Source: Streptomyces sp. NL15-2K
Lineage (GTDB): Bacteria; Actinomycetota; Actinomycetes; Streptomycetales; Streptomycetaceae
Assembly: GCF_030551255.1 (NCBI RefSeq)
Contig: NZ_CP130630.1
Location: 434,001 to 498,000 of the forward strand
DNA: 64,000 nt
Reading direction: 5' to 3'
Shown: in pieces, positions 1 through 64,000 of the stretch
How positions within the stretch are numbered: position 1 is the stretch's first letter
How the letters are laid out: each line of letters begins with the position of its first letter
The notes under the pieces: model-generated
Told to the model about the DNA's origin: nothing
The model's input: only the letters and a program-made list of their open reading frames with translations
The model's database searches: none
Made by a program: the position numbers and the translations under genes

Positions 1-305
1 GGTTGCCGTACCCGCCGGCGTTCAACGCATCCGCGGCACCGCAGGCAGAACGCCGGATCGCGGAAGCGTTCGGCGCCGCGTCGGCCCTGGGAGGTCTGCA
101 GCGGCTGCGCGGTGCGGTGGAAGCGCCGAGGGCGCTGCGTGACCATGGGTTCGACGAGGCCGATATCGACGACGCCGTGCACGCGATCCTGGACGTGGTC
201 CCGGCGAAGAACCCATGCCCTGTGACTCCCGACAGTCTGCGGCGGCTGCTGCGAGCCGCGCGGCAAGGCGCGGACCCGCTCACGACGGACGGCCAGGAGA
301 GCTGA
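1..305 (+). CDS. Maleylacetate reductase, C-terminal part (runs off window start)
   Basis: The frame is open to the left edge, so only about the last 100 residues are seen. They contain an all-helical stretch with EAPRALRDHGFDEADIDDAV and a NPCPVT tail, as at the C-terminus of maleylacetate reductases of the iron-containing alcohol dehydrogenase superfamily. These enzymes reduce maleylacetate to 3-oxoadipate with NAD(P)H in hydroxyquinol, resorcinol and chloroaromatic catabolism. The metal and NAD sites would lie upstream, outside the window. The neighbours (hydrolases, remnants of a Rieske oxygenase and flavin monooxygenases) fit an aromatic-degradation setting. Family call good; activity unproven. 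Confidence 0.75.
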   Translation, partial: LPYPPAFNASAAPQAERRIAEAFGAASALGGLQRLRGAVEAPRALRDHGFDEADIDDAVHAILDVVPAKNPCPVTPDSLRRLLRAARQGADPLTTDGQES

Positions 306-457
306 GAGTTCTTCCGTCGGGCGGAATCCGTGTGGAGCGCGCAGTGCCGATCCATTTCAATCCTCTCAGTTGTCCTCCGTATGGCATGGCCGAACCTCGG
401 AGGCCCCATGCGAGCCGGTGGCCGAAGCCGATAGCCGGTCATCACAAAGGAGTGATC

Positions 458-1306
458 ATGTCCGCTGGTTCCACCCCGCTGATTTTCGTGCACGGCTACT
501 GGCACGGGTCCTGGTGCTGGAGTGAGGTCATCGCGCGTGTGGCGGCCAAGGGCCGCCCGGCGGTCGCGGTGGACCTGGCGGGGCACGGGCTCCGTGCCGG
601 CCGACCGCAGTGCCTCACCAGACGCCCGTTCGCCCCGGAGGCCGTGGCCACCGAGGTCTCGCCGGTCGCCGGGGTGAACCTCGACCAGGCCGGCGACCTG
701 CTCGTCTCCCAGATCAGGGAAGTCGGCCAGGGTGGGCCCGTCACGGTGGTCGCCCACAGCATGGGCGGGGCCGTGTTGACGCGGGCGGCGCAGCTGGCAC
801 CCGAGCTGGTGGCGCACGCGGTGTACCTGACCGCTTTCATGCCGCCCTCGGGCGTGCCAGCCATCGCCTGCGTGCAGATGCCCGAGAACGCGGGCGAGCT
901 GGTCGCACCATCTCTTCGGGCCGACCCCGCCGCGATCGGTGCCCTGCGGCTCGACATCGCGTCGGACGAACCCGCCTACCGTCAGCAACTGCGGGACGCG
1001 TTCTTCGGTGACGTCGATCCGGCTGTCGCGGACGCCGCCCTCATGCTGCTGTCCCCCGACGCTCCGGCCGGCATCGCGCTGGGGGCCACCACGCTGACTC
1101 ACGACGGCTGGGGCTCGGTACCCCGCACCTACGTCACCTGCGCCCGCGACATGGCCATCCGACCCGCTCTCCAGCAGAAGTTCATCAGCGACGCGGACGC
1201 GGCCTTCCCGGACAACCCGACCTCGGTGGTCGCGCTCGACTCCTCCCATTCGCCGTTCCTGTCGATGCCCGGGCAAGTGGCTGACATCGTCGCGAAGCTG
1301 GACTGA
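458..1306 (+). CDS. Alpha/beta hydrolase (esterase-like)
   Basis: A 282-residue single-domain alpha/beta hydrolase. It has an oxyanion-type HGYWHGSW motif near residues 12-19, the nucleophile elbow AHSMGG with Ser101, a likely acidic residue Asp231 in CARDMA, and the catalytic His264 in SSHSPF. This layout resembles the plant salicylate esterase/hydroxynitrile lyase-like branch, which cleaves small esters in the cytoplasm. The ATG at 458 is chosen because AAAGGAG lies 5 nt upstream; the frame stays open further upstream but without a comparable ribosome site or homology. No signal peptide is seen. It follows the maleylacetate reductase tail by about 150 bp and may share its transcript. The substrate cannot be read from the sequence. 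Confidence 0.8.
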   Translation: MSAGSTPLIFVHGYWHGSWCWSEVIARVAAKGRPAVAVDLAGHGLRAGRPQCLTRRPFAPEAVATEVSPVAGVNLDQAGDLLVSQIREVGQGGPVTVVAHSMGGAVLTRAAQLAPELVAHAVYLTAFMPPSGVPAIACVQMPENAGELVAPSLRADPAAIGALRLDIASDEPAYRQQLRDAFFGDVDPAVADAALMLLSPDAPAGIALGATTLTHDGWGSVPRTYVTCARDMAIRPALQQKFISDADAAFPDNPTSVVALDSSHSPFLSMPGQVADIVAKLD

Positions 1307-1522
1307 CCGACCTGGCCCGCAAGCCACGGTCGGCGACGCAACCCACCTTGCTCGCCAACCGGGGCTGCCACCGCACGGACGTCGGCGTTGTTCCCTTTCT
1401 CCTCTTGCACCCTGCCAGGCCTCGGCGTGGGTGCGTGCGGCACGGCCCGGTCGGCCTGGCTGCCTGTGGCGGGAGCAGGGTGAGACCGGCCGGGCGGATG
1501 GGAGGGGGCGGCTCCGTCGGCC

Positions 1523-1700
1523 TCAGTAGCTCCGGTCGATCCACTCTGCGAGATGCGGAGCCTCGGGGCCGACGGTGGTGAGCTCTCCGTGGCCTGTTCG
1601 GACCACCGTTTCCAGGGGCAGCAGCAGACGGTCGCGGATGGAGCGGATGATCGTCGGAAAGTCGGAGTACGACCGCCTGGTGGCTCCCGGACACTGACGC
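1523..1700 (-). pseudogene. MBL-fold hydrolase, C-terminal remnant
   Basis: About 55 codons resemble the end of metallo-beta-lactamase-fold (glyoxalase II-like) hydrolases: SYSDFPTIIRSIRDRLL, then TVVRTGHGELTT, where the HG pair would supply the last metal ligand, and AEWIDRSY before the stop. The upstream metal-binding HxHxDH motif is absent in every frame, so the gene is 5'-truncated. The flanks 1307-1522 and 1701-1755 show nothing recognisable. Confidence 0.55.
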
Positions 1701-1755
1701 CCCCAGCGCGGATTGACCAAGGGCGGCGTGCGACACCCGGCGTATCAACGGCGCA

Positions 1756-2649
1756 TCACGCGCTGAGTGCGGTGCGCAGGGTGGCGGCCATCAGCTCGAT
1801 GGCCTCCTTGCCGACCTGCACCGGGCCGGTGTGTGTGAAGTAGTGGTCGACGCCCTCGAAGACGCGGTGGGTGACCGGGACGCCCACGGCGTCCAGGGCC
1901 TTGGCGTAGGCGTCGCCCTCGTCGCGCAGGCGATCGTTCTCCGCGGTGATGACCAAGGCGGGCGGCAGTCCGGCGAGGTCGTCGGCCAGCGCGGGAGAGA
2001 CGAAGGGGTCGGCACGGTCGGCCGGGTCCGGGACGTAGGCGGCCGTGAAGACCCGCATGATCTGGGGGCTGAGCAGCGGCTTGGCGAGGGGCGACAGCTT
2101 GGCTGCGGGATCGGTGACCATGTCGAGCGGCGCGGAGTCGAGGATCTGGAGTCGCGGTGAGAAGGCGCTTCGGTCACGGGCCAGTCGGCACACGGCGGCG
2201 GTCAGGTTGGCCCCGGCGCTGTGTCCGCCCACGGCGAGTCGCGAGCCGTCCCAGTTGTTGGCGGGGCCGTTCTCGGCGACCCACGCGGTGACGTCGTAGG
2301 CCTGGGTGACGGGTGCGGGGAACGGCCGCTGCGGGGCGACGGCGTAGTCCACGTTGATCACGACGCAGTCGGCCGTGGCGGCTATGTAGCGGCAGATGTG
2401 GTCGTCCTGCTCGGGGCGGCCGACGACGAAGCCACCGCCGTGGAAGTTGACGTACACCGGGGCGGGAGTGCCGGTGGTGGCAGACGGGCGGTAGACGGTG
2501 CAGTTCACCGGTCCGGCGCCGGTCTCCACCCGGAGAGGCTCCGTGTGCTTCGGGATGTCGGTGAAGCGCAGGTCCTTGTGCACGCGGGAGATCATGCCGC
2601 CGAGCAGCAACTGGATCCCTCTGGCCTGGATTCTGGGGCTGAACGCCAT
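1756..2649 (-). CDS. HSL-family alpha/beta hydrolase (esterase/lipase)
   Basis: A 297-residue member of the hormone-sensitive-lipase (alpha/beta hydrolase fold-3, bacterial family IV) group. The oxyanion motif HGGGF starts at His70. The nucleophile motif GHSAGAN carries Ser144. The triad is completed by the Asp in AENDRLRD and the His in EGVDHYF. These are cytoplasmic carboxylesterases of small acyl or aryl esters; no signal peptide is visible. The start has GGAGG 6 nt upstream of the ATG. It points away from the TetR gene next door and could be one of its targets, which is inference only. Confidence 0.88.
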   Translation of the reverse strand: MAFSPRIQARGIQLLLGGMISRVHKDLRFTDIPKHTEPLRVETGAGPVNCTVYRPSATTGTPAPVYVNFHGGGFVVGRPEQDDHICRYIAATADCVVINVDYAVAPQRPFPAPVTQAYDVTAWVAENGPANNWDGSRLAVGGHSAGANLTAAVCRLARDRSAFSPRLQILDSAPLDMVTDPAAKLSPLAKPLLSPQIMRVFTAAYVPDPADRADPFVSPALADDLAGLPPALVITAENDRLRDEGDAYAKALDAVGVPVTHRVFEGVDHYFTHTGPVQVGKEAIELMAATLRTALSA

Positions 2650-2749
2650 TGCTCGCCTCCGGTCACTACAACCTTAAACTAACAGGATTCCTGATGATGG
2701 CCCATAGCCTTGCGGTGCGCAACGGCGAGCCCGCCCATCCCGAACGGAA

Positions 2750-2935
2750 GTGGCGGGCGAAGGAGAAAGTGGGGGGTCCGCCTGACCGGAGCCCCACCCT
2801 CCCCGGTCCCCTGCTTCTTCCGGCGGAACAGCCAGTCCCGGAAGCCCTCGATCGAGTAGGCGATCCGCCAGGTGTTGACGTGGTTGGCGCCGCTGCTCTC
2901 CGTCTGACTGTCGGGAACCACGGCGCCTCGGCGAT
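2750..2935 (-). pseudogene. Esterase/depolymerase C-terminal remnant
   Basis: A short minus-strand stretch reads NHVNTWRIAYSIEGFRDWL, resembling the last catalytic-His region and C-terminal helix of secreted esterases of the feruloyl esterase/polyhydroxybutyrate depolymerase type. The nucleophile half is missing. Just upstream, in another frame, about 45 codons (ELEAWQADWVDTLADEGAQ) start near the TetR stop and fit nothing I recognise. The segment looks like recombined debris between two intact genes. Confidence 0.35.
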
Positions 2936-3038
2936 CTCGGCTGCTGTCGACTCGCCGCTCCACACGGCCCGGCTGATCTGCGCGCCCTCGTCCGCGAGGG
3001 TGTCCACCCAGTCCGCCTGCCAGGCCTCGAGTTCAGCT

Positions 3039-3704
3039 TCAGTGGCGCCCTGCCGCACCCGTGGCGAGCAGCCCGTTGACCACGATCTCCGCCAGTGACT
3101 CCGCCGTGGCCGTGAGCTGCTCCGGCGAGGTGGGCACGGGCCTGCCCATGCGCCGAGCCAGAGGCCCCTCCACAATTCCCGAGACGGGAGGGATGACGGC
3201 GAAGAACAGCACATCCATCGGAATGGGCGCGATGCGTCCGGAGGCGACGAGCCGCTCGATGCTCGGGACAACGAGCTGCAGGGTCGGAGCGATGTAGCGC
3301 TCGTACAGGTAGTCCAACCGCTCGGTGTCCCGGGACAGCTCGTCGAGCATGATCCGATCCATCCGCGGTGTGTCCACCGCGGTCAGGTAGAAGCCGGTGA
3401 TGAACTGCCGCAGACGCTCGGCGTCGTCGAGCGAGGGATCCACCTGTGGCAGACGCGCCAGCTGCGCCTCCAGCGCGGAGTCCACCACCGCGCGCCAGAA
3501 GGCCAGCTTGGACCCGTAGCGGTCGTTGATGAAGTTGTGGCTCACGCCCAGGCGGCGGGCCAGCTCGCGTGCGGAAGCCCGCTCGTAGCCCAGCTCCGCG
3601 AACGTCTCGAGCCCTCGTTGCAGGATGTTCTCCTCCTCAGGCACCGCGGGAGTACCCGCGCCGGGGCGCCCCGGCCGTCGAGTGAATTCGGCTCTTGCTC
3701 CCAC
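3039..3704 (-). CDS. TetR/AcrR-family transcriptional regulator
   Basis: A 221-residue repressor. The N-terminal helix-turn-helix is clear (FAELGYERASARELARRLG, then VSHNFINDRYGSKLAFW), followed by a helical ligand-binding domain ending VVNGLLATG. The GTG at 3704 is preferred because GGAGG lies 5 nt upstream; a longer ATG-started version from 3782 would add basic, unstructured residues. It is divergent from the MpaB-type oxygenase gene. Two TGACA-NN-TGTCA palindromes lie in the shared gap, so it probably represses itself and that oxygenase gene. The ligand is unknown. Confidence 0.85.
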   Translation of the reverse strand: MGARAEFTRRPGRPGAGTPAVPEEENILQRGLETFAELGYERASARELARRLGVSHNFINDRYGSKLAFWRAVVDSALEAQLARLPQVDPSLDDAERLRQFITGFYLTAVDTPRMDRIMLDELSRDTERLDYLYERYIAPTLQLVVPSIERLVASGRIAPIPMDVLFFAVIPPVSGIVEGPLARRMGRPVPTSPEQLTATAESLAEIVVNGLLATGAAGRH

Positions 3705-3807
3705 TGCTGCCTCCAAGACTGCTTGCTTGCGCCGGCATGGCCTGCCTTGCCTGCGTCCCGACAGGTGCTGCCAGGCGGCCATCTCGTGAATGCACCAACA
3801 GCTTACT

Positions 3808-3845
3808 TGACACCTGTCAGAATGAAGCTAATCTGACAGTTGTCA
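3808..3845. promoter_or_regulatory. Paired TGACA-NN-TGTCA operators (likely TetR sites)
   Basis: TGACACCTGTCA at 3808-3819 and TGACAGTTGTCA at 3834-3845 share identical 5-bp arms. Their centres are 26 bp apart, about 2.5 helical turns. They sit between the divergent TetR gene (start 3704) and the oxygenase gene (start 3980), where an autoregulatory TetR operator is expected. Seen directly; the assignment to this TetR is inference. Confidence 0.65.
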
Positions 3846-3979
3846 GAGAGCACCTCCTGGTGCAGCGAAGTGACTTGAGCAGCCGCTTTCCGCAGGACTG
3901 AACAGCGCCGATCGGCGCACGAGCACGTCTCCCCCAACTAGCGGCCGGACCGCCGCATCCGCTCGAAAGTGAGAGCCCC

Positions 3980-5192
3980 ATGGACGCGAACCACACACTG
4001 CGCAAGGCCCCCGAGCGTGTGGGCGGCCTGGAGGCGGCCCGCCGTCGGCACGGCGCCAAGGCCGACCATGTGGTGACCCTGCTCACCGCCGGGGATCCCC
4101 TCGCCGATGCCGTCATCGCCGAACTGGACGTCTACGGCCCGCAGGCCCGGCGTGCCCTCGACGCGGGCCTCAGGCACGGCCTGGCGAGTCTTGGCCAACA
4201 GCCCCCCCGCGGCCATCGCCGCGCTGCTGAGGCAACTGGAGGCCACCCCTTCCTGGGCGGACCCGCTGACGCTGCACAGGGGCGATGTCGTGAGCCTGTC
4301 CGTGCCCTCCATGTGGTTCGGGCTCTGCTCGACCACCGGCGCGCTCGCGCACAGCTACGCCTCCCCGGCCACCGCACGGCTGCTGGCCGGAACAGGCAGG
4401 CCGGCGGACCTGGCCGCACGCCGGCTCGCGGAGACCGGGGTGTGGGCGCGCCAGACCATACGGCCGGGAGGGCTGCTGCGCGGACGACCGGGGTACCTGG
4501 CCACCGTGGAGGTCCGGCTGGCCCATGCCCGTATGCGGGCCACGACCCTCACGGACTGGGACAGGGGCGCCCGGGGCCTGCCGGTCGGTCAGCTCGACAT
4601 GGCCCGTACCTGGCTCGGCTTCACCCTCATCGCCTTCCAGGCCCTGACGGCCGTCGGCATCGACATCACTGACGAGGAGGAGCACTACCTCTACCAGTAC
4701 TGGTCGTACGTCGCTCATCTCCTGGGGCTCGACGAAAGCCTTCACAAGGACGTGGTCGACCACGCCGGCGCCCGCCGACTGCAGGACCTGCTGGACGCCA
4801 CGACGGACGCACCCGACGAGAATTCGACCGCGCTGACCGCCGCCATGGTCGGCGCACAGGCCCACGCGATGGCCGACGCGCCGGGCGCCGTCCTGTCCGA
4901 GGAACAACTGCGCCACCTCATCCACAGCGTGCTCCGCCGGGCCTTCGGGGAGGAGTGGGCAGACCGCCTGGGCATCCCCGGCGTCCCCGCCGCGACCGAT
5001 CTCATGCCTCTGATCAGCCACCTCAATCGCCAGGCCCACTACTGGCAGACCTACTCCCCCACCTCGGCCCACGAAGCTCGCCGCCGGGCGCTGGAGGGAC
5101 CCGCGCCCGAACTGAAGGCGGCCGTCCTTCCCTGTGACACCTCTTGCCGTCGTCACGCGGGAGCCGTCCGCCCGAGCGTCTGGGCGGCCTGA
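3980..5192 (+). pseudogene. MpaB/Lcp-type (DUF2236) oxygenase, frameshifted
   Basis: A start at 3980 reads MDANHTLRKAPERVGG and the N-terminal helices. The frame is lost in a run of seven C at 4202-4208. Removing one C restores QQPPAAIAALLRQLE and the rest of the protein to 5192, about 400 residues in all. The rebuilt product has features of the MPAB/Lcp catalytic domain: GDVVSLSVPSMWFGLCSTTG, GALAHSYASPATARLL, RRLAETGVWARQT, and a long helical bundle. Relatives are heme oxygenases such as latex-clearing protein or mycophenolate-pathway MpaB. The gene is divergent from a TetR behind the paired operators. Homopolymer breaks can be sequencing errors or phase-variable sites; otherwise it is a pseudogene. 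Confidence 0.7.
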
Positions 5193-5398
5193 TCACCCTT
5201 CCCGCCGCAGCGCGCGGCCGACGGTGGCCGGCTCCGGGAATGCATGTCCCGCTCATCCGCGCGCCCCACCTCGCCGAGCAGTGACGGTCGGCGCCCCGGT
5301 TACCTACCGCATCACGTGACGAGCTCCAACGACGCAGCCGTCCGGCTCCGCACCACTGAACCTCCCATCCCCTTGACCTTTCTCATGGAGACCTCGTC

Positions 5399-6907
5399 AT
5401 GTCCAGTAGCCCCGTAGAAACGGCCGACACGGCCACCGTGTCCACCCTCCCGTCCGCTGACACACCACCACGTCACCGCTGGTGGATCCTCGCCGTCATC
5501 GGCATGGCCCAGCTCATGGTCGTGCTGGACGCGACGATCGTGAACATCGCCCTGCCCTCCGCGCAGAAGGACCTGGGCTTCTCCGACGGTGACCGGCAGT
5601 GGGTCGTCACCGCCTACGCCCTCGCCTTCGGCAGCCTGCTCCTGCTCGGCGGCCGTATAGGCGACCTGTTCGGCCGCAAGATGACCTTCCTGGTCGGCCT
5701 GGTCGGCTTCGCCGGCGCTTCCGCCCTCGGTGGCGCCGCGACCAGCTTCGAGATGCTCATCGTCGCGCGGGCCGGGCAGGGTGTGTTCGGCGCGCTGCTC
5801 GCCCCGGCCGCGCTGGCCCTGCTGACCACGACCTTCACGGACGCCAAGGAACGCGCCAAGGCCTTCGGCGTCTACGGTGCCATCGCCGGCGCCGGCGGCG
5901 CCATCGGCCTGCTCCTCGGCGGCCTGCTCACCGAGTACGCCGACTGGCGCTGGACCCTCTACGTCAACCTCGTCTTCGCCGCCGTCGCCTTCGTCGGCGG
6001 TGTCCTCCTGCTCCAGCGCACCACCCGCGACAAGAGCGCAACGCTCGACATCCCCGGCGCCCTGCTCGTCGGCGGCGGCCTGTTCGCTTTGGTCTACGGC
6101 TTCTCCAACGCCGAAAGTCACGACTGGAGCTCCCCGCAGACCTGGGGGTGGCTGGCCGCCGGAGCCGTGCTGCTCGCCGCGTTCACCTGGTGGCAGACCC
6201 GCTCCACCCACCCCCTGCTCCCCCTGCGGGTCCTGCTCGACCGCAACCGCGGCGCCTCCTTCATCTCCGTGCTGATCAGCGGCGCCGGCATGTTCGGTGT
6301 CTTCCTCTTCCTCACCTACTACCTGCAGCAGAGCCTGGGCTACACCCCCGTCGAGACCGGGCTCGCCTTCCTGCCCATGACCGCCACGCTCATGATCGGC
6401 GCCACCCTCGCCACCAGCGTGCTGATCCCCCGCCTCGGCCCCAAGCCGGTGGTCCCGCTCGGCATGGGCCTGGCCGCCGCCGGCATGGTCTGGCTGACCG
6501 GCCTCGACCTCAGCAGCAGCTACACCACACACGTCCTGCCGCCGCTGCTGGTGGCGGGCCTCGGCCTCGGCCTGGTGATCGCCCCGGCCATGAGCCTGGC
6601 CGTCGACGGCGTGGACGCCGAGCACTCCGGTGTCGCCTCCGCCACCGTCAACGCCATGCAACAGGTCGGCGGCTCGATCGGCACGGCTCTGCTCAACACC
6701 CTCGCCACCAGCGCCGCCGCCGACTACCTCGTGGGCAAGGACCCCAAGGACCCTGCCGTCCAGGCCCAGGCCGGCCTGGAGGCCTACTCCACCGCCTACT
6801 GGTGGTCGGCCGTCTTCTTCGCCGTCGGCCTGGTCGCCAGCGTGGTCCTCTACCGACGCGGCGTACCCGCCACCGACCCCGACGCGGCGCCCGTCGTCCA
6901 CATGTGA
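5399..6907 (+). CDS. DHA2-family MFS multidrug efflux transporter
   Basis: A 502-residue membrane protein with about 14 hydrophobic segments, typical of the drug:H+ antiporter-2 (EmrB/QacA) group. MVVLDATIVNIALP in TM1 is the family signature, and GGRIGDLFGRK is motif A after TM2. The first 25 residues are a hydrophilic cytoplasmic tail. GGAGA lies 9 nt before the ATG. The gene is intact and of usual length. It would export lipophilic toxins with proton exchange. A strong open frame on the opposite strand (5312-7147) is a GC-bias shadow. Confidence 0.92.
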   Translation: MSSSPVETADTATVSTLPSADTPPRHRWWILAVIGMAQLMVVLDATIVNIALPSAQKDLGFSDGDRQWVVTAYALAFGSLLLLGGRIGDLFGRKMTFLVGLVGFAGASALGGAATSFEMLIVARAGQGVFGALLAPAALALLTTTFTDAKERAKAFGVYGAIAGAGGAIGLLLGGLLTEYADWRWTLYVNLVFAAVAFVGGVLLLQRTTRDKSATLDIPGALLVGGGLFALVYGFSNAESHDWSSPQTWGWLAAGAVLLAAFTWWQTRSTHPLLPLRVLLDRNRGASFISVLISGAGMFGVFLFLTYYLQQSLGYTPVETGLAFLPMTATLMIGATLATSVLIPRLGPKPVVPLGMGLAAAGMVWLTGLDLSSSYTTHVLPPLLVAGLGLGLVIAPAMSLAVDGVDAEHSGVASATVNAMQQVGGSIGTALLNTLATSAAADYLVGKDPKDPAVQAQAGLEAYSTAYWWSAVFFAVGLVASVVLYRRGVPATDPDAAPVVHM

Positions 6908-6959
6908 TCCGCAGCAGCCTCCACGAGAACCCCCACCACACTCGACCTCCAGAGAGAAC

Positions 6960-7985
6960 TCCCAGGAAAGCACCACGCGTACCAGGCTCGGCGTCGCCAT
7001 CACAACCGTCACCGCCACCGCACTGCTCGGTGCGGCCGTCCTGCCCACCGCCCAGGCCGCGGAACAATACAAGGACAGCCGCACCACCCGCGTCGTCAAC
7101 GCGGGGATCCCGACCACGGTCGCCCGGACGCCGACCTCGCCGCCCACACCCTGACCTCCGACCCCGCGGACAGCGAGTCGATCTTCGCCACCAGCTGGGT
7201 GAGGGCGGCGGCCACGACTTCGGGATCACGCTGAGTACGGCGACGTTCCCCAACACAGGCCAGCACGTCATAAGCGTCGGCGTCACCGATGTCACCACCG
7301 GCTGGTTCAAGGAGTACCAGGTCCCGGTCGCCACGAAGAACCTGGACTGGGCCAAGACCGGACTCGACATCAAGACGCCCGACATCACCTGGAAGGGCAC
7401 CACGCAGAACATGTCGGTGAAGGCGAGCACGCCGTGGGGCTCCCTCGACCTCCAGCTCAAGGCCAAGGGACCGGCCCTGAAGGCGGCCGGCACCGGATCC
7501 TTCCCCCTGTACGGCAAGACGAACTACGAGTACGCCCTGCCGTCCATGCAGACCACTGGCACTCTCTCCGTCCAGAACAAGAACTACAAGGTGTCCGGGG
7601 AGACCTGACTGAACCGGCAGTGGGGCCCTGTCGACATCAACGACACCTCCATGCGCTGGACCTGGATGCCCATCCGCCTCCCGGGCGGCGACAAGCTCCT
7701 GGTGTGGGACTCCGTCAACAGCAAGGGGGAGAACGCCTGGGCCACGGTCATGCACCCGGACGGCTCCTACGAACTGGCGGCGGTCAAGCCACTCGACGAG
7801 GGCGCCCACCGGATCTGGACCAGCCCCACCAGCGGCAACGCCTACCCCACCCGCTGGAGCATCGACATCCCCGCGCTCAACACGCACCTCTCCGTACGCG
7901 TCACAGGCACCGACGCCCAGGAATTCGCGAGAAGGTCAGCGGACTGACCTACGCCGAGATGGTCGGCCACTGGCCCTCCTCCTGA
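6960..7985 (+). pseudogene. Secreted lipocalin-like (AttH/CrtC-type) protein, decayed
   Basis: Around 6975-7090 one frame encodes a signal peptide (TRTRLGVAITTVTATALL, cleavage near AQAAEQ), but with no clear start codon. The frame changes near 7140-7190. Then follow GGGHDFGITLSTATF, VGVTDVTTGWFKEYQ and WGSLDLQLKAKGPALKA. TGA at 7606-7608 replaces the expected Trp codon of an ETWLNRQWGP-like motif. Reading resumes in the same frame with MRWTWMPIRLPGGDKLLVWD, and a last frame change near 7920 gives KVSGLTYAEMVGHWP. The pieces resemble exported lipocalin-like proteins of the AttH/hydroxyneurosporene-synthase superfamily. At least three lesions make it nonfunctional. It follows the MFS exporter by about 50 bp. 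The gap 7986-8254 shows nothing recognisable. Confidence 0.6.
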
Positions 7986-8254
7986 CACCGTCGCCCACCC
8001 GGCACCGGAAGGTGCCGATGCCCGCCGCCGCGACCGGCCACTTGGGAGACACTTGCTCCCCCGCCACGCCGACGCCGCCCAGTACGGCACTACTGGAGCG
8101 CCAACAAGCTTTGTTCGCCGGGACTGTCGGCGGCGCACCGCTCTCCGTGGTCAGGCAATACATCGAACAGAGAGCTGTCCCGCGTGAGGATCGCCCGGCT
8201 CCGCCGGGAACAGCCTGCAGCCGGGTTGAAGCCGGCAAGACTTCGACAGTTCAC

Positions 8255-8668
8255 TCAGGGGCTCCCGGCTGACTGCTCGGCCCAGATGGTCTTGCCGGTC
8301 GAGGTGTATCGGGTTCCCCAACGGTCGGTGAGCTCAGCGACGAGAAACAAACCTCGGCCTCCCCCGTCATTCAGCTGAGCCAGACGCAAGTGAGGCGAGG
8401 TGCTGCTCCCGTCGGAGACCTCGCAGATCAGGGGGTCGTCTTTGATCAGCCGTAGCCGGATCGGGCCGGTGGCGTACCGGATCGCATTGGTGACCAGTTC
8501 ACTGACCACCAGTTCTGTCGTGAACGCCGCCTCCTCCAGCCCCCAGGTGGCAAGCCGCTCACCCACCTGTCTGCGGGTCTCAGCCACGGCGGCGGGGTCA
8601 TCGGCCACCTCCCAGGAGGCGACGTGGTCACGGTCCAGGACCTGGGTGCAGGCGATGAGCTGCGCGAG
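8255..8668 (-). pseudogene. C-terminal ATPase module of a SpoIIE/PP2C regulator, 5'-truncated
   Basis: The frame reads back only to a TGA at 8669-8671. It contains the linker VLDRDHVASWEV and then a GHKL (anti-sigma RsbW/SpoIIAB-like) kinase fold: TTELVVSELVTNAIRYA is the N-box, PLICEVSDGSS is the G1 region, and GGGRGLFLVAELTDRWG is the G2 region. In Streptomyces this module closes long PAS/GAF-PP2C-ATPase proteins controlling stress sigma factors. The phosphatase half is missing, with an IS21-type end about 60 bp away. A shorter product could start at 8608 and still hold the nucleotide fold, so residual function is possible. Confidence 0.7.
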
Positions 8669-8730
8669 TCATCCCTCCCGGCGTGTATCCCCAGAGCTTC
8701 TGTGCACCGGCGCTCCAGCAGGTCGCCCTG

Positions 8731-9190
8731 TGTCGGCGGTCGTTGAACCTGGACCCCTTTGGGGTCGGTGACTTTTGACCCCGCCTGTGCAATTGTTCAC
8801 CCGGTTGCCGCGCTCGGTGTGCGGCCGATGTCGCGGTCTTTGAGCCGGTAGGAGTCTCCCTTCAAGGAGAGCACATCGGCGTGACGGACGAGACGGTCGA
8901 TCATGGCGGCGGCGACGGTGTCGTCGCCGAAGTCCTCTCCCCAGCGTCCGAACGTCGAACGGGATGTAGCCGACCTCATCGATCACCAGAACGGGGACGC
9001 GCGCGAGACGGAGGAGTTCCTCCTGGAGTTTTCCGGTGCTATGGGCGGCGGCCAGGCGGTCGACTCACTGGGAGGCGGTGGCGAACGCGACGCGGTGCCC
9101 GGCCTGGCAGGCACGGATGCCCAAAGCGATGGCCAGCTCCTCGCCCGCACCCGAGTGTTCGACCGGTCCCAGGTGGTCCCATGGGACCAC
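8731..9190 (-). mobile_element. IS21-family end and IstB remnant
   Basis: An IS21-type terminus starts at 8731 with TGTCGGCGGTCGTTGAAC and contains a GACCCC/GGGGTC inverted segment. Minus-strand fragments of the IstB AAA+ helper ATPase follow: ELAIALGIRACQAGHRVAFA, VPVLVIDEVGYIPFD (Walker B), FGDDTVAAAMIDRLV and SLKGDSYRLKDRD, stopping at 8797. A Trp codon before VDRLAAAHSTGK is now TGA, about 30 codons are deleted after GYIPFD, and the P-loop is degenerate. IstA is absent, so the element is dead. Confidence 0.75.
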
Positions 9191-9408
9191 CCCGACGATT
9201 TCGCCATCGTCTCCCAGGCACGTGAGCGGGCCTGCGACCGGCTCGCCGCGTGGGACCTGGAAGAGGAACTGTTCATCACTGAACTCGTGGTCAGCGAACT
9301 GGTCATCCGTGAAGTCTCCGCCGAGCCCGCGTATTCGACGAAGGCGGCCGTGGCCTGCTCCTCGTCGCTCAGCTGACCGAACGCTGGGGCCCCATCACAA
9401 CAGAGTGA
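9140..9408 (+). pseudogene. Second SpoIIE-type ATPase remnant (opposite strand)
   Basis: Plus-strand fragments repeat the architecture of 8255-8668 with a different sequence: LARTRVFDRSQVVPWDHPDD, then EELFITELVVSELV (N-box). An internal deletion and frame change follow, then EGGRGLLLVAQLTERWGP before TGA at 9406-9408. It is a diverged paralogue in the opposite orientation, not a simple inverted copy. Its 5' end coincides with the decayed IstB segment read from the other strand. From 9409 to 9511 nothing is assigned. Confidence 0.6.
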
Positions 9409-9511
9409 GCAGCAGACCCCGCTGGACCTCCACGCGCAACGCGTCCTGCGGGCGCTGCGCCTCGGCCGCCAGCATGTCGGCCAGCATCCAGGGCGGGAGG
9501 CGACGCGGTGC

Positions 9512-10345
9512 TCAGCGCGCGGCCGTCGCCAGGTCCTCGATGTCGCCCACCAGGTCGGCCGGGGAGGGGAGCGCGGCGATCTCGTCACGCATGGCAAGGG
9601 CGGCCTTGCGCAGGGAGTCGTCGTTCAGGAGGGTGTCGAGCAGGTCGCCGTCCACCATCTGGGGCTCGGCGCGCAGGGCGAAGCCCTGAGCAACGGCGGC
9701 CGCGGCGTTGGTGAAGTGGTCGGCACCACTCGGCAGGAACAGCTGCGGGATGCCGACGGCCGCCGCCGCCATCATGGTGCCCGCTCCGCCGTGGTGGACC
9801 ACGGCGTCGCAGCCGGCCAGCAGCTGGGCGAGCGGCACCCAGTCCGACAGCGGCCTTACGTTGGGCGGCAGTTCGCCCAGCGGCGTGAGGTCGGCGCCGC
9901 CGAGGGCGAGCAGGAAGTCGGCGTCCACCGTGGCCGCCTGCTCGGTCAGCCGGTCGACGTACCGCGCGCCTGCCGTCCGCGACAGCGCCGTGCCGAGCGT
10001 GACCACGACCCGCTGCCGCCCGCCGCGCGCGACCAGGTCCGCCGGCACCGGGCCGCCGCCGTTGAACGGCACGTACCTGACCCGCCAGCCCGTGCCGTCG
10101 CCGCCGAGCGAGGCGGGGACCACGTCGAGCACGGTGCGCTCGGGCGGCCCGGTCACCCCGCGGGCCCGGTACTCGTCGGCCAACTCGGCGGCCATCCCTT
10201 CGACGTAGGGCAGGCCCGCGGTCACACCGAAGTTGTGCACCACCGTGGGGATGCCCAGCGCGGCCGCGACGAGTGGCGCCGTACCTTGCATCGTGGCGTG
10301 CACGATCACGTCCGGCCGCCACGTCTCGGCCAGCCCTCGCCACCG
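9512..10345 (-). pseudogene. MGT-type (GT1) glycosyltransferase, N-terminal domain lost
   Basis: About 275 codons encode the C-terminal nucleotide-sugar domain of a macrolide-type glycosyltransferase: PTVVHNFGVTAGLPYVEGMA in the inter-domain region, RVVVTLGTALSRTAG, LGELPPNVRPLSDWVPLAQL, and the donor-binding signature CDAVVHHGGAGTM with LPSGADHFTNAAA. The family is normally about 390-430 residues, so the acceptor-binding N-domain is missing. The break is at about 10345, where ThDP-enzyme-like sequence begins. Such enzymes glycosylate macrolides or polyketides with dTDP sugars, but no biosynthetic cluster is present here. Confidence 0.7.
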
Positions 10346-10583
10346 AGGTCAGGACGTTGGTGAAAGCACTACCGGCGGTCACCACGGCAACCCCGATATC
10401 GCCACACACCGGGGCATACCCCGGGTCGCTATAGGCCCCGTTGATCTTGAAGGCCGTGTGCACGCCCGCGTTCTGCAGCGCGCGCACCGCGAGAGCACCA
10501 CATGTCACCGATTCGTGCAGTGGCGGCGAACCATCAGGAGTCCGCCTTGTCGGGCGAAGTCGCAGCGAGGTCACCGGCGGCAT
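10345..10583 (-). pseudogene. ThDP-dependent enzyme, N-terminal remnant
   Basis: One open minus frame reads CGALAVRALQNAGVHTAFKI, DIGVAVVTAGSAFTNVL and TSVARAGRD. The pattern resembles the pyrimidine-binding domain of acetolactate-synthase-like ThDP enzymes (ALVRALxxAGV, then VxVATxGPGxTN). The conserved catalytic Glu region between the two parts is deleted. It runs directly into the truncated glycosyltransferase, a recombination junction. Weak but consistent. Confidence 0.35.
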
Positions 10584-10689
10584 TGAGCAATACGGGGCGC
10601 GTTGTGATCATTGAAGTCTCCTGTCGTCGGGCGGCTTGTCAGGTAATGGTTTCTTGACTGGTTGTGATCAGCGCACGGCCTCGCGTCGC

Positions 10690-11409
10690 TCATTCTCCGG
10701 CGAGTTGACTGCTCTCGATGAGCTCCAACACAGCGTCCCTGCTTTCACGCAAGACTGCGATGACCTCATCGGCGGCTGTGGCGATGGCCGGTTCGGCGGG
10801 TTCGACAGACGGTTCGAGCTGCTGGGCCACAGTGTCGGCGAGGACCTCGGCAGGGTCGTCGACGCCGGGTGGGGCCATGGTTGGGTCGGACATGGTGATG
10901 CCGAATCCGGTGATCACGGCGTGCACGGCGTAGGCCTGGCTGGCCAAGGGGCGGTCGTCGCGGATCAGGCCGCGTCGGCGGAAGATCGGCATGGCCGCGT
11001 CGCACACCGAACTGGGCGTCACGCGCGCGAACAGGTCCCGGTCCTCGGCTTGCCGCGTCAGCAACCGCAGCAGGTCGCCGTCGCCGGTCTTCAGACGAGA
11101 CCCCAGCGGGAGTCCCAGCCCGGTGCGGATCAGCAACGGGGCCAGGCGGCGTGGCAGTACCGTGGCGGGGTCGGCGGTGATGCGGGCAATGATCTCGTCC
11201 AGGAAGGTCAGCAGTTCGCGCGCGAACAGCCCGAGGATCAGGTCCTCCTTGGCAGCCCAGTACAGGTAGACGGTGCCTTTGCCGACACCGGCCGTCCGAG
11301 CGATCTCGCTGACGGTGACCTTGCGGACGCCGTGGTCGAGCACCAGCTCGCGCGCGCTGTCCAGGATGCGGGCAGCCTTGCGCGAGCGTTGTTCGATCAG
11401 CTGGCTCAC
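10690..11409 (-). CDS. TetR-family transcriptional regulator
   Basis: A 239-residue regulator. The helix-turn-helix covers ARELVLDHGVRKVTVSEIA and AGVGKGTVYLYWAAKEDLI, and the C-terminal domain is long and helical. The GTG at 11409 is chosen because GGAAGAGGA lies 7 nt upstream; a start at 11448 would add a basic tail without an evident ribosome site. It lies downstream of a ruined flavin monooxygenase on the same strand and about 860 bp from a divergent SDR gene. A regulated partner is therefore unclear; an imperfect palindrome at the SDR promoter is a candidate site. Confidence 0.85.
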   Translation of the reverse strand: MSQLIEQRSRKAARILDSARELVLDHGVRKVTVSEIARTAGVGKGTVYLYWAAKEDLILGLFARELLTFLDEIIARITADPATVLPRRLAPLLIRTGLGLPLGSRLKTGDGDLLRLLTRQAEDRDLFARVTPSSVCDAAMPIFRRRGLIRDDRPLASQAYAVHAVITGFGITMSDPTMAPPGVDDPAEVLADTVAQQLEPSVEPAEPAIATAADEVIAVLRESRDAVLELIESSQLAGE

Positions 11410-11431
11410 TGGAGTCGTCCTCTTCCTTCTG

Positions 11432-12212
11432 TCACACGGCGGCGACATCGCGTTCCTTGTTCGTCAGGTCCGGGCCTTTGGGCATCTTGCCCAACGCCCA
11501 TGCAAAGACCGGCTTGCCCATCAAGCGCCGCATCGCGGTACGCATGATCTGCTCCTTGCGGTCGGCGGGCGTGAACAGCGTGCGCATGAACATCGCGCTG
11601 TCCTGTTCGGTCTCGATGAACGGCCGTATCCGAGCCTCCCATGCCCGCAGCGCCCCAGGCAGGTCGCCTGGGTGGCGCTGCAGCATGGTGCCCAGCAGCT
11701 CGCCCCCGGCAATGCCGCTGGAAGCGCCCATGCCCGCGTACAGGGTCACGCACCAGGCCGCATCGCCGACCAGGACGCCCGGCTGCGGTGCCAGCGCTGC
11801 ATCTTGACCCCGAGCGTCCCGGCTCGGCCAGGATCAGGCCCTCACGCAGGCCACAGCCCTCGATCGGCTCATCCAGCACCGTGGCGCCGATCATGTAGTT
11901 CAGCGGGGCAGGTACTCCTCGGGCCGAACACCAGCCTGCGCTGTGGCGGGGCCTGCTGGCCGCGCCCGGGATGCTGGCCAAACTCATGCCAGGGGTACGG
12001 CGCCCGGCCCGATTCACCTCGTAACCGACGAGCTGCGGATGACCGCGGTCGCCGATCGCATCCAGCACACCCAGCCGCCGCGCCGACGCGACCCCGGCGC
12101 CGAACAACAGGATGAAGTACCCGCCCGAGCGGCGCGCAGCGGCTCGCTCCACCAGCACCGCTGCTTGGCTACGTCCGCCACCTCGATTCCTTCCCCTCGT
12201 GTCCCGCCCCAC
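11432..12212 (-). pseudogene. FAD-dependent monooxygenase, decayed copy 1
   Basis: Two minus frames give pieces of a PHBH-fold flavoprotein hydroxylase: GGYFILLFGAGVASARRLGV and PGMSLASIPG in the N-terminal half, then LYAGMGASSGIAGGELLGTM and RPFIETEQDSAMFMR in the C-terminal half. The FAD-binding GxGxxG start, the DG motif and the middle of the protein are missing, with at least two frame changes. The remaining segments match the order and content of the better-preserved remnant at 14205-15420, so the two were paralogues. Such enzymes hydroxylate aromatic or polyketide substrates. Confidence 0.6.
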
Positions 12213-12238
12213 GCTATGACTAAATGACCAAAGTGGCT

Positions 12239-12257
12239 CTAGGGGTCAGTCCTCTAG
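12239..12257. promoter_or_regulatory. Imperfect palindrome over the SDR promoter
   Basis: CTAGGGGTCAGTCCTCTAG pairs at 7 of 9 arm positions. It overlaps a TAGTAC hexamer at 12255-12260 that could be the -10 of a promoter starting at or just before the SDR ATG (12271), where no ribosome site is seen, suggesting a leaderless transcript. A repressor bound here would block that promoter. Both readings are inference. Confidence 0.35.
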
Positions 12258-12270
12258 TACGCTCAGTGGC

Positions 12271-13062
12271 ATGAGTGAATCGCTGAGTGTGGTAGTGACA
12301 GGTGGTAACCGCGGCATCGGGCGGGCCGTGGCGGCGGAGGCCGTCCGGCGGGGGCACCGGGTGGCGATCGTGGCAAGGCGGCCGGACGAGGGGGCGGCCG
12401 TCGCGCGTGAGATCGGGGCGAACCTCGTCGTCGGAGATCTGTCGTCTGCCCGGACGGCACGGCAGGCCGCGGCAGAGATCACCACTACCGTCCCCGACAT
12501 CGACATACTCGTCCACAACGCGGCACTCTGGCCCGGCCGCCGCGAGCTCAACGAGGACGGGTTCGAGCAGGCGTTCTTCACGAATCATCTCGCGCCGTTC
12601 CTGATGAACCACCTGCTGGAGGAGCGGCTGCGCAGGGTCGTGCAGGTCAGCGCGGGCCTCTACCTCAGGGGAAAGATCGATCCCGACCGAACTCCGACCG
12701 GCGAGGACTTCCACTCCATGAGGACCTACTGCAACACCAAGCTGGCCAACCTGCTGATGGTCCCGCTGTTCGCCGAGCGGTGGAAGGACGCCGGGAAGAC
12801 GATCGATGCCGTGCATCCCGGCGTCCTGCGGACCGGGCTCGGCGAGCACGGCCGGGCTGCAGGGCTGGTCGCCAACGCCGCCAAGCGATTCTGGAAGTCC
12901 GCCGACGAGGCAGCCCCAGCCATTGTTGACCTCGTGACATCCAAGGGCACGGGCCGGTACTTCAACAAGGCGAAGGAGGAACCGTTGAAGGGGCCTGCTC
13001 GCGACACCGCCCTCGCACACAGGCTCTGGGACGACGCCGCGAAGACCCTCGATGTCGCCTGA
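12271..13062 (+). CDS. Short-chain dehydrogenase/reductase (SDR)
   Basis: A 263-residue Rossmann-fold oxidoreductase. TGGNRGIG near residues 10-17 binds the nucleotide, and ARRP after the second strand suggests NADP preference. NNAG is represented by HNAA. The catalytic pair lies in YCNTK (YxxxK), with VQVSAG supplying the Ser upstream. The branch resembles the WW-domain oxidoreductase/retinol dehydrogenase-like SDRs, which often act on hydrophobic alcohols or ketones. The ATG has no good ribosome site 5' to it and may be leaderless. The gene is complete. Substrate unknown. Confidence 0.88.
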   Translation: MSESLSVVVTGGNRGIGRAVAAEAVRRGHRVAIVARRPDEGAAVAREIGANLVVGDLSSARTARQAAAEITTTVPDIDILVHNAALWPGRRELNEDGFEQAFFTNHLAPFLMNHLLEERLRRVVQVSAGLYLRGKIDPDRTPTGEDFHSMRTYCNTKLANLLMVPLFAERWKDAGKTIDAVHPGVLRTGLGEHGRAAGLVANAAKRFWKSADEAAPAIVDLVTSKGTGRYFNKAKEEPLKGPARDTALAHRLWDDAAKTLDVA

Positions 13063-13081
13063 CAGATCGGCGTCCAAGCCG

Positions 13082-13127
13082 GCCGTCTCCTGACGGCGAG
13101 GCCGAGGCGTAGACCATCTTCGGCCTC
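13082..13127 (+). terminator. Hairpins after the SDR gene
   Basis: Two inverted repeats follow the SDR stop: GCCGTC-tcct-GACGGC at 13082-13097, and GAGGCCGA/TCGGCCTC at 13098-13105 and 13120-13127. No U-tract follows, as is common for streptomycete terminators. From 13128 to about 13330 nothing else is seen. Confidence 0.45.
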
Positions 13128-13329
13128 GTCGTCGGCCGTGTCCTGTTCAGGCTCCGGTCGAGGGAATCGGTGTGGTGGGTTTCTGCGCTGTCGCGGGCCG
13201 GGTGAATATGCGGCCGGTCGTCGATCATGGTGTTGAGCAGCGCAGGGTCATGGGGCCTTGTGACGCTTGCGCTTCGGTGTCACCGGGGAATCGTCGGTGT
13301 TCCTATTCGGTCAGCTCCCACAGGTGTTC

Positions 13330-13665
13330 TCGCCGTCGTGTTTGACGCCGAAGGGGAACCGGTGCACGCGCTCGGGATCGCTGGAGGGGATGGAGAACAA
13401 CGCCCGGTGGTGGGTGTCGTCGCTTGCACTCGGGTGGTCCTATGGAGACGAAAGCCAGACCGTAGCGTTCCTCGACCGGATACCACGGCTACCGCGCCGC
13501 ATCGCGACGACGCCCACGATCAGGCTCGCAGGCCTGCCCCGGTGCGCGCAGTGTTCGACGACCACACCGGGACGGCCTCGGCGATAGCGGAACACGGTCA
13601 GATCCTCGCCCAGCCCGGGTCCAATGCGGCACATCGAGAGTCGGCGTCGCCGACATATCCGAACG
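13330..13665 (-). pseudogene. Rieske non-heme iron oxygenase, remnant
   Basis: Minus-strand fragments read GEDLTVFRYRRGRPGVVVEH and CAHRG, the first half (CxH) of a Rieske [2Fe-2S] motif. After a frame change comes YPVEERYGLAFVSIGPPE, which in ring-hydroxylating oxygenases follows the second CxxH half. That second half is absent and the frame changes again. These enzymes start aromatic or terpenoid degradation by oxygenation. Identification rests on short matches. Confidence 0.45.
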
Positions 13666-13719
13666 CCGTCCGGGTCGAGACACCACGGCCGCTCGTTCAA
13701 TGAACAAGGGTCGTGGGAA

Positions 13720-14200
13720 ACATCTTACTGATCTTTGATCCGTGAAGTTACGGACGATGAGGGTCAGGCCGGTCACGGCGGCATCCGTCGATCAAGTCAG
13801 ATCGGTACTGGATCTTCTTCAGGGCCCGTCTGATCACGTCCAACGAGTTCGTCGAAGCCGCCCACGGCAAGGTTCGCCAGCGGCTCGCGGACCAGCAGCG
13901 ACCAGATGCCTTCGGCCGGGTTCAGATCCGGCGCGTAGGACGGGAGCCGGAAGACGCGTACCAGCTGGACTTGGCCTCGATGAAGGCGGTCATCTCGGCG
14001 CAGGTGTGCCCGGTTGAGTCCCAGATCAGCACGATCGGGGTGTCGAGCTCGTGGTGGGCCAGCACGAGGAAGTCGCGGTAGTCGCGCCAGGTGAAGCTCG
14101 CCTGCTCGCCCTTGCGCCGCTGGTAGCGGTGGAGACAGAACAGCAGCCGGGAGCGGTGGCCGGGCCGGTAGCAGACCAGGCCGGCCACCGAGATGCGGCC
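13720..14200 (-). mobile_element. IS630-family transposase remnant (copy 1)
   Basis: Minus-strand fragments of a DDE transposase (DDE_3 type): AGLVCYRPGHRSRLLF, SFTWRDYRDFLVLAHHELDT, PIVLIWDSTGHTCAEMTAFI (a catalytic Asp), SYAPDLNPAEGIWSLL (the catalytic Glu region), RRALKKIQYR and VTGLTLIVRNF. At least three frame changes split it. The N-terminal half is missing, and its left break joins the flavin monooxygenase remnant. Confidence 0.75.
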
Positions 14201-14204
14201 GGAG

Positions 14205-15420
14205 GTGCGAGGCCCCTGGGATCCGCATCCCCAGGTTCATGGCCTTGCGCACAGCGAGCTCCGCATTGTTGGCGGGCACGAAGAACATGCGCTGATCCAT
14301 GCCGTTCTGCTGGAACACGTCCACGTGGGGGCGCAGGGTCTGTTCCCAGACGGCCAGGGCGCGGCGCACATCGGTGGGGTTGCGGTCCAGCATGGTGCCG
14401 AGGAGGTCCGCCCCGGTGATTCCCATCGAGACGCCCATGCCGGCGTAGAGGCTGACGCACCAGGCCGAGTCACCGACGAGTACGACCCGGCCGCGATGCC
14501 AGGTGTCCATCCGTGTCTGCTCGACCGAGTCGAACAACAGGTCCTCGGCGGTGTCCAGCCCGTCGAGCACCTCGCCCAGCAAGCGGCCGGTGGGCTCGGA
14601 ACGCCGCGCGTACGCGCTGGGCCGGTGACTCCTTGAACTCGGCGTCCACGTCATCGGTGTGGTAGTTGAGCAGCACCGTCTGCGGACTGCCGGCGAAGGG
14701 GAAGAGCCACATCGACCGGTTGGCCTCCATCAGGGTGGCGCCGGCGTCCTGATGGAGTTCGCTGAGCGGGCCGGGAAGCTGGTAGGCGACCGCCATGTAG
14801 TTCAGCCGGTGCAGGTACTTCTCGTGCGGTCCGAACACGAGGGAGCGCACGGTGGAGCGCAGCCCGTCCGCGCCGACCACCAGATCGAACCGCTCCGTGA
14901 CCGAGGTGTCGTCCGCGGTGTTGTTCATCGTGACGTCCACGCCGTCGGCGTCCTGCGCGATGTGGGACGGCACGGTCGAGTAACGGATCTCGACATCGTC
15001 GGGGAGCGCCGTGAAGGCGGCCTCCTCGACGTCGCCGCGCACCATCATCCAGGGACTGCCGGGCAGGTCGCCATAGCCGAGGCCGGGCCGACGGTTCCCC
15101 ACGCGGTCGATGTCGTACGAGGCACTGCCGGCGGGGATGCGGTCGCTCAGATAGTCGAGGATGCCCAGGCGTTGCGCCGGGGACCGGCCGCCACCGAACA
15201 GTGCGACGAAGTACCCGCCAGTGCGCGCGCTCCCGCAGCAGCAGTTCCGCCGAGGCAGGCCCCCGCACCCCCGTGCCGGGGGCCTGGCCGGCGACCGCTC
15301 GATGACGACGGGCGTCCATCCGCTCTGCCGCAGTCGCACAGCAGTTGCGATTCCGCTGACACCGAGCCCGACCACGAGGGCCCGGCGTTCCTTGCTGTTC
15401 TGTATCTCGATGTCCTCCAC
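14205..15420 (-). pseudogene. FAD-dependent monooxygenase, decayed copy 2
   Basis: A GTG at 15420 opens VEDIEIQNSKERRALVVGLG with the FAD-binding GLGVSG motif. The protein continues through YFVALFGGGRSPAQRLGILD, WMMVRGDVEEAAF, and DLVVGADGLRSTVR (the DG motif) to WLFPFAGSPQTVLLNY. The frame shifts near 14640, then resumes with LFDSVEQTRMDTWHRGRVVL, VGDSAW (the GD motif binding FAD ribityl) and LYAGMGVSMGITGADLLGTM. Extra sequence with two compensating shifts disrupts the N-terminal part near 15260. The C-terminus is cut by the IS630 remnant. It is the fuller relative of 11432-12212. Confidence 0.72.
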
Positions 15421-15682
15421 TGAGCGTGCCGCATACCAGTGGCACAGCATCCTCTCGGCTGATTCCCGGGTGGCTGACCTCGGCTTCTCAGGTCGTAGCG
15501 CGAAGATTGGCCGCGTCCTTCGCCGCCTGCCGGCGGGCCGACTGACAGCGGACTCTCCGTCAATTCCCAGCTTGCTCCCCGTGTTTCCCCTGCCGCGCCG
15601 GTCAGAGTCGACCCGGCGCACCGTCAGGACGCGGGCACGAACGGGAGCCGCCCTCCACCGACCCCCACCGTTCGAGGAACTC

Positions 15683-16960
15683 ATGACGCATACCAGCAGC
15701 AGCCTGCGTACGGTGCAGCGTTTTCAGCCGGCGTCGCGGGCCGGTGCCCACGGCTCGACCGTCACGCGCACGCCGACCGTCGAGATCGTCATCCCCGTCT
15801 ACAACGAGGAACGCGCCCTGCCCGGCTGCGTCCGAACCCTGCACACCCGTCTGCGTGACGAGTTGCCCTACCCGTGGCGGATCACCGTGGCGGACAACGC
15901 CAGCGTCGACGGCACCCTGGCCGTGGCCCGGGAGCTCTGTGACGAACTGCCCGGTGTCGGCGTCGTCCACTTGGAACGCAAGGGCCGCGGTCTGGCGCTG
16001 CGCACCGCCTGGGGGACGAGCGACGCCGACATCGTCGTCTACATGGACGTCGACCTGTCGACCGGCCTCGACGGACTGCTGCCACTCATCGCCCCGCTGG
16101 CCAGCGGCCACTCCGACCTCGCCATCGGCAGCCGTCTCGCCCCCGGTGCCCGCACCGTGCGCGGCCCTCGCCGCGAGTTGATCTCGCGCTGCTACAACGC
16201 GCTGATCCGGCTCACTCACGGCGCTCGTTTCAGTGACGCCCAGTGCGGATTCAAGGCCGCCCGTACCGACGTGCTCCGCCCACTCCTGGCGAAGACCCGG
16301 GACGACGCGTGGTTCTTCGACACCGAACTCCTGCTGCTCGCCGAGCACAACGGACTACGCATCCACGAAGTCCCCGTGGACTGGGTGGAGGACGTCGATA
16401 CCCGGGTGGACGTCGTCGGCACCGCCACCGACGACCTCAAAGGCCTGTGGCGCATGGCCCGGCTCAAGGCGTCGGGCGCCGCCCGCGTCCCGGTGCCGCG
16501 CCGCCCGGAACCCGCCGCCGAGCACCCCGACGCCGTCCTGGCCCCGGACGCCGCCCGCTCCCAACTCGCCTGGCAGATCAGCTGCTTCGTCCTCATCGGT
16601 ATGGCCTCGACTGCGGGACAGGCCCTCCTGTACTGGCTGCTGCGCGGCTGGTGGCAGCCCGCCGCCGCCAACTTCGTCTCGCTCCTGGTACTCACCCTCC
16701 TCAACACCGAGGCCAACCGCCGCCTCACCTTCCGCTACTCCGCCGACGGTGTCAGTGCGGGGCGGGCGCACCTGGGCGCCGGAGCGCTGTTCGTCCTCGG
16801 GTATCTGATCACCTCGGCCGCGGTGCTGCTCTTCCGCGACGCCGTACCGGACGCGTCGGCCGCCGCCGAGACGCTCGTGCTCGCCGCCTCCTCGGTCCTG
16901 GTGACCGGCATCCGCTTCCTGGTGCTGCGGCTGGCCGTCTTCCGCAGCGGCACCCCCTGA
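15683..16960 (+). CDS. GT2 glycosyltransferase fused to a GtrA domain
   Basis: A 425-residue fusion. Residues about 35-270 are a GT-A fold polyprenyl-phosphate sugar transferase: VEIVIPVYNEERALPGC, ADNASVDGT, YMDVDLSTG as the DxD-like metal site, IGSRLAPGA, and QCGFKAAR. Residues about 295-425 hold four membrane helices of the GtrA family (FVLIGMASTAGQALLYWLL, LLNTEANRRLTF). DPM1-like domains make polyprenyl-phosphate-mannose or -glucose, and GtrA-like domains help flip it across the membrane. GAGGA lies just before the ATG at 15683. The GT39-like enzyme downstream is the natural user of such a lipid-linked sugar. Confidence 0.9.
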   Translation: MTHTSSSLRTVQRFQPASRAGAHGSTVTRTPTVEIVIPVYNEERALPGCVRTLHTRLRDELPYPWRITVADNASVDGTLAVARELCDELPGVGVVHLERKGRGLALRTAWGTSDADIVVYMDVDLSTGLDGLLPLIAPLASGHSDLAIGSRLAPGARTVRGPRRELISRCYNALIRLTHGARFSDAQCGFKAARTDVLRPLLAKTRDDAWFFDTELLLLAEHNGLRIHEVPVDWVEDVDTRVDVVGTATDDLKGLWRMARLKASGAARVPVPRRPEPAAEHPDAVLAPDAARSQLAWQISCFVLIGMASTAGQALLYWLLRGWWQPAAANFVSLLVLTLLNTEANRRLTFRYSADGVSAGRAHLGAGALFVLGYLITSAAVLLFRDAVPDASAAAETLVLAASSVLVTGIRFLVLRLAVFRSGTP

Positions 16961-17019
16961 CCGCTGTACGACCTCCCCGCGACCGATCCCCGTACGACTC
17001 CCCGAGAGCGAATCCCACC

Positions 17020-19269
17020 ATGACCCACACCACCGAGACGCAGCCGAGCACCGTCGTGCGCCTGCCCGTCACAGGACACGCCCTGCCGCGCTGGGCAGCC
17101 CCCGCCGCCCTGGCCGCGATCCTGCTCCTGTCCGCCCTGCTGTACGGCTGGGCCCTCGGCTCGCTCGGCTGGGGCAACAGCTACTACTCGGCCGCCGTGA
17201 AGTCGATGGGCCAGGGCTGGACCAACTTCTTGTTCGGTTCCTTCGACCCGGCCGGAGTCATCACGGTCGACAAGCCACCGGCCGCACTCTGGCCGCAGGT
17301 CGTCAGCAGCAAGATCTTCGGCCTGCACGGGTGGGCGCTGATCCTGCCCCAGGTGGTGGAGGGTGTCGCCGCCGTCCTGGTGCTGCACCGTACGGTCCGG
17401 CGCTGGGCGGGCGAGGGCGCGGCGCTGCTCGCGGCCCTGGTAATGACGCTGACGCCGATCACCGTGGCGATCAACCGGGACAACAACCCCGACACGCTGC
17501 TGGTGCTGTTCCTGGTGTCCGCCGCATACGCGCTGACCCGCGCCCTGCAGACCGACTCGGGCCGGCGTTCCACGTGGTGGCTGTGCGCGAGCGGGTTCCT
17601 GATCGGCTGCGGGTTCCTCACGAAGATGATGGCGGCCTGGATGGTGCTCCCGGCCCTCGCCGCGGCCTGGCTGGTCGGCGCGACGGGGACCTGGCTGGTG
17701 CGTGTCGGGCGGCTGCTGATCGCCGGTGCCGTGTGCGCGGTCTCCTCGCTGTGGTGGGTGGCGATGGTCGCCTGGTGGCCCGGTGAGCAGCCGTACATCG
17801 GCGGCAGCACCGACGGCGGCGCCTGGGACCTGGTGACCGGCTACAACGGGCTCGGCCGGGTCTTCGGCGAGAGCACGAGCACCGGCGGCATGGGCAACTT
17901 CGGCGGCACCTTCGGCGGCGAGGCGGGGCTGCTGCGGCTGTTCAACGATCAGGTGGCCGGGCAGATCAGCTGGCTGCTGCCGGTGAGCGCGGTGGCCCTG
18001 GTCGTCGCGGTGGCAGGGACGGTGCTGCGCCGGCGCGGCAGCGGCTCGGCGGGCGAGGCCCTGGCGGGCTCCGGGTGGGTGCTGTGGGGGACCTGGCTGC
18101 TGGTGTGTGGCCTGGTGTTCTCCAGTCAGGAGGGCGTCTTCCACCCGTACTACACGACCCAACTGGCCCCCGCCGTAGCCGCGTTGACTGCGGGTCTGGT
18201 GACTGCGCTGGCGCGGGCGCACCGGGCCGGGGCGCGCTGGGCACTGCCGGTCGGCGCCGGGACCGTGCTGGTGACCGTGGGATGGGCCGCCGTCGTGATC
18301 CGCCGGGTTCCGTCCTGGAACGGGTGGCTGGCCTGGGTCGTGCTGCTGCTGGGACTCGTCGCCGTCGCACTGCTGATCGCCGCGTGGCGGACGGTTCGCC
18401 TGGTGCCGGTCGCCCTGGGCGGTGCGCTGCTGGCGGTCCTGCTCGCGCCGGGCGCGTGGGCGGTGAGCGTGCCGGGCGGGTCGGGGTCAGCGTTGAGCGG
18501 GGGCAACCCGACGGCCGGGCCGGCGACGATGTCGTTCGGCGGGAGCGGCGGCGGGCTGCCTGAGGGGCTCGAGTTGCCCGAAGGCGTCGAGTTGCCGGAG
18601 GGCCTCGGCCAAGGCGGGTCGGGAATGCCCGGCGGGACGTCGGGCGAGCCACCCGAGGGTATGCCTTCCGGGGCGCCCACCGACATGCCCGGGGCCCCCG
18701 GCGCGGGCGGAGGGGACGGCTCGGGCTCCACGGGAGGCTCCATGCCCTCCGTCCCCGGAAGCGGCGGCGGGAGCGGCTCGGGCAGCCGAGGCGGCATCGG
18801 AGGCTTCGGTGGCACGACCCTCAGCTCCGAGCAGCGCAAGATTCTCGACTACGCCACCGAGCACTCCGTCGACGCCCGCATCACCCTCGCGGTCGAAGGC
18901 GGATCCATGGGGTCGGCCACGTTCATCCTGAACAGTGACGCCACGGTCATCGGTATGGGCGGCTTCAGCGGCAGCGACAACGCGCCTTCCGTGCAGCAGC
19001 TGCGGAAGTGGACCAAGAGCGGCGAACTGCGCTACGTCCTCGGCTCCGACTCCGGCTCCTCCGGCGGCTTGGGCGCTCTGATGGGCGGCGCGGACAGCGC
19101 GGCATCCCAGCGGTCGACGTGGATCAGCGAGAACTGCACGAGGGTGCCCGCGAAGGAGTACGGCGGCAGCACCAGCGGCTCTGGCGGCGGCGACTCAGCC
19201 GCTGGCGGCATGATGGGCCTTACGGCCACCACCTTGTACGACTGCGCCGCCAACAGCACCACCCAGTAG
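17020..19269 (+). CDS. GT39-like membrane mannosyltransferase
   Basis: A 749-residue polytopic enzyme of the PMT/ArnT (GT39/GT83) superfamily. About a dozen membrane helices fill residues 25-480. The first extracytoplasmic loop holds GNSYYSAAVKSMGQGW and VITVDKPPAALWPQV, where ArnT relatives carry the catalytic Asp. A repetitive linker at about 490-610 is rich in Gly, Ser and Pro and includes LEGL/ELPEGVELPEGL repeats. A folded extracytoplasmic domain ends near 749 with two Cys (NCTRV, YDCAAN). It would transfer a sugar from a polyprenyl phosphate to exported acceptors. It starts 59 bp after the GT2-GtrA gene and precedes the two-component pair, so likely one operon. Confidence 0.88.
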   Translation: MTHTTETQPSTVVRLPVTGHALPRWAAPAALAAILLLSALLYGWALGSLGWGNSYYSAAVKSMGQGWTNFLFGSFDPAGVITVDKPPAALWPQVVSSKIFGLHGWALILPQVVEGVAAVLVLHRTVRRWAGEGAALLAALVMTLTPITVAINRDNNPDTLLVLFLVSAAYALTRALQTDSGRRSTWWLCASGFLIGCGFLTKMMAAWMVLPALAAAWLVGATGTWLVRVGRLLIAGAVCAVSSLWWVAMVAWWPGEQPYIGGSTDGGAWDLVTGYNGLGRVFGESTSTGGMGNFGGTFGGEAGLLRLFNDQVAGQISWLLPVSAVALVVAVAGTVLRRRGSGSAGEALAGSGWVLWGTWLLVCGLVFSSQEGVFHPYYTTQLAPAVAALTAGLVTALARAHRAGARWALPVGAGTVLVTVGWAAVVIRRVPSWNGWLAWVVLLLGLVAVALLIAAWRTVRLVPVALGGALLAVLLAPGAWAVSVPGGSGSALSGGNPTAGPATMSFGGSGGGLPEGLELPEGVELPEGLGQGGSGMPGGTSGEPPEGMPSGAPTDMPGAPGAGGGDGSGSTGGSMPSVPGSGGGSGSGSRGGIGGFGGTTLSSEQRKILDYATEHSVDARITLAVEGGSMGSATFILNSDATVIGMGGFSGSDNAPSVQQLRKWTKSGELRYVLGSDSGSSGGLGALMGGADSAASQRSTWISENCTRVPAKEYGGSTSGSGGGDSAAGGMMGLTATTLYDCAANSTTQ

Positions 19270-19299
19270 CAGCGGCGGCAGAACGGATGACACAGCACC

Positions 19300-20052
19300 A
19301 TGCCCGAACCGCCCTCCGCCCCTGCTCCGCACCGCCTCCTGGTGGTCGAGGACGACCCCGGCATCCGCATGCTGCTCGAGTCGGCGCTGCGACTGTCGGG
19401 CTACGAGGTCGCCGGCGCCGCCACCGGGCAGGACGCCCTGCGGGACATCGAGGGCCTGCGCCCCGACCTGGTGCTGCTGGACGTGATGCTGCCCGACCTG
19501 GACGGCCTCGAGGTCACCCGCAGCCTGCGGGCGGCCGGCGTGCGGACACCGGTACTGTTCCTCACGGCCCGCGGTGAGGTCACCGACCGCATCGCGGGCC
19601 TGGCCGCGGGCGGCGACGACTACGTGACCAAGCCGTTCAGCATCGAGGAGGTGCTGCTGCGCATCCGCGCCATCCTGCGCCGGACCGACCCCGACCACCT
19701 GCCGGCCACCGAGGGCGCCGGCAGCGGGATCCTGCGCTTCGCCGACCTGGAGCTGGACGAGAACGCCCATGAGGTGTACCGGGCCGGCGAGTACATCCCG
19801 CTGTCTCCGACCGAGTTCAACCTGCTCGCCTACCTGATGGAGAACGCCAGCCGGGTGGTGAGCAAGACGAAGATCCTCAACCATGTGTGGGGGTACGACT
19901 TCGCCGGCGACGGCCGCATCGTGGAGACCTACGTCAAGTACCTGCGCCGCAAGATCGATCGCTTCGATCCGCCCCTGCTGCACACCGTGCGCGGGGTCGG
20001 TTACTGCCTGCGGCTTCCCCGGGGCCACCATGCGACAGGGACCGACCGGTGA
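19300..20052 (+). CDS. OmpR-family response regulator
   Basis: A 250-residue regulator. The receiver domain (about 12-125) has the acidic pair in VVEDD, the phospho-acceptor Asp in LVLLDVMLPD, the switch Thr in FLTARG and the Lys in VTKPFS. The winged-helix DNA-binding domain (about 150-240) reads LSPTEFNLLAYLMENA, ILNHVWGYD and VETYVKYLRRKID. It starts 30 bp after the mannosyltransferase and its TGA overlaps the GTG of the kinase, so the pair is translationally coupled. Regulation of the glycosyltransferase genes upstream is plausible. Confidence 0.94.
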   Translation: MPEPPSAPAPHRLLVVEDDPGIRMLLESALRLSGYEVAGAATGQDALRDIEGLRPDLVLLDVMLPDLDGLEVTRSLRAAGVRTPVLFLTARGEVTDRIAGLAAGGDDYVTKPFSIEEVLLRIRAILRRTDPDHLPATEGAGSGILRFADLELDENAHEVYRAGEYIPLSPTEFNLLAYLMENASRVVSKTKILNHVWGYDFAGDGRIVETYVKYLRRKIDRFDPPLLHTVRGVGYCLRLPRGHHATGTDR

Positions 20053-21557
20053 CACGCGCGCCGCGGACACGGCGCCCCCGTTCGCTGCGCAGCCGCCTCG
20101 TGTGGGGCATGACCCTGCTCGCCGCGGCCACTGTCCTCACCGCACAGACCATCGGGGTGCTGGTCCTGCACTCCTGGCTGCTGAACCGAGTCGACCAGCA
20201 GCTCACGGAGTTCATCCTCCCCGGCCGCGCCAAGCTCCCCAGCAGACCCGCCCCGGACTCCATCACCCTGCCCTCGGACTTCCGGCTCACCTTCTACGAC
20301 GCCTCAGGTGACGAGCGGGGAACCCTGGGCGATGGGGAAAAGCCGGGGCCGGAACTGCCGCACTCCACGAGCGCACTCCAACTGACCAAGGGGCACCAGG
20401 CCATCGTCCCCGCCGTATCCGGCGACGGCCACTGGCGGGTGCTGTGGAAGAACGGACCCGTCGAGGACACCAGCTTCGTGGTCGCCCTGCCCCTCGACAC
20501 CGTGGAAGGGGCCATGGACAAACTCCTGGCCCTCAACATGGCCGTCTTCGCCGCTGCCGTGGTCGGGCTCATCGCCGTCGGCCGGTGGGTGGTCCGCCTC
20601 GGCCTCCTTCCGCTGACCCGGATGGAACACACGGCTCAGGACATCACCGCCGGGGATCTGAGCCTGCGACTGCCCGACACCGATCCGCACACCGAGACCG
20701 GCCGCCTCGGCACCGTGCTGAACGACATGCTCGACCGCCTCCAACAGGCCTTGCGACAGCGAGAGTTCTCGGAGGCCCGGCTGCGTCGCTTCGTCGCCGA
20801 CGCCGGACACGAGCTGCGTACACCCCTCACCTCCATCCAGGGCTTCGCCCAGCTGGCCCTGCGCCACCCCGACCGCCCCGCCGCACAACGCCGGGAGGCC
20901 GACGAACACGTCGCCAGGAACGCCGAGCGCATGAACCTCCTCGTCGACGACCTGCTCCTACTCGCCAAGCTCGACCAGGAGCCCGCGTACCGCACCGCCC
21001 CCGTCGACCTGCTGTCCCTCGCGGCCGACGCGGTGAGCGCGGCGGCCGTACGCACGGGCGGCGAGTACCGAGTGACGCTCAGCCCTCTCGACAAGAACGA
21101 CGAGAAAGCCGAGGACTCCGGACTCGAGGTCGTGGAAACGGTGGGAGATGCCCACCGCCTGCTCCAGGTCGTCAACAACCTTCTGTCCAACGCGCTCGTC
21201 CACACGCCCCCCGGCACCTCCGTCGACGTACGCGTGGGCACCGCCCGCGCAGGGGCGACGACGGGCGGCACCGACCGCCCCGGCCGCACCAGCGCCTCCC
21301 CACCCCTGACCGAGGACACACCGATCCACGTGATCGAAGTTGCCGACCAGGGGCCCGGTCTGCCGCCGGAGGAGGCCGAGCGGGTCTTCGAGCGCTTCTA
21401 TCGCGTCGACCCCGCCCGCTCCCGTGACCACGGCGGCAGCGGCCTCGGCCTCGCCATCGCCACAGCGATCGCTCAGGGCCACGGCGGGCGCCTGGAACTC
21501 GACACCGGAGCCGGTCCGGGATGCACGTTCCGCCTGGTTCTCCCCGCCCGTGAATGA
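20049..21557 (+). CDS. Sensor histidine kinase
   Basis: A 502-residue membrane kinase. TM1 is near residues 17-40, an extracytoplasmic sensor segment of about 130 residues follows, then TM2 near 165-190 and a HAMP linker (LPLTRMEHTAQDITAGDLS). The H-box is AGHELRTPLTSIQGFAQLAL with the phospho-accepting His. The ATPase domain has VNNLLSNALVHTPP (N), VADQGPGLPPE (G1), FERFYRVD (F) and SGLGLAIATAIAQGHGG (G2). A Pro/Thr/Gly-rich insert lies between N and G1. The GTG at 20049 overlaps the regulator's stop by 4 bp. It is an EnvZ/TcrY-like kinase; the stimulus is unknown. Confidence 0.94.
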   Translation: MTRAPRTRRPRSLRSRLVWGMTLLAAATVLTAQTIGVLVLHSWLLNRVDQQLTEFILPGRAKLPSRPAPDSITLPSDFRLTFYDASGDERGTLGDGEKPGPELPHSTSALQLTKGHQAIVPAVSGDGHWRVLWKNGPVEDTSFVVALPLDTVEGAMDKLLALNMAVFAAAVVGLIAVGRWVVRLGLLPLTRMEHTAQDITAGDLSLRLPDTDPHTETGRLGTVLNDMLDRLQQALRQREFSEARLRRFVADAGHELRTPLTSIQGFAQLALRHPDRPAAQRREADEHVARNAERMNLLVDDLLLLAKLDQEPAYRTAPVDLLSLAADAVSAAAVRTGGEYRVTLSPLDKNDEKAEDSGLEVVETVGDAHRLLQVVNNLLSNALVHTPPGTSVDVRVGTARAGATTGGTDRPGRTSASPPLTEDTPIHVIEVADQGPGLPPEEAERVFERFYRVDPARSRDHGGSGLGLAIATAIAQGHGGRLELDTGAGPGCTFRLVLPARE

Positions 21558-21570
21558 CCGGTGCCCCGCT

Positions 21571-21589
21571 CGGACGCCGCGGGCGTCCG
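21571..21589 (+). terminator. Hairpin after the two-component operon
   Basis: CGGACGCC-gcg-GGCGTCCG is a perfect 8-bp stem with a 3-nt loop, 14 nt after the kinase stop, without a U-tract. It plausibly ends the 15683-21557 operon. From 21590 to about 21940 only short open frames that I do not recognise are present. Confidence 0.6.
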
Positions 21590-21939
21590 CGAAGCACAGC
21601 GCGCGCTTCTCGGTGACGGCGGCGGAACCAGGCGCAGCACCGATCGAACTGATAGTTCGGCTAGTTCAGAGAGGTCGGGCGCCTTGACGTGAGGGTAGAG
21701 GACGACGACGCCGTCGGGGCGTCGGGCCTGATCGACGGCTAGGTGGATGCGATCAGCGGGACCGCCACTGAACAAGACTTGACCTGTTGTTCGTCGCCAG
21801 TGCTTCCCGTTCCCCATGCTCGGACTCTACGAGGCCAATCCGCGGGTCCGGGATGATATGGCCATCCGGGCCGACGTCCGCCGGGCACGCGCAGCCGCTC
21901 GGGAGACTCCGCCGCCCGGCGGGCAGCAGACGGGTCGAC

Positions 21940-22645
21940 GACAGCCTGCGCGAGCGCCATTGTGGCGTGCCTTCGCCCTGGCCCCACACCGCTGCGAGAC
22001 GTTCAAGCTGTCCACGGATCCGCTGTTCATCGACAAGGTACGCGACGTCGTCGGCCTCTACCTCGACCCGCCGGAGAAGGCGCTGGTGCTGTGTGTGGAC
22101 GAGAAGTCGCAGATCCAGGCCCTGGACCGTTCGCAGCCGGTGTTGCCGATGATGCCCGGAGTCCCCGAACGCCGCAGCCATGACTACATCCGCGCCGGCA
22201 CCACCACCCTCTTCGCGGCCCTGGAAGTGGCCAGCGGCAGGGTGATCGGCTCGATCCATCGCAGGCACAGGGCCGCCGAGTTCAAGAAGTTCCTGACCAA
22301 GGTCGACAAGGAGGTCCCCGCAGACCTCGACGTACATCTGATCCTGGACAACTACGCCACCCACAAGACACCCGCCATCAAGAGGTGGCTGCTGGCACAT
22401 CCCCGCTTCCACCTGCACTTCACGCCCACCGGCTCATCCTGGCTGAACCTGGTGGAACGATGGTTCGGCGAGCTGACTGCAAAGAAGCTCCGCCGCGGTG
22501 TCCACCGTTCTGTCCAGGCCCTCGAACGAGACATCCGAGCCTGGCTCGCCGACTGGAACGAACACCCCAGAACCTTCATCTGGACCAAGACCGCCGACGA
22601 GATCCTCGGCAAAGTCGCCGCCTACTATGCCTCTTTGGAGACCAC
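21940..22645 (+). mobile_element. IS630-family transposase remnant (copy 2)
   Basis: A long open frame carries most of an IS630 DDE catalytic domain: [20 protein letters not shown] (first Asp), [19 protein letters not shown] (second Asp), and [20 protein letters not shown] (Glu). The N-terminal helix-turn-helix is reduced to [17 protein letters not shown]. The end, [12 protein letters not shown], is joined in frame to an IS701/IS4-like tail, so the normal C-terminus is gone. It has a different sequence from the IS630 remnant at 13720-14200. Confidence 0.82.
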
Positions 22646-22647
22646 CG

Positions 22648-23146
22648 CGCGGCAGTTGGTGCGGGTCGCCGGGTCGCGCTGGGCGATGGAGGAATGCTTC
22701 CGGTCCGCGAAGAACGAGTGCGGCCTGGACCAGTACCCAGTTCGAAGTCCGTCGTTATGTGGGCTGGTACCGGCACATCACCCTCGCCATGCTCGCGCAC
22801 GCCTTCCTGGCGGCCACCACACACCAGGTCAGGGAAAAAGGGGCGGAACCGGCGGGACGGCCAGGGTCATCGAGCTCACAGTGGCGGAGGTTCGGCGACT
22901 CCTGGCAGCTTGTCGGCCCCGGCCCCCGCACCTGCGCGGGCACCGGGGCCGATGCCACGCAATGAACTGGCCGAACTGGCGTCGGCGACGCCAAGCAGTC
23001 GCCCGGCGCTGCCATTACCAGCGGCGACGGCACACGTTCCGGGGGGCGGCCTCCGTGAGACCGCCCCTCACCACTCCATGACCCGCCACACTCCAGCCGC
23101 CCAGCGAAACCCGCAGGTCAGACAGCGAAACGCTGCTGGAGTACTA
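22648..23146 (+). mobile_element. IS701/IS4-like transposase tail with its terminal repeat
   Basis: The end of a DDE transposase is spread over three frames: [20 protein letters not shown] (the catalytic Glu region), then [20 protein letters not shown], then [12 protein letters not shown] and [18 protein letters not shown]. The 3' non-coding end runs to GCTGGAGTACTA at 23146 and is the first copy of a 100-bp repeat. The start is lost at the fusion with the IS630 fragment. Confidence 0.7.
23047..23146 (+). repeat. 100-bp direct repeat, copy A
   Basis: This 100-bp stretch (CGGCCTCCGTGAGACC to GCTGGAGTACTA) recurs at 32023-32122 in the same orientation with only two substitutions near its middle. 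It looks like the outer end of an IS701/IS4-like element. The two copies bracket the GH43 to broken-GH3 block. Confidence 0.9.
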
Positions 23147-23207
23147 GGCGCGGAACATGCCTGCGCCGGTGGTCATTTCGGCGTTCAGGGCGGGACCGGC
23201 GTTCCAC

Positions 23208-24980
23208 CTACTTCACAGACACACTCTCGCCGGATGCGATACCGGATTCGCCGAACGCGTCAACGGCGACCCAATACTCCGCGCCCGCGTTCAGTGACCG
23301 CAAGTCGAGTGCCGTTCGCTCGTACACCAGCCAGCTGTGATAAAGCTTTTCCGGGTGTCGGCCGTAGCGGATGTTATAGCCGATGGCTCCCGCGACAGCG
23401 TCCCACTCGATCCTGGCGGTGCGGTCATCCACACGGGAGGCCCGAGCGCGGACTGGGCACGGAGCGTCGCCGTCGCCCGCCCCGAAGACCCGCACACCGC
23501 TGATGGCGAAGACGCCATCGAACGGCAGTCGGCCGCTGGTCACCCGTACGAACCGTGTCTGCTGCGGCGCGTCGAGGACGATGAAGGCGTGCGGAGCATC
23601 GCCACCCGCGCTCCGGGAGTCCCGCACGAAGGTCCACTCCTGACCGTCCTTCGAGATCTCGACCACGATCTCCGCCGGCTGATGGCTTGGAAAGATGCCC
23701 CGCCAAGAATGACCCATGTCGGCTCCTTCGGACGCCTGGGGTGCGACGCCGCTCAACTCATGATCTGCCAGATTGATCTGCAAGGAGTGCACGGTCTTGC
23801 TCACGCCCAGGTCGACGGTCAGAGACTCGCCCGGTTCGCGGCTGGCGGCCGCCCACCAAGTGCGGACGTTTTCGTCAACGGCCGACGCCGGGTCGTGACC
23901 GGACGCCGAGGACGAAGCGACGACATCCGCCTTGTACGAGAGCAGCATCCAGGCGGGGGGCGTCCACGGATCGAACGGTCCGTCCGGGACCACCAACGGG
24001 AAGTCAGCAAAGTTCTGGTTGCAGAACAGCACACCGTCGTCGTCGAAGCCTGCGGGGAAAATGCCGATGCGTCGCTCGAACACGTCATTCACCGAGATGC
24101 GCATGGTCGCCGCATGCCACCAGTTTCCATGACGATCCTGGAAAGTGCTGCCGTGTCCTGCTCCGGTGATGAACCCTCCCGGTTTGGAGGAGAAAGGGCT
24201 GTCAAGCGAGTACTCAAAGGGCCCCAGGGGGGACGTGGCCGTGTAATACCCGTCGGCATAGGTGTTCAGCTGTGTGGCGGGCGCTGCGTACTGCAGATAA
24301 TACGTCCCTTCATGCTCGGTCATCCACGGACCTTCGATGTACGGGTCAGTACCCTCGACCAGGGCGACGAGTTTCTCTCGCTCCGTCTGCGGCGGTACGA
24401 CAACATGGTCCTCGCCGAGTTGCTCCCAGCCGTGAGCAGAGACATCGGACCTGATCAGAGGCGACGGGTCGCCGATCGGGCTGAAGGTGTCCGAGAGCCG
24501 GACTCCGTAGAGGGGCGTCTTGTTGTCACATCCCCAGTAGAGGTACACGGAGTTGTCGGTGTCCTGGAACAGGTTCGGATCCCAGAAGGGGAAGGCACCG
24601 GGCGTGACCTCGACGAAGTCATCAGACAAGGGATCGATGCTCCGGAAGAAAGGACAGTTGTCCTCCTTGCGGGACGCGCTGAGGTAGAGCGCTTCGTCGA
24701 TCTCCCGGACATCCGGCGCGTAGTCAAGGGCCGGCAGCTTGGATGTCGCGCGGTACTCCCACCGCACGAGGTCCTCAGAGTGCCAGAACCCTGCGGACAT
24801 CGACGCGAACATGTAGTAGCGGCCCCGGTACAACACGATGGACGGATCCGCTGCCTCCCGATGCACGCTTCGCCGCGGCTCACCGAGCTTCATGCCATTG
24901 ACCGTGCCAGAGAAACGGATGTCCTGGTAACGGTAGGCAATATCGAGCGGATTACAGATCACGCGTTCAGTAGAGGTCAT
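23208..24980 (-). CDS. GH43-type glycosidase with F5/8C and Fn3 domains
   Basis: A 590-residue enzyme without a signal peptide. Residues about 35-330 form a five-bladed GH43-like propeller: REAADPSIVLYRGRYYMFAS holds the base Asp, PFWDPNLF the middle Asp, and YIEGPWMTEHEGTYYLQYA the likely acid Glu. Residues about 350-500 form a discoidin-type (F5/8C, CBM32-like) sandwich with VVASSSASGHDPASAVDE and TVDLGVSKTVHSLQINLA. Residues about 505-590 are an Fn3 domain. GH43 enzymes remove arabinose, xylose or galactose from side chains. The cytoplasmic location suggests oligosaccharide or glycoside substrates. It is intact, sitting just inside repeat copy A with transposase debris on both sides. Confidence 0.82.
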   Translation of the reverse strand: MTSTERVICNPLDIAYRYQDIRFSGTVNGMKLGEPRRSVHREAADPSIVLYRGRYYMFASMSAGFWHSEDLVRWEYRATSKLPALDYAPDVREIDEALYLSASRKEDNCPFFRSIDPLSDDFVEVTPGAFPFWDPNLFQDTDNSVYLYWGCDNKTPLYGVRLSDTFSPIGDPSPLIRSDVSAHGWEQLGEDHVVVPPQTEREKLVALVEGTDPYIEGPWMTEHEGTYYLQYAAPATQLNTYADGYYTATSPLGPFEYSLDSPFSSKPGGFITGAGHGSTFQDRHGNWWHAATMRISVNDVFERRIGIFPAGFDDDGVLFCNQNFADFPLVVPDGPFDPWTPPAWMLLSYKADVVASSSASGHDPASAVDENVRTWWAAASREPGESLTVDLGVSKTVHSLQINLADHELSGVAPQASEGADMGHSWRGIFPSHQPAEIVVEISKDGQEWTFVRDSRSAGGDAPHAFIVLDAPQQTRFVRVTSGRLPFDGVFAISGVRVFGAGDGDAPCPVRARASRVDDRTARIEWDAVAGAIGYNIRYGRHPEKLYHSWLVYERTALDLRSLNAGAEYWVAVDAFGESGIASGESVSVK

Positions 24981-25179
24981 CGGGACATCGTCCTGTCGGT
25001 CGGTTTCTTCAACTTGGCTGCCGGGCTGATCAGTTGTGTCTGGAAAGAAGGGAAGCCCCTGGTAGGCGGGTTTTCGGCCACGAGTAACCCATTCGCCCGA
25101 AGCAGCACTTAAATGTCTACCCGTGGGAAAACGATCTGTCCAGATCGACCCTGCGGCAGGGGAATTGCGTGATCGCGAG

Positions 25180-25300
25180 CTGCCTGGTACTACAGTTTTC
25201 CTGGAGCCGCTGGGTCACCCTCGCCATGCTCGCTCATGCCTTCCTCGCCGTCGTCCGTGCAGACGACCGCAGGCATCCGGCGGACAGTTTCTGCCAGGCC
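25180..25300 (+). mobile_element. Short IS701/IS4-like transposase scrap
   Basis: [19 protein letters not shown] matches the [14 protein letters not shown] segment of the transposase tail at 22648-23146. The bases downstream (25330-25365, GCGGAACCTTCCTGCGCCGG) resemble those just outside repeat copy A at 23150, so both spots may derive from the same ancestral insertion. No start, catalytic residues or ends are kept. The rest of 24981-25370 is unassigned. Confidence 0.5.
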
Positions 25301-25369
25301 CGTTCTGGGAGCTTCCTGGCCGGCGCGTCGGTGCGGAACCTTCCTGCGCCGGTGGCCACGTCAGCCGAG

Positions 25370-26205
25370 TAGAGTTGAGTGCCTGGTCCGCGGAGTTGAA
25401 CACGGCCAGGCCAATTCCGTCGATGACGGTGTAGGTGAACAGCGCCGGGACGGACTGGAACACGGCGAGGATCAGCAGACCGCCGGCGACGACGATCGCG
25501 TCGCCCATGACCAGGATCTTCCGACGCCCCAGACGGTCGGATATGGGCCCCGGAAATCGACCCGAAGAGCAGGCCGAGCACGAGGTTGATCAGCGCGGTG
25601 ATGCTGATGATGCCTCCGGCGTCGGCCTTCGGAAGGCCGATGAAGTCGGTCAGGATGTAGAGCTGGAAGGCCGAGACGGAGTACGCGGCGATGACGAACA
25701 GGAACTTCCCGGCACCGGCGAGGTAGAAGTCGCGTGCTCCCCTGGTGGGGAAGCTGAAACTTGCGAGCAGTGTTCGGGCGTCGAGCGGCGAGCGTTGTAG
25801 GTCGGTGCTGGGGCGGTCCGGTGCCAGCAGCGCCATCACTGTCCCGGAGATGAGCACGACCACGGCGAACATGAAGAAGCCGACCGAGGGTCTGGAGACG
25901 AAGGCCCCGGCGGTTGCGGTGCCGACCCCGGCGCCCGCCATCAGCGAGACGCCGTAAACGGCCGAGTACGAGCCCTGGTGAGCGGTAGGCACCCGATCGG
26001 GCACCACGGCGATGAGCCCGGCGGTGATCGCGTTGACGAAGAACTGGAAGAAGAGCCATCCGGCGATCAGTATGGGGATGTTCGCTGCGAACCCGCAGAT
26101 CAGCAGCCCCACACTGCATCCGGCGGAGCCCAGCAGCATCGAGGGTGTCCGGCGTCCGAGACGGCCACGTGTCCGGTGTGAGAGGGCGCCGAAGACGAGG
26201 TTCAT
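25370..26205 (-). pseudogene. MFS sugar/glycoside transporter, truncated and frameshifted
   Basis: The remnant begins inside the loop after TM2 with FGALSHRTRGRLGRRTPSML, so the first membrane helices are gone at the IS110 junction. Helices follow through LIAGWLFFQFFVNAITAGLI, SYSAVYGVSLMAGAGVGTA and FYLAGAGKFLFVIAAYSVSA. The frame is lost at about 25550 and regained as MGDAIVVAGGLLILAVFQS and YTVIDGIGLAVFNSADQALN, stopping abruptly near 25372. It has the same architecture as the intact carrier at 36082-37452 (LSDRTRSRLGRRRPW, FSAVDQALYLD), so it is the broken equivalent in the decayed cluster. Confidence 0.8.
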
Positions 26206-26900
26206 CGGCAGGGACAGGTATCTTCCAGGCCCTGGAGCGGGCGTTCGACTACTCCGCGGCCAAGGCCCCGGTCGTCATACTGACCGAGCATCAGACCTCG
26301 GCAGTCATCCGCCGGATCGGCGTCAAGCGGCTGACCGCCTGGCTGGAACGCCGCAAGGTCTGCGGCGCCGCCGACGTCGCGACCGGGGCCGTCGAGGCCG
26401 CCCGGACCGCCGCCCTGTCTCGGGAGGCCCGGGCCCAGAAGCTGGTACTCGACCCGGCCCACCTGCCCCTGGCGCTGGATGAACGGATCAAGGACAACGA
26501 CCGAGAGATCCGCGACAGCCTCCGCACGGATGACCGAGCCGAGATCATCGAGTCGGTGCTCGGCATGGGCCCCATTCTGGGCGCCGAGTTCGTCACCATC
26601 GTCGGCGATCTGTCCGGCTACCGTGATGCCGGCTGCCTGGCCTCGCACGCGGTTTTGGCCCCCGTGCCCCGCGACTCCGGTCGCTCCACCGGCAACCATC
26701 ACCGGCCTGAACGCTGTAACCACCGTCTGCGCCGGCTCTTCTACAGGTCCGCGCAGTACTACCTCAAGAAGCGAGCCGACGGGATGATCCGCACCCAGGC
26801 GATCCTCTCGCTCGCCCGTCGCCGCGCGAACGTGCTCTGGGCAATGCTGCGTGACAAGAGGCGGTTCACCTCCGCCCCGCCAGCCACGCAGGCGGGTTGA
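26206..26900 (+). mobile_element. IS110-family transposase, C-terminal part
   Basis: The fragment carries the IS110 C-terminal (transposase_20) domain: ESVLGMGPILGAEFVTIVGD, LAPVPRDSGRSTGNHH, and RLRRLFYRSAQ followed by YYLKKRADGMIRTQAILSLA and NVLWAMLRDKR. About a dozen codons are deleted after FYRSAQ. The N-terminal DEDD RuvC-like domain is lost, with the break at the MFS remnant. The element is dead. From 26901 to 27029 nothing is recognised. Confidence 0.85.
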
Positions 26901-27029
26901 CACGATCATTTGGATTCTCCTTGACTGCGCGTGCGTGATCGGGGAACCGACCGCCTCAATCCCTAAGTTAGGTTCGTATTTCGAGATTGTTTTGGACGCT
27001 AGCACACGGCTCAAGTCGTGTGGAAGCTC

Positions 27030-27653
27030 TCAGACCACGTCGTCAATCACCCCTGCGATGAAGGCCTCGATGCCTGTCGAGATGTCCACCGCACCTGGGT
27101 TGTACAGCCACTGGATCTGGAGTCCATCGATGACAGCGACGAGCAGGTTCGCGAGGACGTCCGGCTTCGTGTCCACCTTCAGGCGTCCGCGACCGCGCAA
27201 CTCTGCAAAGATCCGGGTCAGGTGGAGGCGCAGGCTGTCGTAGCGGGCCCGGTACAACTCGTGCGCGGGATGCTCGCTGACCGTGGCCTCACTCGAGATG
27301 ATGCTGTGCAGCTGAATCAGCCCTGGTCGGGTCTCATTGGCGTGCGCGACTCGCAGTTGAGTCTGCAGTACGTCCAGGTCGTCGGCTTCCCGGACGATCG
27401 CGGCCGTCTCCCGTTCGTGTGCGGCGAGCACCTCGACCAGCAGTTCCGCCTTGCTGTCGAAGTGGTGCAGCAGTCCGGTCTGGCTGATGCCGGCTCGCTC
27501 TGCGATCTCCTTCATGGTGGCGCCGTGGAATCCTCCGGCCCCGAACGCCTCGATGCAGGCGTCGAGGATCTTCTGCCGCACCTCGGCGGTCTTCGCGTAG
27601 GCCCCCCGGGGGCCGCGGGCCCCGATGCTCGCTGCCTTCGTCTGCTTTGTCAC
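27030..27653 (-). CDS. TetR-family transcriptional regulator
   Basis: A 207-residue regulator, starting with GTG at 27653. The helix-turn-helix covers ILDACIEAFGAGGFHGATMK, EIAERAG and ISQTGLLHHFDSKAELL. The ligand domain contains LQLHSIISSEATVSEHPAHE-type helices, as in the Bacillus YcnC/BetI-like group of TetR proteins often found with glycosidase and transporter genes. It reads away from the GH1, GH2 and GH35-like genes; a TAGAA-N6-TTCTA palindrome lies 41 bp upstream of its start. It probably controlled the decayed glycoside cluster. Intact. Confidence 0.87.
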   Translation of the reverse strand: MTKQTKAASIGARGPRGAYAKTAEVRQKILDACIEAFGAGGFHGATMKEIAERAGISQTGLLHHFDSKAELLVEVLAAHERETAAIVREADDLDVLQTQLRVAHANETRPGLIQLHSIISSEATVSEHPAHELYRARYDSLRLHLTRIFAELRGRGRLKVDTKPDVLANLLVAVIDGLQIQWLYNPGAVDISTGIEAFIAGVIDDVV

Positions 27654-27693
27654 AGGTCGAGCATAGGGTCGATCCCAGCACCTGTCTCAATGT

Positions 27694-27709
27694 AGAATCA
27701 CGCTTCTAT
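27694..27709. promoter_or_regulatory. TAGAA-N6-TTCTA palindrome, candidate TetR operator
   Basis: TAGAATCACGCTTCTA has perfect 5-bp arms. It lies between the TetR start (27653, minus) and the plus-strand glycosidase remnants, the right place for a shared operator. It differs in sequence from the operators at 36020-36062. Inference from position and symmetry. Confidence 0.45.
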
Positions 27710-27804
27710 TTTAGGCGTAGGCGAGGCTACGGTTGGCGCATCCATCCGGTACCGACGTCGCAACCCGCGTGTGCCCCCAGGCGTCGGCTCATACGCGTCC
27801 CATG

Positions 27805-27912
27805 GAGACCTTGTGACCACGATCCAGCCCGAACTCCTTTTGGGGGTCCGCCACGGCGAGCCAATGGGTGGAGGGCGACAACACCAGCAGCAACCGGGGG
27901 GCTGGCGAAGAA
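27805..27912 (+). pseudogene. GH1 beta-glucosidase N-terminal remnant
   Basis: After GGAGA, a GTG opens VTTIQPELLLG. Two bases later another frame reads SATASQWVEGDNTSSN. Together they match the start of the intact GH1 at 42339 (FLWGASTAPHQIEGNNINSD), covering the first beta strand and the sugar-contacting QxEGN motif. Everything after about 27912 is lost. From there to 28060 nothing is assigned. Confidence 0.5.
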
Positions 27913-28060
27913 CGCACGCTCGGCGCAGCCCGGCGGCGAGGCCGTCGCTCACGACCACCGTTACGACGAGGGCGCGCCGCTGCCGGCCAGGGGCCCTCTC
28001 ACCCCCCGTCGACGCGGTGGCGAATGGACCGGCGTCGGATTGTCGAACAAAGTGGAGCCC

Positions 28061-28579
28061 GTGCTCCGCTCCGCATTCAACGACAACTGGCAGGCCCGCC
28101 CCAAGGTGAACCCGTTCGTCGAATTGTCCGGGGTATCCCTCCCGTTCCAGCCGGTGACCGTGCCGCACGACGCGATGATCGGGCAGGAACGGGTCGCCCC
28201 GGTCGAGTCGACCGGAGCCGAGGGTGGCGCCGGCACCTACTTCCCAGGAGGGACCTTCGAGTACCGCAAGACGTTCCACGTCCCCGAGGAACTCCGGGGC
28301 AAGCGGATCCTGTTCGAGTTCGAGGGCGTCCACCGCGACGCCACGGTGCACATCAACGGCGACTACGCCGGGCAACGCCCGTATGGCTACTCCCATTTCC
28401 ACATCGATGCCGACCGGTCCCTGCGCTTCGGCGAGGACAACGAGATCCGCGTGGTGGCCCGCAGCCACCACGACTCCCGCTGGTACACCGGTGCGGGAAT
28501 CTACCGCGACACCTGGATGCTGTTCACCGCTACGGCGCCGGGCTGCGACGTGGCCCAGACCACTGTCACAGCCACATGA
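28061..28579 (+). pseudogene. GH2 glycosidase with the middle deleted
   Basis: About 172 codons. The first 150 are the GH2 N-terminal jelly-roll: FNDNWQARPKVNPF, YFPGGTFEYRKTFHVPEELR, RDATVHINGDYAGQRPYGYS, and HDSRWYTGAGIYRD. The last 20 (LFTATAPGCDVAQTTVTAT) look like the end of the C-terminal sandwich of the same family; compare TATAPGCEPVDVTVK at 30414-30456. The immunoglobulin-like and TIM-barrel domains with both catalytic Glu residues are missing, and the reading frame is preserved across the deletion. The start could also be the TTG at 28040. It could make a small lectin-like protein, but loss of function is likelier. Full-length relatives lie at 37485-39950 and 57074-59527. Confidence 0.75.
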
Positions 28580-28640
28580 GCGAGCACCCCATGGCCGACC
28601 CCGATGCCCCGCTCCGAGTCCACCGACTGAGAGAAAGACC

Positions 28641-30302
28641 ATGTCTGCAGCTATCCCCGGACAGCCCACCCGAGTGCGACTGGAAGGGCTGGACCTGCTC
28701 ATCGACGGTGCTCCCTTCGTTCTCCTCGGCGCCGAAGTACACAACTCCAGCTCCAGTACCCCGCAGGCCATCAGCACGGCCTTCGACAAGGTCAGCGCTC
28801 TGGGCGCGAACACGGTCCTCGCGCCCGTGGCCTGGGACCTGTGGGAGCCGTCGGAGGGAACCTTCGACACCGCCCTGCTCGATAGCATGATCACCGCGGC
28901 CCGTGAGCGCGGCCTGAAACTGGTGCCGCTGTGGTTCGGATCGTGGAAGAACGCCATGTCCTCGTACGTCCCGGCATGGGTCAAGCAGGACACCGACCGC
29001 TTCCCCCGGGCTCACACCACGACGAGCGGCCGGATCGAACACCTGTCACCGTTCGCCGCCGAGTCACGCGATGCCGATGCCCGCGCCTTCCACGCACTCA
29101 TGGACCACCTGCGGGACGTCGACCAGCAACAGACCGCGGTAATGGTCCAGGTGGAGAATGAGGTGGGACTCCTCGGCGACTCCCGCGATCGCAGCCCGCT
29201 GGCCGAGAAGGCATTCCACTCCACGGTCCCGCCTGCCGTCGTCGAAGCCATCGCACGGTCTGGCCACCTGCCGGTGCACCAGGACTGGCTCGCGGCGGGA
29301 TCGCGCCGCGAGGGGAGCTGGCCCGAGCTACTCGGCCAGGGGCCCAACGCCGACGAGGCGTTCATGGCCCACGCCTACGCCGCCTACATCGAGCACGTCG
29401 CCTCTGCCGGGCGGAAGGCCAACGACGTGCCGCTGTACGTCAACGCCTGGCTCGACGCCCCACTGGAACTGGACCTGCCCACAGGCCTGAACCGCGAGCA
29501 ACCCCCGCAGGAAACCGCGCCCGAGACAGCCGGCACCGTCGCCCTCGCCGGCGGCCAGCAGCCCGGCACCTACCCCAGCGGCGGACCGCTCCCACGCGTC
29601 GCCCCGATCTGGCAGACCGCCGCCCCCACACTCGGCTTCCTGGCCCCGGACATCTACTTCGGCGACACCAACGCGATCTGCCGCGACTACACCCAGGCGA
29701 CCGGTCGGCTCTTCATCCCCGAAATGCGCCGCAGCCCGGCGGGCATCGGCCTGATGTTCACGGCAATCGGCGAGTACGGCGCGCTCGGCGTCGCCCCGTT
29801 CGGCGTCGACTCCCTGCCTGGCGACACCCCGGACGGCGTGGCCCTCGCCGACGCCTACCGCCTGCTGACCGCGGCGACCGACCGCACCCGCGCCGGAGCG
29901 AGGAGGGTCACGGGATTCATGCTCGACCACGAGCGCCCCACTACCCGGCACTCGGCCGACCCGTACACCCTGGCCTTCGACGCCCCAGGTCCGTTCAGGC
30001 AGTCCGGCGGCCCCGCCTACGGGCTGGTCCTGCAGGAGGAACGGGACCAGTTCCTCCTGGTGGGCCGCGGTTTCACGACGAGATTCACGGCAGCTCAGGA
30101 CGCCAGGGTCGGCATCCTGTCCGTCGAGGAACTGGACTTCGACGGCCGATGGACCGTCACCCGCCGACTGGGCGGCGACGAGACCTCGTCGGGCGCCTCA
30201 GTGCGGCTGCACAGCCTTGACGCTTCCCAGCCGGCCTTCTTCCCGATCCCTCTCCCGCTGACCTCGACCGGGATCGTCCGCGTCCGTCTTTACACCTACT
30301 GA
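28641..30302 (+). CDS. GH35-like beta-galactosidase with DUF5597-type C-terminus
   Basis: A 553-residue enzyme without a signal peptide. The TIM barrel (about 15-340) begins LLIDGAPFVLLGAEVHNSSS and carries the acid/base Glu in VQVENEVGLLGD and the nucleophile Glu in RLFIPEMRR. VLAPVAWDLWEPSEGTFD is the usual second-strand motif of GH35/GH42 enzymes. The C-terminal part (about 410-553) is a beta-sandwich as in the DUF5597 subgroup, whose characterised members release galactose from xyloglucan side chains or small glycosides. GAGAAAGACC precedes the ATG. It is 62 bp after the GH2 remnant and is the only plus-strand glycosidase still whole in this block. Confidence 0.85.
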   Translation: MSAAIPGQPTRVRLEGLDLLIDGAPFVLLGAEVHNSSSSTPQAISTAFDKVSALGANTVLAPVAWDLWEPSEGTFDTALLDSMITAARERGLKLVPLWFGSWKNAMSSYVPAWVKQDTDRFPRAHTTTSGRIEHLSPFAAESRDADARAFHALMDHLRDVDQQQTAVMVQVENEVGLLGDSRDRSPLAEKAFHSTVPPAVVEAIARSGHLPVHQDWLAAGSRREGSWPELLGQGPNADEAFMAHAYAAYIEHVASAGRKANDVPLYVNAWLDAPLELDLPTGLNREQPPQETAPETAGTVALAGGQQPGTYPSGGPLPRVAPIWQTAAPTLGFLAPDIYFGDTNAICRDYTQATGRLFIPEMRRSPAGIGLMFTAIGEYGALGVAPFGVDSLPGDTPDGVALADAYRLLTAATDRTRAGARRVTGFMLDHERPTTRHSADPYTLAFDAPGPFRQSGGPAYGLVLQEERDQFLLVGRGFTTRFTAAQDARVGILSVEELDFDGRWTVTRRLGGDETSSGASVRLHSLDASQPAFFPIPLPLTSTGIVRVRLYTY

Positions 30303-30356
30303 GCGGACAAGGCCGTCCCCGACTGCCTCGTGCCTTCATCCGTGCTGCCACCTTTA

Positions 30357-30459
30357 TCAGGGCAGTGCCCTGGCTGCCCTGCGACTGACCGGACCGGGCG
30401 AGATCCGCCTCACCGCCACCGCGCCCGGATGCGAACCGGTCGACGTCACCGTCAAGTGA
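30357..30459 (+). pseudogene. GH2 C-terminal tail remnant
   Basis: One frame reads SALAALRLTGPGEIRLTATA and PGCEPVDVTVK, then stops at 30457-30459. This is the final strand pattern of a GH2 beta-galactosidase C-terminal Ig-like domain and matches the tail of the deleted GH2 at 28061-28579. The GH35-like gene may have been inserted into, or recombined with, an ancestral GH2 gene. Confidence 0.5.
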
Positions 30460-30499
30460 CAGAGCACCTGGTGTCCTCACCCAACGAGGCGAGGGCACT

Positions 30500-31962
30500 C
30501 CGGCCGCTCCCACACCGGACACAGGCCTGCTGTCCGCGCTGCGCCCCCACGGCGTGGGACACTTGTCACTCGCTTGGTTCCTGGGACACGACGCCGAGAG
30601 CCTGCGCAGGGCGCTCGCTGACATCCAGGACGCGGTCCGGCAGGCATCGCCCTTCGGTATCGGAGCCCTGGTTCACAACGAGGGCATCAACGGGTTCCTG
30701 CACGCGTCCGGCTCCCAGTTCCCGACGGCATGGGGACAGGCTGCCACCTGGGATACCGAGCTGATCCAGCGCGCCTCCGCGGTGACCTCCGCGCACATGC
30801 GACACGCGGGAATGCATCTGCTCTTCTCCCCAGTCATGGACATCAACCGCGATCCGCGCTGGGGCCGCGTACACGAGACCTACGGCGAGGACCCAGAACT
30901 GGTTGCCCAGGTCTCCGTCGCGTTCGTCCGCGGTGTCCAAGGCGCCGACCGGGACCCGGGTGTGCTGGCGGTGGGCAAGCACTTCCTGGGCTACGGTGCC
31001 TCCGAGGGCGGCCTCAACACTGTGATCACTCAGTTGGGCCGGCGCGCCATGACCGATGAGTACGAGCCGTTCCGCCGCTCCCTCACCGAGGCTGGGCTCT
31101 GCGCGGTGATGAACTCCTACAGCGAGATCGACGGCATTCCGGCGAGCGCGAACCGCTGGCTGCTGACCGAGTTCCTGCGCAACACGCTCGGCTTCGAGGG
31201 CCTGGTCGTCAGCGACTACGACGCAGTGAACCTGCTGCGCACCGCCTACCGCACTGCTGACCATCAAGGCCCGGCTCGGCCTCATCCCCGCGTTCACCGC
31301 GCCCCGAGCGGCCACGCGGTCGGCGCTCCCCGACCGTGAAGAGGCCGTCCGTGTCCGGCAGGCGATCGCGGAAGCGGGCTGTGGTCCTGCTCGACAACGA
31401 CGGCACTCTGCCGCTTACCCCGGGCGAGCGCAGGATTCTGGTGGTCGGTCCCGCCGCGGACGACCTGCGCATCCACTTCGGCACCTACACGTCCGTCGCC
31501 CTCGGTGAGATGCCTTTGGGCATGCGAGCGGTGATGGAGGGCCGGGTCCCCGGCGTGGACCCGAAGACGTTCGTGTTTACCGACATCTTCCAGACCCGCA
31601 TCCCCGCCTTCGAGGGGATCTTCGAGGCCGAGGCCCGGAAGATCCACCCGGATGCCCTGACCGTACTCGAGGCCCTGCGCCAGATCGATGCAAGGGTCGA
31701 CTTCTCATCGCTGGCCGGTTCACCTCGGACCCCGAGGCATCCCCGCCTCTCGACGCCGCGGCAGTGCGCACTGCAGCTGAGGGTGCCGATGTCGTCATCG
31801 CTGTAGTCGGTGAGCGCACCGGCTGGGTGGGCACCAACACGGCCGGAGAAAGCCAGTCCACCGCTTCACCCTCACTACCCGGAGACCAGGAGGAACTCCT
31901 CGCGCTCCTGGCCACCACCAGCACACCCCGGGGACCCGACGAAATGCGGCTCGTGGAGTGAC
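30500..31962 (+). pseudogene. GH3 beta-glycosidase, decayed
   Basis: The 5' end is missing. From about 30520 the GH3 barrel runs well: LSALRPHGVGHLSLAWFLGH, ALVHNEGINGFLHASGSQFP, RDPRWGRVHETYGEDPELVA, VLAVGKHFLGYG, and the nucleophile Asp in LVVSDYDAVNLLR. At about 31255 a deletion removes the end of the barrel, and the frame changes to IKARLGLIPAFT and again near 31370 to AVVLLDNDGTLPLTPGERRI, the start of the second domain. A further change near 31720 gives GADVVIAVVGERTGWVG, and the gene ends at 31962 without the Fn3-like domain. It has at least three frame lesions plus truncation. Relatives: 54579-57002 and 61096-63495. Confidence 0.85.
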
Positions 31963-32022
31963 GGAATGCCCGGGGTGGGTCAGCGGGCCGCACGGCCGCC
32001 GCGTGTTCGTCGGCGCTCGCGC

Positions 32023-32122
32023 CGGCCTCCGTGAGACCGCCCCTCACCACTCCATGACCCGCTACGCTCCAGCCGCCCAGCGAAACCCGCAGGTCAGACA
32101 GCGAAACGCTGCTGGAGTACTA
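32023..32122 (+). repeat. 100-bp direct repeat, copy B
   Basis: The same 100 bp as 23047-23146 with two substitutions, again ending GCTGGAGTACTA. Here it stands alone without transposase coding sequence and directly follows the truncated GH3 remnant. Confidence 0.9.
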
Positions 32123-32260
32123 ACCGGGTAGTTCGTCCAGCTGGGCTTGGTCGATGCCTTCACGGAGGCAGTATTTCTGGATCTTCCCGGAGCCGGTCAG
32201 GGGGAGGTCGGTGGCGCGGAACCAGCGAGTGGGACGCTTTTCGCGAACTGCGCGATCTCC
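32120..32260 (-). pseudogene. Acyl-CoA synthetase (AMP-ligase) C-terminal scrap
   Basis: Two neighbouring minus frames give LCEEIAQFAKS and RWFRATDLPLTGSGKIQKYC, LREGIDQAQ, then a stop at 32120. TGSGKIQK is the C-terminal Lys motif (A10) of AMP-forming acyl-CoA ligases. All the rest of the enzyme is absent. It begins right at the end of repeat copy B. Confidence 0.6.
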
Positions 32261-32436
32261 TCGCACAACGGACGGGCACCGTAGCTGTCGTGGACGGAGG
32301 TGGCCGCCCCACGGGATCGACCACGCCGCTGAGCCAGTCCGCCTTGGCCGGTGCGACCCCGACGGCGTTGCCAGCCTGGCCGCGCGCCTGGACCGCGAGC
32401 AGCTCCCGGTACGCCGGGTAGCTTTAGGTCGTTCCG

Positions 32437-32575
32437 CCCCTTCACCCGCGATAGCGGTGACGTCGATGTGCTCGGCGGGGTACGGGTTCTCGAAGAGCCC
32501 GGACTCGAACTTGGCCCGCAGCACCCGGCGGACGCAGACATCCACGGCACGCTCGTCCACCGCACCCCGGCGTAC
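32437..32575 (-). pseudogene. GH3 internal scrap
   Basis: ERAVDVCVRRVLRAKFESGL, FENPYPAEHIDVTAIAGEG matches the end of the GH3 barrel domain as in the genes at 54579 and 61096 (RVLRAKFELGLFENPYP). Only about 45 codons remain. It is on the opposite strand to the GH3 remnant at 30500-31962 and is the segment deleted from that gene, so it may be its displaced piece. Confidence 0.6.
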
Positions 32576-32671
32576 CTCCTCGACGAGGGTGCTGCCTTCC
32601 TCGCCTCCCCCGCCGCCGGCGAGATCAACGGGGTCGTGCTGCCGGTCGACGACGGCTGGTCGGCCGTCTGA
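32560..32671 (+). pseudogene. SDR C-terminal scrap
   Basis: GAAFLASPAAGEINGVVLPV and DDGWSAV, then a stop at 32669-32671, are the typical last strand and tail of short-chain dehydrogenases (the FLASxxAxxITGxxLxVDGG pattern). The catalytic YxxxK part is absent. Confidence 0.55.
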
Positions 32672-32680
32672 GGGACGGCG

Positions 32681-35317
32681 TCACAGCTTCCGCCGGTCCG
32701 CGAACCGGCCTTCCCCGGCGGTGACCTCCTCGCCGCCGGGGAAGACGACGGTCGCCCTCGACCCGGGCGGCACGTCGAGGGTGATCAGCAGCTCCTCACC
32801 CTCGACGTACCACTCGACCGCGATGAGCCCCTGCGGACCGTCGAACGTCCCGCGTGCCCACGTGATCGAGGCGTGGGGCACCGGCGCGACGACGAACGAC
32901 TCCCACGCCACCGAGCCCTCGGCCTGCCGCAGGCCGAGGGTGTGGGTGTGCAGGAACCGGACGACCGCGCCCTTGCTGTAGTGGTTGAGCGACGCGTGCG
33001 CGGTGCCGTCGGCGTCGACGCCGTCCCAGTCTTCCCAGATCGTCGTCGCGCCGCGGTCGAGCATGCCGAGCCACGACGGGTAGGTGCGCTGGAACAGCAC
33101 CTCGTAGGCGACGCCGGCGTGGCCGTGGTCGGCGAGCACGGGCAGCAGGTCGGCCGTCGACAGGAGGCCGGTGCCCAGGTGCGTGCCCGCTTCCCGGACC
33201 AGTTCGACCAGCCGCGCCGCGGACGCCGTGCGCAGGTCGCCGGGCACGAGTCCGAAGTGGAGCGCGCGGACGTAGCTCGCCTGCGTGTCGGCGGCGGTGC
33301 GCCCGCTGTCGTCGAGGAATTCGGTGCGCCACGCGTCCTTCACCCGGTCCGCCAGTTCCGTGTAGCGGGCCGCGTCCTCGGTTCGGCCGAGGACTTGCGC
33401 GGTCGCGGCCAGCGTGGCCGTCGACCGGGCCAGGTAGGCCGTCCCTACCTCCCCCTTGTCGGCGGTGAACCAGCCGGCCGGGTCGGCCTGCACCGGGTCG
33501 ATGAGCGAGCCGTCCTCCGCGCGCGCCTTCGGCTCGATCCATTCACCCCAGTGGAATGAGCCGTCCCAGAGGAATTCCTCGTGGGGCAACGGCTCGGCCG
33601 ACCGCTCCACCCGCGACGGGTGCCGCGAAGTCCGTGCCGTCGCCAGTGCCCATTCGACCCAGCGGACCATGGCGTCCCAGTTCTCGGCCAATGCCTCGCG
33701 GTCGCCATACGTCTCGTACAGCAGCCACGGCACGAGCGCGATGGCGTCGCCCCAGCCGGACGAGCCCGTCATCATCGCGAACAGGACGTCGGGGTGCTCC
33801 TTGATGCGGTGCCCGTCCGGGGAGAAGTTCGCGACGCGGCCGTCGGGCAGCTGGTCGTCCCGGACCGAGCGCAGCCACTTGCGCGTGAAACCGGCGACGT
33901 CGTAGAGCCGCACCGCGGTCGGCGCGAAGACCTGGTAATCGCCCGTCCAGCCCAGCCGCTCCCGGTGCGGGCAGTCGGTCGGCACGTCGACGGCGTTGCC
34001 GCGGAAGCTCCAGCCGGCCGCCTCGTGCAGCCGGTTGAGGTCGTCGTCGCCGCAGGCGAAAGTCCCGGTGGGACGCAGGTCCGTGTGCACGACCTGCATG
34101 ACGATGCCCGCCGGGTCGAGCGGCACGCCACCGCGCTCGAGCCGCGCGTACCGGAAGCCGTGCACGGTGTGCCGCGGCTCGAAGACCTCACCCGGCGCGC
34201 CCGAGGAGACCACCTCGTCCCGCTGGACGAACGGGACCGGCGGCTCGCCCGGGCGGGCCGCGTCCAGGTGCGACGTCGTGAGATCGCCCGCAGGGTCGAG
34301 GTGCTCGCCGTAGTCGAGCACGGTCCTGGTGCCCGCCGGGCCGAGGTCGGTAAGGGTGACCCAGCCCGAGGCGTTCTGGCCGAAGTCGGCGATCCAGGCG
34401 CCGGTGGGCAGCTGCGTGACCGACACGGGCGGCCGACGTTCGACGCGCTGCACCGGCGGGGCGGGCGACCAGCCGATCGGCGGGGCGGTGACCGCGTCGA
34501 GGAGCACCGGGCGTTCCGGGCCTCGCGGGGCGAGGAAGTCGGTGGTCTGCCCGGCCATCAGATCGGCGCGGGTGATCCGGCCGGGGCCGCCGGTCCAGTG
34601 CTCGTCGGTGCCGGCGACGCGGGTCGAGCCGTCGGCGAAAGCCAGGTGGAGCTCGAGCCGGGCGCCGAGGCGCGGCCCCCAGTCCGCGGGTTCGCGGAAG
34701 GCGCCGACCTGGCCGCGGAACCAGCCGTCCGACAGGACGATCTCGATCGTGTTCGCCCCGGGCCGCACCGCCGCGGTGACGTCCGACGCCTGCGCGTAGA
34801 GGGTGCGGTCGTAGGAGGTCGAGCCGGGCGTGAGTTCGGCGGTTCCGGCGCGCTCGCCGTTGACGAACGCCTCGTAGACGCCCAGCGCCGTCGCGTAGAG
34901 GCGGGCGCGGGTCACCCCCGCGGGTACGGTGAACGAGCCGCGCAGGATCTGCGCGGGCCGGGCTCCGGGCTCAGTGTCCCCGGCTTCGGCCGGAGAAATC
35001 CACCAGGCGGTCCAGTCCTCGTCGAACAGCCCGGCCTCGAAGGCGTGCCACTCGCTCCACGGCAACGTGCCCGTCCGGACCCGCCAGCGCGCCTGTTCGC
35101 CGCTGCGCAGCGGCCGAACCGGCCACGCGACCCACCGGTGCTCCCGGGTGCGGGCGACTTCCCGCACGCCGTCGCCGATCACGATTTCCACGTCGTAGCC
35201 GGCGCCCGGGGGCACCTCCGCGGGCGGCTTCCACGACAGCCGCGGCCGCGGCCCGGACACCGGGAACCGGTCGCCACCGAAGTCGATCGACAACGCATAA
35301 GGCACTGAGCTGACCAT
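32681..35317 (-). CDS. GH78 alpha-L-rhamnosidase
   Basis: An 878-residue rhamnosidase without a signal peptide. Domain order: an N-terminal Fn3-like sandwich (about 5-100), two beta-sandwich domains with a rhamnose-binding module (LRGSFTVPAGVTRARLYATA, LGVYEAFVNGERAG, VLSDGWFRGQVG), an (alpha/alpha)6 barrel from about 430 with VDVPTDCPHRERLGWTGDYQ holding the acidic active-site residues and WEDWDGVDADGTAHASLNHY further on, and a C-terminal sandwich (ITLDVPPGSRATVVFPGG). It hydrolyses terminal alpha-L-rhamnose from flavonoid, saponin or cell-wall oligosaccharides. It lies 74 bp downstream of the TetR gene on the same strand. Confidence 0.93.
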   Translation of the reverse strand: MVSSVPYALSIDFGGDRFPVSGPRPRLSWKPPAEVPPGAGYDVEIVIGDGVREVARTREHRWVAWPVRPLRSGEQARWRVRTGTLPWSEWHAFEAGLFDEDWTAWWISPAEAGDTEPGARPAQILRGSFTVPAGVTRARLYATALGVYEAFVNGERAGTAELTPGSTSYDRTLYAQASDVTAAVRPGANTIEIVLSDGWFRGQVGAFREPADWGPRLGARLELHLAFADGSTRVAGTDEHWTGGPGRITRADLMAGQTTDFLAPRGPERPVLLDAVTAPPIGWSPAPPVQRVERRPPVSVTQLPTGAWIADFGQNASGWVTLTDLGPAGTRTVLDYGEHLDPAGDLTTSHLDAARPGEPPVPFVQRDEVVSSGAPGEVFEPRHTVHGFRYARLERGGVPLDPAGIVMQVVHTDLRPTGTFACGDDDLNRLHEAAGWSFRGNAVDVPTDCPHRERLGWTGDYQVFAPTAVRLYDVAGFTRKWLRSVRDDQLPDGRVANFSPDGHRIKEHPDVLFAMMTGSSGWGDAIALVPWLLYETYGDREALAENWDAMVRWVEWALATARTSRHPSRVERSAEPLPHEEFLWDGSFHWGEWIEPKARAEDGSLIDPVQADPAGWFTADKGEVGTAYLARSTATLAATAQVLGRTEDAARYTELADRVKDAWRTEFLDDSGRTAADTQASYVRALHFGLVPGDLRTASAARLVELVREAGTHLGTGLLSTADLLPVLADHGHAGVAYEVLFQRTYPSWLGMLDRGATTIWEDWDGVDADGTAHASLNHYSKGAVVRFLHTHTLGLRQAEGSVAWESFVVAPVPHASITWARGTFDGPQGLIAVEWYVEGEELLITLDVPPGSRATVVFPGGEEVTAGEGRFADRRKL

Positions 35318-35353
35318 GAAAGCGGTGCTCCGAGGATCGAGGTGTGCAGGGCG

Positions 35354-35368
35354 CGTCGCACTGCGACG
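35354..35368. promoter_or_regulatory. 15-bp palindrome between TetR and GH78 genes
   Basis: CGTCGCA-C-TGCGACG is perfect with 7-bp arms. It lies 37 bp upstream of the GH78 ATG and 24 bp downstream of the TetR stop. It could be a second operator or an attenuating hairpin in the TetR-GH78 transcript. It does not match the CTACC/GGTAG operators upstream. Confidence 0.4.
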
Positions 35369-35391
35369 TCGTGTCGTTCGTCAGGTGATGC

Positions 35392-35979
35392 TCAACTGAT
35401 GGTGAAGAAGCGCTCGGCGAAGGCATCCCACACTTCGAGCATGTCCACCGTGGGATCAGCGACCCAAAGCGCCTCCAATCCCGTCCAGAAGGAGTACAGC
35501 TCCCGCGCGGCGAGCATCGGCTTCGGTTTCCAGGACAGCGCCCGCGCGAAACCGTCGAGCGCCCGCTGCTCCCTCTCCAGGAAGTAGCCGTGCGCGGGGT
35601 GGCCGACATCCAGAGCCTCAGCCCGGAGCACGACGTAGAGCCGGACCAACTCACGCTGCTGCTGGTTGTGCTCCACCGAGCTCCGGAACACCTCGTTCAC
35701 CGCGGCAGGGTCGGCGAAATCCTCAACCTCGTGTCGCACGGGGTAGGACAGTTCGTCCCGGTAAGCGAGGACAGCCGCGAGGAGATCGGCCATGGACGGG
35801 AAATGGTGCAGCACCGACGGCTTCCGAATGCCGCACGCGTCCGCGATGTCCGCCAGGGACACCGCGTTGAAGCCGGCAGCAGAGATCAGCCGCGTTGCCT
35901 CCAGGACGATCTGACGGCGCCGCACTTCGGGCGCCAGCCGTCGCTGGGCGCGGGGAGCGCTGTCAGTTGCTGCATTCAT
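35392..35979 (-). CDS. TetR-family regulator of the glycoside cluster
   Basis: A 195-residue regulator. The helix-turn-helix spans IVLEATRLISAAGFNAVSLA, DIADACG and IRKPSVLHHFPSMADLL. The C-terminal domain is helical, with WTGLEALWVADPT near the end. GAGGAG lies 4 nt before the ATG. It heads the TetR-GH78 transcript and faces the MFS-GH2-GH3-GH1 operon across a 102-bp gap with paired CTACC-N4-GGTAG-type operators. This is the classic layout of a ligand-released repressor controlling both sides. The ligand would be the imported glycoside, a sugar released from it, or the aglycone. Confidence 0.9.
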   Translation of the reverse strand: MNAATDSAPRAQRRLAPEVRRRQIVLEATRLISAAGFNAVSLADIADACGIRKPSVLHHFPSMADLLAAVLAYRDELSYPVRHEVEDFADPAAVNEVFRSSVEHNQQQRELVRLYVVLRAEALDVGHPAHGYFLEREQRALDGFARALSWKPKPMLAARELYSFWTGLEALWVADPTVDMLEVWDAFAERFFTIS

Positions 35980-36019
35980 CGATCTCCTCGGGCGGCTTGA
36001 CGACGGTATCCACGCATCC

Positions 36020-36062
36020 TAATCTACCACCCGGTAGGCGCAACCTATCGATCGGTAGATTA
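36020..36062. promoter_or_regulatory. Paired operators between TetR-GH78 and MFS-GH2-GH3-GH1
   Basis: CTACC-ACCC-GGTAG at 36024-36037 and CTATC-GATC-GGTAG at 36045-36058 are two half-related palindromes with centres 21 bp apart, two helical turns. The outer arms TAATCTACC (36020-36028) and GGTAGATTA (36054-36062) form a perfect 9-bp inverted repeat around both. The position in the divergent gap makes them the probable binding sites of the TetR at 35392-35979. Confidence 0.75.
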
Positions 36063-36081
36063 GTCGAACAAGGGAGTTCGC

Positions 36082-37452
36082 ATGACCGAGCGTGAGTCCG
36101 CGGCCACATCCGGCCACCGGAAGGTCGACACAGTTCCCACGCTCGTCAGCGAGGAGGGCGGCGAGGCGGCGATGATTGCGGAGCAGCTCACACATCAGAC
36201 AACCCCGGGCGAGGACCGTCCCCGGGTGAGCGCTGTCTACGTCTGGCTGGTCGTACTGGCGACGTTCGGCTCCATAGTGGCGCTCGTCGGACCGATCGGA
36301 TACTCGCTCTCCGTTCTGCTCGAGCGCATTGCGCCCGAGAACAAGGAGTTCCTCGGCTACGTCACCGGAGTGGGGGCGCTCGTCGTCGTGCTCGCCGGTC
36401 CGCTCGTCGGCATTCTCAGCGACCGCACGCGCAGCCGGCTCGGACGTCGACGTCCCTGGCTCATCGGCCTCACCATGGTCGGCCTTGCCGGACTGCTGAT
36501 CGTTTCCGTCTCCCCGAACGTCTGGATCGCGCTCCTCGGCTGGGGAGTCACGCAACTCGGCTTCGGAATCGCCGGGCTGCAGGTGACGAGCTCGATGGGC
36601 GATCGCCTTCCGGAGTCCCAGCGCGGCAAGGTGGCCGGCTTGACCGGGGTGGCGACGATGGTGGCCTCTATCGCGGGTGTCGGCCTGGCCAGCGCGTTCG
36701 CGACCTCGAACCTCCTGATCTTCCTTTTTCCGGGTCTGGTCGGAGCGACCTTCATCCTCCTGTTCGCTGTCTTCGTCAAAGAGCCCGACCTCCGGAACGC
36801 GGCTGCGCCCGAGAAGGTGACGATGGGTTCGCTGCTCTCCGGTTACGGCTACAACGTGAAGAAGTACAAGGACTTCTCCTGGAACTGGCTCGGACGGTTC
36901 CTGTTCAATTTCGGCGTCACACTCTCCAGCACCTTCACGACGTTCTTCTTCGCCGCCAAGCTCGGCCGTCCCGTCAGTCAGATCGGAGGAATTGTCGCGA
37001 TTGCCGGCCTGCTCGGCATCGTGTTCACCGTGGGAGGCGCGGCGCTCAGCGGATTCCTCTCCGACCGGCTCAAGCGGCGCAAGCCCTTCATCCTTCTCGC
37101 TGGAGTCCTCTTCGCGGTGGGCGCGGTCATCGCTTGGCTCGCTCCGGATCTGCCGGTGCTGCTGATCGGGCTGTGCGTCCTGCAGATCGGCCTCGGCATC
37201 TTCTCCGCCGTCGACCAGGCCCTCTACCTGGACGTGCTCCCCGAGCAGGACACCCAGGCGGGGCGCTTCGTCGCCATCACCCAGTTCTCGACATCCATTC
37301 CACAGGTCGCCGCACCCCTGCTCGCACCCGCTTTCCTCCTCCTCGGAGCCGGCTCCGAGGAGGACAACTACGGCCTCCTGTACCTGATCTCCGCAGGCTT
37401 CGCCCTCATCGGGGGATTGGTGATCCTTCTGCGCGTCAAGAGCGTCCGCTGA
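36082..37452 (+). CDS. MFS transporter for glycosides or sugars
   Basis: A 456-residue carrier with 12 predicted membrane helices after a hydrophilic N-terminus of about 50 residues. It has the motif-A-like loops LVGILSDRTRSRLGRRRPW after TM2 and LSGFLSDRLKRRKPF after TM8, and FSAVDQALYLDVLPEQDTQA late in the protein. The group resembles the glycoside/sugar MFS carriers found beside GH2/GH3 genes and distant GPH-type symporters. It starts the divergent operon after AAGGGAG and is followed 32 bp later by the GH2 gene. It is the obvious entry route for the substrate of the cytoplasmic glycosidases. It could also export the aglycone. Confidence 0.85.
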   Translation: MTERESAATSGHRKVDTVPTLVSEEGGEAAMIAEQLTHQTTPGEDRPRVSAVYVWLVVLATFGSIVALVGPIGYSLSVLLERIAPENKEFLGYVTGVGALVVVLAGPLVGILSDRTRSRLGRRRPWLIGLTMVGLAGLLIVSVSPNVWIALLGWGVTQLGFGIAGLQVTSSMGDRLPESQRGKVAGLTGVATMVASIAGVGLASAFATSNLLIFLFPGLVGATFILLFAVFVKEPDLRNAAAPEKVTMGSLLSGYGYNVKKYKDFSWNWLGRFLFNFGVTLSSTFTTFFFAAKLGRPVSQIGGIVAIAGLLGIVFTVGGAALSGFLSDRLKRRKPFILLAGVLFAVGAVIAWLAPDLPVLLIGLCVLQIGLGIFSAVDQALYLDVLPEQDTQAGRFVAITQFSTSIPQVAAPLLAPAFLLLGAGSEEDNYGLLYLISAGFALIGGLVILLRVKSVR

Positions 37453-37484
37453 GTAGTGGCCACCGCGGCAAATCGAGGAGCAGC

Positions 37485-39950
37485 ATGACAAGAACTTCCT
37501 TCAACCGCGGCTGGCGCGTCCGCCCCAAGGTGAGCCCGTTCGCTCAGCTTCAGGCCGGCGCCGGGGACGCGACATCCGTAACCCTGCCGCACGACGCCGT
37601 CGCCGCCCTTCCCCGGAACGCCGACGCGCCTTCCGGAGGACGGACCGGCTACTTTCCCGGTGGCACGTTCGAGTACCTCAAGGACTTCGAGGTTCCCGAG
37701 CAGTGGCGTGGCAAGCGGGTCACGCTGGAGTTCCAGGGCGTCTACCGCGACGCCATGGTCTATGTGAACGGCACCTTCGCGGCTCAGCGACCCTCCGGCT
37801 ACTCACCGTTCGACGTGCCCCTCGACCCGTTCCTGCGCTACGGGGAATCGAACACCATCCGTGTCGATGCCCGAACCCACGACGACTCCCGGTGGTACAG
37901 CGGCGCGGGCATCTACCGGGATGTGACCCTGCGCGTCACCGACCTCGCCCACCTCGGTGAGGTCCGGATCGCGACGCCTGACATCGACGCCGATCGGGCC
38001 GTCGTGGAGGTGGCGACAAGGGTGGTGAACGAGAGCGTCGAAACCCGGACGCTTCGAGTTCGCACCGAAATCCGCTGTCCTGACGGCGAGGTGGTCACGC
38101 GCGACTCCGCACCCATCACCCTGCGCGCGGGCGGGTCCGGGGTGGTCCGCCAGCGGCTGTACGTACCGAATCCGGCCCTGTGGAGCGTGGACAGCCCGGC
38201 CCTCCACACGGCCCGCACCGTGCTTGAGAACTCGTATGAGCTCCTCGAGGAGGAGACCACGCCTTTCGGGATCCGTCGCCTTCAGCTCGATCCGAGCACC
38301 GGCCTGCGCATCAACGGCGAATCGGTCAAGCTCCGCGGCGCATGCATTCATCACGACAACGGGCCTCTCGGCGCTGCCACCATCGCGCGCGCCGAGGAGC
38401 GTCGGGTCGAGCTTCTGAAGCAGGCCGGTTTCAACGCCCTGCGCAGTTCCCACAACCCGCTGAGCCCCGCAATGCTCGACGCCTGCGATCGCCTCGGCAT
38501 GCTCGTGATGGACGAGACCTTCGACATGTGGGCGGAAGGAAAATCGTCGTTCGACTACTCACTGTCGTTCCCGGAATGGTGGGAGCGGGATGTCGAATCT
38601 CTGGTACGAAAGGATTTCAACCATCCCAGCGTGATCTTCTACTCGATCGGCAACGAGATCTTCGAAACCGGCGACGCGCTCGGTTCCGAATGGGGACGCG
38701 CACTCGCCGAGAAGATCCGCACCCTCGATCCGACACGCTTCGTGACGAACGGCATCAACCCGTTCGTCTCGGTGCTCAGCGAGGTGAAAGAGATGCGCGC
38801 CCGCTCCGCCGAAGTGCAGCCCGACGGGGAGGGCGGCGTGAACGCCATGATGAACGCAGGCGATTTCATGGCGAGAGTCAGCGCCTCGCCGATGGTCAGC
38901 GAAAAGACGGAAGCCTCCTTCTCGGTTCTCGACGTGGCCGGCCTGAACTACGGGGACGGACGCTACGAGTCCGATCGCGAGCAGTTCCCCCACCGGATCA
39001 TCGTCGGCACCGAAACCTTCCCGCCGCGGATCGCGCACAACTGGCGCCTCGTGCTGGACAACGCCCACGTGCTGGGTGACTTCACCTGGACCGGCTGGGA
39101 CTACCTCGGCGAAGCCGGCGTCGGCCGGCTCCAGTACGCGGATGTGAGCCCGGTCTTCGAGGCGCCCTACCCGTGGATCTCCGCGCGGGTGGGCGACCTG
39201 GACATCACCGGCCTGCGCAGGCCCATCTCCTACTACCGGGAGATCGTGTTCGGCCTCCGAACCCAGCCCTACCTCGCCGTTCAACGCCCCGAGGTATACG
39301 GGCGTGAGGGCTTCGGCATGTGGGCGTGGAGCGATTCCATCGCCAGCTGGAGCTGGGACGTGCCGATCGGCACCCCGATCGCCGTGGAGGTGTACACCGC
39401 CGCTGACGAAGTCGAGTTGCTGCTCAACGGCCGCTCTCTGGGGCGGGCGACGCCAGGAGAGTCCAAGCCCTTCCTGGCCGAGTTCGATCTCGCCTACGAG
39501 CCCGGGGAACTGGTGGCCGTCGGTTACCGCGACGGCGTAGAACAGGGACGCACGTCGCTCCGCTCGGCCACCGGCCCGACTCGGCTCGTCGCCGTCGCCG
39601 ACCGGACAGAACTGCACGCGGACGACTCCGACCTCAGCTTCATCACCATCGAACTCCGCGACGAGCAGGGCAACCCGGCGAGCGCACACGATCAGCTGGT
39701 GCACGTGACGGTCGAGGGCGCGGCCGTCCTGCAGGCCCTCGGCAGTGCCCGCCCGGACTCGGAGGAACGTTTCGACGCAGCGCAGTGCACCACGTTCGAC
39801 GGCCGGGCTCTGGCGATCGTCCGGCCGAGAGGTGCCGGGGAGGTCACGGTGACCGTCACTGCGGAAGGCCTAGAACCGGTCGTCGTCGAGCTGGAGTCGC
39901 GGGAACCCGACGACGAGCCCGTCACCGCCGCGCTCCTGGCCCTGCGATGA
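37485..39950 (+). CDS. GH2 beta-glycosidase (beta-galactosidase/glucuronidase type)
   Basis: An 821-residue GH2 enzyme without a signal peptide. Domains: jelly-roll (about 5-160, YFPGGTFEYLKDFEVPEQWR, DDSRWYSGAGIYRDV), Ig-like (about 165-265), TIM barrel (about 270-560) with RLQLDPSTGLRINGESVKLR, ACIHHDNGPLGAA, the acid/base Glu in VIFYSIGNEIFETG and the likely nucleophile Glu in IVGTETFPPR. After TWTGWDYLGEAGVG come DUF4982-like and invasin-like sandwiches (EVYTAADEVELLLNGRSLGR, FITIELRDEQGNPA). GAGGAG lies 4 nt before the ATG. Second gene of the MFS operon. Released sugar could be galactose, glucuronic acid or arabinopyranose; the sequence does not decide. Confidence 0.92.
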   Translation: MTRTSFNRGWRVRPKVSPFAQLQAGAGDATSVTLPHDAVAALPRNADAPSGGRTGYFPGGTFEYLKDFEVPEQWRGKRVTLEFQGVYRDAMVYVNGTFAAQRPSGYSPFDVPLDPFLRYGESNTIRVDARTHDDSRWYSGAGIYRDVTLRVTDLAHLGEVRIATPDIDADRAVVEVATRVVNESVETRTLRVRTEIRCPDGEVVTRDSAPITLRAGGSGVVRQRLYVPNPALWSVDSPALHTARTVLENSYELLEEETTPFGIRRLQLDPSTGLRINGESVKLRGACIHHDNGPLGAATIARAEERRVELLKQAGFNALRSSHNPLSPAMLDACDRLGMLVMDETFDMWAEGKSSFDYSLSFPEWWERDVESLVRKDFNHPSVIFYSIGNEIFETGDALGSEWGRALAEKIRTLDPTRFVTNGINPFVSVLSEVKEMRARSAEVQPDGEGGVNAMMNAGDFMARVSASPMVSEKTEASFSVLDVAGLNYGDGRYESDREQFPHRIIVGTETFPPRIAHNWRLVLDNAHVLGDFTWTGWDYLGEAGVGRLQYADVSPVFEAPYPWISARVGDLDITGLRRPISYYREIVFGLRTQPYLAVQRPEVYGREGFGMWAWSDSIASWSWDVPIGTPIAVEVYTAADEVELLLNGRSLGRATPGESKPFLAEFDLAYEPGELVAVGYRDGVEQGRTSLRSATGPTRLVAVADRTELHADDSDLSFITIELRDEQGNPASAHDQLVHVTVEGAAVLQALGSARPDSEERFDAAQCTTFDGRALAIVRPRGAGEVTVTVTAEGLEPVVVELESREPDDEPVTAALLALR

Positions 39951-40020
39951 AGACCACCCGGCGTACCCCTTCCACCACCATCCTCAGCGGGGCGAACCCC
40001 GCTGAACCCGAAGGAGACCG

Positions 40021-42342
40021 ATGACCGACGTGGCCGCGGAAAGCGTCACCGATCCGGCCGCCGTCCGGGCGGGCGACCTCCCGTACCAGAACCCGGCCCT
40101 GCCCCTGGAACAGCGCGTCGACGACCTGCTCTCCCGACTCACACTCGAGGAGAAGGCAGGCCAGCTCACCCAGTTCTTCTACCTGGACATGGAGGAACTG
40201 CCCGAGGACTTCGACCTGGAGACGCTCCGGCCTGAGCAACGGGCGTATGTCGGACAGCCCAAGATGGTCGAAGCCGCGATCGCCGCCGGCACCACGGGCT
40301 CTGTGCTGTTCGTCAAAGACCCCGCGAAGACGAACCGCCTGCAGCGCCTCGCCGTCGAGACCACCCGCCTCGGCATCCCTCTGCTGTTCGGCTTCGACGT
40401 GATCCACGGCCTGCGGACCATCTTCCCGGTGCCGATCGCACTCGCCGCGACCTGGTCGCCTGCCACGATCGAAACCGCACAAGCCGTGGCCGCCCGCGAA
40501 GCCCGTGCCGTCGGTATCGCCTGGACGTTCGCGCCGACGGTCGATATCGCCCGCGACCCACGGTGGGGGCGGATCATCGAGGGACCGGGTGAGGACCCCG
40601 TGCTCGGTGCCGCCGTCGCGGCGGCCCAGGTCCAAGGTTTCCAGGGGAACCTGGACGCCGAGCACGTGCTCGCGGGCCCCAAGCACTTCGCCGGGTACGG
40701 AGCCGCTCGCGGCGGCCGCGACTACGACGACGCGGAAGTGTCGGATTCCGAGCTGTGGAACGTGTACCTGCCGCCCTTCCAAGCGGCGATCGAAGCCGGG
40801 GCCGGCACTGTGATGAGCGCCTACATGGACCTCAACGGCGTGCCGGCGTCCGCGAATCGCCGCCTGCTCTCCGACATGCTCCGCGACGAGCTCGGCTTCG
40901 AGGGATTCGTGGTCTCGGACGCCAACGCCGTCCGATCCCTGGAGACCCAGCACTTCGCGGAAGACCTCACGGATGCAGCGGTGCGAGCTGTCTCGGCCGG
41001 GCTCGACATGGAGATGTGCATGTTCGACCCCGCCTTCTCGCGACTCCCGCAGGCAGTCACCGACGGTGTGATCGGTGAAGAGGTTATCGACGACGCAGTG
41101 CGGCGGGTCCTGACGGCCAAGTTCCGGCTCGGTCTCTTCGAGAACCCCTACGTGCTCGAGGATGCCGCGGCCTCCGTCCTGGGTGCCCTCGAACACCGTG
41201 AACTCGCCCGCACCACCGCAGAGCGCTCGATCATCCTGTTGAAGAACGAGCCCGCCGTGCTTCCGCTTCGCGCCGACGCTCTGAAAACGGTCGCCGTGAT
41301 CGGGGAACTGGCCGACAGCAAGCGAGACACCCTCGGCCCGTGGGTGTTCGAGCACGACACCGACGAGACCGTAACCGTTCTGGAAGGCCTGCGGAACCGT
41401 CTCGGTGACCGCGTCCAGGTGACGCACGCGCCGGGAGCGGGCAGCCCGAGCCGGCGCTTCCCCTCCATGTTCGATCGGATGGACCCCACAGTGGTGGAGA
41501 CCTCCCTGGACAACGACGACGACGAGATCACCCGTGCGGTGGAGCTGGCGGCCTCCGCCGACGTGGCGATCGTGGTCGTCGGGCAACGACAGAACCAGAT
41601 CGGCGAGAACGCCTCGACCGCCACCCTGGACCTGCCGGGGCGGCAGCTGGAGCAGCTCCAGCGGATCAGCCGGACCGGCACTCCCGTCGTGCTGGTCGTC
41701 ATGTCGGGCCGCCCCCTTGATCTGCGCTGGGCGGACGCCCACGTGCCCGCCATCGTGCAAGCCTGGTACCCGGGGACACGCGGCGGTGAAGCGGTGGCAT
41801 CCGTCCTGCTGGGCGAGGTCTCGCCCGCCGGGCGCCTCCCTTTCAGCTGGCCGCGCCACGTCGGACAGGTGCCCATCATCTACTCGCACAACCGGACTTT
41901 CCAGCCCGAGAACCAGGGTGCGCGCTACTTCGAAGAGGAAAGCGTGCCGCTCTACCCCTTCGGTCACGGACTCTCCTACGCCGATTTCGAGTACTCGAAC
42001 CTGAGACTGGACCGGCCCGAGATCCAGGTCGGAGAAACCGTCACCGTGTCCGTCGACGTTCACAACCGCTCCGGCGTCGACGCCGACGAGGTCGTGCAGC
42101 TCTACACGCATCAGCGTTACGGCACGGCCTCCCGTCCCATCCGGGAGCTCAAGGGGTTCCAGCGGGTCCCCCTCGCGGCCGGCGAGATCCGCACGGTCAC
42201 CTTCGGTCTCGGCCCGGACATGCTGCGCTACTGGGCCGCGGCCACGGGCCGGTTCGTCCAGGACGCCACGACCATCGACATCTACGTCGGCGGAAGCTCC
42301 ACCGCCGAGCTGACGACCACGCTTGAGGTGGCGAAACGATGA
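40021..42342 (+). CDS. GH3 beta-glucosidase-type enzyme (BglX-like)
   Basis: A 773-residue GH3 enzyme starting YQNPALPLEQRVDDLLSRLT after a short hydrophilic lead, without a signal peptide. The barrel domain has LLFGFDVIHGLRTIFPVPIA, RDPRWGRIIEGPGEDPVLGA and the nucleophile Asp in GFVVSDANAVRSL. The alpha/beta sandwich has ERSIILLKNEPAVLPL and GRLPFSWPRHVGQVPI. The C-terminal Fn3-like domain has VDVHNRSGVDADEVVQLYT. It resembles periplasmic BglX in architecture but lacks an export signal. AAGGAG precedes the ATG; its TGA overlaps the ATG of the GH1 gene by 4 bp, so the two are translationally coupled. Confidence 0.93.
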   Translation: MTDVAAESVTDPAAVRAGDLPYQNPALPLEQRVDDLLSRLTLEEKAGQLTQFFYLDMEELPEDFDLETLRPEQRAYVGQPKMVEAAIAAGTTGSVLFVKDPAKTNRLQRLAVETTRLGIPLLFGFDVIHGLRTIFPVPIALAATWSPATIETAQAVAAREARAVGIAWTFAPTVDIARDPRWGRIIEGPGEDPVLGAAVAAAQVQGFQGNLDAEHVLAGPKHFAGYGAARGGRDYDDAEVSDSELWNVYLPPFQAAIEAGAGTVMSAYMDLNGVPASANRRLLSDMLRDELGFEGFVVSDANAVRSLETQHFAEDLTDAAVRAVSAGLDMEMCMFDPAFSRLPQAVTDGVIGEEVIDDAVRRVLTAKFRLGLFENPYVLEDAAASVLGALEHRELARTTAERSIILLKNEPAVLPLRADALKTVAVIGELADSKRDTLGPWVFEHDTDETVTVLEGLRNRLGDRVQVTHAPGAGSPSRRFPSMFDRMDPTVVETSLDNDDDEITRAVELAASADVAIVVVGQRQNQIGENASTATLDLPGRQLEQLQRISRTGTPVVLVVMSGRPLDLRWADAHVPAIVQAWYPGTRGGEAVASVLLGEVSPAGRLPFSWPRHVGQVPIIYSHNRTFQPENQGARYFEEESVPLYPFGHGLSYADFEYSNLRLDRPEIQVGETVTVSVDVHNRSGVDADEVVQLYTHQRYGTASRPIRELKGFQRVPLAAGEIRTVTFGLGPDMLRYWAAATGRFVQDATTIDIYVGGSSTAELTTTLEVAKR

Positions 42343-43583
42343 ACGAGAACACGATGAGTGCCTTTCCCGCCAGGTTCCTCTGGGGCGCTTCCACCGCACC
42401 TCACCAGATTGAGGGCAACAACATCAACAGCGACTGGTGGGCCCGCGAGAGCCTGATGCCCGGGATGGAACCGAGCGGCGATGCGCTGGACAGCTACCAC
42501 CGCTATCGGGAGGACATGGAACTGCTGGCGGACGCCGGCTGCACCGCGTACCGATTCGGCATCGAGTGGGCCCGCATCGAGCCGCGGCCGGGGCAGATCT
42601 CGCGCGCCGAGCTGGCCCACTACCGGCGCATGATCGACACAGCACTCGAACTCGGACTCGAGCCGGTGATCACCCTGCAACACTTCACGTCGCCACGCTG
42701 GTTCGCGGAGGAAGGCGGCTGGCTGGGAGAAAACGCAGTCGCCCGGTTCGCATCATTCGTGACCAGTGCCACCCAGATCCTCGATGGCGTGCAGTGGGTA
42801 GCCACCATGAACGAACCCAACATGCAGGCGATGATGGTGATGCTGCAGGAAGCCATGCGCTCCGGGCAGCTCGCCGAATGGCAGAGTCCCACCGTCGACG
42901 GCGAGGCGCAGCGGGAACGGATCGCCGCGAATCTGCCGGTGCCCGAACCGAGATTCGGACACCGCATGGTCGAACTCCACCACGCCGTCCGCGACATCGT
43001 GCGCGAACGGACAGGAGCCAAGGTGGGATGGACGATCGCCAACGGCGCGCTCACCGCAACACCGGGCAACGAAGAGAAATTCGCTGAAGTGCGATACGCG
43101 TACGAAGACCTCTACCTCGAAGGATCACGCGGCGACGACTGGATCGGGGTCCAGTCCTATTCCAGCCAGCAGGTGGACGCGAACGGACTCGTCCCCCACC
43201 CTGAGCGCCCCGACAACACGCAGACCGGGGCGGCGTACCGACCGGACGCTCTCGGCATGGCCGTCCGCCACGCGTGGGAGGTGGCCGGCCTACCCATCCT
43301 CGTCACCGAGAACGGGATCGCAACAAGCGACGACGACCGCAGAATCGCCTACACGACCGACGCGCTGCGGGGACTGTCCGCGGCGATCGCGGACGGTGCA
43401 GACGTCCGTGGCTACCTGCACTGGAGCCTGCTCGACAACTACGAGTGGGGCCACTGGGAACCGACGTTCGGGCTGGCCGCCGTCGACAGGGAGACCTTCG
43501 AGCGCAAAGCGAAGCCGAGCCTGGCATGGCTCGGTAGCGTCGCCCGCACGAACGGCGCGGCTGTCACCGAATCCCTTTCCTGA
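42339..43583 (+). CDS. GH1 beta-glucosidase
   Basis: A 414-residue GH1 enzyme, slightly shorter than the usual 440-480. FLWGASTAPHQIEGNNINSD is the N-terminal signature; YRFGIEWARIEP follows. The acid/base Glu is in VATMNEPNMQ, and the nucleophile Glu is in ILVTENGIATSDDD, with GYLHWSLLDNYEWGHW after it. It is cytoplasmic, removes terminal beta-glucose, galactose or related residues from glycosides, and is the last gene of the MFS-GH2-GH3-GH1 operon. The internal ATG at 42354 (MSAFPARFLWG) could also be used. Its only relative in the window is the N-terminal scrap at 27805. Confidence 0.95.
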   Translation: MNENTMSAFPARFLWGASTAPHQIEGNNINSDWWARESLMPGMEPSGDALDSYHRYREDMELLADAGCTAYRFGIEWARIEPRPGQISRAELAHYRRMIDTALELGLEPVITLQHFTSPRWFAEEGGWLGENAVARFASFVTSATQILDGVQWVATMNEPNMQAMMVMLQEAMRSGQLAEWQSPTVDGEAQRERIAANLPVPEPRFGHRMVELHHAVRDIVRERTGAKVGWTIANGALTATPGNEEKFAEVRYAYEDLYLEGSRGDDWIGVQSYSSQQVDANGLVPHPERPDNTQTGAAYRPDALGMAVRHAWEVAGLPILVTENGIATSDDDRRIAYTTDALRGLSAAIADGADVRGYLHWSLLDNYEWGHWEPTFGLAAVDRETFERKAKPSLAWLGSVARTNGAAVTESLS

Positions 43584-43699
43584 CCCGAGCGCCTCCAAAG
43601 ACCATGTCGTGCCTGACTACCGCAGCTTCGCGCGAGGGGACGTTCTCTGCCGTGCGGCCTACCTCGGGACGCGTCCTTGCCGCATCCGGTAGTTCGCGC

Positions 43700-45068
43700 C
43701 TACTTGGTGAAGCCAAGGCCGCCACGGCGCAACGATGTCGTAGTCATCTCGACACTTCGCCCGGAGCCCTGGCGCTGGTCGTGTCGCCGACTCACCTTGT
43801 CGACCAGGAGCTTCTGATCGATGTCGTGCAGGGCCAGCAGTCGCACCCAGGCGTCGAGATCGGCGGCGATGTTCGCAGCGAGCATCCAGCCGCGGTTGAC
43901 CTCCCACGATTGCGAGGGCAGGTTGTCCAGCCCCATCGCTTTGTTGGTGCGTACCCGGTCTTCCACACCGGCGTGGGAGCGGTGCAGCACGTCCAGGAAC
44001 TGGGCGTGGCCCGAGCCGGTGATTCCCCACATGTGACAGATGTTGGTCGCGGTGATGCAGTAGCGCCAGCCGGTCTGCTTCTCGAACGCGGTCAGCTTCT
44101 TCAGGTGCCGCCGGGCCGGACGCACCGGGCGCACGATCAGCCGCATGCCCTCGGGCCAGCCTTGGCGGGTGTTCAGGCCGGTCAACTCGGCGACGAAGTA
44201 GCCCTCCTGGAGGGTGCCGTCCTGGTGTACGGAGGTCTCCCAAGCGGTCTCGGGCAGCCGGGCGATGGCTTTCTCGTCGTCTTCGGTGATCTTCCAGCCG
44301 ACGGTGTAACGGACCGTGCGCCGGGTGGTGTTCAACGCTTCCAGGTGTTCGAGTAGCCCGTGGGTGGCTCCCGCCCCGTCCACCCCCACCAGGATCTTTG
44401 CGGTCGACGACCCGGGGATCTGGGCGAGGGCGTGGGTGAGACCGTGATGTGGTCGGCCACCGTGTTCGCTCCAGAGTTCCCCGGTCGCAGGAGCATGGCC
44501 AGGGACTCGGTGGTGTTGGTCGCACCACGCGGCCAGCGGATGAAACCCGAACGTCTTCTTGAAGGTGACCGCCGCCCCCGTCTTCTTCGAGGCCGAGGTG
44601 ATGATGGTGGCGTCGAGGTCGATGACGATCCAGCCGGTCAGCCGCTTGCCGGCCACCGTCAGCCAGGGGAAGCCGCCCGGCCGCAGATGCAGCAGGCCCC
44701 ACACGTGCCGGCGCACCCTCGCCCGCACCTTGACGATCTTCGCCAGGGGGGCCTCGTCGAGCGCGGCAAGAGTGCGGCGGGCGGTCGAGTCCGATGCCTC
44801 GGGCCCGAACAGCGGCCGATGGTGTAGCTGAAACTGCTTGGCCTCCGACGGGTTCGCCGGCCCCGAGCACGATCGCGACCGCCAGGTGCACCAGCACCCC
44901 TGCCCGGTCCCGCCAGCCGGCCACGGTGCTGGACGGCAGCACCTTCGCCAGCGCCCCCGTCAGCCCCGTCCGGTCCGCGCATCGGCGCAGCAGCACCGCC
45001 CCGGCATGACCGATCAGCCTCTTCGCGTCAGCCACGACCGACAGCCGACGGTCCCACCCCTCGACCAC
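43700..45068 (-). mobile_element. IS1380-family transposase, frameshifted
   Basis: The N-terminal part from 45068 reads RLSVVADAKRLIGHAGAVLL, LAVAIVLGA. The frame is lost at about 44860 and resumes as NPSEAKQFQLHHRPLFGPEA, DSTARRTLAALDEAPLAKIV, RARVRRHVWGLLHLRPGGFP, WIVIDLDATIITSASKKTGA (catalytic Asp), KILVGVDGAGATHGLLEHLE (second Asp) and MWGITGSGHAQFLDVLHRSH, to LVDKVSRRHDQRQGSG. The usual C-terminal end is shortened, stopping at 43700. Nearly whole but one frameshift makes it inactive. Confidence 0.85.
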
Positions 45069-45102
45069 CAGAAAGGTGCCTTGCTCCCGCAGCGGATATG
45101 AC

Positions 45103-45136
45103 CTAGTACTCCAGCAGCGTTTCGCTGGAGTACTAG
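45103..45136. repeat. Palindromic IS end related to the 100-bp repeats
   Basis: CTAGTACTCCAGC (45103-45115) and GCTGGAGTACTAG (45124-45136) are perfect 13-bp arms around AGCGTTTC. The segment TAGTACTCCAGCAGCGTTTC is the reverse complement of the tip of the repeats ending at 23146 and 32122. It lies 35 bp upstream of the IS1380 transposase start, so it is probably an element end. Weaker echoes (CGCAGGTCAG) at 45307 and 45394 suggest further end debris; 45137-45676 is otherwise unassigned. Confidence 0.65.
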
Positions 45137-45676
45137 TGCCCTCGAACAGGGCGCCTCGCCGTGCCGCCTACCGACTCACGAAGACGTCAGCGTGAGAACT
45201 CGTCTTGTCACCATGCGCGAGGGGTTCAGCAGCCGTCGAGGCCGTCCCCGGCGAAAGCGGGACCAGCCGCGCCCGCCCCTCAACCGCCACCGTGGCGCAA
45301 ATACGCAGGTCAGCGCCGTGTGCACGACCAGCCATGTTTTATGGCTCCTGCCGGGGGCGCCACTGACTTCCTGTCAGACTGGCGACATTTCCGCAGGTCA
45401 GACTGCGTCTTTCTGCTCTTACGCGTGAATCGGACTCTTCCTCTCCGTCGAGGGCCGAGTCCGGCTGACACCGGCTGAAACCAGGTCTCTACGGCTGTTT
45501 GTCCCGCATGTGTCCCGGGACTCCCCGGCTGCCGTGCCCCTTCGGAGAGGGGCATGCCGGACACTGCGAAAGCGGCCGGGGCCGACTCTCGTGGGCCCCG
45601 ACCGCCTTGCGCTGCCTCCGGGACATACCGGGGTCTTGATCTGCTTCAGGTAGATCGCCGGCCGGCTGGTCTGTTT

Positions 45677-45913
45677 CCCCTTTTGACCTTGCTCCAGGTG
45701 GGGTTTACCGAGCTGCCCAGGTCACCCTGGGCACTGGTGGTCTTTTACACCACCGTTTCACCCTTACCCAGCGCCTGAACGCTGGGCGGTCTGTTTTCTG
45801 TGGCACTGTCCCGCAGGTCACCCCGGGTGGCCGTCAGCCACCACCCTGCCTTGTGGAGTCCGGATGTTCCTCGGCAGGACCAGGAGTCCTGACGCGGCCG
45901 TCCACTCGGCTCG
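45677..45913 (-). ncRNA. rnpB: RNase P RNA gene, 5' half only
   Basis: Read on the minus strand from 45913, the sequence follows actinobacterial class A RNase P RNA. It begins CGAGCCGAGTGGACGGCCGC, then has CGAGGAACATCCGGACTCC (conserved region I), GGCAGGGTGGTGGCTGACGG, GACAGTGCCACAGAAAACAG, GGTAAGGGTGAAACGGTGG with TGTAAAAGACCACCAG (regions II-III), and GGTAAACCCCACCTGGAGCA, ending near AAGGTCAAAAGGGGA. The 3' half, with the AGATGGATGGCCG region (IV) and the ACAGAACCCGG region (V) that pairs back to the 5' end, is not found on either strand of 45137-45676. It is a truncated, slightly diverged copy and should not fold into a working ribozyme. A GATCT/AGATC palindrome at 45638-45656 lies just past the break. 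Confidence 0.8.
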
Positions 45914-46426
45914 TCTGCCGTACTGACCGTGGGAGCCGACCAGGCAGGGCGCCCTGAGCTCCCCGCCAGGTCGGCGTTCGCCATGGCCAACGGGCTCAGC
46001 ACACCACCAAGGTTGTGCCTCGACCGTGGCCACCTGCCGATCCCAGTGGGCGGTGGCCTGCTGGGCCTAGGCCGCAGCGACCTCCTTCCTCATCTGGTCA
46101 CGACGGGCACCATCGATGCCGCCAAAGGCGGATCGCATGTGCCGCAGCATTCGCAATCGGTCGCCCTGTCGCCACCCACCGCATCGAGCGGCTCCAGCTC
46201 AGACGGCCAACCGGCATACGCGACCTGGTCGTTGTCACGAGAATCCCCTGGTCACGCCCTTTCGCCGAGCAACGACGCTGCCGATGCCTGCGATCCGAGA
46301 CTGGCACGGGCACATTCGACCCCAATTCGACCCCGGGGCAGGTTCTCCGACCTAAGAACACGCTTTGACCTGCGCAAATACCTTCGGGGAACAATACTCG
46401 GCCGCTACGCCGGGTTTCGGAGCCGC
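45914..46426. other. Unassigned stretch
   Basis: About 510 bp between the RNase P RNA fragment and the MASE1 gene. Several frames stay open because of base composition, but none shows a recognisable motif, start or ribosome site. No tRNA, clear hairpin or IS end is seen. Confidence 0.5.
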
Positions 46427-47440
46427 TCACCGCCCGCCCTTCTCGGGGCCCGGGCCGTCGTCGTCCTTCGGTGGTCGGGTGTGGGGGGCGTCTCCGGCGG
46501 TGAGGTGTTCCAGGACCTCGACCAAGTCCTGGCACGCCTGTTCCACCGAGCGTCTGGTGTTGCGCTGCTCGGTGATGACGGCGGACAGGAGCAGGGCAGT
46601 GAGGGCCATGGAACCGTTGAAGGCCTGAAGCTTGATCATCACTTCGACATGGGTCAGGCCTTCGAACGGGCCGGCCTCGTCCGTCGCCGCGATCGTGGCC
46701 GTCGTGGAGGCGAGGAGGGCACACAGGATGCTGCCCGCCAGCTGGAAGCGCAGCGCGGCCCAGATCAGCAGCGGGTAGACGAGGAACATCAGGCTGAGTG
46801 GGCTGTACGTGGCCAGCGGAACGAGTCCGCAGGCGATGAGAGCCAGCCCCGATGCCTCCTTCCATCGGGTGAGAGGTGGAGGCCGTCGTGCCGTGTGGAG
46901 CAGCAGCAGAAAGGGGGTGACGATCAGGACGCCCATCGCATCGCCCACCCACCAGGCCAGCCAGATGGGCCAGAAGGCGTGCCCGGCTAGCTTGTCCGTG
47001 AGGACGAGGAGGCCGACCCCGGTAGTCGCGCTGACGAGCATGCTGGTCAGGGCCCCCAGGAACACCAGTGCGACGCCGTCCCGCAGCCGGCTGAGGTCCG
47101 TACGGAAGCCCACCCTGCGCAGCAGAAGATACGCGCAGACCGGAGCCGCGGTGTTGCCCGCCATGGTGCCGATCACAGCGGGCCGAAGTGAGGTGATGGA
47201 CATGACCACCAGGAGGACGCCGAGGGCGATGCCGGGCAGGCAACGGATCCCGAAGATCAACAGGCAGGCCACCGCAAGCCCCGTGGGCGGCCAAATGGGT
47301 GTGACCACGGCGCCCTGGACCACGAGCTGCCGCATGAGGCCCAGCCGTCCCGCCGCGAAATAGCAGGCGGCGACTGCCAGCGTCTGAAGGGCGTAGACGG
47401 CCGGTCGACGCAGATCCTCAATACCCACCACAGCAGCCAT
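46427..47440 (-). CDS. MASE1-domain integral membrane protein
   Basis: A 337-residue protein, nearly all a MASE1 membrane sensor domain with eight or more helices: ALQTLAVAACYFAAGRLGLM, VVTPIWPPTGLAVACLLIFG (the WPPTG signature), FGIRCLPGIALGVLLV, and PIWLAWWVGDAMGVLIVTPF. A short charged tail (SVEQACQDLVEVLEHLTAGD) follows instead of the kinase, GGDEF or phosphatase output that MASE1 proteins usually carry. The gene starts 50 bp after a PP2C phosphatase on the same strand, so the output module may be supplied by that separate protein. The chosen ATG at 47440 has only a weak ribosome site. Confidence 0.88.
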   Translation of the reverse strand: MAAVVGIEDLRRPAVYALQTLAVAACYFAAGRLGLMRQLVVQGAVVTPIWPPTGLAVACLLIFGIRCLPGIALGVLLVVMSITSLRPAVIGTMAGNTAAPVCAYLLLRRVGFRTDLSRLRDGVALVFLGALTSMLVSATTGVGLLVLTDKLAGHAFWPIWLAWWVGDAMGVLIVTPFLLLLHTARRPPPLTRWKEASGLALIACGLVPLATYSPLSLMFLVYPLLIWAALRFQLAGSILCALLASTTATIAATDEAGPFEGLTHVEVMIKLQAFNGSMALTALLLSAVITEQRNTRRSVEQACQDLVEVLEHLTAGDAPHTRPPKDDDGPGPEKGGR

Positions 47441-47490
47441 CAGATACCGCCGCCGCCGGGTCGGCGAGGCGAAAGGCGTGGGGTGTCGCC

Positions 47491-48321
47491 CTACCGCCGT
47501 ACGCCGGGTCCGTCGTGGCCGACGACCAGGACGGCCGCGTCGTCCTCGTGCCCCACGCGCTCGGCGCCCTTGATCACGGCGGCGGCGAGCGAGTCCGCGT
47601 CCATGCCCGCCACGGCGGCGACTCCCGCGAGCCTCACCACCTCGTCGAGCCCCTCGTCGGCGCTCAGGGAAGGCCCCTCCACCACGCCGTCCGTCACGAG
47701 GACGAACACTCCGCCGGTGTCGAGCCGGTACCGAGTGACCGGGTAGTCCTGACCCTTCTGGACACCCAGCGGCGGTCCCCCTTCGTCCTCGGCGACGCCG
47801 GACTTCCCGTCCGCCGTGGCCCAGACGCACGGGATGTGTCCGGCACGCGCGCTTTCCAGCACTCCGGCAGACGGGTCGAGCCTCATGAAGGTGCAGGTCG
47901 CGAACAGGTCGGTGCCGAGGGACAGGAGCAGGTCGTTCGTTCTGCAGAGGAGCTCGCCCGGCTCGCTCGTCACGGAGGCGAGCGCGCGCAGTCCGACCCG
48001 GACCTGCCCCATGAAGGCGGCGGCCTCGATGTTGTGGCCCTGCACGTCGCCGATGGACAGCCCGATGCGGCCGTCGGGCATGGTGAAGGCGTCGTACCAG
48101 TCGCCCCCCACGTTGAGTCCTTGAAAGGCGGGTGCGTACTGGACGGCCAAGTGGAACCCGGGGGCGACCGGCATGTCCGAGGGAAGCATGCCGCGCTGCA
48201 GGGCGACGGCGAGCTCGACCAGGGAACGCTGCAGCTCCGCCCGCTCACGCGCCTGAGCGGTCAGCGCCCCGAGTCTGGTCAGCAGTTCGTCACCGTCGTC
48301 TGGGGGGCGCTTGCGGGACAT
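47491..48321 (-). CDS. PP2C-type (SpoIIE) serine phosphatase
   Basis: A 276-residue soluble phosphatase. An N-terminal helix of about 40 residues (LTRLGALTAQARERAELQRS) resembles the connector found before SpoIIE domains. The catalytic domain shows LQRGMLPSDMP, GGDWYDAFTMPDGRIGLSIG (metal Asp), DVQGHNIEAAAFMG, VFVLVTDGVVEGPS and GHEDDAAVLVVG (metal Asp pair). It would dephosphorylate anti-anti-sigma proteins. GGAG lies 6 nt before the ATG. It carries no sensor of its own; the MASE1 protein encoded next is a candidate partner. Confidence 0.92.
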   Translation of the reverse strand: MSRKRPPDDGDELLTRLGALTAQARERAELQRSLVELAVALQRGMLPSDMPVAPGFHLAVQYAPAFQGLNVGGDWYDAFTMPDGRIGLSIGDVQGHNIEAAAFMGQVRVGLRALASVTSEPGELLCRTNDLLLSLGTDLFATCTFMRLDPSAGVLESARAGHIPCVWATADGKSGVAEDEGGPPLGVQKGQDYPVTRYRLDTGGVFVLVTDGVVEGPSLSADEGLDEVVRLAGVAAVAGMDADSLAAAVIKGAERVGHEDDAAVLVVGHDGPGVRR

Positions 48322-48374
48322 GGAACACTCCGTGAGATTTGTGTCCCTTTGAGTATAAGAAGCAATTTGATCCT

Positions 48375-49271
48375 TCAGGGTGATGACGGCGTCACCGTGA
48401 TGTTCGTCAGACCCTTGCCGCCCGTCACCGTGTTGCTGCTGTAGACCGTGGTCCGGCAGCCGGAACTGTGGTTCGTCACGTTGACGGCCAGCCGGGTCGG
48501 GCCGCTCGCGCCGGTGAGGGTCGACCTGTTCCCCTTGAACACCGTGCCGCAGCCCCAGCCGGACTGCTGGGTGTAGATCTACGCACCGGTGAGACCGCGG
48601 CCGTCGAAGGTGTTGCCGACGATCCGCGCGCCGGTCGTCCCCTCCTTGATGTCGATGCTCTCCCCGCCGACGTCGGGCCCGATGGTGTTGTCCAGGATGC
48701 GGATGTTGTCGCTCCTGCCGGAGAGCGTGTTGGCGGTCCCCACGTACACGCCCTCCCCCATCCCTCGGCCGTCGTTCCCGGTGTCGTGGATGCGCGAGTT
48801 CTTGATCACGCCGTCCGTGCTGGAGTTGCGGAAGTGGACGCCCTCCATGTCTAGGCCGTGAACCGTCACACCGTCCACCACGACCCCCTTCGCCGAGTCG
48901 ATCATGATCCCTTTCTGACCGCCGGTCACGGTCAGTCCGCTGACGGTCCAGTATGACCCGCCGTTCAGGTGCAGGCCGTAGCCGCCACCGGCGGTGAGCA
49001 CGGCCTTCGGCGAACCGGTGAGCGGGATGCGGGCACCGGAGATGGCCGCCCTCGTCGTCTTGAAGTTGCCGGCGTACGTGCCGTCCGCGAGCCGGATCGT
49101 GTCGCCGGGCACCGCCACGGCGAGGGCGGACTTGAGCTGGGCGGCGGTGGAGACCTCCATCCCCGAGGCGCGGGCCGTCGCGGATGCCGGGGGCGAGATG
49201 AGGGCCAGGGCGCCGGTGGCAGTGGTCATGGCGAGGAGGTGGGAGAGCAACGTGCGGCTGGGCGTGCGCAT
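48375..49271 (-). pseudogene. Secreted right-handed beta-helix protein, in-frame stop
   Basis: A signal peptide (LLSHLLAMTTATGALALISP, cleavage near ASATA) opens a parallel beta-helix: VSTAAQLKSALAVAVPGDTI, RLADGTYAGNF, then repeated coils such as GLTVTGGQKGIMIDSAKGVV, GVHFRNSSTDGVIKNSRIHD and NIRILDNTIGPDVGGESIDI. TAG after DGRGLTGA ends it at 48579, yet the same frame continues QQSGWGCGTVFKGNRS and VNVTNHSSGCRTTVYSSNTV to 48375. About 20 codons are missing at the stop relative to a complete coil, so a deletion created it. Whole proteins of this type are polysaccharide-lyase-like surface or secreted enzymes. Confidence 0.75.
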
Positions 49272-49407
49272 GGGGACTCCTGTGGTCGATACGGCCGTAT
49301 TCGGAATGGCCGTATGAGGTGCACGCAGTGCGGGGGTTGCCCACGGGGCCGGGCCGACGGGGTACGCGCCGGGACCGGCACGCCCGTCGGCCGCGGGTTC
49401 GTCCGGG

Positions 49408-50244
49408 TCAGCCGATGTGGTAGCTGTCGCCGTAGACCTTCCAGTGCAACGGCGGGTTCAGGTTCAGGTTGCCGTTGCGGAGGAAGACCCGCTGCGCGGT
49501 GTCGACCCGGCTGGTGTCGCTGTGGGCCTCCTCCTGCTTCATGGCCCACACCCGCGCGTCGAGGAAGGCGTGCAGGTACGTCACCTCGTCGCCGCCCTGC
49601 GCCGGCGGCTGGGCCTTGCGCAGGGCCCGCTTGCGGATGTTGCGGAAGCCGGCCGGGTCGTTCCCGTCGCCGTGCATGACGATGGCGTCGTAGTACGCGA
49701 ACTGGCCGAGTACGCCGAGCCCGTCCGCCTTCCCCTGCCGGACGGCCGGGTCGAAGTAGACACGGTCGCGTTCGTCGTTCTGGGCCCGCTGGAAGACCGT
49801 GTCCTGGGCGGCCCTGCGCCAGTCCGCCGGGAAGGCCGGGTCGAGGCCGTCGTGCGAGTCGGTGCCGTTGACCCGGCGCAGCGCGGGCAGGTACTTGGCG
49901 AGGACGTTGCCGGGCTTGCGGTCCGTGTAGAGCTCGACGAGGTCGAGCATGTCGCCGGTGCCGGAGCAGAAGCCGATGATGCCTGCGGTGTAGCCGCGGC
50001 CGTCGCCGATGTCTTCGATGTACTTGTACTGGGCCTTCCAGTCGAGGGAGGAGTTCTCGGCGCTCGCGACCAGCTTCATGGCGATCTCCTTCTTCGCCGG
50101 GTCGTCGAGGCCGGGTGCGGCGGCGGGGGCGGCCGTCGCCTGCGGAGATGCGAGCAGCGGGGCCGCGGTCAACGCGCCGAGCAAGGCGAGGACGGTGCGG
50201 CGAGAGGGGGGCTTCAGGGCTGCCGTTCGTGCGGGCATGCGCAT
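49408..50244 (-). CDS. csnA: GH46 chitosanase
   Basis: A 278-residue exported enzyme. The N-terminus has a twin-arginine-type signal (PPSRRTVLALLGALTAAPLL). The mature domain contains the catalytic Glu in LVASAENSSLDWKAQYKYIE and the catalytic Asp in DIGDGRGYTAGIIGFCSGTG, both as in the Streptomyces N174 chitosanase. It endo-hydrolyses chitosan outside the cell. GGAG lies 8 nt before the chosen ATG at 50244. An AGGAAAGTTTCCT box 60 bp upstream is the known operator type of the ROK repressor CsnR for chitosanase genes. The gene symbol follows from family and operator. Confidence 0.93.
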   Translation of the reverse strand: MRMPARTAALKPPSRRTVLALLGALTAAPLLASPQATAAPAAAPGLDDPAKKEIAMKLVASAENSSLDWKAQYKYIEDIGDGRGYTAGIIGFCSGTGDMLDLVELYTDRKPGNVLAKYLPALRRVNGTDSHDGLDPAFPADWRRAAQDTVFQRAQNDERDRVYFDPAVRQGKADGLGVLGQFAYYDAIVMHGDGNDPAGFRNIRKRALRKAQPPAQGGDEVTYLHAFLDARVWAMKQEEAHSDTSRVDTAQRVFLRNGNLNLNPPLHWKVYGDSYHIG

Positions 50245-50302
50245 CGCGGGCACTCCAAAGGGCGGTGGGGGGTGAGTCAGGTTGGTCTGTACCTGACATC
50301 GA

Positions 50303-50317
50303 TAGGAAAGTTTCCTA
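50303..50317. promoter_or_regulatory. CsnR-type operator upstream of chitosanase
   Basis: TAGGAAAGTTTCCTA is a perfect 15-bp palindrome (odd centre) 59 bp upstream of the chitosanase ATG. The AGGAAA(G/C)TTTCCT sequence is the operator bound by CsnR and conserved upstream of actinobacterial chitosanase genes. The csnR gene itself is not in the window. Confidence 0.85.
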
Positions 50318-50420
50318 CCAGATACCACCGAGGGCGGTAACCCGGCGAGCGGCAAGTTCGTAGGATCGACCAAGCCGCCGCCGGATCAACAACTGAAGCG
50401 GTTTGTCGCGATGCCCCCGG

Positions 50421-51080
50421 TCAGCCGGCAGGCAGAGCGCGGATGGCGGCGATGTCGAGTTGGAGACGCACCTTCTCACTCACCATCGCACCGCCTTCGG
50501 CCAGCTTGCTGTTGTACGTCAGGCCCCATTCGGTGCGGTTGATGGTGGTGGTGCCGTCAAAGCCGACCCGTTCATAGCCGAATGGATCCGTGACGTGCCC
50601 AATGTAAGTGAGCTCCAGTACGACGGGACGTGTGGTGGCTTTGATGGTGAGGTCACCGGTCATGCGGTACACGTCGGAGCTCGCGAGTTCCACGGCGGTA
50701 CTGGCGAACCGCATGCGCGGGTAGGACACGGCATCCAGAAAGTCACGACCGACCAAGTGGGCGTCCCGTTGTTCCACACCGGTGTCGACACTGGCGGTGG
50801 ACAGCACGATCTCGGCCCGCGAGCGAGCCGGGTTGCGCCCGTCGAAGTAGAGGCGGCTTTCATATTCCGCGAAGGAACCGCGCACTGTCGTCACCATGGC
50901 GTGCCGGACGGAGAAACCGATCCGGCTGTGTGCGGGATCGACCAACCATTCTCCGGTCAGTGCCTCCAGGGCCGGATCCGGCAGCACGACGGAGGAGGAA
51001 GCCGACGGGCCGGGCGTGGGTTTAGGGGGCACCGGCGGAGCTTGATGGCGGGAGAAGGCGCTACGGCCGAATAGATTCAT
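50421..51080 (-). CDS. YceI-family lipid-binding protein
   Basis: A 219-residue YceI protein: GEWLVDPAHSRIGFSVRHAM, VRGSFAEYESRLYFDGRNPA, VDTGVEQRDAHLVGRDFLDA, RMRFASTAVE, DLTIKATTRPVVLELTYIGH and EWGLTYNSKLAEGGAMVSEK. The fold is a lipocalin-like barrel that binds isoprenoid-type lipids. The first about 40 residues are Pro/Ser-rich and unstructured, without a signal peptide, as in many Streptomyces homologues. It stands alone between the chitosanase and a divergent carbonic anhydrase gene. Function in actinobacteria is not settled. Confidence 0.92.
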   Translation of the reverse strand: MNLFGRSAFSRHQAPPVPPKPTPGPSASSSVVLPDPALEALTGEWLVDPAHSRIGFSVRHAMVTTVRGSFAEYESRLYFDGRNPARSRAEIVLSTASVDTGVEQRDAHLVGRDFLDAVSYPRMRFASTAVELASSDVYRMTGDLTIKATTRPVVLELTYIGHVTDPFGYERVGFDGTTTINRTEWGLTYNSKLAEGGAMVSEKVRLQLDIAAIRALPAG

Positions 51081-51395
51081 AGTTCACTTAATCAGTGCAC
51101 GAAAGATATGACTGCCAGCCCCATTGTGGGCCGACGCATCCCCGGGTCCATACCCGATGCCCTATATGCCGCCACCGAGAAGAGGATTTCCACAAGGTCC
51201 ACACACGTCCGCCTCGGACCCGCCAACCGGCAAGCACCGCATGGCCGTTGGAGAGGCGCCTTTCCGCGGGAAAGGTCAAGGAAGGCACTGGAGAACACCA
51301 ACGGCATCCCCGTATTCGTTCACGGATTCTCCATGCCCGGCCATGATTCAGTAACCTGCGGGACCGGACAGGGCCCCGCACATACGTTCCTCGCC

Positions 51396-52163
51396 GTGAA
51401 CTCTGAAGTCACCCCATATAGAGCCGTCGGCCACGAGCCGACCGCACCCGCCCGGCGTACACTGCTGCGCGCCGGGCTGACCGGGGCCACGGCCCTGGGT
51501 ACCGGGGCCGCCCTCGGTGCGACGCCCGCCGTCGCCGCCTCCCCCGGCACGCCGTCCCCACGCGCCGGACGGAGGCGGCCCACCACGCCCGCGGAAGTCC
51601 TGCGGGAACTGTCGGCAGGCAACCTTCGCTGGCGCACGTACCGTGAGACGCACCCGGACGAAACACCCACGGTTCGGGAGAGCCTGACGTCGGGTCAGCA
51701 TCCTTTCGCCGTCATCCTCGGGTGCGTCGACTCACGTGTGCCGCCCGAGCTCGTCTTCGATCAGGGCCTCGGCGACCTGCTCACCGTGCGCACCGCCGGC
51801 GAGGTACTGGACGAGGCCGTCCTCGGCAGCGTCGCGTACGGCGTGCTCGAACTCGGCATCCCGCTGGTCATGGTGCTCGGGCACCAGTCGTGCGGTGCGG
51901 TGCGCGCCGCCGTCGAGGCGGAGGTGTCCGGCGAGCGGCTGCCCGCCCACATCCAGTATCTGGCCGACCAGATAGGTCCGGCCATCGACCACACGAAGGA
52001 GGGCGACGCGCGCGTCGACGCGACGATCGACGCCAACATACGCGCCGTCCGCTCACGGCTCGCCGCGGAGCCCGACCTGGCCGCGAAGGTGGCCGCCGGC
52101 CGGCTGGCCGTCGTCGGTGCCCGCTACGAGCTGATCAGCCAGCGCGTCCACCGCATCGCCTGA
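51396..52163 (+). CDS. Exported beta-carbonic anhydrase
   Basis: A 255-residue enzyme with a twin-arginine signal (ARRTLLRAGLTGATALGTGA) and cleavage near AVAAS. The zinc site of beta-class enzymes is complete: Cys110 and Asp112 in LGCVDSRVPPE, His163 and Cys166 in GHQSCGAV, and TVRTAGEVLDEAVLGSVAYG between. It interconverts CO2 and bicarbonate outside the membrane. The GTG at 51396 is chosen because it gives a normal-length signal; the ATG at 51333 would add 21 residues. Neither has a strong ribosome site. A strong hairpin terminator follows. Confidence 0.88.
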   Translation: MNSEVTPYRAVGHEPTAPARRTLLRAGLTGATALGTGAALGATPAVAASPGTPSPRAGRRRPTTPAEVLRELSAGNLRWRTYRETHPDETPTVRESLTSGQHPFAVILGCVDSRVPPELVFDQGLGDLLTVRTAGEVLDEAVLGSVAYGVLELGIPLVMVLGHQSCGAVRAAVEAEVSGERLPAHIQYLADQIGPAIDHTKEGDARVDATIDANIRAVRSRLAAEPDLAAKVAAGRLAVVGARYELISQRVHRIA

Positions 52164-52173
52164 CGGCGCGATC

Positions 52174-52202
52174 GGCGCGCGGGCCCGACGGGTCCGCGCG
52201 CC
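52174..52202 (+). terminator. Strong hairpin after carbonic anhydrase
   Basis: GGCGCGCGG (52174-52182) pairs with CCGCGCGCC (52194-52202), with inner CCCG/CGGG and a single G-T wobble between. The stem starts 10 nt after the stop. There is no U-tract, as is usual in streptomycetes. Confidence 0.75.
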
Positions 52203-52251
52203 CCAGCGGTGAGGGCGCCTGATCAGGCAGTCCGCCGTGCAGGGTGCGCGA

Positions 52252-52495
52252 CTAGGAGTTGAAGTAGGCGAAGTGGGGTGTCCTGCGCCACTCCGTAGGC
52301 ATGCTCCAGTCCGGTGCGGCCCGGCGGTGCCGCTGTTCGGCGGTGACCACGTGCATGCCGGTAAGCGAGGCGAAGACTGCTGCGGGCAGGACCTGCCCGA
52401 GGTTCATCAGCGCGGTGGTGCGGCCGGCATTCACTTGGCTTCCGGCTTGGTTGAGGCTTCTCACGATGGAGGCGGGGCACTGTGCTGACCCGGCT
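52252..52495 (-). pseudogene. Integrase-like (tyrosine recombinase) tail remnant
   Basis: The minus strand reads SIVRSLNQAGSQVNAGRTTA, LMNLGQVLPAAVFASLTGMH and VVTAEQRHRRAAPDWS before a TAG stop. The pattern resembles the C-terminal tails of Streptomyces site-specific recombinase-like proteins, with a helix-turn-helix-like end. The catalytic domain is not recognisable upstream. The rest of 52203-52821 shows nothing I can name. Moderate to weak. Confidence 0.35.
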
Positions 52496-52821
52496 GCTGC
52501 CCCGGGAAGAGCCAACGAGATGTGGACCCAGGGCACACTGCCAGGTGGCTGTGTCGATGGCTTCGGGAGTCGTTCGATTGTGACCGCCAGTCGACATGCA
52601 CTCGCTGCGGACATGCCGACTGAGGGCAGATCAACCTGCCGACGGTTGCCCGGGCTGTGCCAAGCCCGACTGGTAGGCAATGACTACCAGCAGCGCGATG
52701 TCGGCGGCGTTGTCGTGCACGGACGCGGCGAACACCACCACCGCATCTGGTTCGTGCCGTCGTCGCCCCATTTGGATCCGCGGCCGGTCCTGGTGGCCTC
52801 GGCACACTTCCCGGAGTGATG

Positions 52822-54579
52822 TCACTCCTTCTTTCCCTCCACAGCCGTCAGGCGGACCGCGATGTACGGTCGCCCCGGCAGCGTGAGGGTGAACTCGCCC
52901 TCATAGGTGTTGGGCAGCTCGGTGACCGTCATGTTCCAGGTGTCGATGATCTCGGCGCGGTAGCTGGTTCCCGGTCGGAGTGTGAACGAGCGCGCACCGG
53001 GCTGCGCCGCGCCGAAGTAGGTGAGGTGGTAGCGGTTTTCGACCCCACCGGCCGGGAAGTCGAACTCCGAGGGCAGCGGGTCGATGCCGGCGGCGTCCTG
53101 AGGGGTCTGCTCCAGGATCGTGCGCAGGAACTCCAGGCGGGGCGTGCTGTCACCCTTGAGCGTGCCGCCCTTCGCCCACCACAGGACGTCGCCGTCGGCC
53201 AGGTAGCACTCCCCGTGGGTGACGTATCCGCCGCGCACCACACCGTCCCAGCAGCGGCGGACCATCTCCTGGGGTGTGAGGTTGCCCCAGCCCCAGTCGA
53301 TGTTCCCTTCGTAGCCCATCTCGTCGAGGGTGACGGGCTTGCCCCACTGCTCGCGCCAGACACGGGTGTCCTCGGGGCCGCGCTGGATGCTGGAGTGGGT
53401 GACCCAGTCGGCACCGTTGTCGTAGAGCTCCACCCAGTTGTGCACGCTCATGAGGTGATCGTGGGGATCCCGCTCGCGGATCACGGCAGCGGAGCGGGGC
53501 CAGTGGGCCGCGTCCTTGGAGAACATGCAGTCGTATTCATTGGCGAGCGACCACCAGACGTTGGCGTGGGCGGAGAGCCGGGCGACCACGTAGCGCAGAT
53601 ACCGGTCGTCGGCGGTCGGACCCATGTCCGAGAAGCCCCAGCGGTCGTAGGGGTGGAACAGGATGAGGTCGGCCTCGATGCCCAGATCGCCGAGCTGCTC
53701 GATGCGCTGCTCGAGGTGGCGGAAGTAGGCGGGGTCGGGTCGCTGGAAGTCCCAGCCGGTCTCCGGCGAGCCCTCGAAGGGATAGCGGGGCGGCTCGTTC
53801 GTGCTGTAGACGAACGATTTGGGCAGGACGCACATCCTGATCTTGTTGAACGGGGTGTCCGCCAGGGTCTGCAGGGTCTGCTTCTCCAGGTCGTCACCCT
53901 GGTTCGTCCAGGCGTAGGCGGTGGTCCCCAGCGGGAGGATCCGGGTGCCGTCGGCGTGGCGGAAGTGGAAGCGGTCGTTCACTCGGACCGGGCCGTGGTC
54001 GTCAGGACCCGCCGGAGCACAGGGGAATCCGCCCGTGATCCCATCCAGCGAGCGGGCATTGCTCGACGTGCGGAAGGACCAGTCGCCTTCCTCGTCCGGC
54101 ATGAACCGGATCCGGTACACCCCGTCACCGTCGTAGAAGCCGTACGCGGTCAGGGTCCGCTCCCCGTGCCGGAAAACGGCCCGCAGCTCGACCTCGGTGA
54201 ACGGGTTTCCGTGTGCCGGGCCGTGCAGTTCCAGTTCGAACGTCCGCCACCGCCGGACCGTGCTGCGCCGGACGAGTCGGGCGCTGCCGGTCGGCACGTC
54301 GGCGGACTCGTAGTCGGCGGACGGCACCACCTCCGGCTCGGCGGGCGGCTCCTCGACCACCGTCTCCTCCACCGTTGCCAGCTCGGCGTAGAAGGCCTCA
54401 CGGGCGACAGGGTCGACCCGGAGGGGCTGCACCATGGCGGTCACCAGCTCCAGGCGTCCCCGCAGGAGCGTCGCCCGCATCGGTTCGTTCTCGACGCCGG
54501 GCATGTACGTGCGGACCACGGACTCGGCCTGCGGGTTGCGGAGTACGTCGGCAAGGACGGATCGGGGACCGTAGGGCAT
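52822..54579 (-). CDS. DUF5060/DUF5605 clan-A glycosidase
   Basis: A 585-residue enzyme without a signal peptide. Residues 1-80 are a helical segment (PRSVLADVLRNPQAESVVRT, VAREAFYAELATVE) not usual for the family. About 95-190 is a DUF5060-like beta-sandwich (FELELHGPAHGNPFTEVELR, VYRIRFMPDEEGDWSF). About 200-480 is a TIM barrel with LPLGTTAYAWTNQ, DLILFHPYDRWGFSDMG, the likely acid Glu in WWSLANEYDCM and the likely nucleophile Glu in VTLDEMGYEGNIDWG. A DUF5605-type sandwich ends it. GGAGA lies 5 nt before the ATG, which overlaps the GH3 stop by 4 bp. The specificity of this group is largely undefined. Confidence 0.85.
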   Translation of the reverse strand: MPYGPRSVLADVLRNPQAESVVRTYMPGVENEPMRATLLRGRLELVTAMVQPLRVDPVAREAFYAELATVEETVVEEPPAEPEVVPSADYESADVPTGSARLVRRSTVRRWRTFELELHGPAHGNPFTEVELRAVFRHGERTLTAYGFYDGDGVYRIRFMPDEEGDWSFRTSSNARSLDGITGGFPCAPAGPDDHGPVRVNDRFHFRHADGTRILPLGTTAYAWTNQGDDLEKQTLQTLADTPFNKIRMCVLPKSFVYSTNEPPRYPFEGSPETGWDFQRPDPAYFRHLEQRIEQLGDLGIEADLILFHPYDRWGFSDMGPTADDRYLRYVVARLSAHANVWWSLANEYDCMFSKDAAHWPRSAAVIRERDPHDHLMSVHNWVELYDNGADWVTHSSIQRGPEDTRVWREQWGKPVTLDEMGYEGNIDWGWGNLTPQEMVRRCWDGVVRGGYVTHGECYLADGDVLWWAKGGTLKGDSTPRLEFLRTILEQTPQDAAGIDPLPSEFDFPAGGVENRYHLTYFGAAQPGARSFTLRPGTSYRAEIIDTWNMTVTELPNTYEGEFTLTLPGRPYIAVRLTAVEGKKE

Positions 54580-57002
54580 CAAATCTCCTTCATCGGGGTT
54601 GTGCGTACCGATGTCCCGGACGACGCCTCGGACAGGAAGGCACGTTCGGCGCTCGAGAGCACACGGGGCTCGCCGACCAGATCGAAGGAGCCCTCGACGC
54701 GGCGGTCGTCGGAGTCGAGGCCGAGGAAGAAGTCGATGCGAGCGGGTTCGACCGCGAAGTTCCGGGCGGCGTCGGTGTGGCCGAGTTGAGCGGCGGAGAG
54801 GCGAAAGGTAACGCGCAGGGATTCGCCCGGCGCCGCCTCGACGCGGAAGAAGCCGGCCAACTGCTGTGCGGGCCGGGTGACGCCCTTGGCGTTGACCCGG
54901 ACGTAGAGCTGGACGACGGTGGCGCCCGTCACCGGGCCGGAGTTGGTGACGGTGAGAGCGATCCGGGCTGCTGCGTCGGTGTCGACCTGTGCATCGTGTG
55001 AGAGGCCGTGGAGGGTGAAGTCGGTGTAGCTCAGGCCGTGCGCGAAGGGGTAGAGCGGCGTGGCCTCCAGGTCCAGGTAGTGTCGGCCGACGCTCGGCGG
55101 TAGTGGATTGCGGTAGCCGGAGCCGGCCTTCTGGTGGTGGTGGACGGGGATCTGACCGGAATGGCGGGGAATGCTGTAGGGCAGCTTGCCGCTGGGGTTG
55201 ATCGCGCCGAAGAGAACTTCGGCAATCGCCTTCGGCCCGAACGGCCCGCCGTAGGACGCCATGACGATCGCCGGAGCACTCCGGACCACCTCGGGCAGCG
55301 CGTAGGCGCGTCCCTGTACGAGTACGACGACGATCGGCTTGCCGGTGGCCGCCACGGCCTCGGCGAGCCGGGTCTGCGCAGCCGGCAGTGAGATGTCCGC
55401 CGTGTCGCTGGCCTCCCCTTCGGTGCGCTCGCCGGTGAACCACAGGCTCGCACCGCCGAGGGCGAGTACCACGACCTCCGACTCCCGGGCGATCTCCACC
55501 GCGCGTGCGACGGCGTCCTCGCCCAGCGACCGTGTCAGCCTGGTGCCCTGTTCGGTCCGTACCTGCCCGGCGTAGTCGGTGATCTCCGCCGCGATCGAGC
55601 GGGCACCGAACCGCTCGTGGACCAGCTCCTCCGGCTCGACCGGCGCCAGGAGCCCCTTGTACCAGGGAGTGGTGACGTCGTCCGAGCCGAGCATGTTGCC
55701 GAGTTCCCCGCTCAGCACGGCGTCCGTCGCCTCCCGCCACGACGCGTAGGTGTAGGTCGCGAACTGGAGCTTCGCGGCGTCGGCGTGCGGTCCGATCACC
55801 GCGACGTTCAGTCCCTTGGCGAGTGGGAGGATCCCGTCGTTCTTCGCCAGCACCACCGAACGCCGGGCCAGCTCCCGCGACAGCTCGGTACCCTCGGCCG
55901 CCACCGCGGCCACGTCGATGTGCTGCGCCGGATACGGGTTCTCGAAGAGCCCGAGTTCGAACTTGGCCCGCAGGACCCGCCAGACGCTGGTGTCGACGTC
56001 GGCGATGTCCGCGTTGCCCCGCCTGACCTCCTCGGCGAGCACCTGGCCGTAGCCGTACGGCTTGGGCATCTCGACGTCGAGGCCGGCGGCGATCGCGAGG
56101 CATGCCGCCTCTCCGGCGGTGTCCGCCACCCGCTGACGGCCGACCAGCTGGTCCAGGGTCGTGTAGTCCGAGGAGACGAAGCCGTCGAAGCCGAGGACCC
56201 CGCGCAGCAGGTCGGTGAGCACCTCCCGGGAGGCGCCCACGGGGATGCCGTCCACGTCCGCGTAGGAGTTCATCACCGAGCGCAGACCGGCGAGCCGGAT
56301 CGCGGCCTCGAAGGGGTAGGCGAAGAGGTCCCGGGTCTGCCGCATGCCGCCCTCGTACGCCGACGTGTTGACCCCGCCGACGGGCAGGGCGTAGCCGAGG
56401 AAGTGCTTGCCCGTCGCGAGGACGCCCCGGCTCAGGTCGTCGCCCTGCAGGCCGCGGGTGAATGCGACGCTGAGTGCGGCACAGAGGTAGGGGTCCTCAC
56501 CGTAGGTCTCGTGCACCCGGCCCCACCGCGGGTCGAGTGCAACGTCCATGACGGGGGACAGTGCGTGCCGCACGCCGGTGCGGATCATCTGTCGGCGGAT
56601 CAGTTCCGTCATCTGCTGGACCAGCTCCGGGCTCCAGGCAGCCGCCAGGCCGGTGCCGGTGGGGAAGGACATGTGTCCGCCGGCGAGGAAGCCGCTGAGC
56701 GCCTCTTGGTGGAAGAGGACGGGGATGCCGAGCCGGGTGCGTTCCACGGCCTGCCGCTGGATGCTTTCCACCAGGTGCGCCAGTTTCGCCGGGGTGTCGG
56801 TGATCAGCTGGGCGACGTGCCCCGGCGGGTGGCTGAGCCAGTCTTCGGCTTCGTCGGAGTCCGAACCGTCGGCACGGACCAGGGTCCAGGGCATGACGGA
56901 GACCAGCTGATGGCATTTCTCCTCGACCGTCAGCTCCCGCAGCAGCAGCGTGGCCCGCTCGTCGGCGGGCAGACGGGCGTCGCGGAAGTCGTCGCTGGTC
57001 AT
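54579..57002 (-). CDS. GH3 beta-glycosidase
   Basis: An 807-residue cytoplasmic GH3 enzyme. The barrel domain: GIPVLFHQEALSGFLAGGHM, RDPRWGRVHETYGEDPYLCA type motif (DPRWGRVHETYGEDPY), LATGKHFLGYALPVGGVNTS, and the nucleophile Asp in GFVSSDYTTLDQLV. The second domain: VVLAKNDGILPLAKGLNVAV, VVVLALGGASLWFTGERTEG (EGEASD acid region). It has YHH-type HSGQIPVHHHQKAGSGY and a C-terminal Fn3-like domain. It is clearly a paralogue of 61096-63495; the two share most motifs and architecture. It overlaps the DUF5605 gene by 4 bp and follows the GH2 gene by 71 bp. Likely releases a terminal beta-glucose, xylose or alpha-arabinose. Confidence 0.93.
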   Translation of the reverse strand: MTSDDFRDARLPADERATLLLRELTVEEKCHQLVSVMPWTLVRADGSDSDEAEDWLSHPPGHVAQLITDTPAKLAHLVESIQRQAVERTRLGIPVLFHQEALSGFLAGGHMSFPTGTGLAAAWSPELVQQMTELIRRQMIRTGVRHALSPVMDVALDPRWGRVHETYGEDPYLCAALSVAFTRGLQGDDLSRGVLATGKHFLGYALPVGGVNTSAYEGGMRQTRDLFAYPFEAAIRLAGLRSVMNSYADVDGIPVGASREVLTDLLRGVLGFDGFVSSDYTTLDQLVGRQRVADTAGEAACLAIAAGLDVEMPKPYGYGQVLAEEVRRGNADIADVDTSVWRVLRAKFELGLFENPYPAQHIDVAAVAAEGTELSRELARRSVVLAKNDGILPLAKGLNVAVIGPHADAAKLQFATYTYASWREATDAVLSGELGNMLGSDDVTTPWYKGLLAPVEPEELVHERFGARSIAAEITDYAGQVRTEQGTRLTRSLGEDAVARAVEIARESEVVVLALGGASLWFTGERTEGEASDTADISLPAAQTRLAEAVAATGKPIVVVLVQGRAYALPEVVRSAPAIVMASYGGPFGPKAIAEVLFGAINPSGKLPYSIPRHSGQIPVHHHQKAGSGYRNPLPPSVGRHYLDLEATPLYPFAHGLSYTDFTLHGLSHDAQVDTDAAARIALTVTNSGPVTGATVVQLYVRVNAKGVTRPAQQLAGFFRVEAAPGESLRVTFRLSAAQLGHTDAARNFAVEPARIDFFLGLDSDDRRVEGSFDLVGEPRVLSSAERAFLSEASSGTSVRTTPMKEI

Positions 57003-57073
57003 GGGGTGTCGTTCCTTCGGTCGGATGATGGGTGCGGGAGCGGCCGCCGGGTGTGGAGAGGTGCTTCTCGGCG

Positions 57074-59527
57074 TCAGCGCCCGTCGTCGGCGGGGGCGCT
57101 CGCTTCGAGCTCCACGGTGACGGGGTCCAGCCCGTCACTGGTGACCAGAACACGGATGGGGCCGGGGGAGGTCGGGCGGACGACGGCGAGGGCGCGTCCG
57201 TCGAAAGTGGTACGTCGTGCCGCGTCGAAGCGCTCCACGGTGACGGGCCGGGCGCTGCCGAGCGCCTGAAGCACCCCGCAACCCGTGACCTGGACCTCCA
57301 CCACACGGTCGTCGTCGTGAGCCAGGTTGCCGTCGTCGTCACGGAGCTCGATGGTGACGTAGGCCAGTTCGCGATGGTCCGCGGTCAGCGACCGGCGATC
57401 GGCCTCGACGTGGAGGCGGGCGTCCCCCGCCGTCCGCAGGCTCACCCGTGACCGCTCCACACCGTCGTCGTACGCGACGGCCGTCAGCTCGCCGGGGTGA
57501 TACTCCAGGTCGAAGCGCACCCGGTACTCATGCTGCGGTCCGACCGGCCGCCGGCCCACCGGCTTGCCGTTGAGCAGCAGTTCGACCTCGTCGGCGGCGC
57601 TGTACACCTCGACCTCGACCGGCGAGCCCGGTGCCACGTTCCAGGACCAGCCCGCGACCGTGTCCGTCCACGCCCACTGCATCTCCAGACGGCGCTCGCC
57701 GTGGTGCTGGGGGCGGAAGACGGCGATGTACGGCTCGTGCCGCAGCCCGAACACGGTCTCCCGGTAGTAGGAGGCCGGGCGGCGGTGTCCGGTGATGTCG
57801 ATGTCGCCGCACCAGGCGAGCAGCCAGGGGTACTCGGGGTCGCCGCCGCCGCGTACCGCCGGATCCTCGGTGTAGTCGGTCCGCCCGAGCCCGACCTCAC
57901 CGAGGTAGTCCCACCCGGTCCAGGTGAAGTCCCCGATCACATGCGGCAGGTCTCGCACCAGAGGCCAGATCCGCGCGATGTTCCGCGGATTGGTCTCGGT
58001 GCCGAGGACGACCCGGTTCGGGAACCTCTCTCCGTCGGAGCCATACCGTTCCTCGGCGTAGTTGAGACCGGCCACGTCGACGGCCGCGTGGGATTCGGCG
58101 GTGCGCTGGGTGACGAGTTCCGAGGTGGTGATGCGGTCGAAGATCTCCGTCATCGCGTTCATGACGTCGTTGATGCCGCGGGCGTGCAGCGCCGAGACCT
58201 CCTGCTTGAAGTCGTCGATGATCTCGGTGCTGACGGCCCAGAAGCTGCTGACCGCGTTGGTGACGAAGCGGGTGCCGTCCAGAGCGCGGATCTTCTCCGT
58301 CATCCGGCGCCCCCACGCACCGCCCAGTCCGGAACCGGCTTCGGGGACCTCGTTGCCGATGGAGTACATGATGACGCTGGGATGGTTGAAGCACTTGGCG
58401 ACCATGGCCTCCACGTCCCGCTCCCACCATTCGGGGAAGTCCAAGGAGTAGTCGAAGGGCTTCATGGCCTCGAACCACATGTCGAACGCCTCGTCCACGA
58501 CGAGCATCCCGAGCCGGTCGCAGGCGTCCAGCAGGGCGGGTCCGGCCGGGTTGTGCGAACTGCGGACGGCGTTGAATCCGGCGGCCTTGAGGATCTCGAC
58601 GCGGCGCTCGTCCGCGCGCCCGATCGCCGCCGCGCCGAGCGGGCCGTTGTCGTGGTGGATGCACGCCCCGCGCAGTTTCACGGTCCGGCCGTTGATCCGC
58701 AGCCCGTGCCGCGGGTCCAGCCGAAGAGTGCGGATGCCGACGTTGACCGAGGTTGTCTCGAGTTGGGCGTCCCCGTCGCGCAGCCCGACCGTCGCCCGGT
58801 ACAGGTAGGGGTGGTCGACTCCCCAGAGGTGGGGCTCGGGGACGTAGAGCCGGGTACGCGACACGGTGGTCGTGCCGGGCGTGATGGTGAGGGGTGTGAC
58901 ATCTGCCGCGATCTGTACGCCCAGCTGGTCCCGCAGCTCGGTGTGGAGGGACACGGTCCGGGTGTTGACGTCCTCGTTGCGGATGGTCGCGGCGATCTCG
59001 ACCACGGCCCCTTCGCTGTCCGCCTCCGGTGTCAGGACCCGCACGCCGTCGGCGGCGAGGTGGACGAGATCCGTCACATGCAAGTAGGTGTCACGGTGGA
59101 TGCCCAGGCCCGAATACCAGCGCGAATCCTGGTGAGCCCGCGCCTCGACCCGGATGGTGTTCGTCTGCCCGTGGCGCAGGTAGGGGTCCAAGGGCACATG
59201 GAAGCCGGTGTAGCCGTTGCGTCGCTGCCCGGCGAAGGAGCCGTTGACGAAGATCATGGCGTCCCGGTAGACGGCCTCGAACTCGACCGTGACCCGCTTG
59301 CGACGCCACTCCTCGGGCACGAACAGTTCCTTGCCGTACTCGACCACACCGCCGGGGTAGTAGCCGGTGGAGGGCCCTTCGCTGTCCGTTTCGGAGCGCG
59401 GCAGCGACAGCATGGCGTCGTGCGGGAGCACGACGGGCCGCGCGGCGGCTTCTCCGCCCAAGAGGTCGGAGAAGCCGCTGACCTTCGGCTTCACCGTCCA
59501 GTCGGCGTTGAACGGGATGCGTGTCAT
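57074..59527 (-). CDS. GH2 beta-glycosidase
   Basis: An 817-residue GH2 enzyme, a close relative in layout of 37485-39950: FNADWTVKPKVSGFSDLLGG, YYPGGVVEYGKELFVPEEWR, QDSRWYSGLGIHRDTYLHV, TIM barrel with RLDPRHGLRINGRTVKLRGA, the acid/base Glu in VIMYSIGNEVPEAGS and the likely nucleophile Glu in VVLGTETNPRN, then WTGWDYLGEVGLG and C-terminal sandwiches with EVYSAADEVELLLNGKPVGR. No signal peptide. The start at 59527 (GAGAGG 7 nt upstream) matches the family N-terminus; the ATG at 59548 (MTDREAT), overlapping the GH43 stop by 3 bp with GGGGAGGA before it, is also possible. The frame stays open past it into the GH43 gene without being coding. Confidence 0.92.
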   Translation of the reverse strand: MTRIPFNADWTVKPKVSGFSDLLGGEAAARPVVLPHDAMLSLPRSETDSEGPSTGYYPGGVVEYGKELFVPEEWRRKRVTVEFEAVYRDAMIFVNGSFAGQRRNGYTGFHVPLDPYLRHGQTNTIRVEARAHQDSRWYSGLGIHRDTYLHVTDLVHLAADGVRVLTPEADSEGAVVEIAATIRNEDVNTRTVSLHTELRDQLGVQIAADVTPLTITPGTTTVSRTRLYVPEPHLWGVDHPYLYRATVGLRDGDAQLETTSVNVGIRTLRLDPRHGLRINGRTVKLRGACIHHDNGPLGAAAIGRADERRVEILKAAGFNAVRSSHNPAGPALLDACDRLGMLVVDEAFDMWFEAMKPFDYSLDFPEWWERDVEAMVAKCFNHPSVIMYSIGNEVPEAGSGLGGAWGRRMTEKIRALDGTRFVTNAVSSFWAVSTEIIDDFKQEVSALHARGINDVMNAMTEIFDRITTSELVTQRTAESHAAVDVAGLNYAEERYGSDGERFPNRVVLGTETNPRNIARIWPLVRDLPHVIGDFTWTGWDYLGEVGLGRTDYTEDPAVRGGGDPEYPWLLAWCGDIDITGHRRPASYYRETVFGLRHEPYIAVFRPQHHGERRLEMQWAWTDTVAGWSWNVAPGSPVEVEVYSAADEVELLLNGKPVGRRPVGPQHEYRVRFDLEYHPGELTAVAYDDGVERSRVSLRTAGDARLHVEADRRSLTADHRELAYVTIELRDDDGNLAHDDDRVVEVQVTGCGVLQALGSARPVTVERFDAARRTTFDGRALAVVRPTSPGPIRVLVTSDGLDPVTVELEASAPADDGR

Positions 59528-59544
59528 GGTGGCCTCTCTGTCTG

Positions 59545-61062
59545 TCATGCGGCGTCCTCCCCGTGGTAGCGGAAGTCGGCGAAGTGCACGGTGCCGTGCT
59601 CGGCGAACATGCCGGTGACACGGCCGGTGAAGGGCACGGCGGTCTCGACCGACCAGAACCGGCCGTCGAACTCGGCCAGCCGTGTCTCGACGCCCGCCGC
59701 GTCCACGACGTCGAGCCGGATGGTGTCGCCGGACGGCAGCCAGGGCGCCCTGCCCTCCCGGGGAGCCTCGGTGGCGATGCGGAGCACGACCTCGTCGCCG
59801 GCCACCTCGGTGCTCCAGGTGCTGACCAGCGTCGGCAGGGCCGCCCGGCCCGTGACCCGGATCCAGTTCCCGGCCGGTGCCCGCTCGGCGACCAGGGCGA
59901 TGGTGGACTCCTCCTCCAGACGGATACCGAGTCCGCCTCGGCCGTCGGCCGGGGCGATCCGGGTCTCCACGACACTGGTCACATGGCGCTGGCGGCGGCC
60001 CACGAAGTCCGGACGGAAGGCGTCGATGCCCCCGGACTGTGCGCTGAGGGTGAGATGGCCGGGGCGCCGCCCGAGGGACGCCACCGACTCGGGGGCCCGG
60101 CCCACCGCCAGCCAGCCGGGATCCGCCAGGGCCGTCGGATCGGTGAAAGTGAAGTACTCGTCGAGCGGTTCGGTACGCGGGGCGAGGGGGACGGGAGCCG
60201 CGTACGGCCAGCCGTCGGCCCACTCCACGGTGGTCACGTAGGTCTCCCGGCCCAGCGGGGACGTCCGGCCTGCCGTCCGGGTACCGAGCAGTACGAGCAG
60301 GTCCTCGCCGTGCGGTCCCCGGACCAGGTCGGCATGGCCGGTGCACTGGACGGGCCGGGCGGTGCCGGAGGCGCTGAGGACCGGGTTGTGCGGGGCGCCC
60401 TCGAAGGGCCCCTCGATGCTCGGGCCGCGCGCGATGCTCACCGAGTGTCCGTAGCCGGTGCCGCCCTCGGCGATCAGCAGATACCACTGGCCGTCGCGGT
60501 GGTAGAGGTGCGGCGCCTCGGGCGCGACCAGGCCCGTGCCGGACCACAGCTCGCGCGGCTCCTCCAGCACCCTGCCCGTCGCCAGATCGACCCTCGCCTG
60601 GAGGATGCCCCGGTTCGACACCACCCGGACACCGTCCAGATGCAGGCCGCTGAAGGTGACGTACGCGGTGCCGTGCTCGTCCCACGCCAGGTCGGGGTCG
60701 ATGCCGTGGATGCCGTCAAGGGAGGTTCCGTCGCTCCACGGGCCGGCCGGGTCGGCCGCGGTGAACACGACGCAGCCACGCGGACTGGCGGTCACGGTGA
60801 CGATGACGTGGAAGAGACCCTCGTGGTAGCGGATGGTGGGGGCCCATACGCCCGCGTTCGAAGGGGTGTGCGCGAGCCGGACCTGCTCCTCGCGAGGGGC
60901 GACGTTGCCGATGTGCTCCCAGGCGACGAAGTCGGTGCTCCGGTGGACCGGCAGCGCCGGCAGGTACTCGAACGACGAGGTGACCATGTAGTACGTGCCG
61001 TCGACGAGGACACAGCTGGGGTCCGGGTTGAAGCCCGGGATCAGGGGGTTGGGCAGATCCAC
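59545..61062 (-). CDS. GH43 beta-xylosidase/arabinofuranosidase type
   Basis: A 505-residue enzyme without a signal peptide. The five-bladed propeller starts NPLIPGFNPDPSCVLVDGTY with the base Asp. SPRGCVVFTAADPAGPW and GIHGIDPDLAWDEHGTAYVT hold the middle Asp. GLVAPEAPHLYHRDGQWYLL carries the acid Glu. The C-terminal sandwich (about 320-505) is the GH43_C2 type with GGLGIRLEEESTIALVAERA. The group acts on xylo-oligosaccharides or arabinosyl side chains. Start is GTG at 61062 with AAGGA 7 nt upstream. It follows the GH3 gene by 33 bp and its stop abuts the GH2 start: one operon. Confidence 0.92.
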   Translation of the reverse strand: MDLPNPLIPGFNPDPSCVLVDGTYYMVTSSFEYLPALPVHRSTDFVAWEHIGNVAPREEQVRLAHTPSNAGVWAPTIRYHEGLFHVIVTVTASPRGCVVFTAADPAGPWSDGTSLDGIHGIDPDLAWDEHGTAYVTFSGLHLDGVRVVSNRGILQARVDLATGRVLEEPRELWSGTGLVAPEAPHLYHRDGQWYLLIAEGGTGYGHSVSIARGPSIEGPFEGAPHNPVLSASGTARPVQCTGHADLVRGPHGEDLLVLLGTRTAGRTSPLGRETYVTTVEWADGWPYAAPVPLAPRTEPLDEYFTFTDPTALADPGWLAVGRAPESVASLGRRPGHLTLSAQSGGIDAFRPDFVGRRQRHVTSVVETRIAPADGRGGLGIRLEEESTIALVAERAPAGNWIRVTGRAALPTLVSTWSTEVAGDEVVLRIATEAPREGRAPWLPSGDTIRLDVVDAAGVETRLAEFDGRFWSVETAVPFTGRVTGMFAEHGTVHFADFRYHGEDAA

Positions 61063-61095
61063 GAGGAGTTCCTTGGGGTCGGTACGGATTCCGGA

Positions 61096-63495
61096 TCAGA
61101 CACGTTCGAGCCGTACCTCGGAGAGGAAGGACCGCTGCGCGCTCGTCAGTACCCTGCGCTCCCCCACCAGCCCGAAGGATCCGCTCAGCCGGTGGTCGTC
61201 GGAGTCGAAGCCGAGGAAGTACTCGACCTGCCCGGGTTCGACGGCGAAGTCGCGCGCGAGCGTGGTGTGTCCCAGCTGGCCCGCCGCCAGGCGGAAGGTG
61301 ACACGGCGGCTCTCCCCCGCCGCCAGCTCGACCCGGGCGAAGCCCGCCAGCTGCTGAGCCGGGCGGGTGACGCCCAAGGCGCCGGCGCGTACGTAGAGCT
61401 GAAGGACGGCGGTGCCGGCGGCGGCGCCCGTGTTGGTGACCGTCGCGCTGATCCGCGCGCTGCCGTCCATGTCGATCCGCGTGTCGCCCGACAAGTCGCC
61501 GAGGGCGAAGTCGGTGTAGCTCAGGCCGTGGCCGAACGGGTACTGCGGGGTCGCTTCCAGGTCCAGGTAGAGCCGGTCCACGCCCGGCGGCAGCGGGTTG
61601 CGGTAGCCGGTGCCGGCGTGCTGGTGGTGGTAGACCGGGATCTGGCCGGTGTGCCGGGGAATGCTGTACGGCAGCTTCCCGCTGGGGTTGACCGCGCCGA
61701 ACAGGACCTCGGCGATCGCACTCGGCCCGAACGGCCCGCCGTACGGCGCCACCACGACGGCCGCGGCGTTGCGCACCGCCTCCGGCAGGGCGTAGGCACG
61801 TCCCTGGACGAGCACGACCACGATCGGCTTGCCGGTGGCGGCCACCGCCTCGGCCAGCGCGACCTGCGCGGGTGGCAGTGAGATGTCCGCCGAGTCACTG
61901 GCCTCGCCCTCGGTGCGCTCGCCGGTGAACCACAGGCTCGCCCCGCCGAGCGCGAGCACCACGACGTCGCTGCGGCGTGCGGTGTCGACCGCCCGGTCCA
62001 GTGCCTCCGGGCCGGGAGCGGACGTCAGCGTGCTCCCCTGTTCCACCAGCACCGCGGAGGCGAAGTCCGAGACGGCGTCGGCGAGGGTGCGGGCGCCGTA
62101 GCGCTCGCGGAGGTACGTCTCCTGTTCGACCGGTGGGAACAACTCGTCGTTCCACGAGTCCATGCCGGGCTCGATCCCGACCTGGTTGCCGAGCTCTCCC
62201 TGCGCCATGCGCAGCGTCATCTCGCGCCAGGCCGGATAGGTGTAGGTGGGGAAATGCGGGGCGGTGACATCGGCGTGCGGCCCGATCACGGCGACGGCGA
62301 GCTCGCCCGGGGACAGCGGCAGCAGCCCGTCGTTCTTGGCGAGGACCACGGCGCGCCGGGCCAGTTCGCGGGACAGGGGCCCGCCCTCGGCCCTGGTGGC
62401 GTCCAGGTCGACGCGCTCCACGGGATACGGGTTCTCGAAGAGGCCGAGTTCGAACTTGGCCCGCAGCACCCGCAGGACGCAGACGTCCACGTCCTTCACG
62501 TCGAGGGCACCGCGCTCCACCTCGGCGACGAGGGCGTCTCCGTAGCCGTAGGCCTTGGGCAGCTCCACGTCGAGCCCGGCGATGATGGCCAGCCGGCCCG
62601 CCTCACCGGGGGTGGCAGCGGCGTGCTGACGACTCACGACGTGTTCCAGCGTCATGTAGTCCGAGGACACGAACCCTTCGAAGCCCAGTTCTCCGCGCAG
62701 GAGGTCGGTGAGCACCTCACGCGAGACACCGGCGGGGACCCCGTCCACGTCCGCGTACGCGTTCATCACGGACCGCAGCCCGGCCAGCTGGATCGATGCC
62801 TCGAAGGGACAGGCGAACAGGTCCCGGGTGCGCCGCGCGCCGCCCTCGTACGCGGACAGGTTGATGCCGCCCGAGGCAAGCCCGTACCCCAGGAAATGCT
62901 TGGCGGTGGCGATGACCCCGTCGGCCAGGTCCTCGCCCTGCAGACCGCGGGTGTAGGCGACGCTCATCGCGGCGGCCAGGTACGGGTCCTCGCCGTACGT
63001 CTCGTGCACCCGTCCCCAGCGCGGGTCGAGCGCGACGTCCATCACGGGGGACAGTGCCTGCCGGAAACCCACCCGCCGCATCTGCCGGCGGACCAGGCCG
63101 GCCATCTCCTCGACCAGCTCCGGGCTCCATGCCGCCGCCAGTCCGGTGCCGGTGGGGAACACCATGTGGCCGCCGGCGAGGAAGCCGCTGAGTGCCTCCT
63201 GGTGGATCAGAGCCGGGATGCCGAGCCGGGTACGTGTCACGTACTGGCGCTGAATCGCTCCGGCCAGGCGCGCGAGCCGCTGCGGATCGTCGGCGGTCAG
63301 GCCCGCGACATGCCCGGGCGCCCGCTTGAGCACGTGTTCCGCGCCCTGCGCGTCGGAGCCGTCCGCCCGCACCAGGTTCCACGGCCACTCCGCGGACAGC
63401 TGGTCGACCTTCTCCTCCAGTGTCATCTCCCGCAGCAGTAGCTCGGCACGAACGTTCGCGGACAGACCGGCGTCACGGTGGTCCTGCGTAGGCAT
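61096..63495 (-). CDS. GH3 beta-glycosidase (paralogue of 54579-57002)
   Basis: A 799-residue cytoplasmic GH3 enzyme: MTLEEKVDQLSAEWPWNLVR, GIPALIHQEALSGFLAGGHM, DPRWGRVHETYGEDPYLAAA, VIATAKHFLGYGLASGGINL, the nucleophile Asp in GFVSSDYMTLEHVV, VVVLALGGASLWFTGERTEG, and a C-terminal Fn3-like domain ending near VRLERV. The ATG at 63495 has AGGAG 10 nt upstream; an ATG at 63534 would lie across the LacI-type palindrome and lacks a ribosome site. It is the first complete gene of the downstream glycosidase operon. Having two GH3 copies in one operon suggests different linkages or sugars. Confidence 0.93.
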   Translation of the reverse strand: MPTQDHRDAGLSANVRAELLLREMTLEEKVDQLSAEWPWNLVRADGSDAQGAEHVLKRAPGHVAGLTADDPQRLARLAGAIQRQYVTRTRLGIPALIHQEALSGFLAGGHMVFPTGTGLAAAWSPELVEEMAGLVRRQMRRVGFRQALSPVMDVALDPRWGRVHETYGEDPYLAAAMSVAYTRGLQGEDLADGVIATAKHFLGYGLASGGINLSAYEGGARRTRDLFACPFEASIQLAGLRSVMNAYADVDGVPAGVSREVLTDLLRGELGFEGFVSSDYMTLEHVVSRQHAAATPGEAGRLAIIAGLDVELPKAYGYGDALVAEVERGALDVKDVDVCVLRVLRAKFELGLFENPYPVERVDLDATRAEGGPLSRELARRAVVLAKNDGLLPLSPGELAVAVIGPHADVTAPHFPTYTYPAWREMTLRMAQGELGNQVGIEPGMDSWNDELFPPVEQETYLRERYGARTLADAVSDFASAVLVEQGSTLTSAPGPEALDRAVDTARRSDVVVLALGGASLWFTGERTEGEASDSADISLPPAQVALAEAVAATGKPIVVVLVQGRAYALPEAVRNAAAVVVAPYGGPFGPSAIAEVLFGAVNPSGKLPYSIPRHTGQIPVYHHQHAGTGYRNPLPPGVDRLYLDLEATPQYPFGHGLSYTDFALGDLSGDTRIDMDGSARISATVTNTGAAAGTAVLQLYVRAGALGVTRPAQQLAGFARVELAAGESRRVTFRLAAGQLGHTTLARDFAVEPGQVEYFLGFDSDDHRLSGSFGLVGERRVLTSAQRSFLSEVRLERV

Positions 63496-63516
63496 AGGCG
63501 GGCAACTCCTGTTGTG

Positions 63517-63532
63517 TTGCGAACGCTTTGGC
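63517..63532. promoter_or_regulatory. LacI-type operator candidate upstream of GH3
   Basis: TTGCGAACGCTTTGGC (CAAAGCGTTCGCAA on the coding strand) has the central CG and A/T-flanked half-sites of LacI/GalR-family operators. It lies 22-37 bp upstream of the GH3 ATG at 63495, in the promoter or leader. No LacI gene is in the window. Symmetry is imperfect, so this is tentative. Confidence 0.45.
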
Positions 63533-63576
63533 ACGGCCCATCGCTCGGGTGGTGCGTGTGCGACTGCTCCGGTGCA

Positions 63577-64000
63577 TCAGGCGGAGATCGGATCCAGGAT
63601 CGTGTGCACGGCCCGGTGGAAGGCCTCCGCACCGGGATGCAGATCCTGCGGAACGAGTGCGTCGGCGATGTCGGCGGCCGGGGCGTCGAGCCGGCTGGCG
63701 AGCGCTGCCGCGACCTGGGTCTCGCCCTGCGGAGCCAGCCCGGTCTCCACTGCGGCGCCGACCACCGCGGCCCAGGTCTCGGGATCATCCAGAACGTCCC
63801 GGACGGTGCGGTCGGCCGGCGGCCCTACCGGCGGCCCGGCGGGATCGGGCACCACCCACCGGTGTTGGCCGTGGCCCACCTGGACCGGATCGGTGTCACC
63901 GGGCAACTGCACCTCAGCAGTCGTCCCCACCGGCACCCGCACGTCCAGTCGGAACTCGCCGTCGGCCCGCTCCCAGTGGACGCCGGCCTCTCCGTACGGG
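63577..64000 (-). CDS. GH78 alpha-L-rhamnosidase, C-terminal part (runs off window end)
   Basis: About 140 residues on the minus strand, open to the right edge. GEAGVHWERADGEFRLDVRV, PVGTTAEVQLPG is the C-terminal beta-sandwich of GH78 rhamnosidases; compare EWYVEGEELLITLDVPPGSR in the gene at 32681-35317. A helical extension of about 85 residues follows (VRDVLDDPETWAAVVGAAVE, LASRLDAPAADIADALV), similar in kind to the helical segment that starts the DUF5605 protein. Its stop is 81 bp before the GH3 ATG, so it may be co-transcribed or separated by the LacI-type site. Confidence 0.85.
   Translation of the reverse strand, partial: PYGEAGVHWERADGEFRLDVRVPVGTTAEVQLPGDTDPVQVGHGQHRWVVPDPAGPPVGPPADRTVRDVLDDPETWAAVVGAAVETGLAPQGETQVAAALASRLDAPAADIADALVPQDLHPGAEAFHRAVHTILDPISA

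Follow-up and report, generated by a model that had tools for sequence, protein, structure and literature searches.

A TetR-controlled locus in Streptomyces sp. NL15-2K for the probable import and intracellular stripping of rhamnose-containing plant glycosides

What compound is handled by a locus that joins a TetR-family regulator and a carrier of the Major facilitator superfamily (MFS) to four different glycoside hydrolases, and in which direction does the carrier move it? Bacteria able to deglycosylate toxic plant glycosides matter for root-associated communities, for insect pests and for the detoxification of food, and glycosidases of this kind have been characterized in a few strains (PMC9597252, PMC10653915); the entry and sensing of large amphipathic glycosides are not treated in the main text of PMC9597252. 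The locus examined here lies in a stretch of 64,000 nucleotides from Streptomyces sp. NL15-2K (contig NZ_CP130630.1, positions 434,001 to 498,000), hereafter the window, within which all coordinates are counted. It is read as one of the actinobacterial loci for the import and intracellular stripping of rhamnose-containing plant glycosides, in a variant under TetR control (probability roughly 0.6); among possible substrates, a saponin (steroidal or triterpenoid) or a glycoalkaloid is the most likely.

Gene content and the divergent control region

On the minus strand, the gene of a TetR-family regulator (35392-35979; 195 aa; PF00440, 2.4e-13) is followed 74 bp downstream by that of a GH78 alpha-L-rhamnosidase (32681-35317; 878 aa; Pfam PF17389, 2.4e-97). 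Divergent from tetR, the plus strand carries an operon of four genes: (i) an MFS transporter, the proposed glycoside importer (36082-37452; 456 aa; PF07690, 5.7e-30; PF13347, 1.7e-11); (ii) a GH2 beta-galactosidase-type enzyme (37485-39950; 821 aa; PF02836/PF02837/PF18565); (iii) a GH3 beta-glucosidase-type enzyme (40021-42342; 773 aa; PF00933, 1.6e-68); and (iv) a GH1 beta-glycosidase (42339-43583; 414 aa; PF00232, 1.6e-56). Gaps of 32 bp (MFS-GH2) and 70 bp (GH2-GH3) separate these genes, and GH3 and GH1 overlap by 4 bp. The two-strand arrangement and tight spacing described in an earlier, sequence-only reading are borne out throughout by Pfam and the coordinates; its interval, 35392-43583, covers TetR to GH1, but the GH78 named in its title falls outside. 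With NCBIfam, all six proteins stayed below the cut-off of every model. The GC3 of GH78 is 0.936, other called ORFs of the window ranging from 0.76 to 0.94 (a window-level comparison), and the window also encodes GH43, GH35/42-like and GH46 enzymes.

The whole genome has six GH78 places above the Pfam cut-off and six GH1 genes (merged from 11 pieces), and one of each sits here with GH2 and GH3 inside 11 kb, a clustering that exceeds chance. The motifs NEP/TENG in GH1 and GNE/GTE in GH2, which we take to be the expected catalytic ones, are intact. The enzymes had been described as lacking signal peptides, and a heuristic inspection of the first 60 residues of GH78, GH2, GH3 and GH1 agrees, as none of the four has a strongly hydrophobic stretch, a twin arginine or a lipobox there. 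No aglycone-breakdown gene was seen among the six genes of the locus.

The regulator is a member of the TetR family (TetR_N, 50.1 bits against a cut-off of 24), and in the gap between it and the MFS gene, where paired operators had been proposed, two operator-like 14-bp near-palindromes were located, namely palindrome 1 (CTACCACCCGGTAG, 36024-36037) and palindrome 2 (CTATCGATCGGTAG, 36045-36058), with a centre-to-centre distance of 21 bp. Sequence comparison places a putative promoter of the MFS operon, TTGACG-N17-TAATCT, at 35997-36025 on the plus strand, and its final two bases fall inside palindrome 1. Palindrome 2 is unchanged both in locus L009 and in that of Agromyces albus (L010); palindrome 1 is unchanged in L009 and keeps 12 of 14 bases in Agromyces albus, both changes being central. 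The Agromyces albus tandem has the same register, although five of the seven bases between the palindromes are changed (counted by eye), and both the hexamers and the spacer length of the putative promoter are identical there. From their sequence and position, the palindromes at its own divergent promoter are the predicted operators of the regulator.

A scan of the Streptomyces sp. NL15-2K genome for the tandem pattern, at up to three mismatches, gave a single place with 0 mismatches, which is also matched on the other strand with 2 mismatches. The reversed pattern, run on the same genome as a control, gave three places, so single three-mismatch matches to the tandem pattern are uninformative. 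Only one of 299 Microbacteriaceae genomes, that of Agromyces albus, has the tandem pair; with the tandem operator at one place in the Streptomyces genome and in this single genome of the Microbacteriaceae, a wider regulon was dropped. Solved relatives were likewise set aside as a guide to the TetR ligand, the matches being weak (best 8.6e-9) and mostly over the N-terminal DNA-binding half.

Relatives of the enzymes and of the carrier

RhaA, GluA and GalA convert alpha-solanine to solanidine (PMC9597252). Their cluster in Glutamicibacter halophytocola S2 was pinpointed through the published primers, six of six of which match one genome with 0 mismatches; the order there is MFS, then LacI on the other strand, then RhaA, GluA, GalA and a short-chain dehydrogenase (SDR). 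The window system had been thought possibly undescribed, a view that must be given up, since this solanine/chaconine cluster of the same kind was already described.

The window GH3 is about 69-70% identical to GluA, whose genome has its next-best GH3 at 38%, and the best match of GluA among the stretches of the Streptomyces genome compared is in turn the window GH3 (69% vs. 34% for the next). Judged from these reciprocal matches it is likely the orthologue of GluA, in a family in which close relatives are common (the best 120 of 7997 matches are all at least 67% identical). The window GH2 is 57% identical to GalA, a second GH2 of the window 52%; in a tree of 31 rows of at least 400 bits, from which a duplicate of the window (L130) had been removed, the former adjoins the starred GalA clade but lies outside it. 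The GH78, by contrast, is only 34% identical to RhaA and 69-70% identical to its counterparts in six Streptomyces loci, including a second copy in its own genome, which by sequence places it in a Streptomyces clade and not in the RhaA clade. Among the stretches of this genome that were compared, the GH78 closest to RhaA (50%) is that of a neighboring LacI/ABC locus with the order GH78-GH3-GH2-GH3, 11 kb away.

GH1 has no match at 1e-30 in two Glutamicibacter-type genomes. Its closest solved relatives by sequence are SGR_2426 of Streptomyces griseus and BGL167 of Microbacterium (PDB 8kap, 9u98, 4r27). According to PMC12369401, SGR_2426 is a GH1 beta-1,2-glucosidase with Q229 and W291 as specificity residues of subsite +1, and it adjoins ABC transporter genes. 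In the window GH1 these residues are Gly and Ala (read from the alignment) and the neighboring transporter is the MFS carrier. Neither the two changed specificity residues nor a transporter of non-ABC type fits the use of beta-1,2-glucan, a reading suggested by the nearest GH1 structure and rejected on these grounds.

The entire locus is present in Streptomyces flaveus at 92-99% identity (TetR, 97%), and the TetR-MFS-GH2-GH3-GH1 core is collinear, at 69-82% identity (TetR, 71%), in Agromyces albus DSM 15934, which belongs to another order; the co-occurrence elsewhere that the sequence-only reading had asked for is thus found in both, while the exact TetR-type locus is rare in the genomes scanned. 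We know of no experimental work on the Agromyces albus locus. A GH78 is kept in both types of locus, but from different clades in the two Streptomyces loci and in Agromyces albus, and the presence of two GH78 clades on the same core suggests that a rhamnosidase is required alongside it.

A survey of the 80 loci with the best MFS similarity among the matches listed was split in two: 43 loci combine an MFS ORF start no more than 400 bp from the match with an MFS identity of 42% or higher, and the remaining 37 do not (L046 and L052 are placed among the latter because of the 400-bp start rule only). A GH1, GH2, GH3 or GH78 ORF of at least 80 bits lies within 10 kb in 43 of the 43, vs. 27 of the 37, and GH78 above the chosen thresholds is present in 25 and 3 loci, respectively; locus types were called with bit-score thresholds of our own choosing. 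Glycoside hydrolase ORFs gather near the carrier, with 114 at most 5 kb from it and 28 beyond in 74 of the 80 loci (six, most with short flanks, were dropped from this count). A Glutamicibacter-like LacI is found in 21 of the 43 (in 17 with at least 45% identity and in 4 with 36-38%), and a TetR of at least 60 bits against that of the window in 4 of the 43, TetRs unlike it being uncounted. These data speak for the proposed stepwise stripping of a rhamnosylated, multi-sugar glycoside: the related RhaA/GluA/GalA set does so (PMC9597252), the window GH3 resembles GluA, and related MFS genes recur by such enzymes in all 43 loci.

In a tree of 54 MFS rows of at least 280 bits, spanning nine families of Actinomycetes, loci labeled by regulator and neighbors form three separate groups, with 23 rows in no group, and the window MFS falls outside the Glutamicibacter group. 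The group with LacI and RhaA comprises 20 rows with a LacI of at least 45% identity (L075, at 52%, is omitted, its MFS score being too low) and has a support of 87/80, not starred. The split is not clean, as one of the 20 (L051) is without a RhaA-type GH78, and L010, L011, L012, L021, L035 and L044, six rows that lie elsewhere in the tree, do have one, L012 together with a LacI at 36%. The Glutamicibacter MFS itself scores 353 bits (44%) against that of the second locus in the Streptomyces sp. NL15-2K genome vs. 334 bits (48%) against the window MFS. With GH2 beside the GalA clade and the MFS outside the Glutamicibacter group, the glycoalkaloid substrate is not simply transferable to the window.

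A broader reading is put forward tentatively: a group of MFS carriers may be dedicated to the uptake of whole saponin-like glycosides, each sub-clade with its own regulator and main enzymes (LacI and RhaA; TetR and GH2-GH3-GH1; TetR and beta-glucuronidase, GH1 and GH78) and with rhamnosidases being swapped. The window core would then be of the Agromyces type, probably horizontally acquired and refitted with a resident rhamnosidase. If true, this group supplies the missing uptake and sensing in bacterial detoxification of glycoalkaloids and saponins, and it is a handle for finding related pathways. The recurrence of related MFS genes and regulators beside deglycosylation enzymes is new in that it is absent from the main text of PMC9597252, which, as searched, also names neither the LacI nor the MFS carrier that L124 shows for the Glutamicibacter group.

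Direction of transport and class of substrate

According to the proposed mechanism, in the absence of substrate TetR would occupy both palindromes over the divergent promoters, keeping tetR-GH78 and MFS-GH2-GH3-GH1 off, until the glycoside or its aglycone frees it from the DNA. The intact glycoside would enter by the MFS carrier, GH78 would cut the outer rhamnose, and GH3, GH1 and GH2 would remove glucose and galactose; the freed sugars could then be consumed, and the less toxic aglycone left or expelled.

That the carrier belongs to the MFS is indicated by its MFS_1 score (104.8 bits against a cut-off of 33.4) and by an AlphaFold model with 12 long predicted helices (mean pLDDT 83.3, pTM 0.81). 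Foldseek and VIA-align rank NorA, SotB, MdfA and VMAT alongside sialin, SLC45A4, STP6 and AmpG, and no MelB or plant SUC structure is among the 50 matches listed from Foldseek, or among those from VIA-align; human SLC45A4 appears in one of the two lists. With importers and exporters intermixed in both, the fold decides nothing on the direction of transport and was set aside. TetR-MFS pairs are typically drug exporters, and the carrier could accordingly expel a toxic aglycone or an antibiotic while glycosides enter otherwise, a reading that agrees with its best NCBIfam score, from a multidrug-resistance superfamily model (39.9 bits, under the cut-off of 131). We consider this improbable, however: in 21 of 43 loci the carrier of this family has a Glutamicibacter-like LacI for a neighbor, and the protein is above the cut-off for the sugar-transport model PF13347 and is matched, below their cut-offs, by the GPH model TIGR00792 (35.8 against 231.35 bits) and sucrose-symporter models of NCBIfam. 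It more probably imports the intact glycoside.

As to the substrate, GH78, GH2, GH3 and GH1 each have members that act on polysaccharide fragments, and the locus could serve the use of free plant or microbial oligosaccharides (e.g., rhamnogalacturonan, arabinogalactan or glycan side chains), with no aglycone and a TetR that senses sugar. The nearby LacI/ABC locus and the GH43, GH35/42-like and GH46 genes would fit such a diet. However, the ligands of TetR proteins are mostly hydrophobic or amphipathic, those of LacI proteins being sugars; the six genes include no secreted depolymerase; and steroidal glycoalkaloids are the substrates of the related RhaA, GluA and GalA (PMC9597252). This is the strongest rival, at perhaps one chance in five. 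Hardly likely is a flavonoid rutinoside or neohesperidoside in place of a saponin. For rutin or naringin a GH78 and one beta-glucosidase suffice, whereas a set of three beta-glycosidases, one of them a GH2 of galactosidase type, suggests that the sugar chain is longer and branched, and the characterized relatives work on steroidal glycosides. A saponin or glycoalkaloid taken up whole is thus the preferred reading.

Comparison with described loci

The Glutamicibacter locus resembles that of the window in that GH78, GH3 and GH2 are grouped together and an MFS gene lies close by (identities of 70% for GH3, 57% for GH2 and about 48-49% for MFS). It differs in its regulator, a LacI between MFS and RhaA instead of a TetR, in its GH78, which is of another clade, the window GH78 sitting behind tetR, and in having an SDR and no GH1 of the window type; the MFS and GH2 proteins also fall into separate tree clades. 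The differences in GH78 clade, in regulator and in MFS group rule out membership in the plain glycoalkaloid cluster. A locus of the Glutamicibacter type, also named "trisaccharide utilization" locus, is reported for Arthrobacter sp. S41 in citing papers and a genome note.

Within Streptomyces, a further type of locus, represented by the second one in the same genome (C1:12.15 Mb), contains GH1, a beta-glucuronidase, MFS, GH78 and TetR. Relative to the window, its members have MFS at 42-45%, GH78 at 69-70%, GH1 at 58-70% and TetR at 34-36% identity; their GH2 is a beta-glucuronidase (870 and 856 bits against a cut-off of 544 in the two tested), they are without a GalA-type enzyme and an intact GluA-type GH3, and their MFS forms a separate clade. 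The LacI/ABC sugar-use loci of streptomycetes have LacI and an ABC importer beside their enzymes, where the window has TetR and MFS instead, and a TetR-MFS-GH locus of this kind appears in no title or abstract among the literature matches listed. Agromyces albus shares with the window the order of TetR diverging from MFS-GH2-GH3-GH1, tandem operators with the same half-sites and register, and the promoter spacing, but has its own RhaA-like GH78 (65% identical to RhaA), whose gene follows that of GH1 on the same strand.

Gene content and control region

The genome of Streptomyces sp. NL15-2K comprises 12.4 Mb on three contigs, with the window at C1:434001-498000. A GH78 gene (32681-35317) and tetR (35392-35979) on the minus strand are divergent from MFS (36082-37452), GH2 (37485-39950), GH3 (40021-42342) and GH1 (42339-43583) genes on the plus strand. 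All six families were identified by Pfam as the sequence-only reading had named them, and its intergenic spacings are exact. In a simple screen for hydrophobicity, twin arginines and lipoboxes, none of the enzymes showed a start resembling a signal peptide, and the observation as a whole is confirmed. By motif inspection, both expected catalytic motifs are kept in GH1 and in GH2, and GH3 contains the SDA motif of the presumed nucleophile. No NCBIfam model was reached at its cut-off by any of the six proteins, so that none of the enzymes has a curated exact function; the top score of the MFS protein was to a multidrug model, below its cut-off. The predicted MFS structure has 12 long helices (mean pLDDT 83.3, pTM 0.81), and a fold search with it did not distinguish importer from exporter. 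At 456 a.a. it is 18 a.a. shorter than its Streptomyces flaveus counterpart (474 a.a.), the difference being a gap near the N-terminus (36082-36200), in a region of low prediction confidence.

The tetR-MFS gap contains two near-palindromes, CTACCACCCGGTAG (36024-36037) and CTATCGATCGGTAG (36045-36058), 21 bp apart centre to centre. Directly before them is a promoter-like TTGACG-N17-TAATCT, the final two bases of which overlap the first palindrome. In Agromyces albus (TetR 71% identical) the gap carries CTACCGCGCGGTAG and CTATCGATCGGTAG with the register unchanged, behind promoter-like hexamers and a spacer length identical to those of the window, although the 7-base stretch separating the palindromes differs at 5 positions (counted by eye). 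With up to three mismatches allowed, the tandem pattern occurs at one place in the NL15-2K genome (0 mismatches there) and, among 299 Microbacteriaceae genomes, in A. albus alone; the pattern read backward, as a control, occurs at three places in the NL15-2K genome. From this distribution, TetR looks like a local switch.

Distribution of the locus and its two types of GH78

Relatives were collected as the best 80 loci by MFS similarity and searched by tblastn with the six window proteins; RhaA-, GluA- and GalA-type denote likeness to the GH78, GH3 and GH2 solanine/chaconine enzymes of Glutamicibacter halophytocola. In this co-occurrence survey the entire locus was found in S. flaveus (L009; 92-99%) and the TetR-MFS-GH2-GH3-GH1 core in A. 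albus (L010; 69-82%). MFS, GH2, GluA-type GH3, GH1 and a GH78 stand together in four of the 80 loci (L009, L010, L026, L039), and a TetR of at least 70% identity in two (L009, L010). TetR matches at E ≤1e-40 are present in 2 of 343 Streptomyces genomes (NL15-2K itself and one at 46%) and in 2 of 299 Microbacteriaceae (A. albus and one at 40%). Given so few matches, the exact locus is rare; the component set is not. A GH1/2/3/78 ORF of at least 80 bits lies within 10 kb in all 43 loci whose MFS ORF is at least 42% identical, vs. 27 of the other 37, and a GH78 over the chosen thresholds in 25/43 vs. 3/37. Among these 43 loci are 21 with GalA-type GH2, 15 with window-type GH1, 7 with GluA-type GH3 and 21 with a Glutamicibacter-like LacI (17 at ≥45%, 4 at 36-38%). 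Across 74 of the best 80 loci, 114 GH ORFs lie within 5 kb of the MFS gene and 28 farther away. The best 120 of 7997 matches to the window GH3 are all at least 67%; enzymes this close are common, which cautions against an over-precise substrate claim.

In an MFS tree of 54 rows (group labels assigned by us, 23 rows unlabelled), 20 loci whose LacI is at least 45% identical to the Glutamicibacter LacI cluster together (support 87/80, not starred); eight beta-glucuronidase loci make up a second group (100/100), and the three TetR-core loci, including that of the window, a third (100/100). The enzymes follow this split imperfectly: the LacI group includes L051, which has no RhaA-type GH78, and a GH78 of that type is present in six rows outside the group (L010, L011, L012, L021, L035, L044). 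Nearest to the TetR core by path are L011 and L012 (57-59%), each beside GH2 and RhaA-type GH78; by branching, the nearest is the long-branched L018, which has GH3 only.

The core is accompanied by two clades of GH78. A. albus has a RhaA-type GH78 (65% to RhaA) after GH1, whereas that of the window and S. flaveus, behind tetR, is from another clade. The latter clade occurs in Streptomyces loci that combine GH1, beta-glucuronidase, MFS, GH78 and TetR, one of them in the NL15-2K genome at C1:12.15 Mb and others in five of six further Streptomyces (drawn from seven with MFS >500 bits); in the sixth, G225, TetR and MFS are accompanied by a GH3 instead. In the two of these loci tested, the GH2 is a beta-glucuronidase, and it is 87-90% alike across all six. 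Among the six genes of the locus, GC3 is 0.936 in GH78 vs. 0.821-0.863 in the other five, and transposases flank the locus on both sides (IS110-type, 26145-26900; DDE_Tnp_1_4, 43700-44728, which we take to be IS1380-type). The simplest reading is a foreign five-gene core joined to a resident rhamnosidase, in which case rhamnose removal would belong to the job of the locus.

Several neighbouring features were also recorded. The DDE_Tnp_1_4 match is partial (profile 137-380 of 435) and lies 117 bp past GH1, in a stretch that is shorter in S. flaveus. The interval 30554-31806 holds a partial GH3 N-terminal domain (profile 46-266 of 316) and, in another frame, the start of a GH3 C-terminal domain (25.9 bits, below the 31-bit cut-off); this GH3 gene is probably broken. 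The corresponding DNA of S. flaveus (L009) is different and carries an SDR along with the remnant of a GH3 C-domain. A match to RNase P class A RNA at 45692-45894 (minus strand) covers model positions 20-222 of 367 only. The second locus of the genome (C1:12151000-12163000; L110, L128) comprises TetR, broken GH3 pieces, GH78 (70%), MFS (42%), two SDRs, beta-glucuronidase (856 bits, cut-off 544) and GH1 (70%). Five other Streptomyces likewise combine GH1, beta-glucuronidase, MFS, GH78 and TetR. The sugars rhamnose-hexose-glucuronic acid would match a chain like that of the soyasaponins.

Proposed mechanism and the neighbouring LacI/ABC set

On the anatomy and conservation of the locus, and on the likely orthology of its GH3 with GluA, we build a mechanism to which we assign a probability of about 0.6. 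TetR would repress both divergent units, a rhamnosylated glycoside would enter the cell via the MFS protein, and GH78, GH3, GH1 and GH2 would strip it intracellularly; transport direction, TetR ligand, cleavage order and substrate are what we infer. As substrate we favour a saponin or glycoalkaloid, because steroidal glycosides are what the relatives attack and because the four enzymes fit a branched chain of rhamnose, glucose and galactose, the sugars of solatriose (PMC9597252).

The locus could alternatively be a mere second route for free oligosaccharides. A minus-strand set from 54579 to 64000 and past the window end encodes GH3 (54579-57002), GH2 (within 57074-60685; 57% to the first GH2), another GH3 (61096-63534) and GH78 (from 63577; 50% to RhaA), and is accompanied, just beyond the window, by genes for a divergent LacI, for a solute-binding protein of family 5 and for ABC permease and ATPase components (L130, L131). 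Since this LacI/ABC arrangement lies 11 kb from the TetR/MFS one and overlaps it in enzyme families, we regard a redundant route for the same oligosaccharides as less likely, although the neighbour could equally favour oligosaccharide use in the region. Frame 52822-56103 also yields an apiosidase-like/DUF5060/DUF5605 protein.

Comparison with the glycoalkaloid system

RhaA, GluA and GalA of G. halophytocola S2 convert alpha-solanine and alpha-chaconine to solanidine (PMC9597252), and the GH clusters of Arthrobacter S39 and S41 include rhamnosidases, glucosidases and galactosidases (PMC6473145). The main text of PMC9597252 lacks the words transporter, MFS and regulator, so an MFS and a LacI beside RhaA-GluA-GalA seem unreported there. 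Of 295 genomes from the family to which Arthrobacter ruber belongs, 7 match the window GH2 at E ≤1e-150. One of them, G415, matches all six published RhaA/GluA/GalA primers at 0 mismatches; its genes there stand in the order MFS, LacI (opposite strand), RhaA, GluA, GalA, SDR. The Arthrobacter S41 cluster was reportedly described by Hennessy et al. in 2020. Microbacterium azadirachtae (L033) has LacI, MFS, RhaA, GluA and GalA at 65-77% to the Glutamicibacter cluster, and a glycoalkaloid-type locus is therefore probable there.

The window GH3 is 70% identical to GluA of G415 (next GH3 there, 38%), GH2 57% to GalA, MFS 49% and GH78 34% to RhaA, whereas for GH1 neither G415 nor its close relative G508 gave a match at 1e-30. 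Since the window MFS belongs to the TetR core, the window GH2 adjoins the GalA clade from outside, and the Glutamicibacter MFS scores slightly better against the second NL15-2K locus (353 bits) than against the window MFS (334 bits), the window locus is a related type, not the glycoalkaloid locus itself. The sequence-only proposal of an undescribed system of MFS import and cytoplasmic deglycosylation is thus partly supported, but this kind of system is already known from RhaA-GluA-GalA, of which the window locus is a variant. The MFS group and its regulators are worth following as candidates for how bacteria that strip saponins and glycoalkaloids take up and sense these compounds.
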